DNA of 37,045 nt from Bacteroidales bacterium. GTDB lineage: Bacteria > Bacteroidota > Bacteroidia > Bacteroidales > UBA932. Positions 1 to 37,045 of the stretch are shown here, piece after piece. Location of the stretch: positions 1 through 37,045 of the forward strand of contig JAFZIO010000021.1 of the NCBI GenBank assembly GCA_017554335.1, read 5' to 3'. The notes below the pieces were generated by a model. That model ran no database searches and was not told the origin of the DNA. It saw only the letters and a list, made by a program, of their open reading frames with translations. Each line of letters opens with the position of its first letter. Within the stretch, counting starts at the first letter, position 1. Made by a program: the position numbers and the translations under genes.

Positions 1-1148
1 GAAGGATCGGCGGTGAGGTTGCTCCAGCGGAAGGTGTACGTACCGAACGGCATGCTGCGGTTCAGTCGGGCCTTTGCTGTGAACAGGGTACCCACATCCT
101 TGGTCCATACAGGAGGATTGGCCCAGTCGGAATTCCAGGCGCCCATCTCATCGTTATCCATTGCGTGGCGTTCGGCAGCGATAGGATATGCCTGCTTGAT
201 TACGACTTCCTTCTGCAGAGGTTCGCCGCCGTCGGTGCTGACCGTGGTCAGTATTATGCTGCCCTTGCGCAGGGCGTTGCCCTTGTTCTCGGTGAACGTG
301 AGAGTGAGCACGTCGTCTCCGCTGTGTCCGCTCGGGTTGTCGATGGAGAACCAGTCAGCGGCGCTGCCCATCTGGGCCGTCCACTTGGCGTTGGCAATGA
401 CGCTCAGGCTTGCGGAAAGCTGGTCGTATCCGACGCGGAGCTCGAAGGTCTCGGGATCCAGCTGCACGCCGTCCTGGGTGATGGGGATGTCGGCAATCAC
501 CACGTCGTGACGGTCATAAACCGTAACGGTGGCGTAGCGCTTCTCGCCCACATTTTCCTTGGCATTCAGCTTCACGACTCCGTCGTTGGATCCGGTGGCT
601 CCTGAAACTATGCTCAGCCAGTCGCCTTTGATTTCGGTAATCTTGGCGCTCCAATTCTGGTTGGATGACACATTGATGGTAATATCGCCACCGGCTTTCT
701 CCATCATCAGGCCGCCGGCCTCGGCAGCCTCGGGGATGTCCATGTATGCGATACCCTTCTGGACGACTGTCACAGTCTTGCCGATCCAGTCGCCGCTGGC
801 TATCTCGATGTAGTCGGTGCGGTCGTCGAGCATGGTGTTGTCGTAGTACTGCACGCGGACGGTGGTGTTCTCGCCCTTTCCTACGTGTACCAGGGAATCG
901 GCGACAGCCTCACCTTCCTCGATGTCTATGATGCACCAGTCGGGATGCTTGCTGGTAATGGTCCACGGCTTGGTGGACTTGACCACTATGGTGAAGGCCT
1001 TCGGGGAGATGGCGTCCAGGTTGTAGCTGTCGGCCACCCTGTAGCGGAGGTCGGCGCCGTCGATGACGGGCTCGGGCTTCTCTTCGCAGGCGGTAACCCC
1101 TATCACCAGGGCCATGCAGGCCAAAATAAGATGTAATATCTTTTTCAT
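1..1148 (-). CDS. BACON-domain surface lipoprotein, C-terminus outside the window
   Basis: The reading frame stays open from the ATG at 1148 to the window edge, showing 382 codons. Residues 1-21 form a lipoprotein signal ending in a VTAC lipobox with Cys21, followed by acidic residues. About residues 35-125, 130-230 and 230-325 look like three Ig-like BACON repeats: each has a short WCIID/WLSIV/WFSID-type strand and ends in a V(V)QKG, ITQDG or IKQA strand. After about residue 330 a different Trp-rich domain begins and is cut off. It is the last visible gene of the SusC/SusD operon, 12 bases after another BACON lipoprotein. In such loci this position usually holds a surface glycan-binding protein, so that is the inferred role. 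No catalytic motif is visible in the part present. Confidence 0.85.
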   Translation of the reverse strand, partial: MKKILHLILACMALVIGVTACEEKPEPVIDGADLRYRVADSYNLDAISPKAFTIVVKSTKPWTITSKHPDWCIIDIEEGEAVADSLVHVGKGENTTVRVQYYDNTMLDDRTDYIEIASGDWIGKTVTVVQKGIAYMDIPEAAEAGGLMMEKAGGDITINVSSNQNWSAKITEIKGDWLSIVSGATGSNDGVVKLNAKENVGEKRYATVTVYDRHDVVIADIPITQDGVQLDPETFELRVGYDQLSASLSVIANAKWTAQMGSAADWFSIDNPSGHSGDDVLTLTFTENKGNALRKGSIILTTVSTDGGEPLQKEVVIKQAYPIAAERHAMDNDEMGAWNSDWANPPVWTKDVGTLFTAKARLNRSMPFGTYTFRWSNLTADP

Positions 1149-1160
1149 AACTGATCGTTT

Positions 1161-2639
1161 TTATTCTGCAACAGGTATTACGTCACAGGATTTCACTACG
1201 TACCAGGTGCCGTCGTTGGAAGCCGTGTAGCAGCCGAACCAGTAATGGCAACCGGCATCGGGCGTATCGGCAAACACTGACGGTTTATCCAGTACGGCGC
1301 TCCTGAGGGTGCCGTTGTAGGAGAAGGAGAAGTTGAGGTGCTGTACGCCGTTGGTGTAGTTGGTACCGGGGACAACGTCTACCCTGTACTCCTTCATGGC
1401 GTTCAGCTCATCCTTGGTAATCTCGTAGTCCTTGGAGTCGTAGCAGCTTTCTCCCGATTTGGGGAGGTGGCCGTTGAGACGTACGCGGATACGCTTGCCC
1501 AACTGGATCTGGTTCTGGATTTCAATTTCAACACCTTCTACGGCGTCGTTGGCATAGACCCACATCTGGGCGTTGTCGCAGAAGTTGCTCTTGTCGCCCA
1601 TCTTGATGATCATGTTGATGTAACGTGCGCGGTCCTTCATCTTCACGCGGGATGCATCGTCGCCGTAAACCTTCACGGAACCGTCTTCGAGAACCTCGCA
1701 GTGACCGGAGAACTCGAAGTTGACATCCTGGGTGAACTCGATGGAGCTGCTCACGTCGCCGTAAGATGAGCTCGTGGGCTTGATGGTGATCTTGACGGTG
1801 CGGGGTGCGAATTTGTTGTTCCAGGGCACGTTCACCTTGAGCTTGCTGTTGCTTGCCTTGGTGAGGGTGACCTCGGGAACGTTGCACTCTGCCTTCCAGT
1901 CCATGGATGCATTCACATTAAGCTCGAACTCTTTGCCGGTGCGGTCAACCTCGGCGAAGCCGGGCTGCTGGATCTCGAGGCTCTGGCCAAGCTGGTTAAC
2001 CGTAAATTCAACCTTGTCGTCGCCGGCAATTACGGTGACTGTAGTCGAACGGTTGAGGGAGCTGTTAGCCTCGGCCTTTGCGGTCACGGTGAAGGATTTG
2101 AGCTCGCCGTTGCTGGAACCGCTGGCAGGAGACAGGCTCAGCCAGCTGTCGGCAACGGATGCCTCCCATTCCTGGTTGGCCTGCACCGTGAAGCTCTTGG
2201 AGCCGCCGGCGGCAGTGAAGGCATCGGATGCGGGGATAGGAGTTACGACAAGCTTGCCGCGGCGGGACTGGGTCAGCTTCACCGAATAAGTGGTGGAGAC
2301 GTTCTCGCCCTTAACGGTAAGCACTACCGAACGCTCTTCGGTATCAGGGTTCTCCGCAGTTACGATACGTATATCCTCGGCCAGGCTGGAAACAGCGCTG
2401 GAAGCCGGGGTCACGGTTACCCATGAAGCGTTCTCGAAGCCCGTAATGGTCCACGGGGTAGTGGCGGATATGCTGAAGGAGACATCCTGCGGCTTGACGG
2501 CCTGCACGGTGTAGCTCTCGAGAGCGTCACACTCCAGTCGAGGGTCGGCAGCGGGCTGGGAGTCGATACTGTCCAATACGCATGATGAAGCCATCAGCAT
2601 GACGGACAGGCATATAGCAGTTTTGAATATTGTTTTCAT
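1161..2639 (-). CDS. BACON-domain surface lipoprotein (putative glycan-binding protein)
   Basis: A 492-residue protein. I chose the ATG at 2639 because it puts a normal lipoprotein signal at the N-terminus (MASSC lipobox, Cys20); an upstream ATG at 2675 would only add a non-signal leader. About residues 35-125, 130-218 and 222-308 are three Ig-like BACON repeats with the SWVTVTPAS and SWLSLSPASG signatures. Residues 310-492 form a separate beta-rich domain that I do not recognise, perhaps the ligand-binding part. The gene lies 29 bases after SusD2 and is probably co-transcribed with it. By position and architecture it is inferred to be an SGBP (the SusE/F role) that holds glycan at the cell surface. 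No hydrolase motif is seen. Confidence 0.85.
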   Translation of the reverse strand: MKTIFKTAICLSVMLMASSCVLDSIDSQPAADPRLECDALESYTVQAVKPQDVSFSISATTPWTITGFENASWVTVTPASSAVSSLAEDIRIVTAENPDTEERSVVLTVKGENVSTTYSVKLTQSRRGKLVVTPIPASDAFTAAGGSKSFTVQANQEWEASVADSWLSLSPASGSSNGELKSFTVTAKAEANSSLNRSTTVTVIAGDDKVEFTVNQLGQSLEIQQPGFAEVDRTGKEFELNVNASMDWKAECNVPEVTLTKASNSKLKVNVPWNNKFAPRTVKITIKPTSSSYGDVSSSIEFTQDVNFEFSGHCEVLEDGSVKVYGDDASRVKMKDRARYINMIIKMGDKSNFCDNAQMWVYANDAVEGVEIEIQNQIQLGKRIRVRLNGHLPKSGESCYDSKDYEITKDELNAMKEYRVDVVPGTNYTNGVQHLNFSFSYNGTLRSAVLDKPSVFADTPDAGCHYWFGCYTASNDGTWYVVKSCDVIPVAE

Positions 2640-2668
2640 AATGCTTTCTTCTTTCAGATTATTCACTA

Positions 2669-4369
2669 CTACCATCCGGGATTCTGAGGATTAAGATTGG
2701 CATTGCAGAACAGCTCGGACTGGGGGATAGGATAGAGGTACATCCTGTCTGCCCAGGTGCGGCGCTCAACCATCTGGCGGCTGTATTCCAATTTCTCTCC
2801 GGACTTGATAATCTGCACGCCGTCGATCTGGGTCTGGGTTGCAGAACCGATCTTCCAGCGGCGGATATCCCAGAAGCGGTGATCCTCGAATGCGAACTCG
2901 ACTCTCCATTCACGCTGCAGGGCGGTCTTGAAGGCGTCGTAGCCGTTGGCGGTAACGTTGGGCATGCCGGCGTTGGCGCGTACCTGGTTGAGGGCTGCGC
3001 GGGCCGAGAGCTTAAGGGTACCGTCGGTCTTGTCGGGATCGTGGAAGTATTCGTTGGCGGCCTCGGCGTAGCTCAGGAGAGCTTCGGCGTAGCGGTATAT
3101 TATCCAGCAGTGGCGGTATTCAGTGCTGGCTTCAGGGGTAAAGCTGGTCAGCTCCTGGATGTGCTTGCGCAGGTAATAGCCGGTAGGGCTGCCGAGGTCG
3201 GAGCGGGTTGCGGAGTAGTCTGCGCCGCCCACGTAGGTCTCGATTGTCTCGCCCTTGAAGGTCATGCCGTTGGCCAGGATGGTACGGGCGAAGCGGGGAT
3301 CGCGTCCCTCGTAAGGCCTGTTGACATCGAAGTTGGGGTCGCTGGTCTGCCAGCCGTCGGCGGTCAGGGTAACGTCGAGGCCGTCGATGGTCTGGAAGGC
3401 GTCCACCAGGTTCTGGGTAGGATAGCTACCGGACATGGAGCTGCGCTCGCCTTCGGTGAAACGCAGGGGGAAGTTGTACTTCTCCAGGCTCTGGCTGGTG
3501 GAACGGACGATGTGCATGATGACCTCGGGAGAGGTGTACCACTTGTCCTCGGAGGTGGAGCTGCCGTAGAAGAGTGACGGGTCGAGCCTGTAGAGGCCGG
3601 AGTCCATCAGGTCCTGTGCGGCTTTCGCTGCCTTGAGCCACTTGTCCTTGTCGCCGCTCTCGTTGAACAGGGGGCTGGCGGCGTAGAGCAGGGCCTTGGC
3701 CTTTACGGCCATGCCGAATCCCTTGGTCACGCGGCCGAGCTCACCGTCCAGCATGTCGGTGTAGGAGACGGGCAGGTTCTCGATGCAGACGTCACACTCG
3801 GAAACGATGTAGTCGATTACCTCGTTGAAAGGGGTCTTCTCGATTTCGTTGGCCTCCTCGATGGTGAGCATCTTCATGGGAACGGGGATGTCGCCGTAGC
3901 GGCGTGCCAGCTCGAACAGGTAGTATGCCTTGAGCAGACGGGCCTCGTAGGGATAGTACTTCAGGTGCTCCAGATACTGGGGGTACTTGGCTTCGTATTG
4001 GTAGATGGATATGTCGGCCGTCTCTATGGACTCCAGGAACTCCCAGCAGCAACGGATTGCGTTGTAGAGGGTCCATTTGGTGTCGATGGTGGAGACATCC
4101 GACCAGTTGCCGTTGTTGTAGCGCTGCACAGAGGCGCTCGGGTCGCCGTATTCGGCGTCGTCGCAGCCGCAGTCGCGCAGGGCGCTGCCCACGTCATAAA
4201 TATCCTTGCCGGGGAGGTATCCGTAGATGTTGGTGAGCATCTTCTGGATATTGCTGTACGTAGTGTACATGTCCTCACGCTCGTATACGCTGCCGCTTTC
4301 TTCCACAGTCAGGAAATTGCAAGCTGAAATCAGCAATGCTGCGGATATAATGTATATAAACTTTTTCAT
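2669..4369 (-). CDS. SusD/RagB-family glycan-binding lipoprotein (SusD2)
   Basis: A 566-residue SusD-like outer-membrane lipoprotein that is expected to cap the SusC2 barrel and help capture glycan. The start at 4369 gives a signal ending in LISAC (Cys17); a longer frame reaches 4441 but overlaps susC2. Family hallmarks include an N-terminal segment around the SGSVYERED motif, TPR-like helices with the ARLLKAYYLFELARRYGD pattern, an RYAEALLSYAEAANE helix, and a C-terminal WRVEFAFEDHRFWDIRRWK segment followed by YPIPQSEL and the closing NPQNPGW. The gene follows susC2 by 13 bases, the usual tight C-D pairing. The bound glycan cannot be read from the sequence; the operon enzymes suggest an amino-sugar polymer. 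Confidence 0.95.
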   Translation of the reverse strand: MKKFIYIISAALLISACNFLTVEESGSVYEREDMYTTYSNIQKMLTNIYGYLPGKDIYDVGSALRDCGCDDAEYGDPSASVQRYNNGNWSDVSTIDTKWTLYNAIRCCWEFLESIETADISIYQYEAKYPQYLEHLKYYPYEARLLKAYYLFELARRYGDIPVPMKMLTIEEANEIEKTPFNEVIDYIVSECDVCIENLPVSYTDMLDGELGRVTKGFGMAVKAKALLYAASPLFNESGDKDKWLKAAKAAQDLMDSGLYRLDPSLFYGSSTSEDKWYTSPEVIMHIVRSTSQSLEKYNFPLRFTEGERSSMSGSYPTQNLVDAFQTIDGLDVTLTADGWQTSDPNFDVNRPYEGRDPRFARTILANGMTFKGETIETYVGGADYSATRSDLGSPTGYYLRKHIQELTSFTPEASTEYRHCWIIYRYAEALLSYAEAANEYFHDPDKTDGTLKLSARAALNQVRANAGMPNVTANGYDAFKTALQREWRVEFAFEDHRFWDIRRWKIGSATQTQIDGVQIIKSGEKLEYSRQMVERRTWADRMYLYPIPQSELFCNANLNPQNPGW

Positions 4370-4382
4370 ATCGTTTCCCGGT

Positions 4383-7142
4383 TTAGAAGTTGAACTTAAC
4401 GCTTCCCCAGAATACCCGGGTTGATGGATAGACTGCGCCAAGCTGCTCGGGATCGGCGAACTGGATGTTGTCGATGCTGAACAGGTTGGTGCCCTGAATG
4501 GAAATGACTGCGTCGCAGATCTTCAGCACGCTCTTGGGTACGGTGTAGGAGACACCCACGTTGCGGAGCTTGAGGAACGAGCCGTCGCGGTACCACAGGG
4601 AGTTGTCCTCGTAGTTGTTGTCGCCGTCGAGGGTGGTGAGGCGGGGCATGGTAGCCTTTGCCGCATTCTCGGGAGACCAGGGGACTTCCCTTGCGAGGAA
4701 GGTGTCGGAGATTGTGCTGTTGTTAGTGAGAGGCTGGTACAGGGGAGAAGAGAGCAGGCTCAGAGTGACGCCGGTGACGCCCTGGAAGTCTGCATAGAAC
4801 TTGAATCCCTTGTATCCTGCGCTCAGGCCGAAGCCGTACTGGAACATAGGAATGGTGGAACCGAACATCTTCACCTCATCCTGGCTGTCGATAACGCCGT
4901 CGCCGTTCTGGTCCTTGTACTTGATGTCGCCGGGACGAACTTCGCCGAAGGTCTGCTTGGGAGAGTTGTTGATTTCGGTCTGATCCTGGAAGAATCCCAG
5001 AACTTCGAGGCCGTAGCACTGGCTCACAGGGTTGCCCTTGTGGTACAGGTACTCGTACTGCTGGTATGCCTCACCGTGGTCGATAACCTTGGTGAAGAGC
5101 CAGCCGCCGTTGGCATACACGCCGTAGTCGATCTCGCCAACCTTGTCTTTCCAGTCGAGGGCGGCATCGATTCCGCGCCAGAGCTCCTTGCCGAGGCTCT
5201 GCTTGTTCATGCCGATACCGAGCACCTCGGAAACATTGGAGGTGGAGATCAGGATATTGCTCCTCTGCTCGTAGAATGCGTCTGCGCTTGCGCTCAGGCG
5301 GTCGTCGAACAGACGGGTCTCGACTGCGAGGGTGGCCTTGTTGGACTTCTCGGGGGCGAGGGTCAGGGCTGCCAGGTTGCCTTCTGCGCGACCGGAGTAG
5401 CTCTTGGGATCGGTGCTTATGCCGCCGAAGTAGATGCTGTGGCCGTTGTCGGAACCGTAGGCCTGGCGCCAGAGCTCGGTCTCGCGGCTGAGCATTGCGT
5501 CTGCAATGTCATCCACGCTGCCGGAAAGGCCCCAGGAAGCGGATACCTTGACGTAAGGCTTCTCGGAAACTATGGCTCCGACGCTCACGCCGGGATACCA
5601 GTTGAAACGCTGGCCGGGGGCGAGGTAGGAAGATCCGGAATAGTTGATGACGGCGTCGGCGAAGATCTTGTTCTTCCAGCTGTAGCCGGCGGTTGCGAAG
5701 ATCTCCTGGGTCCTGGAGGAAGCGAACTGCTCGGGTTCCTCCCATGCACGCTGACGGTAGCCGGCGTGTGCCTCCACGTGGCTGTCGCCGAAGTCGCGTA
5801 CGTAGTTCAGCTTGCCCTGGAGCTCGAAACGCATCTGCAAGCTGCTGAACCAGTGGTCGTATTCGACGGTCTTGGAGTTGGTGCCGTAGTATTTAAGGTC
5901 GCCGCCCAGAAGTTCGGCATAACGGAACTCCTTGGTTGCGGTTTCCGTCATCTTGCCGATATAGTCGAACGCTACTGAAGCATCGGCGGAGAGGCCGGGT
6001 ACGAGGGCTCCCAGATCCTGGCGCAGGTCCATGTTGGCAAGCACCTTGGTGTTGGAATACTGGTGCTGGCCGGACTCCTCGAACTGGGCTACAGGGTTGC
6101 TGCTGCCGTAAATGGAGGATCCGCCGTAGGTGCCGTCGGCATGCTTGATGGGGAATGCCGCGGAAGGAATCTTGTAGAGGAGCTTCTCGATGGCGTTGCT
6201 GCTGCGCATGTAGTAAGGCTTGTTGCTTTCCGACAGACGGGCCATAACGCCGATCTTCATTGCTGTAGATTCGGTGATGTTAACGTCTACGTTGGCGCGG
6301 ATGCCCAGACGGTTGTCATAGACATGGCCGTTGTAGCGGTCGTCGGAAGAAGGAGTCTTGAACATGGCGTTGTCCTTCAGGTAATCCACTGCCGTGAAGT
6401 AACGGAAGTTGCGGTTACCGCCGCTGAAGGTGAACTCTGCGCGGTGCTTGTCGCCGTGGTCGCGGAAAATCTCGTTCCACCAGTCCACGTTTGGATATGC
6501 GTACTGGTTTGCGGGAGCGGAACCCTGGTGGTAAGCATAGAATGCGTTGAGGTCGTCAATTGAGTAGCGGGGGGTGAGACCGTCCATTTCGCGTGCCTCG
6601 TTCACATAGTATGCATAGGTGTATGCATCCGAGAACGTGGGGTTGCGGAATGCGGTGGCAAGGCCGTACTGGTACTTTGCCGAGACATGCAGGGGAGAGT
6701 TGGTGCCGCGCTTTGTGGTGATCATGACCACGCCGTTGGCGCCCTTGACTCCGTAGAGGGCTCCGGCAACTGCATCCTTGAGCACGGAAATCGATTCAAT
6801 CTCGAGTCCGGTAAGGTCGTTGAGGTCGCGCGGGTAGCCGTCCACCAGTACCAGCGGGCTGTGTCCGTGGAGGCGGAGCTTGGACTGATTGTCTTCGCTG
6901 CGGCCCGAACCCTGCTTCACGAGGAGGCCGGAGAACTGGCCGTAGAGAGCTTTTGCGATGTCCACTTCGGGGCTGCGCTCAAACACCGAGTCGTCCATGC
7001 TGGCGTTCACGGCTGCCGAGAAGTTGAAGGGATTGCCGAGTTTGATGGAGTCCAGCTGGGACACCGGCAGTCCTTCCTGGGCGGCCGCCATGGCGGAGAC
7101 CAACAGAAGCGGAAGAATTATATATGTAGCTAATCTTTTCAT
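4383..7142 (-). CDS. SusC/RagA-family TonB-dependent transporter lacking the N-terminal regulatory-like domain (SusC2)
   Basis: About 919 residues. An ATG at 7154 would add four residues; I prefer 7142 because MKR then begins a clean signal peptide ending near AMAAAQ. SusC proteins import oligosaccharides through the outer membrane using TonB energy. The plug is recognisable at residues 50-146, with the LVLVDGYPRDLNDL and VLKDAVAGALYGVKGANGVV motifs and ending in ITTKRG. The rest is a beta-barrel ending in an aromatic-rich strand (VFWGSVKFNF). Unlike SusC1, there is no carboxypeptidase-regulatory-like domain between signal and plug; only about 30 residues lie there. No clear TonB box is visible. 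It sits 20 bases after susD1 and 13 before susD2. Confidence 0.95.
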   Translation of the reverse strand: MKRLATYIILPLLLVSAMAAAQEGLPVSQLDSIKLGNPFNFSAAVNASMDDSVFERSPEVDIAKALYGQFSGLLVKQGSGRSEDNQSKLRLHGHSPLVLVDGYPRDLNDLTGLEIESISVLKDAVAGALYGVKGANGVVMITTKRGTNSPLHVSAKYQYGLATAFRNPTFSDAYTYAYYVNEAREMDGLTPRYSIDDLNAFYAYHQGSAPANQYAYPNVDWWNEIFRDHGDKHRAEFTFSGGNRNFRYFTAVDYLKDNAMFKTPSSDDRYNGHVYDNRLGIRANVDVNITESTAMKIGVMARLSESNKPYYMRSSNAIEKLLYKIPSAAFPIKHADGTYGGSSIYGSSNPVAQFEESGQHQYSNTKVLANMDLRQDLGALVPGLSADASVAFDYIGKMTETATKEFRYAELLGGDLKYYGTNSKTVEYDHWFSSLQMRFELQGKLNYVRDFGDSHVEAHAGYRQRAWEEPEQFASSRTQEIFATAGYSWKNKIFADAVINYSGSSYLAPGQRFNWYPGVSVGAIVSEKPYVKVSASWGLSGSVDDIADAMLSRETELWRQAYGSDNGHSIYFGGISTDPKSYSGRAEGNLAALTLAPEKSNKATLAVETRLFDDRLSASADAFYEQRSNILISTSNVSEVLGIGMNKQSLGKELWRGIDAALDWKDKVGEIDYGVYANGGWLFTKVIDHGEAYQQYEYLYHKGNPVSQCYGLEVLGFFQDQTEINNSPKQTFGEVRPGDIKYKDQNGDGVIDSQDEVKMFGSTIPMFQYGFGLSAGYKGFKFYADFQGVTGVTLSLLSSPLYQPLTNNSTISDTFLAREVPWSPENAAKATMPRLTTLDGDNNYEDNSLWYRDGSFLKLRNVGVSYTVPKSVLKICDAVISIQGTNLFSIDNIQFADPEQLGAVYPSTRVFWGSVKFNF

Positions 7143-7162
7143 CTTCGGGTACATTTATAAGT

Positions 7163-9037
7163 TTACCAACCCGGATTTTGAGTCATTCCGTAGTTCTTGT
7201 TGATTTCAACTGCGGGAATAGGGGCAAGATACCATTTGGTGTCCCAGGTATTGTACCATACGCGGGGAGGATAAGCATCCTTGAGCTTGAACGTGAAGCT
7301 GGTGGCGTTCTTCTGCTTGTTACCGGTGACTTCCAGGGCTTTCAGCTTGGTGGTGAAAGCTTTGGTAAGTCCCCAGCGAACCATGTCGAACCAGCGTACT
7401 TCCTCGAAGCCGAACTCGAGGTCGCGCTCGAGGATGAGGGCCTCGCGGAACTGCTCCTTGTTCAGGCCTTCGGTTACGCCGGGCAGGCCTACGCGGGCGC
7501 GTACTGCGTTGATCCACTGGTAAGGCAGGTCGGAAGGACCGCCGTCGGCCTCGTTGTAAGCCTCGGCCGCGTTAAGCAGGACTTCCGCCAGACGCATGAG
7601 GCACCAGTGAGGAGGAACGTTGCGGTCGGCTTCGGTCTGGTAGATGAATTTCATCTGCAGGAAGCCGGTGTTGCCGTCCTGGAAGCTGGGGCTCTTTGCG
7701 TTCACGTAGTTAGGACCGACGTTGCCGTTCTTCCAGAGGTCTCCGGGAACGCAGAGGTTCTCGTAAAGACGGGGATCGCGGGTCTCCGTTGCGGTCGGCT
7801 TGCCGTCAACCAGCAGGTCGCCGTTGGCGTCGGGCATGAAGAAAGGTGCACGGTCGCCTCCCGGAGGGTTGCTCCAGTTGAAGTCCTCGGGGAACGGGGT
7901 GCCGTCGGCATAAGGGAAACGGTTGACCCAGTCGAGGGTGCCGCCGCATCCGAAGTCGTCCTGGAGGTCCATGTTCTTGTCATGGTAGGAGGTGCTGTTG
8001 CTCTTGCGCACGGAGATGAGGGTTTCCGTAGTACCGCGGTCACGGTAAGACTTGCGGTAGGCAAGACGGTAGTCGGCAGGGCGTACAACAGTAGCGCCGG
8101 TTGCGTCAACGCCGGTCGGAATTGCCTGAACGAGGGCGTAGTAGCCTTCGCTGTTCCATGCAGACATGAACTCGTTGGCAGCTGCCTTGGCTTTGTCCCA
8201 AAGGCCCTTGTCGTACTTCTCGCCGTAGCGGACGTACTTGCCCACGTTCTCCCAGTCGGAGGCTGAGCTGTGCCAGGGCGTGTCGGAGTTGAAGGTGGGA
8301 GATGCCGCAAAGCAGAGTATGCGGAGCTTGAGTCCCAGGGCTGCGGCTTTGGTCAGACGGCCGTCTTCTGACTTGCTGGCGATGTACCAGGGGAGGTCTG
8401 GAGCGGCTTCGTCGCAGAGCTGCACAATATAGTCGATGGTCTCCTTGAAGGTGTTCCTGGGGAAGTTCATCTCCTCATCGGTCTTGATGGAGTGGTCGAT
8501 GAGAGGGACGCCGCCCACGTAGCGGACCATGTTGGCGTAAGCGATGGCTATGATAAGCTTGGCTTCAGCCTTCTTGCGTGCGAGCTCGTAGGGCTCTGCA
8601 TTGGGGATGTTGTCCGCGTTCTCGAGGAAGAACCATGCGTAACGGATAGCAGTATAGTCTTTCTCGCTTCCGAAGCGATAGTTTTCTCCGCCTGCCGCGT
8701 CACCGGAAATGTTGGCTCCGAGTGCACCTGTGTAGTACAGGTCGTTGGGGCCGTCACCTTCCGTATGCTTGTTGGAGACGAAGTGGTCGGTAATGGATTC
8801 TACTATATCCTTGCCCATCTTGGAGTCGAAATCGGAGATAAGACCGTAGGGCAGGTAGTAATACGCCGAAGCAAGCACCTTGTCGGAATCCTTGAGGGAG
8901 GCGAACAGGGTGTCGATTGTTGCGCCGGCGGTCTCGGGAGCCTTGCTCAGGCCCTCGTCGCCGAGTTTGAGGCTTTCACAAGCGGCCAGGCCCGCGATAA
9001 GCAGGGCGACGGTCAGTATATTGAATAACTTTTTCAT
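7163..9037 (-). CDS. SusD/RagB-family glycan-binding lipoprotein (SusD1)
   Basis: A 624-residue SusD-like lipoprotein with a signal ending in GLAAC (Cys20). It would partner SusC1 to bind glycan at the cell surface. Family features are the AEAKLIIAIAYANMVRYVGGVPL TPR helix, the LMRLAEVLLNAAEAYNEADGG helix, the INAVRARVGLPGVTE loop, and the ERDLEFGFEEVRWFDMVRWG C-terminal helix followed by YLAPIPAVEINKNYGMTQNPGW. It is longer than SusD2 and only distantly similar to it, so the two pairs are not a recent duplication. It starts 12 bases after susC1. Confidence 0.95.
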   Translation of the reverse strand: MKKLFNILTVALLIAGLAACESLKLGDEGLSKAPETAGATIDTLFASLKDSDKVLASAYYYLPYGLISDFDSKMGKDIVESITDHFVSNKHTEGDGPNDLYYTGALGANISGDAAGGENYRFGSEKDYTAIRYAWFFLENADNIPNAEPYELARKKAEAKLIIAIAYANMVRYVGGVPLIDHSIKTDEEMNFPRNTFKETIDYIVQLCDEAAPDLPWYIASKSEDGRLTKAAALGLKLRILCFAASPTFNSDTPWHSSASDWENVGKYVRYGEKYDKGLWDKAKAAANEFMSAWNSEGYYALVQAIPTGVDATGATVVRPADYRLAYRKSYRDRGTTETLISVRKSNSTSYHDKNMDLQDDFGCGGTLDWVNRFPYADGTPFPEDFNWSNPPGGDRAPFFMPDANGDLLVDGKPTATETRDPRLYENLCVPGDLWKNGNVGPNYVNAKSPSFQDGNTGFLQMKFIYQTEADRNVPPHWCLMRLAEVLLNAAEAYNEADGGPSDLPYQWINAVRARVGLPGVTEGLNKEQFREALILERDLEFGFEEVRWFDMVRWGLTKAFTTKLKALEVTGNKQKNATSFTFKLKDAYPPRVWYNTWDTKWYLAPIPAVEINKNYGMTQNPGW

Positions 9038-9049
9038 GTTCAGCCTGTT

Positions 9050-12000
9050 TTAGAAGTTGATGTTGAGGGCCAGGTTGTAGGTCTTCACGAGCGGGTAGGT
9101 ACCGTCGGAGTCGCTGGACTTGGCTTCAGGATCCTGGAGGGTCATCTTGGAGAAGGTCAGCATGTTGTAGCCGGTGAACATGATGCCCACGCTGCCTATG
9201 CCGAGCTTGTCGAAGAACTTGTTCTTGGAGAAGGTGTAGCCGAAGCTTGCGCTCTTGAGACGCAGGTAGCTGGCGTCCACGACCCACAGGGTGGAATCCT
9301 CGGAGTTCCAGGGATAGTTTGTCTTGGTGAACCGGGGCAGTGTGCCGTCTTCACGTCCGGGAGCCCAGGGGTTGTCGTTGTCTATCCAGCTGTTCTCCGC
9401 GAACATCTGGAGCAGTCCACGGTGACCGGAGTTGGTGAACGGGATACGGTAGTCGGCGTTCCACACACGGTTCACGTTGGTTGCCGCAACCCAGTTCAAC
9501 TGCAGGTTGAAGCCCTTCCATCCGAATTTCCAGTTGGAACCGAAAATGTACTCGGGACGGTCGGGATAACCGGAATACATCTTGTCCAGGCCGTCGACCT
9601 TGCCGTCTGGAACGGGGTTGCCGTTCTCGTCCAGGGCACCGCCTATATCGGCATACATACAGTCGCCGGGATATACGGTAGTTGCCGGCTGGGGCAGGTC
9701 GGGGTTGAGGCGCTGCACACCGTTCTCGTCGGTATAGAAGTCGGACTTCTGGTACAGACGAACGAACTGGTAGAGCAGGTGACGGTTGGTAGGACCGCCG
9801 GTCTGGTTCTGATAAGGCATAATGGACGCAACTTCGTCCATGAAGACGATCTTGTTGCGGGCGAAGGTCACGTTGGCGTTGAGGTCATAGGTGAAGTCGC
9901 CGATATGGTCGCGCCAGCCGATTTCAACTTCGTAACCCTTGTTGTCAACCTCACCCCTGTTCATGTTCTGGGGAGTGAAAGCGATTACGCCAGGGAGGGA
10001 GTTGGGCTTCACGAGAATGCCGGAGCGGTGCTCGTAGAAGATATCGCCGCCGAAGTGCAGCCTCTTCTTGAACAGCTCGAAGTCGAGACCGATGTTGGCC
10101 TTGAGAGCGGTTTCCCAGGTCACGCCTTCGTTGCCGGGAGTGCCGAGCTCATAGCGGGGGACGCCGCCGGTGCTGGTGCTGCCGAAGTAATATGAGCCGG
10201 CCTCGTTCCAGGTACCCTGCATGTACATGAATCGGGTGGAAGTTCCGAGGTCGTTACCTACCTTACCGAGGGAAGCACGGAGCTTGAGGTAATCTACCCA
10301 GTTGACTTTCTTCATCCAGGGCTCTTCGGAAATAACCCAACCGAGGGAGATGGAAGGGAAGAGACCGTAACGGGTCTTGCCCGGGGCGAAGTTTTCGGAG
10401 CCGTTGTAACCGGCGCTTATATCAACGAGGTACTTGTCCTTGTATCCGTAAGTTGCACGGGCAACCCAGCCCACGTATCCGCGGGGCAGCCACTCGTACT
10501 TGGACGGATAATAGTCGCGGCTCTGGTTGTACAGCAAGAGGCCGCTCACGGCGTGCTTGCCTGCGAACCTGCGGCTGTAGTCGATACGTCCTTCCAGATA
10601 CCAGCTCTTGTCGTCGTCGGTGCTGGGATCGCTCCAGTGGATAGGAGCTTCGCTGGAAGAAATGATGTAGACGTAGGTCTTGTCGAAGTCGGGGTCGCTG
10701 ATAGCCAGGCCGGAATCGTCGTTCCAGGAGGCGTATTCAACGGTCTGGTGCAGGCCGGAACCTCCGGTACGCTTCTTCTTCATGGACATTGAAGTATCAT
10801 AACTTCCCTTGATGCCCGCGCTGAGTCCTTCAGTAATGAAGTCCAGGCGCTGGGTGAGGGTGAGGTCCATGCCGAGGGTGGTCTTGTACTTGTTGGTGTA
10901 ACCGGTCATGTAGTAGTATTCCCAACCGTTCCACTTGGTAAGGCCGGAAGGCAGTGCGTTGGTGGAAACGCTGGTCACAGGCATTCCGTTAAGCACGCCG
11001 GGGCTTCCTACAGGGTGAGCCCAGAGCATGGTGAGGGTCCAGATGTTGTCCCTGTCGGTATAAGGCTCCTGGGTATTGCCGATAACGCCGCTGATGTTGA
11101 ACTTCATGTCGGTGGTTTCCGTGAGCTTGAAGTCCAGGTTGGCGCGGTAGTTATAACGGTTGTATGAGTAGTTGTTGTTGTAGTCCACACCCGGGATGCG
11201 CTTCAACAGACCGTCCTGGTACATGAAGCCCATGGATACGAAGTAACGTACCTTGTCGGAACCGCCGGAGATGTTCACGTTGTTCTTGGTCTGGAGGAAG
11301 GCCTTGCGGAACATTTCCTCATTCCAGTTGGTGCTGGCGAACATGATGGGGTCTGAATTGGTACGGTAGGCCTCGATTGCCTCGGGAGTGAAGTAGAGGC
11401 CTTTGTCTTCCTTGCCGTCGTTCCACTGGTACACGTTGTAGTAACGTGCGAAGTCGTAACCGGAACTCTGCTTGATGTAAGACATAGGCATCTGGAAACC
11501 GGTGATGGAGCTTGCGGAAATCTTCGGCTTGCCTGCATCGCCTCGTTTGGTGGTCACGATGATGACGCCGTTAGCGCCTCGCACACCGAACACTGCGGTA
11601 GATGCAGCATCCTTCAGGATGGACAGGTTCTCGATTTCGTTCGGGTCCACGGTATTGAGCGGACGCTCTACACCATCGACGAGGATGAGAGGGGTTGAAG
11701 CACTTTCGCTCAGGGAGCTGACGCCTCGGATGTAGATCTTGGCGTAGTCTTCACCGGGCTGGCCGGTCTCCTGGATAGTGGAGACACCGGGCATCTGGCC
11801 CGCGAGCACGTTGGTTACGTCGGCTACAGGCGCCTTCACGAGGGCCTTGGAGTCGATTGTGGTCAGAGCACCGGTGACGGTAGCTTTCTTCTGGGTACCG
11901 TAAGCAACCACGACGGTCGCCTCCAGGGACTCGGAATCTTCGTCAAGGATGATAACCAGGTCGCGCTGCTTGCCGACTTTCACCTCTTTGGCGACGTAGC

Positions 12001-12256
12001 CGAGCGAAGCTGCAACCAGTACGGCGTTTTCGTCCGGAACCACGAGGGAGAATTCTCCGTCCAGTCCAGTGGCGACGCCGGTGGTCGTTCCCTTGATGGT
12101 AACGCCCGCACCGATGACCGGCAGCGACTGGTTGTCAAGCACTTTGCCCTTGACCGTAAAGCTCTTGGACTGCGCAAAAGCGCCTCCGCCGGAAGGGCAC
12201 AGTACCAGACAGACCATTGCGGCCAGCCATAAGAATCGTACTGCTTTTAGTTTCAT
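9050..12256 (-). CDS. SusC/RagA-family TonB-dependent transporter (SusC1)
   Basis: A 1068-residue full-length SusC. Order of parts: signal peptide 1-29 (ending GGGAFAQ), carboxypeptidase-regulatory-like beta-sandwich about 32-105 (VKGKVLDNQSLPVIGAGV, TTTGVATGLDGEFSL), TonB-box-like segment ATVVVAYGTQKK about 113-124, plug about 125-239 (LILVDGVERPLNTVDPNEIE, LKDAASTAVFGVRGANGVI, TTKRG), and then the barrel ending in a YNLALNINF strand. It is the energised outer-membrane importer for oligosaccharides released at the surface. A 42-base AT-rich gap separates it from the GH18 gene; no TAnnTTTG box or hairpin is seen there, so read-through from the enzyme genes is likely. Confidence 0.97.
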   Translation of the reverse strand: MKLKAVRFLWLAAMVCLVLCPSGGGAFAQSKSFTVKGKVLDNQSLPVIGAGVTIKGTTTGVATGLDGEFSLVVPDENAVLVAASLGYVAKEVKVGKQRDLVIILDEDSESLEATVVVAYGTQKKATVTGALTTIDSKALVKAPVADVTNVLAGQMPGVSTIQETGQPGEDYAKIYIRGVSSLSESASTPLILVDGVERPLNTVDPNEIENLSILKDAASTAVFGVRGANGVIIVTTKRGDAGKPKISASSITGFQMPMSYIKQSSGYDFARYYNVYQWNDGKEDKGLYFTPEAIEAYRTNSDPIMFASTNWNEEMFRKAFLQTKNNVNISGGSDKVRYFVSMGFMYQDGLLKRIPGVDYNNNYSYNRYNYRANLDFKLTETTDMKFNISGVIGNTQEPYTDRDNIWTLTMLWAHPVGSPGVLNGMPVTSVSTNALPSGLTKWNGWEYYYMTGYTNKYKTTLGMDLTLTQRLDFITEGLSAGIKGSYDTSMSMKKKRTGGSGLHQTVEYASWNDDSGLAISDPDFDKTYVYIISSSEAPIHWSDPSTDDDKSWYLEGRIDYSRRFAGKHAVSGLLLYNQSRDYYPSKYEWLPRGYVGWVARATYGYKDKYLVDISAGYNGSENFAPGKTRYGLFPSISLGWVISEEPWMKKVNWVDYLKLRASLGKVGNDLGTSTRFMYMQGTWNEAGSYYFGSTSTGGVPRYELGTPGNEGVTWETALKANIGLDFELFKKRLHFGGDIFYEHRSGILVKPNSLPGVIAFTPQNMNRGEVDNKGYEVEIGWRDHIGDFTYDLNANVTFARNKIVFMDEVASIMPYQNQTGGPTNRHLLYQFVRLYQKSDFYTDENGVQRLNPDLPQPATTVYPGDCMYADIGGALDENGNPVPDGKVDGLDKMYSGYPDRPEYIFGSNWKFGWKGFNLQLNWVAATNVNRVWNADYRIPFTNSGHRGLLQMFAENSWIDNDNPWAPGREDGTLPRFTKTNYPWNSEDSTLWVVDASYLRLKSASFGYTFSKNKFFDKLGIGSVGIMFTGYNMLTFSKMTLQDPEAKSSDSDGTYPLVKTYNLALNINF

Positions 12257-12298
12257 TTTGAATAGTTATTGGTTAGTATTGAATTTATATATATATAA

Positions 12299-13534
12299 TT
12301 ATTGTATCACTGATTCCTTTCCGTAGAGGGCCTTCACGACGGCTTTTATGAGGGAATTGTTGCTGTCGTCGTAACGGTACTCCCAGAACATGGCTCCCAG
12401 CTCTCCGCCGGCCTTTATGTATTCGCCTTTGGCGGTAACCGATTCAACGTCGTCGTAGGACAGTACGTTTACTCCGGCTCCATCCACGAGGTAAGGGACC
12501 TTGGAGGTCGGTTCCCATCTGCGGGAGACGGGGCGCACCAGAGCCTTGCCGCGGTAGGTGCCCTTGTTGAGTATGTCGGCTATTTCGTAGAACTTAACTG
12601 AATACTCGAATATCTTCTCGGAGTCCGTGGGGTTCTTCTTGGACTTGCCGTAGCAGGGGATGCCCATGACCTGGCGGTTCTTGGGCACGCCGCCCTTCAC
12701 GTGGGCCTCTATGCTCTCGTCCCAGCTGCGCTGGTTGAACATGGCGCTCTTGTGCAGGGGAGAATTGTGCCCGTTGGGTGCGGCTCCCATGTCGTAGGTC
12801 ATCACGTTCACGTAGTCCAGATACTTCATCGCAGTACCCCAGTCCACGTACTTGGCGCTGGAAGAAGATGCGAAGGAGATTATCTTGCTGGTGCCGAGGG
12901 TGTCGCGCAACTCCTTGAGTACCAGGTTGAAGTTCTTGGTGTCGTTGGGGTCGCATCCGGTCTCGTTGTCGGCGCTCTGGGTAGGATACTCCCAGTCTAT
13001 GTCTACGCCGTCCAGCTTGAACTTCTTGATGTTCTCATGAACGGAATGGCAGAACTCGGTGCGCTTCTTGGGATCCTTGGCCATCATGGAGAAGCCGTCG
13101 GCATGGCCGCCCCAGCCGCCTATCATCACCATAACCTTCAGCTTGGGGTTCTTCTCCTTGAGGGCGATTACCTTGCTGATGGGAACCTGCTTGGACTCGG
13201 TAATCACTATGCCGCCGTCGCCGGTCTTGGGGTTCTTGAAACGGCCGTGGGCATAGTTGATGTGGGTTACGATGGTGGGATCGGGGAGCTTCTCGTTATA
13301 CTCCGTAAAGTAAGACAGCACTATGGGGGTCTGTCCTATATCCGTACAAAGGGTGCCGGAAGTGGCCTGGCCGCCTCCGTTGTTGTCGCCTCCGCCTCCG
13401 TTTCCATTGTCGCCTGTCTCGTCAACCGCAGTTTTCTCGATGGGCGGCGGGACTTCTATCTCGTTGCCGCCTCCGCAGGAGCAGATAACGGCCATGAGGG
13501 ACGCGCAAAGCAATGATGTAAGCTTCTTTATCAT
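12299..13534 (-). CDS. GH18 lipoprotein glycosidase (chitinase or endo-N-acetylglucosaminidase type)
   Basis: A 411-residue protein. The start at 13534 forms an ATGA overlap with the GH20 stop, pointing to translational coupling, and puts a lipobox (VICSC) at the N-terminus. A Gly/Asn-rich tether of about 30 residues follows. The GH18 barrel has the INYAHGRF strand, the MIGGWGG substrate-binding strand (about 136-143) and the catalytic DGVDIDWE motif (D175, D178, D180, E182), where the last Glu is the proton donor. The VMTYDM strand completes the active site. All catalytic residues are present, so it should be an active retaining enzyme cutting beta-1,4 bonds next to GlcNAc. Chitinase and ENGase activities cannot be told apart here; the INYA/MTYD pattern leans toward chitinase-like. 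It is probably surface- or periplasm-anchored by lipid. Confidence 0.92.
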   Translation of the reverse strand: MIKKLTSLLCASLMAVICSCGGGNEIEVPPPIEKTAVDETGDNGNGGGGDNNGGGQATSGTLCTDIGQTPIVLSYFTEYNEKLPDPTIVTHINYAHGRFKNPKTGDGGIVITESKQVPISKVIALKEKNPKLKVMVMIGGWGGHADGFSMMAKDPKKRTEFCHSVHENIKKFKLDGVDIDWEYPTQSADNETGCDPNDTKNFNLVLKELRDTLGTSKIISFASSSSAKYVDWGTAMKYLDYVNVMTYDMGAAPNGHNSPLHKSAMFNQRSWDESIEAHVKGGVPKNRQVMGIPCYGKSKKNPTDSEKIFEYSVKFYEIADILNKGTYRGKALVRPVSRRWEPTSKVPYLVDGAGVNVLSYDDVESVTAKGEYIKAGGELGAMFWEYRYDDSNNSLIKAVVKALYGKESVIQ

Positions 13535-15672
13535 AGTGTAACAGGTCTTAAAGTATGCCATTCAGGGTCTCCGGGGCGCAATTCCATCACGTCGGTCTTG
13601 TTGCGCAGGTCGTTCCAGCCTCCCACGATGTTGAAGATGAATACGGCCTTGACCTTGTGTATGCCTTTCTCCAGCACGAGTTCCCTGTCGTGGCGGGAAT
13701 AGCGCTTGACAGGCTCGCGTGAGTTGTCTATAATGAGTTTGCCGTCGATGTAAACCGCGTCGGTGTCGGAAGAGAAGCGGTAGACGCCGGTCTTGCGCAC
13801 CTTGAAGCAGCATTCCGCCTCAGCTGCGTAGAAACGGGTGCTGTCCGGCAGGTTGCGGTCGTATGCTTCCAGGGCCACCAGCTCGCGCAGGCCTGCAAGC
13901 TCCACGTCCCTCCATTCGCGTCCCTTCAGATCGTCTATGTTGAGGAACTTGCCGTCGGTGCGGCGTGCCCGAACGCCTTCGAAAATCTCACTCTCCGGCA
14001 GGGCGGGCATGGGGGCCATCCTGGTCACGTTGATGGTGCGGACGGTGCTCAGGCGGCCGTAGGAGGTCACGGAAGCGGTCTTCACGACGCAGCTTTCGCT
14101 GATCTCGATGGGCTTGGTGTATTCGATTGATGCCGCGGTGGGCTCGCTGCCGTCCAGGGTGTAGACTATCTTCTCCGGGCGGGTGGTGGTGAGCTCGATG
14201 CTGGTCTTGTCTTCGAAGGCCAGGTTGTCGCAGGAGCCGCCGGGCTGCTCGGGAATGGGCACGTGGTAGTTGACTCCGCGCTCGTCCAGCTTCTGGCAGG
14301 CGATGTCTACGCGGCGGTTGAAGCTATCCCAGTCCTTGCGGTCCAGCTGCGTCCAGGCAATCTCCGCCAGGGCGAACGCCCTCGGGAAGAGCATGTAGTC
14401 GCGGCGGTCGTTGTCGTAGATGTATTCAGACCAGTTGTTGCACTGCACGCCCTTTACGTGGTGCCCCTTGCCGTTGCTTTTGAGCACTGCGGGCACGGGG
14501 TCGTAGGAGTAAACCTTCTTCAGGGTGGTGTATTTGCCGATGGTGGCAGGTTCCACCTTGGGGTCGCCCTGGAAGTGGTCGAAATACATTCCGTCGGTGC
14601 CGGGGGTCATTATGACGTCGTGCTCCTCATTTGCGGCCTTGATGCCTCCGCTCTCTCCGCGCCAGCTCATGACGGTGGCGCCGGGGGTGAGGCCTCCTTC
14701 GAGTATCTCGTCCCAGCCGATCAGCTTGCGGCCGTACTTGGCCAGGATGCCTTCCATGCGGCCTACGGCGTAGCTCTGCAGCTTCTCCACGGCTGTGCCG
14801 TTTTCATCGGACACCAGTCCGAGCTCCTTGATGCGGGCCTGGCAGAGGGGGCAGGTCTCCCAGCGGTTCTTGCGGCACTCGTCGCCGCCGATGTGTATGT
14901 ACTCGCTGGGGAAGAGCTCCACCACCTCGGCAATCACGTCGTCTAGGAACTCGAAGGTGGATTCCTTGCCGGGGCAGAGGGAGATGTCGGGGGTGCCCCA
15001 GGTGTAGAAGGTCCTCACTTCCTCGCCCGTGCAGCTGAGCCACGGGTACGCGCGTATGGCGGAAATGGCGTGGCCGGGCATCTCTATCTCTGGCACCACG
15101 GTCACGAAGCGCTCTGCGGCGTATGCCACCACTTCGCGAATCTCTTCCTGGGTGTAGTAGCCGCCGTACACCTTTCCGTCAAACTCGGTGCGCCATGCTC
15201 CCACCTCCGTGAGACGGGGATATTTCTTGATTTCTATGCGCCATCCCTGGTCGTCCGTGAGGTGCCAGTGCATGCGGTTTATCTTGTACCGGGACAGGAT
15301 GTCGATTTCTTTCTTCACCTCCTCTACCGGCAGAAAATGGCGGCAGGGGTCTATGTGAAAGCCTCGGTAGGGGAACCTCGGGTAGTCGACTATCTTCACG
15401 CAGGGCACTTTGCCGTCCGGCTGTACCAGCTGGTCCAGGGTCTGCTTTGCGTAGAAGATACCGGCGTCGTCGGAAGCGACTATGTCTATCCTGTTCTTCT
15501 TTACGGTCAGGGTGTAACCTTCGGGCGCAATGCCTGAATCGGGATTTACGGTGCAGTGGATGCGGTTCTTGCACCCCTTCGTATTAAAAAACCCGTCCTG
15601 AACCTGTACGGATACGGGTTCAGGAATGATGTTGATGATAGCTGTGGCTAGCAATGTCAGCAGTAGTTTCAT
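13531..15672 (-). CDS. GH20 beta-N-acetylhexosaminidase with C-terminal chitobiase-like and PA14-like domains
   Basis: A 713-residue exo-enzyme that removes terminal beta-linked GlcNAc (or GalNAc) from oligosaccharides. After a short signal-like N-terminus comes the GH20b domain (about 15-95). The catalytic barrel carries RGFHIDPCRHF (103-113), HLTDDQGWR (137-145), PEIEMPGHA (194-202) and the catalytic HIGGDE pair D264-E265. About residues 490-560 resemble the chitobiase C-terminal Ig domain (VYTLDGSEPT). Residues about 575-700 look like a PA14 carbohydrate-binding module (FKVRKTGVYRFSSDTDAVYIDGK). It directly follows the GH2-phosphatase gene: its ATG ends at 15670 and the upstream stop codon begins at 15673. 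The stop overlaps the GH18 start. Likely periplasmic. Confidence 0.95.
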   Translation of the reverse strand: MKLLLTLLATAIINIIPEPVSVQVQDGFFNTKGCKNRIHCTVNPDSGIAPEGYTLTVKKNRIDIVASDDAGIFYAKQTLDQLVQPDGKVPCVKIVDYPRFPYRGFHIDPCRHFLPVEEVKKEIDILSRYKINRMHWHLTDDQGWRIEIKKYPRLTEVGAWRTEFDGKVYGGYYTQEEIREVVAYAAERFVTVVPEIEMPGHAISAIRAYPWLSCTGEEVRTFYTWGTPDISLCPGKESTFEFLDDVIAEVVELFPSEYIHIGGDECRKNRWETCPLCQARIKELGLVSDENGTAVEKLQSYAVGRMEGILAKYGRKLIGWDEILEGGLTPGATVMSWRGESGGIKAANEEHDVIMTPGTDGMYFDHFQGDPKVEPATIGKYTTLKKVYSYDPVPAVLKSNGKGHHVKGVQCNNWSEYIYDNDRRDYMLFPRAFALAEIAWTQLDRKDWDSFNRRVDIACQKLDERGVNYHVPIPEQPGGSCDNLAFEDKTSIELTTTRPEKIVYTLDGSEPTAASIEYTKPIEISESCVVKTASVTSYGRLSTVRTINVTRMAPMPALPESEIFEGVRARRTDGKFLNIDDLKGREWRDVELAGLRELVALEAYDRNLPDSTRFYAAEAECCFKVRKTGVYRFSSDTDAVYIDGKLIIDNSREPVKRYSRHDRELVLEKGIHKVKAVFIFNIVGGWNDLRNKTDVMELRPGDPEWHTLRPVTL

Positions 15673-18600
15673 CTATTTAATATATTTACGTACAATCTGG
15701 CCGATCTCGGCGTTTTCATGAATCCCGGCGAATTCCTCCGCGTGGGGGCCGTAAGCGTATACCGGAACGAGGATTCCGTTGTGCCCCTTGGTGGAGAAGT
15801 TTACCTGTACCAGATGTTTCTCCAGATCACCCTTCAGCAGGGTGAGGCCTCCGCAGGCGTGGTCGGCCGTCACTACCACCAGGGTCTGGCCGTCTTTCTC
15901 CGCCCACTTGAGCACTTCCCCTATGGTGCGGTCGAAGTCGAAGAGTTCCTCAACCACCGGCCCTATCTTGTTCCTGTGGCCGTAGTCGTCTATCTGGGAG
16001 CCTTCCACCATGAGGAAGAAGCCCTTGGGGTTGTCCAGCATTTCTATTGCCTTCATGGTGCACTCCTGCAGCACGGGGCCGCGCTCGGTGCACGGGGGCA
16101 GGTCCAGGGGGCCGAAGAGGCCGAGGAACTTGTCTCCCTTGGCGCCGCGAACGTCTTCCAGCTTGTCCACGAAGGTGTAGCCCTTGGCCTGCATCTCCTC
16201 CACGAGGTTGCGGCCGTCGGAGCGGGAGGTCCAGAACTGGAGGCCGCCGCCGGCTATGAAGTCTACGCCGGAGTCGATGTACTGGGCGGCGAGGCCTTCC
16301 TCGTCACGCACGGTGGGCGAATGGCCGCAGAAGTCTTCCGGAGTGGCGTCGTTGATGCGGCACACCACGGCTACGCCGGTCTTCTTGCCCTTCTTCTGGG
16401 CGGTCTTGAGTACGGACTCGGCAGGGTTGCCGTCCTTGTCCAGGCCGATGTAGTGATACCTGGTCTTCTCTCCGATCGCCAAGGCGGTGCCGCCGGCGCA
16501 GGAGTCGGTGACGAGGGCGTCATATGCATGGGTGCGGGAGGTGCCGAAGTAAGGCATCTGCTCCATGTTGAGCTTGCCGCCGTTGACCACCCAGCCGCAG
16601 CTTACCTGCTCGAAGCCCATTCCGTCGCCTATCATGAAGATGACGTTCTTGACTTTCTTTCCTTTGGGCTGGCTGACGCTCACCACGTCGTAGGTCTCAT
16701 CCTTGGAGTATACGTCGTCGCGGCTGAAGTTGTAAGTCGCGAAGGCGGAACGGTCGCGGCGGAGCGAGTCGGGCGAGCTGACTATGGCGGCGCTGGCGTT
16801 CCAGCCCTCCAGGGACACGCTCACGGGACCGCAGGCCTTGGGCACGCGGCAGGTAACGATACGGCTCTCGCCGGGGCAGAGGGTGAAGAAGTTGTCGGAC
16901 CACATGACTCCGGGAACGAGCTCGCCGTCGGTGGTCTTTGCCTTAAGGATGTTCTGGTAAGCAATGGTCTCCGATTCGTTGACCAGCTGTACCTTGAAGC
17001 CCTTGTCCGTCTTTGCGGCGTGCATCTTCACGCTGGTCGCAGGCAGGGCGCTCACGAACGACAGGTCCGCAAACTTCTCTATGGGCAGGCCCCACCAGTC
17101 GGCCTTCTTCCAGACGTAGCTGTTGTACTCAGCGGGAATGCAGTAGAAGTTGTCTGCAACCGGCTGGCCGTCTTCGTCGAATGCTTTGAGCGAGATGAAG
17201 CAGGGACCCTGGATGTCTTCGAATACCTTGCGGGGGCTGCGGCGGCGGAACTTTGCAAGTTTCTGCTCATGGCGCACAAGCTTGCCCTGTGCGTCGTACA
17301 CGTCCATGACTGCCGTGCCCTCGAAGCCGGAAACGGTCTCGTCTACGGTGTACACGCAGCGGTCTTTGAAGTTGTAAACCAGCTGGACAGGGTTGCAGGC
17401 CTTCTTGGTGCCGTAGTATGCGGCGGTAGGGACCAGGTACCAGTCGTAAAGCTGCCAGTAGAGGGAAGGCCATGCCGAATTGAGCATCCACTGGACAATG
17501 CCGGTGGCCTTGGGAACGTTGCAGCGGAAGGCCTCGTACATGCCGCGCGTACCATCATAATCAATAGCGTGCGCCTTGCGCATGAAGTCTTCAATTCCGG
17601 TGGGGGCTCCGTATTCTCCGGTAACGGCGTTCATGATGAATGCCGTATTGTTCATATGGGAACTGGAGGTCGTGCAGTGGTAGTCCCACATCTGGTCGAG
17701 CGGCCAGAGGTGGTCTTCTCCCACCATGCGGCGCATGGATTCAAGCTGGGGGATGTTGGTGCCGATACCGGTCTCTGTGTTGAAACCGAAGGCGCCGCCG
17801 CGCTTGGTGTCTATGTACCAGTAGTCAGGACCTACGTATTCGTACGGGCCTTCCATCTTCATTCCGGAGGGGCCGCCGTACTTGCTGCTCATTCCGCTGG
17901 CGGAGCAGACGTAAGGACGGTATTCCAGTTTGTCGTAGATTTTCATGTACTCGGCTTCCAGGCGGTCATTGGGCACGCGGTCGCTGCCGGTAAGCCAGCA
18001 AATCACCGAAGGGTGGTTGCGCAGGCGCACGATCTGGTCGTGGAAATAACGGATTGCAAGAGCTTCGGTTTCGGGCTCATGTATGCATCCGACGCCTTTC
18101 TTCTCCTTGTAGCCGCAGTAGTTTTCCCATTCCCACTGGCAGCTGAAGCCGGCCATGGCGAGAAGTCCCAGCTCGTCGCAGAGGTCGTAGACGGTATCGT
18201 CCTTGCCCCAGATATTCTCGAAGCGTATGCTGTTGAGGTTCATGTCGCATACGAACTCCACCTGGGTGCGGATGCTCCCGGGAGTGTCCTGCATGAAGAT
18301 GTCGTCGGTCCAGCCTGCGGACTTGATGAGCATCTCGCGGCCGTTGAGTATGAATAGACGGTGTCCGCTCTTGTCTACGATGCCCTTGATGTCCCTGAGG
18401 CCGAAGCGTACCTTCCTGCTGTGGGAGACTTTGTCGCTGCTGCCGGGGATGAAGGATACCTGGAGGTTGTACAGCTCCGGACGGCCGACGTCGCGGCTCC
18501 ACCAGATACGTGGGTGCCTGACCTGATGGTGAATCTTCACCTCTTTGGACTCGCCTGCCGCCAGGCTGACCTCCTCGCGGAAGCCGCCGCCTTCGTAGGC

Positions 18601-19266
18601 TCCCTGCAGCACGCCGCTGATGGGCTTGCCGGAACGGTTGACGAGGGTGGTGGTGACGTCGATGGCCGCCTCCTTGAGGGTCTCGACGTTCACCTCAGGC
18701 TTCACGAACACGTCCTGCACCTGCACGTCGGGAGTGGATATAAGCTCCACCTTGCGCAGTATGCCCATGGTCTCGTCCACGGGACGCGGGTTCCAGTCTA
18801 CGTAACCGTGGTTGAGCGACTTGGCGGGGGCCTTGTAGACGGTCACCTGCAGCTTGTTCTGCTTTTTCTTGCCCACGAGGGAGGTTACGTCGAATTCCCT
18901 TACGCAGAAGGGGCCTACGGTGGTGTCGGCGCTGGCGATCAGGGTGCCGTTGACCCTTATGTCGGCCGAATAGCCCAGGCTCTCGAACCTCAGGATGTGG
19001 TGCAGGCCCTTGGCGGCCTCGAAGGTGGTGGAGAACACCCACGGGCTGTCGAAGAGGCTCTTGTCTATGTTCTTGTAACGGTCGGCGTCGAGCACGTCGG
19101 GTCCGAACACGCCGGCTTCGTTGAGGGCCCCGGCAACGGTGCAGGGCACCACGACGTCGTAGGAGCGCTTGTCTCCCTGACGCTGCATTTTCCAGTTGTT
19201 AAGCTCTGTTGCGTTTGCGCTTACAGCGGCGCAGAGGACGCAGAGGAGGATAAAAAGTCTTTTCAT
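15673..19266 (-). CDS. Fusion of GH2 exo-beta-D-glucosaminidase-like enzyme with PhoA-type alkaline phosphatase
   Basis: A 1197-residue exported protein (signal 1-19) with two complete enzyme halves. Residues 20-860 are GH2: jelly-roll sugar-binding domain, Ig domain, TIM barrel and C-terminal Ig domains. The acid/base motif reads WLTGSD (D429), not the usual NE, and the nucleophile motif reads FNTETG (E498). GSD in place of NE is the mark of the exo-beta-glucosaminidase (CsxA-like) branch. Residues about 870-1197 are alkaline phosphatase: metal ligand D881 (GDGMG), nucleophile S922 (TDSCAGGTA), E1088 and D1093 (VEGSQIDDYGH), H1097, D1135-H1136 (TADH) and H1162 (KGHNG). Every key residue of both halves is present. 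The reading frame is continuous, with a short QPKGKKVK linker near 866-873. It lies between the ROK kinase (9-base gap) and GH20. It would release terminal GlcN and phosphate in the periplasm. Confidence 0.93.
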   Translation of the reverse strand: MKRLFILLCVLCAAVSANATELNNWKMQRQGDKRSYDVVVPCTVAGALNEAGVFGPDVLDADRYKNIDKSLFDSPWVFSTTFEAAKGLHHILRFESLGYSADIRVNGTLIASADTTVGPFCVREFDVTSLVGKKKQNKLQVTVYKAPAKSLNHGYVDWNPRPVDETMGILRKVELISTPDVQVQDVFVKPEVNVETLKEAAIDVTTTLVNRSGKPISGVLQGAYEGGGFREEVSLAAGESKEVKIHHQVRHPRIWWSRDVGRPELYNLQVSFIPGSSDKVSHSRKVRFGLRDIKGIVDKSGHRLFILNGREMLIKSAGWTDDIFMQDTPGSIRTQVEFVCDMNLNSIRFENIWGKDDTVYDLCDELGLLAMAGFSCQWEWENYCGYKEKKGVGCIHEPETEALAIRYFHDQIVRLRNHPSVICWLTGSDRVPNDRLEAEYMKIYDKLEYRPYVCSASGMSSKYGGPSGMKMEGPYEYVGPDYWYIDTKRGGAFGFNTETGIGTNIPQLESMRRMVGEDHLWPLDQMWDYHCTTSSSHMNNTAFIMNAVTGEYGAPTGIEDFMRKAHAIDYDGTRGMYEAFRCNVPKATGIVQWMLNSAWPSLYWQLYDWYLVPTAAYYGTKKACNPVQLVYNFKDRCVYTVDETVSGFEGTAVMDVYDAQGKLVRHEQKLAKFRRRSPRKVFEDIQGPCFISLKAFDEDGQPVADNFYCIPAEYNSYVWKKADWWGLPIEKFADLSFVSALPATSVKMHAAKTDKGFKVQLVNESETIAYQNILKAKTTDGELVPGVMWSDNFFTLCPGESRIVTCRVPKACGPVSVSLEGWNASAAIVSSPDSLRRDRSAFATYNFSRDDVYSKDETYDVVSVSQPKGKKVKNVIFMIGDGMGFEQVSCGWVVNGGKLNMEQMPYFGTSRTHAYDALVTDSCAGGTALAIGEKTRYHYIGLDKDGNPAESVLKTAQKKGKKTGVAVVCRINDATPEDFCGHSPTVRDEEGLAAQYIDSGVDFIAGGGLQFWTSRSDGRNLVEEMQAKGYTFVDKLEDVRGAKGDKFLGLFGPLDLPPCTERGPVLQECTMKAIEMLDNPKGFFLMVEGSQIDDYGHRNKIGPVVEELFDFDRTIGEVLKWAEKDGQTLVVVTADHACGGLTLLKGDLEKHLVQVNFSTKGHNGILVPVYAYGPHAEEFAGIHENAEIGQIVRKYIK

Positions 19267-19275
19267 GAGTTTGGC

Positions 19276-20097
19276 TTATAAGAGTGAAGCTCCGAGGAGG
19301 GCGACATCCTCCTGGGGCATGGCTTTGATTACCAGTCTATCCAGCGCATGACCATAGGGATAGCGCTTGCGGAGGGCGCGCCACATGGCCTTTTCGAAAT
19401 ACGGGTACGTGTTTGCGATTCCTCCGCCGAACACTATGCAGCCGGGATCGTAGGAATACATAACCAGAGAGAGAAGCTCCCCGAGATGCCTTCCGAACTC
19501 GTCGAAGAAAGCTATTGCGTCATGGTCGCCGTTGTCTGCGGCCTTGCATGCCTCGCGGGGGTTCCAGCCGCGGCTCCCGAAGAACTGCTTGGAGCAGAAC
19601 GATTCGAAGTCCTTGCCGTTGTAGGGCACGCTGCCTATCTCTCCAGCGCCGCAGTTGTCGCCGCACATCAGCTTGCCGCCGGCCACGATACCCACTCCCG
19701 TTCCTGTGCCCAGGGTGACTCCGACCACGACCTGATACTCTTCTTCGAGCCTTGCGGCCGCTCCGAGGGCGTAGCAGTTGGCGTCGTTGTTTACGTTGAC
19801 GGTGATGCCGAAGCGCTTCTCCAGCATGTCCTTCAGGGGGACTTTAGTCCACGATTTGATGTTTGTGGCGTTGTAGACTATGCCTTTTGCTACGTCAACA
19901 AGGGTGGGCACGCCAATGCCTATGCTGTCAACCTTAGGTGTGATTATCTCCTCAATCTGCTCGATGAGGTAGTCAATGGTTTCCTGAAGGCTTGCGTCTT
20001 TCTGGAAAGATGGCACTCGGTTTAACTTGACAATCTCAGTTCCCTCCACAAGGCCGAGACTGATAGTGGTGCCGCCGATGTCGATTCCTAGTAACAT
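19276..20097 (-). CDS. ROK-family sugar kinase (GlcNAc- or glucokinase-like)
   Basis: A 273-residue cytoplasmic kinase, expected to phosphorylate the hexose or amino sugar released by the operon enzymes. It has the phosphate-binding GIDIGGTTISLG motif (4-15), the catalytic Asp in NNDANCYALG (D105), the GTLGTGTGVGIV loop (about 127-138) and the ROK glutamate in GAGEIG (E153). The usual CxCGxxGCxE zinc motif is absent: after GAGEIGSVPYNG the sequence runs GKDFESFC, a variant seen in some ROK subfamilies. Length is slightly below the usual 290-320. It is the first gene of the minus-strand locus and lies just behind the putative operator. Substrate is inferred from context: GlcNAc or GlcN is most likely, glucose possible. 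Confidence 0.9.
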   Translation of the reverse strand: MLLGIDIGGTTISLGLVEGTEIVKLNRVPSFQKDASLQETIDYLIEQIEEIITPKVDSIGIGVPTLVDVAKGIVYNATNIKSWTKVPLKDMLEKRFGITVNVNNDANCYALGAAARLEEEYQVVVGVTLGTGTGVGIVAGGKLMCGDNCGAGEIGSVPYNGKDFESFCSKQFFGSRGWNPREACKAADNGDHDAIAFFDEFGRHLGELLSLVMYSYDPGCIVFGGGIANTYPYFEKAMWRALRKRYPYGHALDRLVIKAMPQEDVALLGASLL

Positions 20098-20121
20098 GCT
20101 GAAAACTGGTTAAAATGGTTA

Positions 20122-20150
20122 GTACTACAAATGTAGTACATAGCATGTAC
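20122..20150 (-). promoter_or_regulatory. Putative promoter and operator of the utilisation locus: two overlapping palindromes on a -7 box
   Basis: In the 75-base gap between the regulator and the ROK kinase gene, GTACTAC (20122-20128) and GTAGTAC (20133-20139) form a perfect 7-bp inverted repeat with a 4-base centre. GTACAT (20136-20141) and ATGTAC (20145-20150) form a second one with a 3-base centre. On the minus strand TACATTTG (20135-20128) fits the Bacteroidetes -7 box TAnnTTTG, about 30 bases before the kinase ATG. No clean -33 TTTG is seen at the expected spacing, which would suit a promoter that needs an activator. Binding by the neighbouring XylR-type protein is inferred. Confidence 0.5.
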
Positions 20151-20172
20151 AGGAGGTGCGAAATTTGCGTAA

Positions 20173-21339
20173 TTATGCTCCCAATTTCCGCAATTCTCGC
20201 GATCTGAATTCAGACGGGGTACAGCCCTTTATGGCCTGGAAACGCCTGGAGATGCTCTTTGTGTCAGGTTCATCCAGCCTTGCGGCTATATTCGCAATGG
20301 AGTCTTTACTGGACAGCAGAAGCTCTGCGAAGCGGTTCATGCGCATTTCGCTGATGTATTTGTAGATGGTCGTGCCGGTCACCTTCAGGAAACGCTGTTC
20401 CAGGAGCCTTCGGGAAAGCGGAACCTGCTGCAGAACGTCGTCCACGAGGATTTTCCTGTCTATATTCGCGCTTATGAACTGCAGCGCGGTAAGGATGGCG
20501 GTGTCCTTGGTTGCGAACACGTTGGAAGACATGCGGCTGACTATGTTCTTGGGTTTGAGCACCACGTCTTCGCCGACGAAATCATGCTCGCGCACCATAC
20601 GCTCGGCCAGCTTTGCCGCCTCATATCCGCCGCGCTCGATGTCTATGTTGACGGAAGACAGGGCGGGGCTGGACAGGTTGCAGAGTATCTCGTCGTTGTC
20701 TACGCCCATGATTGCCACTTCCGACGGAATCTTGAGGCCGCAGGAAGTGCATGCCTGCAGCAGTATACTGCCCTGGTTGTCGTCGCAGGCCATAATCGCT
20801 ATGGGCTTTGGCAGACCCTTAAGCCATTCTGAGAGCATGGGCAGGTTGTATGCCCACAGACTGTCTATCTGCTGCAAGTTGTAGTGGAACATGTTGTCCC
20901 CGTAGCCCGCCATCTCTATGCGTTTTTGGAAGCCCTTCATACGCTCGTCGGACCAGCATACGTTGTTGTAACCGAAATACGCGAAATTCTGGAATCCGCG
21001 GGACAGGAAACGCCGCGCCACCATGCCTCCGGTGAGGTCGTAGTCCGCCGTTATGTTGGGTATGCCTTCGAATTTGACGATGTAGTCCTGGGCCATGGCT
21101 ACTATGCCCTCTTTCTTGAAGAGGCTGATGTCGTCGTTAGGCTCGAACTGTCCTATCACCACGTCAGCCTTCCAATGCCTGGCCCATGCAACCACGCCCT
21201 TTATTCCCACCTGCTTTTTGTATGCCGGAGGCATGCGGCAGACGACCCATGGTTCCGTTTCTTCGGCGTACTGCAGCACGCCCCGGAGCAGCCTGTATGC
21301 GAACTGTTCAGTAAAGTCGGTAATAAAGACCAAGCGCAT
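20173..21339 (-). CDS. XylR-type AraC-family transcriptional regulator with LacI-like sugar-sensor domain
   Basis: A 388-residue DNA-binding protein. Residues 1 to about 270 are a periplasmic-binding-protein-like sensor (FITDFTEQFAYRLLRGVLQYAEE, IMACDDNQGSILLQACTSCG, IMGVDNDEILCNLSSPALSSV), as in E. coli XylR. About 285-388 are the AraC double helix-turn-helix (LVDDVLQQVPLSRRLLEQRF, then IANIAARLDEPDTKSISRRFQAIKG and TPSEFRSREL). No transmembrane segment is present, so it senses a cytoplasmic ligand, probably the sugar entering this pathway. It begins only 3 bases after the histidine phosphatase stop, so the two are probably on one transcript. It is the only regulator in view beside the locus; no hybrid two-component system or ECF sigma gene is present. 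Confidence 0.93.
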   Translation of the reverse strand: MRLVFITDFTEQFAYRLLRGVLQYAEETEPWVVCRMPPAYKKQVGIKGVVAWARHWKADVVIGQFEPNDDISLFKKEGIVAMAQDYIVKFEGIPNITADYDLTGGMVARRFLSRGFQNFAYFGYNNVCWSDERMKGFQKRIEMAGYGDNMFHYNLQQIDSLWAYNLPMLSEWLKGLPKPIAIMACDDNQGSILLQACTSCGLKIPSEVAIMGVDNDEILCNLSSPALSSVNIDIERGGYEAAKLAERMVREHDFVGEDVVLKPKNIVSRMSSNVFATKDTAILTALQFISANIDRKILVDDVLQQVPLSRRLLEQRFLKVTGTTIYKYISEMRMNRFAELLLSSKDSIANIAARLDEPDTKSISRRFQAIKGCTPSEFRSRELRKLGA

Positions 21340-21342
21340 GAT

Positions 21343-22617
21343 TTACAGATATTTAACGTCGTTTCGAAGTATAGATTCCCTAACATCTTCCCAACGGTAG
21401 TAGGGCCCTCCCTCGAGGGTGATAAGGGAGGCTTCCTGCTCGTTGAGGTAGAATTTCACCAGCACGTCGCCTTTGCGGCCGCGGTACAGGACCATCTGGA
21501 GGTTGCAGGCGAAGGGGGTGCGGAGCACTGCGGGCCAGTCCCGGCAACTGCGGGTGTCGAGCCTTTCGGCTACCCCTTTGACGCCTATGCGTGAGGAGAT
21601 GGCAAGCAGCTGATATTCATGGCCGTAGCGCAGGTCGGCGGCACAGTCGCCGGTGGCTATTGCGGCGTCGGCTTTGGAGATAATGTCGTCTACCAGAAGC
21701 TGCACCGGTTCCATACGTTTGTCGCCGTATTCGCGGGAGTTGCACTGGCGCAGATAGAGGTTCATGCCTATGCGCTGCGAGTACCAGTAGAGGTCGTCTT
21801 CGGTAAAGATGCGCAGCAGCGTGTCGTCCAGGTCGAAGGCTCCGCTTACCATGGCTATGTCGAAGGTGTCCTGCATCAGTGCAACCGGATCTCCTATGTT
21901 CTGCCTGGCCCTTGAAGGGTCCTTGTAGATGCGGGCCATGAAAGCGGCCGTATCAGGGACGTGGGCCTTCTTATGCTCTTCCAGGCTCGCCAGAACCATC
22001 TGCTTTATGTCCTTTGTGTCTTCCGTGCTGCAGATCAGCATTATTTTTTCGCCGGAATCCCAGGTCATTTCCAGCCTGGGGTCGAGGGCGCGCAATTCCG
22101 AGGTTGCGGCGGCCATACTTACAAGGCATCTTGGCGCTACGCTGGACAAAGCACGCACTTTGCGGCTGCCTTTCCGGAATACCTGGGGGAACTTTTTGTA
22201 CATGCGCGCCGCTATCTGTCGGTGCTCTATTGCGCCCCTTGGAGTGAGGCGTCCGTTCATGCCGTCGTGCAGTTGTGCAAGCAGGATTACCCTTTGCCTG
22301 GCGGCTTCTCCTTCAGGGGTGAGGTTGCCGTCTTCCGCCGGTTTGTTCCAGCGTTCAAGCAGGCTGGCGTAGTTGTCGCGGGTCCATTCGCTGCGGGATC
22401 CGTGGCGGCCGTAGTGGCTGATATAGAATGGCTTATAGCCTGCGGGAACCGGAGTCTCGGGGCCTTTGTGATACTCGTATGGGGCTGTGTTTACTCCTGC
22501 GCGGTGAAGGTTTTCGTGGATGAGCGCGACTATCTCCGGGTTTTTACTGTCCTGGGCGTTGACGTTTAACGCTCCGCACAGGAGAAACAAGAGGGATATT
22601 GCGAAGCAGTTCCTCAT
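21343..22617 (-). CDS. Histidine-type acid phosphatase (phytase/MINPP-like), exported
   Basis: About 424 residues from the ATG at 22617, which begins a signal peptide ending near NVNAQ; an alternative ATG at 22629 adds four residues. The phosphate-binding RHGSR motif is at 71-75 (H72 is the expected phosphohistidine). The proton-donor motif is GHE at 332-334, in the ADLRYGHEYQLLAI context typical of clade-2 histidine phosphatases, the group with phytases, glucose-1-phosphatase and MINPP. The product is probably periplasmic or lumenal, releasing phosphate from a sugar phosphate or inositol phosphate; the true substrate is unknown. It sits with the regulator of the glycan locus, next to an operon that carries a second phosphatase domain. 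A FDLDDTLL string at 261-268 resembles a HAD motif by chance. Confidence 0.88.
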   Translation of the reverse strand: MRNCFAISLLFLLCGALNVNAQDSKNPEIVALIHENLHRAGVNTAPYEYHKGPETPVPAGYKPFYISHYGRHGSRSEWTRDNYASLLERWNKPAEDGNLTPEGEAARQRVILLAQLHDGMNGRLTPRGAIEHRQIAARMYKKFPQVFRKGSRKVRALSSVAPRCLVSMAAATSELRALDPRLEMTWDSGEKIMLICSTEDTKDIKQMVLASLEEHKKAHVPDTAAFMARIYKDPSRARQNIGDPVALMQDTFDIAMVSGAFDLDDTLLRIFTEDDLYWYSQRIGMNLYLRQCNSREYGDKRMEPVQLLVDDIISKADAAIATGDCAADLRYGHEYQLLAISSRIGVKGVAERLDTRSCRDWPAVLRTPFACNLQMVLYRGRKGDVLVKFYLNEQEASLITLEGGPYYRWEDVRESILRNDVKYL

Positions 22618-22643
22618 AGGCCATTGCATTTTAGTGTCAATGG

Positions 22644-22678
22644 CAAATATAAAAAAATCCTATGAGAAATTACGCAAA
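22644..22678 (-). promoter_or_regulatory. Putative promoter of the phosphatase-regulator transcript
   Basis: On the minus strand TATATTTG (22651-22644) fits TAnnTTTG, with TTTG at 22678-22675 as a possible -33 box. The 23-base spacing is longer than the usual 19-21, so the -33 assignment is weak. Transcription from here would begin close to the ATG at 22629 and supports the downstream start at 22617. Confidence 0.4.
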
Positions 22679-22695
22679 TTGTGGTTTTTTCTGCG

Positions 22696-23400
22696 TTATT
22701 TGCGCAGGATTAGCCTGGCACCTCCGATGGCGAGCAGGGTCTGGGCGACCAAATAGGTGCTCATTACCACGAAGCCGCTCATGAAGGGGCTGAGTTCGCC
22801 GAAGTTGCGCACTGCAATAAGGGCGTCGGAGAAGGTGAAGAGCAAGGCTCCGCACAGTATGATGCACCATGTTGCACGTCCTCCCACGCTTACTTTACCG
22901 GGCCTGAGTACTCCGGCCAGTCCGCTGAAAATCAGCATTGTAAGCACGAACCCGTAAATTCCCATGGGATAGAGCAGGGCGCCGTTTACGCCTATTCCAA
23001 GGATGAGGCCTGCAGTAGCCGCAATCATACATACAAGCGCTGCAATCCACTGGATGGGCTTCAAGCCCTTCCATGAAATCCCACCGAAAAGGCTGATGTA
23101 GCAGATGTGACCCAGCAGGAACAGGCCTATGCCGCCGGCAAAGAAAGCAAAGCCCTTGCCTATGAGCATGGTGTCGCCGGCGTAGCCGAAAAGCTGTCCT
23201 GCAACCAGCAGGGCAATCATTTTGCCCGATTTGGCTTTTGCTTCCAGCAAGTACAGCAAAGTAGTGACGCACAGCAGGGGCAGCAGGGCCGGTTTGACAA
23301 CTTGTTCTATTGAGCCTTCGGTAAGGCAGCCGTAAAGATTAAGAATACATGTAACGGCATAAAAGGCCGCGGGTATCAGCCATAGTTTCAGTGTCTTCAT
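22696..23400 (-). CDS. YhhN/TMEM86-family membrane protein (lysoplasmalogenase-like)
   Basis: A 234-residue, highly hydrophobic protein with about eight predicted membrane segments. The start at 23400 (MKTLKLW) is chosen because the longer frame to 23439 would run through the likely promoter. Family features are the GDTMLIGKG motif after the third membrane segment and LFTFSDALIAVRNF near the end, matching the conserved Asp-containing motifs of YhhN proteins. Characterised members hydrolyse the vinyl-ether bond of lysoplasmalogens; whether this one does is unknown. It lies 78 bases upstream of the phosphatase gene, with a promoter-like box between them, so it may be its own unit. No link to the glycan locus is evident. 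Confidence 0.85.
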   Translation of the reverse strand: MKTLKLWLIPAAFYAVTCILNLYGCLTEGSIEQVVKPALLPLLCVTTLLYLLEAKAKSGKMIALLVAGQLFGYAGDTMLIGKGFAFFAGGIGLFLLGHICYISLFGGISWKGLKPIQWIAALVCMIAATAGLILGIGVNGALLYPMGIYGFVLTMLIFSGLAGVLRPGKVSVGGRATWCIILCGALLFTFSDALIAVRNFGELSPFMSGFVVMSTYLVAQTLLAIGGARLILRK

Positions 23401-23404
23401 AATG

Positions 23405-23434
23405 CAAAAATATAAAAAAATAACACTACATTTG
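23405..23434. promoter_or_regulatory. Divergent -7 boxes between the YhhN gene and the mutL cluster
   Basis: The 41-base gap between two divergent starts holds TATTTTTG on the minus strand (23412-23405) and TACATTTG on the plus strand (23427-23434), both fitting TAnnTTTG. Each lies only 4-7 bases from its start codon, so both transcripts would be leaderless or nearly so. No matching -33 TTTG is seen on either side. Confidence 0.4.
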
Positions 23435-23441
23435 TACACTT

Positions 23442-23744
23442 ATGGGACTTTTTAATTTTTTCGGCGAGAGCGAGCATCGCGTCTTCAACTATAAGCCAAT
23501 CTATTACGATCCGGAAGAGGAGAAGCGCAAGCAAATGTTCGGAGCGGTGGACGGAACTATCGACAAGGAGAAGGCAAAGGGTACTTACGTGCCCGGTTCC
23601 TACATCAAAGGCTCCTTGCGCGACGGTGCTTACCGCCGTACCCGCAGCCACATGGGCAAGGTTCAGACTATCATAGGCATTGTAACTTTGCTGCTGATAG
23701 TTGCCGTGCTCTGGTTCATCGCCAAGTTCTACCAGATGTTGTAA
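23442..23744 (+). CDS. Small single-pass membrane protein of unknown function
   Basis: A 100-residue protein I do not recognise. Residues 1-75 are polar and charged, with a Tyr-rich stretch (FNYKPIYYDPEEEKRK) and basic residues just before the membrane (RRTRSHMGK). One transmembrane helix covers about 76-95 (IIGIVTLLLIVAVLWFI). With no signal peptide and positive residues before the helix, the N-terminal part is probably cytoplasmic. It ends 4 bases before mutL and so probably shares its transcript. The real reading frame is supported by this spacing, by the -7 box upstream and by ordinary codon use. No function is proposed. Confidence 0.8.
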   Translation: MGLFNFFGESEHRVFNYKPIYYDPEEEKRKQMFGAVDGTIDKEKAKGTYVPGSYIKGSLRDGAYRRTRSHMGKVQTIIGIVTLLLIVAVLWFIAKFYQML

Positions 23745-23748
23745 TCGG

Positions 23749-25620
23749 ATGGGACGCCTGAAAGTACTTCCTGCTAGGATTTCCAATATGATAGCCGCCG
23801 GCGAGGTGGTCCAGAGGCCCGCTTCCGTGGTGAAGGAGCTTATGGAGAACGCCGTGGACGCCGGTGCCACTCAGGTTGACGTCGTCATAACCGATTCCGG
23901 GCGCACTCTCATCCAGGTTATAGACAACGGCTCCGGCATGAGCCCCGCGGACGCCGTGCTCTGCTTCGAGCGTCACGCCACGTCGAAAATAGCCGTTGCC
24001 GCCGATCTGGAACGCATACAGACCTACGGATTCCGCGGGGAGGCGCTGGCCAGTATCGCAGCCGTGTCCCAGGTGACCCTGCGCACCCGCCGCGCCGCCG
24101 ACGAAACCGGCATCCAGGTGACTCTGGGCGGCGACGCCCCGGTAAAGACATCCTCGGTGTCATGCCCCCAGGGCTCCAATTTCGCCGTTCGCAACCTCTT
24201 CTACAACACCCCGGCGCGCAGGAAATTCCTTAAGTCGGACCAGGTGGAGTTCAAGCATATTGTGGAGGAGTTTACACGCGTTGCCATTCCACGTCCGGAA
24301 ATAGGCTTCAGCCTCAGCCACAACGGCCGCGAGATTTATGTGCTCAAGCCGGCCAAGTCGCTGAAATTCCGTATACTGGACCTGATGGGCAGGACCGTGG
24401 TAGGGGAGGTTGTAGATATTTCTGCAGATACGTCCGTAGTGAAGGTAAGCGGCTTCGTGGGCCGTCCCGAGAGTGCCCGCAGGGCCCTCGGAAACCAGTA
24501 CTTTTTCGTAGACGGCCGCTATTTCCGCAGCCCCTACCTGCACAAGGCGGTCATGAAGGCCTACGAGGAGTTTATTCCCGAAGGGCTTACCCCCTCTTAC
24601 TTCATCTTCCTGGAAGTGGACCCCACTGCGGTGGACGTAAATATCCATCCCACCAAGACCGAGATAAAATTCGAAGACGACAATGTCATTTTCCAGGTTC
24701 TTACTGCCTGCATCCGTGAGGCCCTGGGGCGCAACAGCTTCGGCGCCAGCCTGGATTTCGAACGCGAAGGAACGGTGGAATTGCCGCAGCTGGGCCGCAG
24801 CTTCGAGGAATACAAGGCAGAGGGCCTTTCGCCTGCCGTAGAGCCCGACCCCCATTTTAACCCCTTCAATAACCCCTCGTTTGACCTCCCGGAACCGGCA
24901 AGTCCCGGCAGCGGCTCCGGCTTCGGCGGCGGCGCTTCAGGTCCCGGCGTTCCGGGCCCCGGTGCTCCTGGCTTCGGCGGCGGCGCCCCGTATACCCGCG
25001 GCGGCCTTTCCGCCGGCCATCAGGACTACGGCAAGCTGTTCCAGTCGGCTCCGGCGGAGCAGGACGTCCTTATCGTCCAGGGTAAGTACATCCTCCGCAA
25101 ATCGCCTTCCGGCCTCATGATAATCAGCATCAGGCGTGCCTGGGAGAGAGTTCTTTACGAGCGGGCGCTCAAGGCTCTGGCTTCCGGGGAGCACGTCACC
25201 CAGACGGCGCTCTTCCCCGTGCAGGTGAAGGTGGGCGTGCAGCAGCGCCTCCTGTTCGAAGAGAACGCCCCCATGCTCGCCAGCCTCGGCTTCGACATCT
25301 CGCCGGTAGGCGAAGATTCGGTGTGCGTGGCCGGAGTGCCCGAGGGCTACAGCTGCGAGGCGGGTAAAGTGGAGCAGATGGTCGGCGACCTGCTGCTCAT
25401 CCTTTCCGATTTCCAGCCGGCGCTGGAAGAGGTGATGCGGCAGAAGACTGCGGCAAAATTCGCCATGCTGGGGGCTCTGAATGCAGAGACGCCGGCGACG
25501 CCGCTGGCCGCCATGCGCCTTCTGGACACCCTCTTCTCCAGCGACAACCCTGAGTTTACTTTCAACGGCCGCCGTGTGGTTTCCCTGCTTACTGTGGACG
25601 AAATAGACAAGAGATTTTAA
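23749..25620 (+). CDS. mutL: DNA mismatch repair protein MutL
   Basis: A 623-residue MutL. The start at 23749 is used because the conserved sequence begins there (LPARISNMIAAGEVVQRPASVVKEL); a longer frame from 23701 overlaps the preceding gene. The N-terminal GHKL ATPase has E30 in KELMENAVDAGA, the DNGSGM motif and the GFRGEAL lid. The transducer domain follows to about 330, with the HPTK motif. A linker at about 382-419 is made almost entirely of Gly, Pro, Ser and Ala. The C-terminal dimerisation domain runs from about 430. Where most Bacteroidales MutL proteins carry DQHRAHERVLYE, this one reads SIRRAWERVLYE (460-471), losing the Asp and His. MutL couples MutS mismatch recognition to strand removal. 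Confidence 0.95.
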   Translation: MGRLKVLPARISNMIAAGEVVQRPASVVKELMENAVDAGATQVDVVITDSGRTLIQVIDNGSGMSPADAVLCFERHATSKIAVAADLERIQTYGFRGEALASIAAVSQVTLRTRRAADETGIQVTLGGDAPVKTSSVSCPQGSNFAVRNLFYNTPARRKFLKSDQVEFKHIVEEFTRVAIPRPEIGFSLSHNGREIYVLKPAKSLKFRILDLMGRTVVGEVVDISADTSVVKVSGFVGRPESARRALGNQYFFVDGRYFRSPYLHKAVMKAYEEFIPEGLTPSYFIFLEVDPTAVDVNIHPTKTEIKFEDDNVIFQVLTACIREALGRNSFGASLDFEREGTVELPQLGRSFEEYKAEGLSPAVEPDPHFNPFNNPSFDLPEPASPGSGSGFGGGASGPGVPGPGAPGFGGGAPYTRGGLSAGHQDYGKLFQSAPAEQDVLIVQGKYILRKSPSGLMIISIRRAWERVLYERALKALASGEHVTQTALFPVQVKVGVQQRLLFEENAPMLASLGFDISPVGEDSVCVAGVPEGYSCEAGKVEQMVGDLLLILSDFQPALEEVMRQKTAAKFAMLGALNAETPATPLAAMRLLDTLFSSDNPEFTFNGRRVVSLLTVDEIDKRF

Positions 25621-25623
25621 GTT

Positions 25624-26316
25624 ATGTCATACTATTACCAAGAGAATCGCCGCGGGCCGTTCGCCAACGTCCCAAAGGTAACCAAGAACTTGATTATCAT
25701 TAACATAGTGGTGTTTGTCGCCACTCTGTTCAATGAGAACTTCATGATAGGCACCTTCGGCTTATTCTATCCTACATCCGTTTATTTCCGCTGGTGGCAG
25801 CCCATCACCCACATGTTCATGCACGGGGGCTTCTGGCACATATTCTTCAATATGTACACCCTGTTCATATTCGGAACGGTGGTGGAACGCATCATAGGCA
25901 GCAAAAAGTTCCTGCTGTTCTATTTCATCTGCGGCCTCGGTGCTGCCGGATTGCAGATGCTCACCCAGTACATAGAGATGCAGTCTTTCCTGGCATCCGG
26001 CTCCAAGGCGGCCATGGAAGGTATTATTGCCCTAAAGTCAACCCCTACGGTAGGTGCTTCGGGAGCCATCTACGGCGTGCTGATGGGTTACGCCATGCTC
26101 TTCCCGGATTCCAAGATGACCCTGCTTTTCCCGCCTGTAACCCTGAGTGCCAAATGGATGGTCGGTATCTTTGCCGCCATCGAGCTCTTCACCGGAGTGG
26201 CCGGCTGGGCTGACGGAATCGCCCACTTCGCCCACCTCGGCGGCATGCTCATCGGCTGGCTGATGATACGCTGGTGGAGGCGCAGGGGCGTTCTTTTCGA
26301 TCAGGAGGTCTTATGA
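25624..26316 (+). CDS. Rhomboid-family intramembrane serine protease
   Basis: A 230-residue inner-membrane protease that cuts other membrane proteins within or near the bilayer. The catalytic serine is in GASG (S146) and the catalytic histidine in AHLGG (H204, with GMLIG after it). The loop motif HMFMHGGFWHIFFNMY (about 63-78) is also typical. About six transmembrane segments can be drawn. The C-terminus is basic (RWWRRRG) and probably cytoplasmic. It begins 3 bases after mutL and its stop overlaps the next ATG by 4 bases (ATGA), so the genes are coupled. The substrate is unknown. Confidence 0.93.
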   Translation: MSYYYQENRRGPFANVPKVTKNLIIINIVVFVATLFNENFMIGTFGLFYPTSVYFRWWQPITHMFMHGGFWHIFFNMYTLFIFGTVVERIIGSKKFLLFYFICGLGAAGLQMLTQYIEMQSFLASGSKAAMEGIIALKSTPTVGASGAIYGVLMGYAMLFPDSKMTLLFPPVTLSAKWMVGIFAAIELFTGVAGWADGIAHFAHLGGMLIGWLMIRWWRRRGVLFDQEVL

Positions 26317-26876
26317 AAGAGGTAATTGACGAGGCCGTACGCGTCCTCAAGGAGGGAGGCGTGATACTTTATCCCACCGATACGGTGTGGGGCATAGGTT
26401 GCGACGCCACCAACGAGGCGGCGGTGGCCAGGGTGTTCGAAATCAAGAAGCGCAGCGAGGCCAAGTCGCTGGTGCTGCTGGCGGCCGACCTGGATATGGT
26501 GGCCCGCTACATCAAGCAGATTCCTTCTATCGCCATCGACCTTGTGGAGGTGAACGACGCCCCCATGACCATAGTGTACCCCGGTGCCCAGGGCCTTGCG
26601 CCCAACGTGGTGGCGGAGGACGGCTCGGTGGGCATACGTATCCCCATGAGCGAGTTCTGCCGCGAGCTGGCACGCCGCTTCCGCAGGCCGCTGGTGTCTA
26701 CGTCGGCCAATATTTCCGGCGAACCTACGCCTTCCTGCTTTGCCGAAATCGACCCTGCAGTGAAGTCTGCGGTCGATTGGTGCGCGCCCCGCAAGTTCGA
26801 GGCGGGAGCTACCGGCAAGGCCTCCCAGATAATCAAGCTCGGCCTCCGGGGCGAGGTGGAAATCATCCGCGCCTGA
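26313..26876 (+). CDS. tsaC: L-threonylcarbamoyladenylate synthase (Sua5/YrdC/YciO family)
   Basis: A 187-residue cytoplasmic enzyme that makes threonylcarbamoyl-AMP for the t6A37 modification of ANN-decoding tRNAs. The ATG at 26313 overlaps the rhomboid stop and has AGGAGG 6 bases before it, an unusually good ribosome site for this phylum. Motifs: LYPTDTVWGIGCDA near the N-terminus, EIKKRSEAKSLVLL, SVGIRIP, and VSTSANISGEPTP, which form the ATP/threonine pocket. It lacks the Sua5 C-terminal domain, so it is the short form. The close relative YciO, of uncertain function, cannot be fully excluded. Confidence 0.9.
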   Translation: MKEVIDEAVRVLKEGGVILYPTDTVWGIGCDATNEAAVARVFEIKKRSEAKSLVLLAADLDMVARYIKQIPSIAIDLVEVNDAPMTIVYPGAQGLAPNVVAEDGSVGIRIPMSEFCRELARRFRRPLVSTSANISGEPTPSCFAEIDPAVKSAVDWCAPRKFEAGATGKASQIIKLGLRGEVEIIRA

Positions 26877-27388
26877 TGTATATCGGTCTCATTTCCGACA
26901 CCCACGGGGTATTCGACGACGCCTTCAAGGAGTTCCTGGAGCCGGTCGACGTCATATGGCATGCGGGCGACTGGGGCGGCGACGCTTCATTTGCAGATGA
27001 GATTGCTGCATTCAAGCCCGTGGTGGGCGTACACGGCAATTGTGACGGCTCCGGCATTCGCTACCAGTTCCCCGAGTCCCAGGTTCTGAAATTGCAGGGG
27101 CTTACCGTGCTGATGACGCACATAGGCGGTTCCCCGGGGCATTATTATCCTGTTGCAAAGTCTCTCATCGAGCGTCATAAGCCCGACGTTTTTATCTGCG
27201 GGCACTCCCATATCCTTAAAGTAATGCATGATTCCCAGTACAATTTACTGTACATCAATCCGGGAGCAGCGGGTCTTCAGGGGTGGCAGCTTGTGCGTAC
27301 TGCGTTGAGATTCAAGATAGAAGATGGGTCTGTTAGTGACATGGAAGTGTTTGAATATCCAAAAAAACTTTCTACCTTTGCGCGCTAG
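26876..27388 (+). CDS. YfcE/MJ0936-type metallophosphoesterase
   Basis: A 170-residue calcineurin-like phosphoesterase. The start shares a base with the upstream stop (TGATG), giving a one-base overlap and tight coupling. Metal-binding motifs are all present: SDTHG (8-12), HAGDWG, GNCD, THIGG (usually THG) and CGHSH. Proteins of this family hydrolyse phosphodiesters, including cyclic nucleotides, in vitro; the physiological substrate is unknown. Its 3' end contains the -33 and -7 boxes of the next gene. Confidence 0.9.
   Translation: MYIGLISDTHGVFDDAFKEFLEPVDVIWHAGDWGGDASFADEIAAFKPVVGVHGNCDGSGIRYQFPESQVLKLQGLTVLMTHIGGSPGHYYPVAKSLIERHKPDVFICGHSHILKVMHDSQYNLLYINPGAAGLQGWQLVRTALRFKIEDGSVSDMEVFEYPKKLSTFAR
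27350..27380 (+). promoter_or_regulatory. Consensus Bacteroidetes promoter for the cysteine-rich lipoprotein
   Basis: TTTG (27350-27353) is followed after exactly 19 bases by TACCTTTG (27373-27380), an ideal match to TTTG-N19-TAnnTTTG. It lies inside the end of the phosphodiesterase gene. Transcription would start near 27385, giving a 5' leader of about 30 bases that is rich in T and A. It is the best promoter in the window. Confidence 0.75.
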
Positions 27389-27413
27389 TTAGTTTTTTTA
27401 AATTTTTTCAACA

Positions 27414-27629
27414 ATGAAGAAGCTTATCATTTCTCTTGCTATCGCTGCTTTCTGCCTTAGCTCCTGCTGCTGCAACAACTGTGGCAACAAGGCTGCCGAG
27501 GGTGAGGCTGCTGCTACCGAGGAAGTTTGCGATTCTACCAAGTGCTGCTGCGGCGAGTGCGCCGAGGGCCAGACCTGCGAGAACTGCGAGCACGCTGAGG
27601 GTTGCGAGAATTGCGAGAAGGCTGAATAA
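27414..27629 (+). CDS. Very small cysteine-rich lipoprotein
   Basis: A 71-residue protein with a lipoprotein signal ending CLSSC (Cys18 would be lipidated). The mature part is about 54 residues, of which 13 are Cys, arranged as CCCNNC, KCCCGEC, CENC and GCENC clusters between Glu/Ala-rich spacers; the end is an imperfect CENCEHAEG-CENCEKAE repeat. Such spacing suits metal binding (Zn, Cu or an FeS-like site) or disulfides, but no known family is recognised. It has its own consensus promoter and terminator, so it is a single-gene unit that may be well expressed. The high Cys content, the lipobox and the flanking signals make a chance frame unlikely. Confidence 0.8.
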   Translation: MKKLIISLAIAAFCLSSCCCNNCGNKAAEGEAAATEEVCDSTKCCCGECAEGQTCENCEHAEGCENCEKAE

Positions 27630-27658
27630 GATTCAGACCAGCAAGACCGTAAAGAAGA

Positions 27659-27685
27659 CGCGAGGATTCCCGCGCCTTTTTTTTT
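27659..27685 (+). terminator. Intrinsic terminator after the cysteine-rich lipoprotein gene
   Basis: CGCG-A-GG, loop ATT and CC-CGCG (27659-27674) form a GC-rich hairpin with one bulged base. CC and a run of nine T (27677-27685) follow. It lies 30 bases after the stop codon. Confidence 0.8.
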
Positions 27686-27698
27686 GTGAAAATATTGC

Positions 27699-27706
27699 TA
27701 TTTTTG
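27699..27706 (+). promoter_or_regulatory. Possible -7 box for the MscS-type channel operon
   Basis: TATTTTTG fits TAnnTTTG and lies between the terminator and the channel gene. It implies a transcript start near 27712, which is downstream of the ATG at 27686 and so favours the ATG at 27752. No TTTG is present at the proper -33 spacing. Confidence 0.4.
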
Positions 27707-27751
27707 TGTGTTAACCATTGTTTGGAGAACCACATAGATAATCTGAGTCCA

Positions 27752-30178
27752 ATGTCTTTGCATAGAAGAACCAAGCCGAGAGGAGTATTGCTCGCTGTAG
27801 CTGTGCTCATTCTAATTGCCACGCCTGCAGTTGCTGTTTTCCAGGGATCAGACCTCGGCCATACCATCAGTGAGCTTAAAGCCGAGCTTAAACGCGACTA
27901 CGAAAGCCGGGTAGCCAGCGAGGGTGTATTTGAAAACATGTACCGCAGCCAGCGTCGGGAGATGGTAGATGTGATGAAAAAATGCAATGAGCTGGCTTTG
28001 ATGCTGTACTCCCAGAAGCAGGACTTCACCTTCGACATCACCTATGCATTCAATACCGTAAGTGATGAATACAAGAATTTCAAGTCCAAACAGCTCCCTT
28101 ACGACAGAATAACCGGCAGGCTGGACTGGGATATAGAAAGCTACGCCCGTCTTCTGGAAGCGCTCAGGCGCCTCCCGCCGGTCATGGAAAAGATTGAAGA
28201 CATACCTGACAGTCTTGCATATCACAACGACAGCCTGCATTTCAGCACCCGACGCTTCGGAACATATCCCGGCGGACAGCCGAACGGCACTCCCGGGATT
28301 GCTGCTTCCGCGGGCTTTCAGCACGCTTCCGACACGGTAGCCCGCCGTCCGTACATACTGAGCGAAGAGGAACAGCTGGACAGGGACTCCTGTATTTTCT
28401 ATGCTTCTGAAATGCTCAAGATGTGTGCGGCGCGCAAGCAAAGGGTTATTGCTGACAGTACCCATTATCATCGGACATATCTGCGTTTGAAGGAATCCTA
28501 CGACTACGCCCAGAATAAGTATCAGGTGCTTCAGGACAGGTTGTTCGTCCAGGGACAGACGGCTTATCCCCGCATTATCGCCAGTTTTGACCGGCAGTGG
28601 AAGAGAGCAGTTCAGGATTGCCAGGAAAAGAATTACCGGGTATCGTCCTTCTCCCGGCGTGATTCTGGAGGTTCTCCCCGTGTTAGCGTGATATGGCTGA
28701 TTCTGGCTATACTGGCATCTCTTCTCATCCGCCTGAGGGGGAAAGCTCTTCTGCACGGGATGTTTTTGTATCTTCCGTTGGTGTTGTGTGCTGTCAGTAT
28801 CTTCGCCCTGAGGATGGCATTCCTGCCCAACTCGATGATGAATATCCTGCTTCCGCCCATTCTGCTGATATTCTTTATCTGGACCTTGGTGGCCTGCCTT
28901 CATCACCGAACGGCGGTTCCTTACGTAGATCGGGTTATGGGCTGGCTGTCCCTGTTCATACTGGCGGTGGCGATGTCTGTATCATTCTTCGGATACATAT
29001 TCGTGGGCCTGCTCATTATGGTCTGGTGGTTCTTTATGCTGGCGGCAGCACTTTCCATCATAACCGTAGTGTTCTTGCTGGAACTTTTCCGGAGCAAAGT
29101 ACTGGAGAAGCATATCGCGGAGTATAAGAAATCACTTACATATCTGCCTGCGGAGGAAAGGAACTCCATGTTGTTCGGCGCAACCTGGCTGTACGACCTT
29201 GTACGTGAGGTCGTAGTGCCCGTGTCCATAATGCTGTCCGTCATTGTGTGCATCAAGATGGCGCTTAATCTTTTCGACTTCTCCAATTTGTACGAGAGCA
29301 TTGTTTACAAGCCGTTCGTAAACATGGTGAATGATTCGGGCGTCACGATTCTGAAGATTTCGGTTCGCAGCATACTTATAGGCGTAGCCCTGTTCTTTGC
29401 CTTCAGGTATGTAGCCAAAGCCCTTACTTTCTTTTATGAAAGCATACGTTATGCGGCATATCTCAAGAAAAACGGCCGCAAGACCGTCCGTGTGAACGAA
29501 GTCAACCTCACTTTCGGCAAGAGTATCATAAAAGCCCTGGTCTGGGTTATTTATATTGTCTTTGTGGTAGCTATGCTCAAGCTCCCGACGTCGTCCCTTA
29601 CTATCGTAGCAGGAGGTCTCTCCGCCGGTATCGGTATTGCGATGAAGGATATTATAAACAACTTCGTCTATGGTGTCCAGCTTATGTCCGGCCGTGTGCG
29701 TGTAGGAGACTGGATAGAGTGTGACGGCATCCGCGGACGTGTTACTTCTGTCAGTTACCAGAGCACGCAGATAGAGACTATTGAAGGCGCGGTCATGTCT
29801 TTCCTCAACTCAACCCTGTTTGCAAACACTTTCCGCAACCTTACCCGCAACCATTCTTATGAGCTCCTCAAAATTGTTGTTGGCGTGAGTTACGGCACGG
29901 ACGTGGAAAAGGTGCGCACCATCCTTGTAGAAGCGATGCAGCAGCTTCGTACAAAGGATACCTACGGTCGCGAGATTGTGGATCCCAAGAAGGGAATTTA
30001 TGTTACTTTCGACGCCTTCGACGAGAGCTCCGTAAATGTTGCCATCAAACAGTATGTTCTTGTCGCTGAGCGTATAGGATATTCTGACAGGGCTCGCGAG
30101 GTCATTTACAATGCCCTGAACGAAGCCGGCATTACCATCCCGTTCCCGCAGAGAGATATTCATTTTTATAATTCCTAG
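27752..30178 (+). CDS. Large mechanosensitive ion channel of the MscS family
   Basis: An 808-residue inner-membrane channel that would open under membrane tension to release solutes. The start at 27752 is preferred; the frame continues upstream to 27686 but crosses the likely promoter. Residues about 10-30 are a hydrophobic signal or first helix. About 35-300 form a mostly helical, presumably periplasmic, region that I do not recognise. From about 310 there are roughly nine membrane segments. The pore helix and beta-domain are clear at about 615-670: AGGLSAGIGIAMKDIINNFV, then GRVRVGDWIECDGIRGRVTSVS and the NSTLFANTFRNLTRNHSYE region. The size resembles MscK-type rather than MscS (about 286). 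The downstream gene follows by 13 bases. Confidence 0.93.
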   Translation: MSLHRRTKPRGVLLAVAVLILIATPAVAVFQGSDLGHTISELKAELKRDYESRVASEGVFENMYRSQRREMVDVMKKCNELALMLYSQKQDFTFDITYAFNTVSDEYKNFKSKQLPYDRITGRLDWDIESYARLLEALRRLPPVMEKIEDIPDSLAYHNDSLHFSTRRFGTYPGGQPNGTPGIAASAGFQHASDTVARRPYILSEEEQLDRDSCIFYASEMLKMCAARKQRVIADSTHYHRTYLRLKESYDYAQNKYQVLQDRLFVQGQTAYPRIIASFDRQWKRAVQDCQEKNYRVSSFSRRDSGGSPRVSVIWLILAILASLLIRLRGKALLHGMFLYLPLVLCAVSIFALRMAFLPNSMMNILLPPILLIFFIWTLVACLHHRTAVPYVDRVMGWLSLFILAVAMSVSFFGYIFVGLLIMVWWFFMLAAALSIITVVFLLELFRSKVLEKHIAEYKKSLTYLPAEERNSMLFGATWLYDLVREVVVPVSIMLSVIVCIKMALNLFDFSNLYESIVYKPFVNMVNDSGVTILKISVRSILIGVALFFAFRYVAKALTFFYESIRYAAYLKKNGRKTVRVNEVNLTFGKSIIKALVWVIYIVFVVAMLKLPTSSLTIVAGGLSAGIGIAMKDIINNFVYGVQLMSGRVRVGDWIECDGIRGRVTSVSYQSTQIETIEGAVMSFLNSTLFANTFRNLTRNHSYELLKIVVGVSYGTDVEKVRTILVEAMQQLRTKDTYGREIVDPKKGIYVTFDAFDESSVNVAIKQYVLVAERIGYSDRAREVIYNALNEAGITIPFPQRDIHFYNS

Positions 30179-30191
30179 CCGATAATAATAC

Positions 30192-32684
30192 ATGTTGAGA
30201 CGAAGTGTCACCATACTTGCCTTTGTTCTGGGCTTTGCCTTGTCTGCACAGGCACAGCAGAGGCCGGTCGCAGATACCATTCCGGTTTTACCGGCGCAGG
30301 TGGATTCGCTGCATCGGGCGCCCGCCGTTCAACCTGAGCCCATGTTTTGGAAAGGCTGGTTCGGTGAGCTGGACGCCAAGGCCGGTGCGACGGCCATCTT
30401 CCCAGCAGAACTCGACCCTTTGAAGAAGAACCGCGGCTTTCTTTTCAACAGCAAAGCCATGGTGTCGGCATGGTCGGACAAGGACCAGTTCACTTTTGTT
30501 GCCGGCGGCAACAACACCAACGAGAATACTTCTGAGTCAAGCGAGTCCGATTCGGGTCCTGACAAATCCGAACAGGGTCTTGCTACAGCCGCGCAGGCGG
30601 GTCTCAATTACTATACTGTCCGTCTGAAGGACATGGAGACCGCAGCCACGCTCAACTACAAGTTCACCAATACAGACACGGGCACAAGTTCAGAACTTAA
30701 TGAATTCCAGGAAGAGGAGTTCATGTCTACCAGTTCCAACACCTCCGGTAACAAGCGGTCCCACTCAGTTTCTCTGGACGGTTCGCTGAAGAGAGACAAG
30801 GGCAATATGTTGTTGAACGTGAAACCCGTGATACGCTTCGTAAACTCAACGGCCATGAACAGCAGCGACTCCTGGACCATGTCCGGACAAATCGTTGATA
30901 TTCCTGACGAAGAGTGGCAGCGCTGGCAAGAGGAAGAAAAGCTCCGCAAAGAAGAGGAGGAGCGTTGGTGGAAGGAAGAGATGCAGCATATGCAGGGAGA
31001 AGACCTGCAGCACTGGCAGGAGGAGATGATGCACAGGGACCAGCAGCCGTACGAGCGTATGACACGTCGCGGCTGGGCATATTATTCCAACAATTCCACC
31101 AGCAACACCAGTGATTTGGCCAATGACTTTACCGCTCAAGTAAATGCCGATATGACTCTCAGGCAACTGGCCGGCAAGAAGGGACGCGACCTTCGTTTCA
31201 TTTTCAACGCAGGGTACGATATAGGCGGCGGCACCCGCGATGAGTCATCCGATCTTTGGACAAGCAGCGACCATGAGTCCCGCATGATGCATTATGATAT
31301 CAGCAGCAATGCCGCCCGGATTGGGGGTGCGGTGAGCTACACCGAGCCTATCGCTCCTGCATGGACGCTGACCGCCACTGCGGACGCTTCGTGGACGGGC
31401 AGCAACAGCTTGCGTGACGCCTCTGACAATAATGGCCACAACGACCTTTTCTCTTCCGTCAGCAATGCCAACAACATAAAGCAGAAATACGACGTCACTT
31501 CGCAATACAAGTTCGGTCCCCAGAGTTGGGTGAGCTTCGGCGGAATGCTGACCGGCATGCTCAACGAGACTTACTCCAAGAGCAAGGGAATAGAAGATAC
31601 GACAGGCGAGAACGACTGGTACTGGTTCGTTACCCCTACCGCAAAGTTCCAGCACGTCATTGGCCAGGACCGCTTCACCGCCAGTGTTTCCGGCAATACG
31701 CAGCGTCCCGGGACAACTCAGATGCTTCCGGTGCTTGACCTGCGTGTCCCTTCACGTCCGGGCATAGGCAACATCTACCTCAGGCCATATTCCGCAGCCA
31801 CCTTTAATACGGGTTGGTCGCGCAGCAACAAGGAGCGTTCGACGACGCTCAACGTTTCCCTTGGCGGCAGCCTGAACTTCAACCCCATAATCTACGCCCG
31901 CTGGTACGACAGCAAAAAGGTGCAGTATGCCGTTCCGGTGAACTCCCGCAAGCCGGGCTTTACCGCGACCCTCAGCGCCAATTACTCCATGCCTCTCGAT
32001 TCAGACAAGTATTGGACGCTCACTGCTGCCGGAAGCGCCAAGTACAATTCGTCCACGAGCTACCAGGCCCGTTCCGCACTTCCCGGCATAGATAAAACCA
32101 ATTTCGACTATACCTCTTTCATGGCGTCTTTCTGGGGTGACGATGAGTCAGGAAAGAATTTCTATGACGGCACCAGCGGCTTCGACGAGAGCATTACCCG
32201 TATGTTTCAGCCGTCCGTGAACGCGAGCGTGAGGTTCAAGCGGGCGGGTTACGATTTCCTGGCTGGCGCATCCACCATGGGACGTATTTCCCGTTATTCG
32301 CTTAACCCGGATATTAATGTAAACACAGCCGATACTCGTTTGTATGTAAGTGGCGCTTATGCTTCAAAGGGAGGTTTAGAAGTTAAATCCAGCTTCGCTT
32401 ATGTGTTCTACGCCGGATATACAGAGGGATTCGGTCTGCCTGAACTCCAGTGGAATGCGGAGGCAAGCCAGAAATGGGGAGACTTCGTCTTCAGCTTCAA
32501 AGCCTTCGATATCCTTAACCAGACCCGTAATCTGACTCATTCCGTCACCGCCAACTATGAGGAGGATACTTACCGTCTGACTATGGGACGTTACTTCCTG
32601 CTGGGCGTAAAATGGTGTTTCGGCAAGGCTGATGCATCACATAATCAGCGTGCCAGGCAGGCTATGAAAGCTATGGGATTATAG
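30192..32684 (+). CDS. Outer-membrane beta-barrel protein without a plug, with a Trp/Glu-rich insert
   Basis: An 830-residue exported protein (signal about 1-22, ending ALSAQAQQ). The last 500 residues are alternating beta-strands and end in the pattern typical of Bacteroidales OMP beta-barrels of the TonB-receptor-like class (FKAFDILNQTRNL, then RYFLLGVKWCFGK). I see neither a plug nor a carboxypeptidase-like domain, so it is not an ordinary TonB-dependent importer. An extremely charged, Trp-, Met- and Gln-rich segment at about 237-296 (for instance EEWQRWQEEEKLRKEEEERWW) interrupts the barrel and is probably an amphipathic helical loop. A Ser/Glu-rich stretch lies at 108-128. It is probably co-transcribed with the MscS-type channel. 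Function unknown. Confidence 0.8.
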   Translation: MLRRSVTILAFVLGFALSAQAQQRPVADTIPVLPAQVDSLHRAPAVQPEPMFWKGWFGELDAKAGATAIFPAELDPLKKNRGFLFNSKAMVSAWSDKDQFTFVAGGNNTNENTSESSESDSGPDKSEQGLATAAQAGLNYYTVRLKDMETAATLNYKFTNTDTGTSSELNEFQEEEFMSTSSNTSGNKRSHSVSLDGSLKRDKGNMLLNVKPVIRFVNSTAMNSSDSWTMSGQIVDIPDEEWQRWQEEEKLRKEEEERWWKEEMQHMQGEDLQHWQEEMMHRDQQPYERMTRRGWAYYSNNSTSNTSDLANDFTAQVNADMTLRQLAGKKGRDLRFIFNAGYDIGGGTRDESSDLWTSSDHESRMMHYDISSNAARIGGAVSYTEPIAPAWTLTATADASWTGSNSLRDASDNNGHNDLFSSVSNANNIKQKYDVTSQYKFGPQSWVSFGGMLTGMLNETYSKSKGIEDTTGENDWYWFVTPTAKFQHVIGQDRFTASVSGNTQRPGTTQMLPVLDLRVPSRPGIGNIYLRPYSAATFNTGWSRSNKERSTTLNVSLGGSLNFNPIIYARWYDSKKVQYAVPVNSRKPGFTATLSANYSMPLDSDKYWTLTAAGSAKYNSSTSYQARSALPGIDKTNFDYTSFMASFWGDDESGKNFYDGTSGFDESITRMFQPSVNASVRFKRAGYDFLAGASTMGRISRYSLNPDINVNTADTRLYVSGAYASKGGLEVKSSFAYVFYAGYTEGFGLPELQWNAEASQKWGDFVFSFKAFDILNQTRNLTHSVTANYEEDTYRLTMGRYFLLGVKWCFGKADASHNQRARQAMKAMGL

Positions 32685-32696
32685 AAACTTTATATT

Positions 32697-33929
32697 ATGA
32701 GACTTTATACGCTGACTTCCGACCTTCATGGGGAGCTTGCCCACAGCGCCCATAATGAGCAGTTTATAAAAGACATTGAAGAAGCGATGGGGGAGACTTT
32801 CGACTACCGCGAGAGCGACTTCTCCGATTATGGTGCCGCCGGCGACATAATCTATGTGCGTACCGGAGGGACCGAAGGCATCTTCCGTCAGGTGTTCGAG
32901 GGGCATGAGGGTGCGCGCGTGCGCCTTCTGACCAGCGGCCAGAGCAACTCGCTCGCCGCTTCCATGGAAATCCTCAGCTGGCTTAACCAGCAGGGCCTTG
33001 ACGGCGAGATTATCCATGGCTCCATCAAGGAAATCGCGAATGAGCTCATGCGTTATTATCCCGCCACGGGCAGGAACACCCCGTCGCTGGTGAAGCGTTT
33101 CTCCGGCCGCAAGATGTTGGCCGGCAAGCGTTTCGGCGTAGTTGGCCATCCCTCTGACTGGCTTATCAGCAGCGCCGTGGATTATGCCAAGGCCCGCAAG
33201 GTCCTGGGAGCCGAGCTTATCGACATTCCGATGTCGGAGCTGATCAGCGCCGTCGCTGGCCAGGAGGCACTGGGGGCAGCAACCCGTGGCCGCCTTAAGG
33301 CACTCAACAATCCGAAATACGGCAAATCGCTGACCGAAAAGGATATGGAAGGGGCGCTGCAGATCTATGCCGCCCTGAAGCAGCTGATCGAGAAGTACCG
33401 CCTGGACGGCCTCACGCTGCGTTGCTTCGACCTGCTGACCGCCGTCCACAACACCGGCTGCCTTGCTCTCGCTATGCTCAACGCCGACGGATACATCGCC
33501 ACCTGCGAAGGCGACATCCCCGCCATGCTCTCCATGGCCATCGTCCGCACCAAGTACGGCAAATCCGGCTTCCAGGTCAACCTTTCCCGCATCGCCGGCG
33601 GCAACTTCCTCTTCGCCCACTGCACCGTGCCGCTCGACATGGTCACCGACTACTGCTACGACACCCACTTCGAATCCGGCATCGGCGTCGCCATCCATGG
33701 CCAGCTGCCCGTCGGCCCCGCCCGCCTCTTCAAGCTCGGAGCCGACCTCGAGCACTGCATCGACGAACGCGTGAACATCATCGACAACCCCTATGGCAAC
33801 AACCTCTGCCGCACCCAGGTCGTCGTCCGCGGCTGGGCCGACCGTGACAAGGAAGTCGGCAAAGAGGCTCTCCGCAACTACATGCTGCACGAGCCCCTCG
33901 GCAATCATCACATCCTGATTACCCAATAA
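32697..33929 (+). CDS. L-fucose/L-arabinose isomerase-like protein of unknown role
   Basis: A 410-residue protein, shorter than true fucose (about 590) or arabinose (about 500) isomerases. The second half resembles their C-terminal domain: CEGDIPAMLSM contains a Glu in the place of a metal ligand, and IHGQLPVGPARLFKLG matches the closing strand with its conserved His. The N-terminal half has Rossmann-like strands (GDIIYVRTGG, RVRLLTSGQSNSL, KRFGVVGHPSDWLISS). No pentose or fucose pathway genes lie nearby. The gene starts 12 bases after the barrel protein and may share its transcript. From about 33,400 to the end almost every codon ends in C and all Ile codons but the third-last codon are ATC, whereas the 5' part uses ATA and mixed codons like its neighbours. 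The repeat of the mobile cassette begins 21 bases after the stop. Confidence 0.82.
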   Translation: MRLYTLTSDLHGELAHSAHNEQFIKDIEEAMGETFDYRESDFSDYGAAGDIIYVRTGGTEGIFRQVFEGHEGARVRLLTSGQSNSLAASMEILSWLNQQGLDGEIIHGSIKEIANELMRYYPATGRNTPSLVKRFSGRKMLAGKRFGVVGHPSDWLISSAVDYAKARKVLGAELIDIPMSELISAVAGQEALGAATRGRLKALNNPKYGKSLTEKDMEGALQIYAALKQLIEKYRLDGLTLRCFDLLTAVHNTGCLALAMLNADGYIATCEGDIPAMLSMAIVRTKYGKSGFQVNLSRIAGGNFLFAHCTVPLDMVTDYCYDTHFESGIGVAIHGQLPVGPARLFKLGADLEHCIDERVNIIDNPYGNNLCRTQVVVRGWADRDKEVGKEALRNYMLHEPLGNHHILITQ

Positions 33930-33949
33930 TATAATTAATAGATGCCTCA

Positions 33950-34048
33950 GCGGGGCAGGTCCAATTTTACCCCTTGGACCTGCCCCGCAAATCGTTATCT
34001 CACGCAATCCAGTGCTGCAGGTCCCCCGCATAAAATTGGACCTGCCCC
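33950..34048. repeat. REP/BIME-like repeat, copy A (99 bp)
   Basis: This differs from the copy at 35538-35636 at one base only (A at 33963, G there). The ends are a perfect 18-bp inverted repeat: 33952-33969 against 34031-34048, reading GGGGCAGGTCCAATTTTA and its complement. Inside, GGGGCAGGTCC (33952-33962) also pairs with GGACCTGCCCC (33976-33986), and GCAGGTCC (34018-34025) with GGACCTGC (34038-34045), so two hairpins can form. Confidence 0.95.
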
Positions 34049-34161
34049 AAAAATCGCATTGTTTTTTGCTTTAACTAGATTATTTACCTGGCTCTCACTG
34101 GCCTCCATGGCTCTTTTTATAATTAAGCGTTGCTTTCTATAAAAAAACGGATAATCGCATT

Positions 34162-34169
34162 TACATTTG
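34162..34169 (+). promoter_or_regulatory. Possible -7 box of the RAYT cassette
   Basis: TACATTTG fits TAnnTTTG and lies 15 bases before the ATG of the 133-residue protein, giving a leader of about 10 bases. No -33 TTTG is seen at the usual distance. It would give the cassette its own transcription rather than dependence on the flanking gene. Confidence 0.45.
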
Positions 34170-34184
34170 CAAAAACGATTGACT

Positions 34185-34586
34185 ATGAAAAAATTTCTTG
34201 AAGTATTGATTGATGATGCTGGTGAAATGCATCTCAGTTCTGATTGCCATTTCGTGAAGACCACAGAACTTGCTAAACGAAGTGAGGTCTCAAATTTACT
34301 GGATAAAGCTGCGATAAAGTCGCTGATCAAGGAACTCTGGGAGAAAAAGGACCCTGAGGTTTCGTTTGCTATTCGTGTGATGAGCACGGCAGAAATGCTG
34401 GCCAATCCTGACCCATATGGTCAAGCCGAAGAATTCTGGTTTTATATGATGCATGATTTTATTCCAATGTTGGAAAAGTATGCGGAAAGGCTAAAAGTAG
34501 AATATGGTTTTGATCCAAGTTCAGTTAAAAAGCCTGTCATTTACTTTAATCCTGAGTTCTTCGGTCCAAGTCGAACAATTAATTAA
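34185..34586 (+). CDS. Cassette protein of unknown function, paired with the transposase
   Basis: A 133-residue, probably soluble protein I do not recognise. The start at 34185 is chosen over 34167 because the -7 box ends at 34169. It looks mixed alpha/beta: an N-terminal strand with acidic residues (LEVLIDDAGEMHL), a helical middle (NLLDKAAIKSLIKELWEKKD, MSTAEMLANPDPYGQAEEFWFYMMHDFIPMLEKYAERL) and a C-terminal strand near KPVIYFNPEFFG. No catalytic motif, HTH or membrane segment is evident. It is separated from the transposase by one base and shares its AT-rich composition, so the two are probably co-translated and arrived together. Possible roles are a regulator or partner of the transposase, or unrelated cargo. 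Confidence 0.75.
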   Translation: MKKFLEVLIDDAGEMHLSSDCHFVKTTELAKRSEVSNLLDKAAIKSLIKELWEKKDPEVSFAIRVMSTAEMLANPDPYGQAEEFWFYMMHDFIPMLEKYAERLKVEYGFDPSSVKKPVIYFNPEFFGPSRTIN

Positions 34587-34587
34587 C

Positions 34588-35523
34588 ATGGCATTCCAGA
34601 GAGTAGTAAAGCGCGTCCTCCCTGATGGGAGTATAGCGATTGTTTTTCCGTTCCATATCAGTCTGGAAGGATTGGAATCCAGGCTATTGTGCAGGGATGA
34701 GGAAGACTATGATATACTGCAGAAGTGCTTTTATATTAGCTGTTGGAAAGCGAATGCCATAGTCGTGGAAGATATCGAGATGTCTAATCATGGACATCTG
34801 GCCGTGCTGGCGGCAAACTATGATTCTGCGTATTGCGCAGCTGCTTTAATTAAGAAAAACCACTCTCAGTACCTTGCTAATAAGTATGCCCAGTATGGAA
34901 CAATGGGCGGGACCGATATAAGTGTACAATATCTGGACTCGGACTGGTATGTAAGAAATGCCCTGGCTTACATTCCCAGGAATGCAATTGACACTGGAGC
35001 CCGTGTAGAGGACTATCAATGGTCTTCATACAGGGCCTATTTTTGCGAAAAGAAAAGGCAAGGAAGACCGGTCTCACAATTCTCGAAAAGGGAGAGGGAG
35101 CGAGTATTCAGAACGCACTCGGATTTAAGCCGGGTCCCGTGGCTGGTTGATGATTTGGGACGTTTGATCCCATCTTCTGCCTGTGACTGTAAATACCTTG
35201 AAAGTGCATTCAATAATGATCAGGCTTTTTTCCTGAAGACTATAGGTGTAGTAAATTGTGCAGAGCTCTACCAAAAATTGGTAGATAACCCTAGGATTCT
35301 AAAAAATGATTCAGAGTTTATCCGGTCTGTAGATGATATTATATCCCAGTGGTGGAACATAAAAGATATTGTTAATCTAAGTATTGAAAAGAAAACGAGA
35401 CTTATTCCGTATTTATATCGCACACACCATACTACTGTCGCGCAGTTGGCGCGTTGTGTTCAACTTGAAAAGAGCCAGGTAGAAGCTATTCTAAAGCGCT
35501 CAACTCACAAGTCGATAAAGTAA
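34588..35523 (+). CDS. REP-associated tyrosine transposase (RAYT, Y1/HUH, IS200-like fold)
   Basis: A 311-residue protein. The N-terminal half matches the RAYT/IS200 nuclease: first strand FPFHISLEG (20-28), metal-binding HUH in MSNHGHL (H68 and H70; NHFHL in most relatives), and the catalytic tyrosine in ALAYIPRNAI (Y128) followed by EDYQWSSYRAY, a RAYT hallmark. Y1 enzymes cut single-stranded DNA at hairpin ends and form a 5' phosphotyrosine. All active-site residues are present, so it may be active. The C-terminal 150 residues are an added region with a helix-turn-helix-like end (about 270-305, VAQLARCVQLEKSQVEAILK). Flanking REP-like hairpins are the likely substrate. The gene is one base after its partner. 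Confidence 0.9.
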   Translation: MAFQRVVKRVLPDGSIAIVFPFHISLEGLESRLLCRDEEDYDILQKCFYISCWKANAIVVEDIEMSNHGHLAVLAANYDSAYCAAALIKKNHSQYLANKYAQYGTMGGTDISVQYLDSDWYVRNALAYIPRNAIDTGARVEDYQWSSYRAYFCEKKRQGRPVSQFSKRERERVFRTHSDLSRVPWLVDDLGRLIPSSACDCKYLESAFNNDQAFFLKTIGVVNCAELYQKLVDNPRILKNDSEFIRSVDDIISQWWNIKDIVNLSIEKKTRLIPYLYRTHHTTVAQLARCVQLEKSQVEAILKRSTHKSIK

Positions 35524-35537
35524 AAGGTATCAATACT

Positions 35538-35636
35538 GCGGGGCAGGTCCGATTTTACCCCTTGGACCTGCCCCGCAAATCGTTATCTCACGCAATCCAG
35601 TGCTGCAGGTCCCCCGCATAAAATTGGACCTGCCCC
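35538..35636. repeat. REP/BIME-like repeat, copy B (99 bp)
   Basis: Direct copy of 33950-34048, with 98 of 99 bases identical. The only change (G at 35551) falls in the outer inverted repeat and creates one mismatch there. It lies 14 bases after the transposase stop, between two convergent genes, where its hairpins might also stop transcription. Confidence 0.95.
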
Positions 35637-35638
35637 GG

Positions 35639-35682
35639 AACCATAGGGAACCTGCGCCAAAACTGCCGGAGACCTGCCCCGC
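35639..35682. repeat. Decayed third REP-like unit
   Basis: Directly after copy B, GACCTGCCCCGC (35671-35682) repeats the second hairpin arm of the 99-bp unit, and GGGAACCTGCGCC nearby looks like a worn copy of another arm. Only these short blocks match, so it is read as a degenerate fragment. Confidence 0.45.
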
Positions 35683-35687
35683 AGTAA

Positions 35688-37007
35688 TCAGAAATTCAGC
35701 GCTTCGCCGCGGTAGAAGTCCAGGAGCTTGGTCTGGTACAGGCACTGGTAGCGGGCCTGGATGTGCTCGGACTCGGCGCGGAGCCAGCTGTTGCGGGCGT
35801 CGTTGTAGTCGGCGATTCCGGCTTTGCCCACGGAGTATTTCTCTTCTGTGAGCTCGTAATGCTGGCGGGCGCTCTCTGCGCTCTCCTTGCTGCCGCTATA
35901 GCGGGCCTGGGCGTTCTGGGCGTTGTAGTAGGCCTGCTGTATCTCTTTGTAGAGCGATTTCTTCACATTCTCCAGGTTGAGCTGCTGCCCGCGGTAGTTG
36001 ATCTCCGCATTGCGCACCTGGTTGCGTGTGCTGAACTTCTGGAAGATAGGCACGTTGAGAGAAAGGCCTATGTACTGGCTGAAGTTGTTGGAAAGCTGGT
36101 CCCAGAAGGGCGTAGGAGTCACTTTGGAGTTAGTGTAATAGTTGGTTCCAAGTCCTCCGCTCAGAGAGAGTGAAGGCAGGTAGGCTCCCTTGGCCTTGGC
36201 AATATTGAGCTGGGCGTAGTCTACACCAATCTTTGCAGACTCCACCGCCGGCTTAATCTCCACCGCCTCGGCATAAATGGCCTCGGGGAGCATCAGGAGG
36301 GTCTGGTCCACATTCTCAACGTCGGGCGTTACGATTTCGAACCCCTCCGGAGACTCAAGCTCCAGCAGCTGGGTAAGGTCGAGGATAGAGAGCTGGAGAT
36401 TGCCGTAGGCCTGAATTTCCGACTGGCGGCTCTGGGCCACGGTGGCCAACTGGGCGCTAACCTCCGCGGCGCTCACCTTTCCGGCACGCTCCCGCTCCTG
36501 GATCTGGTTCAGCAGCTCTTCGTCGTGGACAGTCTGCTCGTGCGCCACGCGCAGCAGCTCCTGGTTGTAGAGTATCTGCACGTACGCCTGGGCCACGGCC
36601 ACGCGAATGTCGTCGCGCGCCTTCTCAAGGTCGGCGGTCGCAGCCTCCAGGTTCAGCTTTCCGAGCTTGATATTGTTGTTTATCTCGAAGCCCTGGAAGA
36701 TGGGAACGTTGGTCCCCAGGCTGAAGGAGGTGGAGGTGGTGTTGGAGTTGGAGTAGGTATTGTCTTCCGTAAGGCCACGGCCGAAGGACAGGTTCTCGGA
36801 CGCTGATGCGCTTACAGACGGCAGCCGGCTCATCTGCGCAGTATTCAGATCCACCTCGCGCTGTTCGACGGCAAGGGCGCTCTGGCGTACGGTGATATTG
36901 TGCTCAAGCGCATAGTCTATGCAGTCGGAGAGGCTCCAGGGGCCGTTCTGGGCCCACGCCGCCGCGCACGAAAGCAGCAGGGCGGCACTAATGGCTAACT
37001 GTCTCAT
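35688..37007 (-). CDS. TolC-family outer-membrane efflux protein
   Basis: A 439-residue exported protein (signal 1-19, ending AAAWAQ) forming the outer-membrane channel of a tripartite export pump or type I secretion system. Two repeated halves are visible, each with long heptad-like helices (about 120-220 and 330-430) and a short beta segment (SFSLGTNVPIFQGFEINNN; YIGLSLNVPIFQKFSTRNQ). The duplicated NVPIFQ motif is characteristic of Bacteroidota TolC proteins. Its ATG overlaps the preceding stop by 4 bases (ATGA), so it is translated with the upstream gene. Cargo is unknown. Confidence 0.94.
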   Translation of the reverse strand: MRQLAISAALLLSCAAAWAQNGPWSLSDCIDYALEHNITVRQSALAVEQREVDLNTAQMSRLPSVSASASENLSFGRGLTEDNTYSNSNTTSTSFSLGTNVPIFQGFEINNNIKLGKLNLEAATADLEKARDDIRVAVAQAYVQILYNQELLRVAHEQTVHDEELLNQIQERERAGKVSAAEVSAQLATVAQSRQSEIQAYGNLQLSILDLTQLLELESPEGFEIVTPDVENVDQTLLMLPEAIYAEAVEIKPAVESAKIGVDYAQLNIAKAKGAYLPSLSLSGGLGTNYYTNSKVTPTPFWDQLSNNFSQYIGLSLNVPIFQKFSTRNQVRNAEINYRGQQLNLENVKKSLYKEIQQAYYNAQNAQARYSGSKESAESARQHYELTEEKYSVGKAGIADYNDARNSWLRAESEHIQARYQCLYQTKLLDFYRGEALNF

Positions 37008-37045
37008 TTCTGCTTCTTCTTGTCGATGTTGATGACACGGGTGCC
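37004..37045 (-). CDS. C-terminal end of the gene upstream of the TolC-family gene
   Basis: Only the last 13 codons and the TGA are in the window; they read GTRVINIDKKKQK and the stop overlaps the TolC ATG. A basic tail in this position would fit a membrane-fusion (HlyD/RND adaptor) subunit or an ABC permease of the same pump, but 13 residues cannot decide. Confidence 0.6.
   Translation of the reverse strand, partial: GTRVINIDKKKQK

Follow-up and report, generated by a model that had tools for sequence, protein, structure and literature searches.

A Bacteroidales protein joining a GH2 glucosaminidase-type enzyme to an alkaline phosphatase in a chitin-type gene cluster

The open reading frame at 15673-19266 on the minus strand of the window (the whole 37,045-nucleotide stretch of Bacteroidales DNA that was analysed) starts with ATG and encodes 1197 amino acids, with a glycoside hydrolase family 2 (GH2) enzyme and an alkaline phosphatase (AP) in one polypeptide. 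Judged by sequence, the protein is a complete CsxA-type GH2 with the GH2_16 signature joined to a complete PhoA-type AP. Both parts come from known families; the combined build was not found in the literature searched for it, and a mention may exist in the wider literature on polysaccharide utilization loci (PULs), APs or chitin. This is consistent with the sequence-only reading, which knew of no described enzyme of this build, and the word "phosphatase" is absent from the main text of the GH2 subfamily paper (PMC12243196), whose multimodularity lists are in additional files.

Build and active sites of the fusion protein

Pfam matches in the GH2 half were GH2 N2 (residues 25-153), GH2 (181-291), TIM (336-429) and Ig_GlcNase (724-823), and those in the AP half were Alk_phosphatase (873-1141) and Metalloenzyme (1067-1178). 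The top PDB match for residues 41-830 was the exo-beta-D-glucosaminidase CsxA (2vzs; 3.7e-109), and that for residues 858-1194 was the AP 2w5v (4.9e-59), which, with 2iuc, we take to be the TAB5 enzyme. These matches bear out the earlier claim of a glucosaminidase-type GH2 and a complete AP in one chain. Together with the active-site residues, they place the GH2 part at 16798-19194 (residues 25-823; minus strand, as are all features given below) and the AP part, with its S922 nucleophile and metal ligands, at 15676-16659 (residues 870-1197). The linker at 16660-16776 (residues 831-869, seam at about 830-838) matches, in sequence comparison, the segment located after the signal peptide of separately encoded APs. 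Residues 1-19 (19210-19266) were judged by eye to be a signal peptide. Because it is of the SPase I type and no lipobox was seen, also by eye, the protein is predicted to be exported, with the periplasm likelier than the extracellular space; the earlier description of the protein as secreted is better put as exported.

The catalytic residues named in the sequence-only reading (D429, E498, D881, S922, E1088, D1093, H1097, D1135, H1136 and H1162) were all found at those positions of the fusion. When the 13 fused rows, the window's among them, were aligned, D429, E498, D881 and S922 proved invariant (13/13), as were E1088, D1093, H1097, D1135 and H1136 in the 11 rows, and H1162 in the 10 rows, whose contig reaches there. 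D429 is the acid/base and E498 the nucleophile of the GH2 half; E350, S428, D429 and E498 were retained in 84/84 aligned GH2 rows, and E498 and E350 align with E541 and E394 of CsxA. Subfamily GH2_16 is marked by a Ser-Asp motif, with Asp as the acid/base, in place of Asn-Glu and by a Glu in place of the active-site His (PMC12243196); the fusion carries S428-D429, the Glu nucleophile E498, and E350 in place of the His. The GH2 half is predicted to be a GH2_16 exo-beta-D-glucosaminidase acting on terminal beta-GlcN. The AP half has the nucleophile Ser and the Asp/Glu/His metal-ligand set of PhoA-type APs, and is a putative alkaline phosphomonoesterase; enzymes of this type usually act as dimers.

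CsxA, presumably from Amycolatopsis orientalis, is homologous to residues 41-830 and has in common with them the Asp acid/base, the Glu nucleophile, the Ser-Asp motif and the Glu near C2; however, its 1032-residue chain matches the GH2 part only, whereas the window protein adds a C-terminal AP and a SusC/D locus. The AP of 2iuc/2w5v, a member of the PhoA superfamily, is homologous across the entire AP part, and its Ser nucleophile and metal ligands align with those given above; it is, however, a stand-alone enzyme and has Trp directly after the Asp ligand, where the window protein has Asp1094. In two members of the same AP family (L145 and L146) the AP is likewise the C-terminal part of a longer protein; their N-terminal partner is a short GDPD_2 match of about 30 positions, whereas that of the window is a complete glycosidase.

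Fused and separate forms in relatives

The same fusion is present at at least 12 further loci, comprising 10 of the 47 relatives fetched and two loci (L074 and L080) among the matches listed in a family search that gives no family total. A misassembly at the domain junction, a concern raised by the sequence-only reading, is ruled out by these loci, as is a peculiarity of one genome. In samples of the order and the class (own genome counted; cut-offs 1e-100 and 1e-130; scoring of no more than two candidates in each genome), matches were obtained in 28/295 and 7/295 genomes, respectively, and among the matches listed both domains are covered together only in the own genome. The named relatives of the source organism are mostly uncultured Bacteroidales.

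In sister clusters, a related AP with a signal peptide of its own is encoded separately, mostly by a gene adjoining that of the GH2. Of 41 clade loci, 35 have an AP fused to or co-clustered with the GH2 (fused in 13, directly downstream in 17 and upstream in 5), a plain tally of loci related by descent. At all 17 downstream loci the stop-to-stop open frames overlap or lie no more than 16 bases apart. What sets the fused build apart from the separate one is that the stop codon of the GH2 gene and the signal peptide of the AP are lost. The sequence-only reading would have given way had homologues always been separate genes; this is not the case, yet many are separate, and the fusion is therefore an optional state. 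A fixed trait of the branch is ruled out, as loci with separate genes are no rarer in the clade than fused ones. Six clade loci have no AP, five of which are cut by a contig end. Three observations count against the explanation preferred below: the clade member L088 lacks an AP despite about 8.5 kb on either side; the other 43 of the 84 GH2 tree rows also lack one, although in the 17 order-search rows the flank is shorter than about 1.6 kb and others stop at contig ends; and L012 is fused, yet the remaining query genes are absent across 23.5 kb.

Grouping of the fused forms in a single clade was rejected by the AU test (p-AU 2.6e-7), which rules out a single origin of fusion, although part of the pattern can be explained if an older fusion underwent fission. 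The starred branches require at least three gains or losses of fusion in the GH2 tree (which omits L099, L111 and sequences shorter than 440 residues, L049), the GH2+AP tree and the larger AP tree (which omits the four second APs of L023, L024, L025 and L037, and L120, without an AP match), and two in the smaller AP tree. The fused state was gained or lost more than once. One branch of the larger AP tree (support 78/90) splits 36 cluster AP rows from 13 stand-alone APs. The GH2 sequences of L023 and L024 are identical.

Omega was compared in 8 pairs chosen of 78 possible, 5 of which include the window and in which synonymous distances are often near or above 1; it was 0.030-0.072 in the AP half versus 0.107-0.226 in the GH2 half, and lower for the AP in 8/8 pairs. 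These data indicate purifying selection on both halves, stronger on the AP half in all eight pairs compared.

Gene cluster and further phosphatases

The cluster also encodes a regulator with a periplasmic-binding-protein-like (PBP) domain and an AraC HTH (20173-21339), a ROK sugar kinase resembling glucokinase/GlcNAc kinase (19276-20097), a GH20 beta-N-acetylhexosaminidase (13531-15672) and a GH18 chitinase-type protein (12299-13561) with DGVDIDWE at residue 184 and, by eye, a lipobox-like start. These are accompanied by a SusC-like TonB-dependent transporter (9050-12256), a SusD-like protein (7163-9037), a second SusC-like transporter (4383-7154), a second SusD-like protein (2669-4441) and a BACON-domain protein that is possibly surface glycan-binding (1161-2675). 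With two SusC, two SusD, GH18, GH20, GH2 and a PBP-AraC regulator, the cluster has the composition of a PUL. It resembles the chitin utilization locus of Flavobacterium johnsoniae, in which SusC/D, GH18 and GH20 serve chitin use; we know of no phosphatase or GH2 glucosaminidase in that locus. The PusCD systems of Flavobacterium, SusC/D-like complexes clustered with phosphatases and induced by phosphate starvation, are described as distinct from carbohydrate-enzyme clusters (PMC8115612), whereas the phosphatases of the window are either joined to glycosidases in one protein or interspersed with them.

The cluster's second phosphatase (21343-22629) has RHGSR and GHE motifs, a signal peptide by eye and PDB matches to 7r5y (7.1e-42) and 4fdt (3.6e-28). 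Compared with the MINPP motif definition, which includes an HAE proton donor (PMC3969271), it shows the similarity and the RHGxR(xP) motif as RHGSR, the final P missing; GHE/GHD stands in place of HAE, and the protein was therefore classed as a histidine acid phosphatase, MINPP-like. A homologue is present in 19/41 clade loci, and RHGxR in 26/26 such ORFs found. The protein is nearest to enzymes known for inositol phosphates, which suits phytate or general phosphate use and counts against the explanation preferred below. A second AP is present at the four loci named above. In some sister clusters, and also elsewhere in the own genome, a GH18 chitinase and a tyrosine-phosphatase-type domain (PTP) form one protein; both Pfam domains were found in L023, L026 and the own-genome L140, the L037 copy is incomplete, and both active-site motifs are present in 4/4 aligned. 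Recognised chitin genes are absent around the own-genome copy, which counts against the preferred explanation. Taken together, the separate co-clustered AP in sisters, the second unrelated phosphatase and the chitinase-phosphatase fusions lend support to the pairing of GlcN and phosphate that the sequence-only reading had proposed.

Function and competing explanations

We favor, at an even balance of belief, a periplasmic bifunctional exo-beta-D-glucosaminidase and alkaline phosphomonoesterase of a phosphatase-equipped chitin/chitosan-type PUL. This explanation builds on the anatomy, the conserved catalytic residues, the shared clusters, the repeated gain or loss of fusion and the selection on both halves, and would add to them the localisation, both activities, phosphate as part of the substrate and an order of steps. 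The surface GH18 would cut the polymer, SusC/D would bring oligosaccharides in, GH20 would take off GlcNAc and the GH2 half non-reducing GlcN; the AP half and the histidine acid phosphatase would strip phosphate monoesters on, or accompanying, the oligosaccharides, and the ROK kinase would phosphorylate the sugar after uptake. The fusion would have arisen from two adjacent operon genes. Phosphorylated chito-oligosaccharides or a phosphate-rich fungal chitosan wall fit better as substrate than lipid A; however, a natural substrate in which GlcN or chitin bears esterified phosphate was not identified, which counts against this explanation. More tentatively, and with somewhat less confidence than an even balance, the cluster may represent a new kind of amino-sugar PUL for phosphate-bearing chitin- or chitosan-like material, for which unrelated phosphatases (PhoA-type AP, second AP, histidine acid phosphatase, tyrosine-phosphatase fold) were recruited repeatedly, two builds being welded to glycosidases (GH2-AP and GH18-PTP).

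The main rival is phosphorus scavenging, in which the AP, like the histidine acid phosphatase, would take phosphate from co-eaten material (fungal-wall polyphosphate, phytate, nucleotides), with no bond between phosphate and sugar, and the fusion would serve only to co-express the enzymes and keep them together. The phosphate-induced SusCD-like systems of Flavobacterium with their phosphatases (PMC8115612), the MINPP-like nature of the cluster's histidine phosphatase, the phytase-like C-terminal match of its L011 homologue and the presence of a SusC/D pair in the region around the own genome's other AP are in keeping with scavenging, as are the walls of Mucoromycota, for which a composition of chitin, chitosan and polyphosphate is described (PMC7307774), a fungal-wall link drawn from papers on Mucoromycota. 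However, the partner genes are sugar genes, the adjoining regulator is a PBP-AraC protein, and scavenging does not predict two unrelated phosphatase folds fused to two different chitin-type glycosidases; we regard it as possible, but on balance doubtful.

A neutral fusion of abutting operon genes, with a useful AP whose physical link to GH2 is functionless, would suit the closely spaced frames of the 17 downstream loci and the repeated gains or losses of fusion; it is nevertheless unlikely, as the internal signal peptide was dropped at about the same place in fused forms and the fused state was kept over deep divergence (GH2 identity of 71-91% within the window clade). The chemistry of a deacylated lipid A backbone suits an AP and a GH2, the former dephosphorylating the GlcN disaccharide of lipid A, or wall-derived GlcN phosphate, and the latter splitting the beta-1,6 link. 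Lipid A had been among the targets suggested earlier, but it is now very unlikely, because the neighbouring enzymes are of chitin type (GH18, GH20) and the scan of window genes revealed no recognisable deacylase, Kdo hydrolase, amidase or muramidase. The source genome is fragmented (75 contigs, 87.57% complete), but an assembly or binning artefact at the junction has next to no probability given the same junction at the further loci, five of which (L005, L006, L007, L008 and L010) have their genes, regulator through SusC, in the same order as the window, and the low omega in both halves.

The fusion points to a coupling of phosphate and amino sugar breakdown that is directly testable with one recombinant protein, and hints that the uncultured gut-type bacteria carrying it may feed on phosphate-bearing amino-sugar material. 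If the PUL does serve a phosphate-bearing polymer, a natural phosphorylated or phosphate-complexed amino-sugar polymer would be a regular food in herbivore guts, and should the enzyme act on a phosphorylated amino-sugar glycan or on fungal wall made of chitosan and polyphosphate, this would reveal a nutrient and a phosphorus route there. To our knowledge, phosphatases are not usually counted among the parts of glycan loci, and carbohydrate-enzyme annotation can therefore miss such a route.

The predicted GH2-alkaline phosphatase protein and its gene cluster

The 1197-residue ORF at 15673-19266 on the minus strand joins a predicted CsxA-type exo-beta-D-glucosaminidase (GH2_16) to a predicted PhoA-type alkaline phosphatase (AP). 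Pfam searches placed GH2 modules at residues 25-429, an exo-beta-D-glucosaminidase Ig domain at residues 724-823 and an alkaline phosphatase domain at residues 873-1141, with a metalloenzyme match reaching residue 1178. The closest solved structure for the GH2 part (residues 41-830) was the exo-beta-D-glucosaminidase CsxA (2vzs; 3.7e-109), and for the AP part (residues 858-1194) the alkaline phosphatase 2w5v (the TAB5 enzyme; 4.9e-59). The sequence-only reading had held that both halves keep their catalytic residues, and every residue it named was found where it had been placed in the ORF. Furthermore, E350 aligns with CsxA E394, and E350, S428, D429 and E498 are kept in 84/84 aligned GH2 sequences. 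In all eight compared pairs of fused sequences (of 78 possible; five include the window), AP omega was 0.030-0.072 versus 0.107-0.226 for GH2 (NG86), values that are rough because synonymous distances were often near or above 1. Identity in six window-clade pairs was 87-98% for AP and 71-91% for GH2.

From the regulator, the minus-strand order is a PBP-AraC regulator, ROK kinase, GH2-AP, GH20, GH18, SusC, SusD, SusC, SusD and a BACON protein. The closest match of the GH18 protein, which contains DGVDIDWE, was chitinase 5gzu (3.6e-76), and that of the GH20 protein was beta-hexosaminidase 6q63. Before the regulator lies a second phosphatase of the cluster (21343-22629, minus strand), which by homology is a predicted MINPP-like histidine acid phosphatase. 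This ORF had no Pfam or NCBIfam match at the first cut-offs used; His_Phos_2 was weak in it (0.017) and above cut-off in three relatives scanned, and its structure matches included 7r5y (7.1e-42) and the MINPP 4fdt (3.6e-28). RHGxR was present in 26/26 homologous ORFs found. GHE or GHD (GHE in the window ORF itself) stands at the place of the HAE motif by which MINPPs are defined in PMC3969271. Within the clade of 41 loci holding the window, AP was counted in 35, ROK in 33, GH20 in 24, histidine acid phosphatase in 19 and GH18 in 18, with misses that include contig ends. In the five sister loci L083-L087, the histidine phosphatase occurs without an AP. Three window ORFs of 830, 450 and 339 residues (30192-32684, plus; 32679-34031, minus; 34504-35523, plus) had no Pfam match at 0.001 and may include shadow ORFs.

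Distribution and history of the fused build

The window is the entire contig C15 of its own genome (2.35 Mb, 75 contigs). A scan of genome contigs found 47 relatives, and ORF structure showed GH2 and AP fused in ten (L005-L010, L012-L014, L022), AP as the next gene downstream of GH2 in nine (L011, L015-L021, L028), AP upstream in six (L023, L024, L025, L033, L037, L049) and no AP in 22, several on short contigs. Of the 25 loci with AP, 16 have titles that name a ruminant host. Two fused loci (L074, L080) were added from a family search of 249 genomes, among the matches listed. An AP match inside a reading frame longer than 1000 residues occurred in 5/61 genus-sample genomes (G000, G207, G852, G870, G880), three of these frames equalling L005, L008 and L014 in length and so possibly representing the same genomes. 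In the order sample and the class sample, each of 295 genomes and searched at strict cut-offs with scoring limited to two candidates per genome, no match spanning both GH2 and AP was listed outside the own genome.

The fused state required five changes on the GH2 tree (84 rows; three forced by supported branches), four on the GH2+AP tree (38 rows; three forced), and five and four on AP trees of 41 and 49 rows (two and three forced). Placing all 13 fused rows in one clade was rejected (p-AU 2.6e-7). The fused rows form three groups: L014/L080, L012/L013, and that of the window, in which L022, L074 and L009 share an unresolved fork with the separate-gene L016. Separate-gene APs start with a signal peptide of their own, as judged by eye; after it comes a stretch such as ELDRDRSKYATYSFSDDDKY, with QPKGKKIKNVIFMIGDG further along. 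In fused proteins a similar stretch adjoins the GH2 C-terminus, and the signal peptide is absent. Fusion thus amounts to losing both the GH2 stop and the AP signal peptide. Each state change could be either a gain or a loss; since separate APs carry signal peptides, repeated fusion is the simpler explanation, and fission of an older fusion is a possible alternative.

The 41-row AP tree placed its only stand-alone AP, which comes from the own genome (51% identity), and the upstream APs in among the remaining APs. After 12 stand-alone APs were added, several with long branches, the 36 cluster APs lay on one side of one branch, which had support 78/90 and was present in 82% of bootstrap trees, and the upstream APs formed a supported group of six. 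Because this one branch separates cluster from stand-alone APs, a single recruitment of AP to these clusters is likely, though not proven.

Further phosphatases and a possible link between phosphate and amino sugar

A second build joins GH18 to a tyrosine-phosphatase-family domain in one protein. It was found in the AP-upstream locus L023 (4369-6591), in L026 (5474-7609), identical in build, and, by Pfam, on own-genome contig C38 (L140:10960-13110), and a copy in L037 is broken by the contig end. The GH18 and phosphatase P-loop motifs were intact in 4/4 aligned fusions. In L025, the tyrosine-phosphatase-family domain is a separate gene; the AP adjoining it is the second of that locus and has about 35% identity. 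Matches of some kind to the L023 protein occurred in 72/199 family genomes, with full-length matches only in G000 and G084. The own-genome copy had no SusC/D or chitin genes among the neighbours scanned, and these non-chitin neighbours count against a tight functional unit there.

In two builds a chitin-type glycosidase is joined to a phosphatase, the two phosphatases being unrelated, and many of the clusters hold one or two more phosphatases. Both observations point towards phosphate and amino sugar being functionally tied. Phosphorus scavenging is the chief competing explanation, and the phosphate-induced SusCD-like systems of Flavobacterium described in PMC8115612 offer a precedent for it. 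As background, there are two AP genes in the own genome, and at least one AP match occurred in 50/61 genus genomes. The phosphate could be carried by an esterified amino-sugar glycan or by a phosphate-rich fungal wall (chitosan with polyphosphate). Two sources report that polyphosphate accompanies chitosan in Mucoromycota walls (PMC7307774) and that a Mucor spore wall holds 2.6% phosphate (PMC6433966). The by-eye periplasmic location suggests that the predicted GH2-AP enzyme meets oligosaccharides imported by SusC/D.

The openly available article texts searched yielded no description of an exo-beta-D-glucosaminidase-AP fusion, of an AP domain fused to a glycoside hydrolase, or of a GH18 chitinase-phosphatase fusion in polysaccharide utilization. 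The component families are known; the GH2-AP build and the phosphatase-loaded locus appear to be novel variants.

Other composite ORFs were also seen. Among three family APs scanned in longer ORFs, two are preceded within the one protein by a short GDPD_2 match (L145:1358-3736; L146:2224-4335), and the third (L119) had no recognised partner domain. GH18 is joined to an alginate-lyase-family domain in L147 (2570-4765) and to a ThuA domain in L130 (289-2442), and a tyrosine-phosphatase-family domain to a fimbrillin-like domain in L143 (1642-3783) and L144 (2419-4380). A stand-alone AP on own-genome contig C38 (L093:9323-10450) has a lipoprotein-like start by eye. Its surroundings include SusC/D and DUF4832/DUF4874 proteins, along with a protein whose SdiA-regulated/phytase-like matches are weak.
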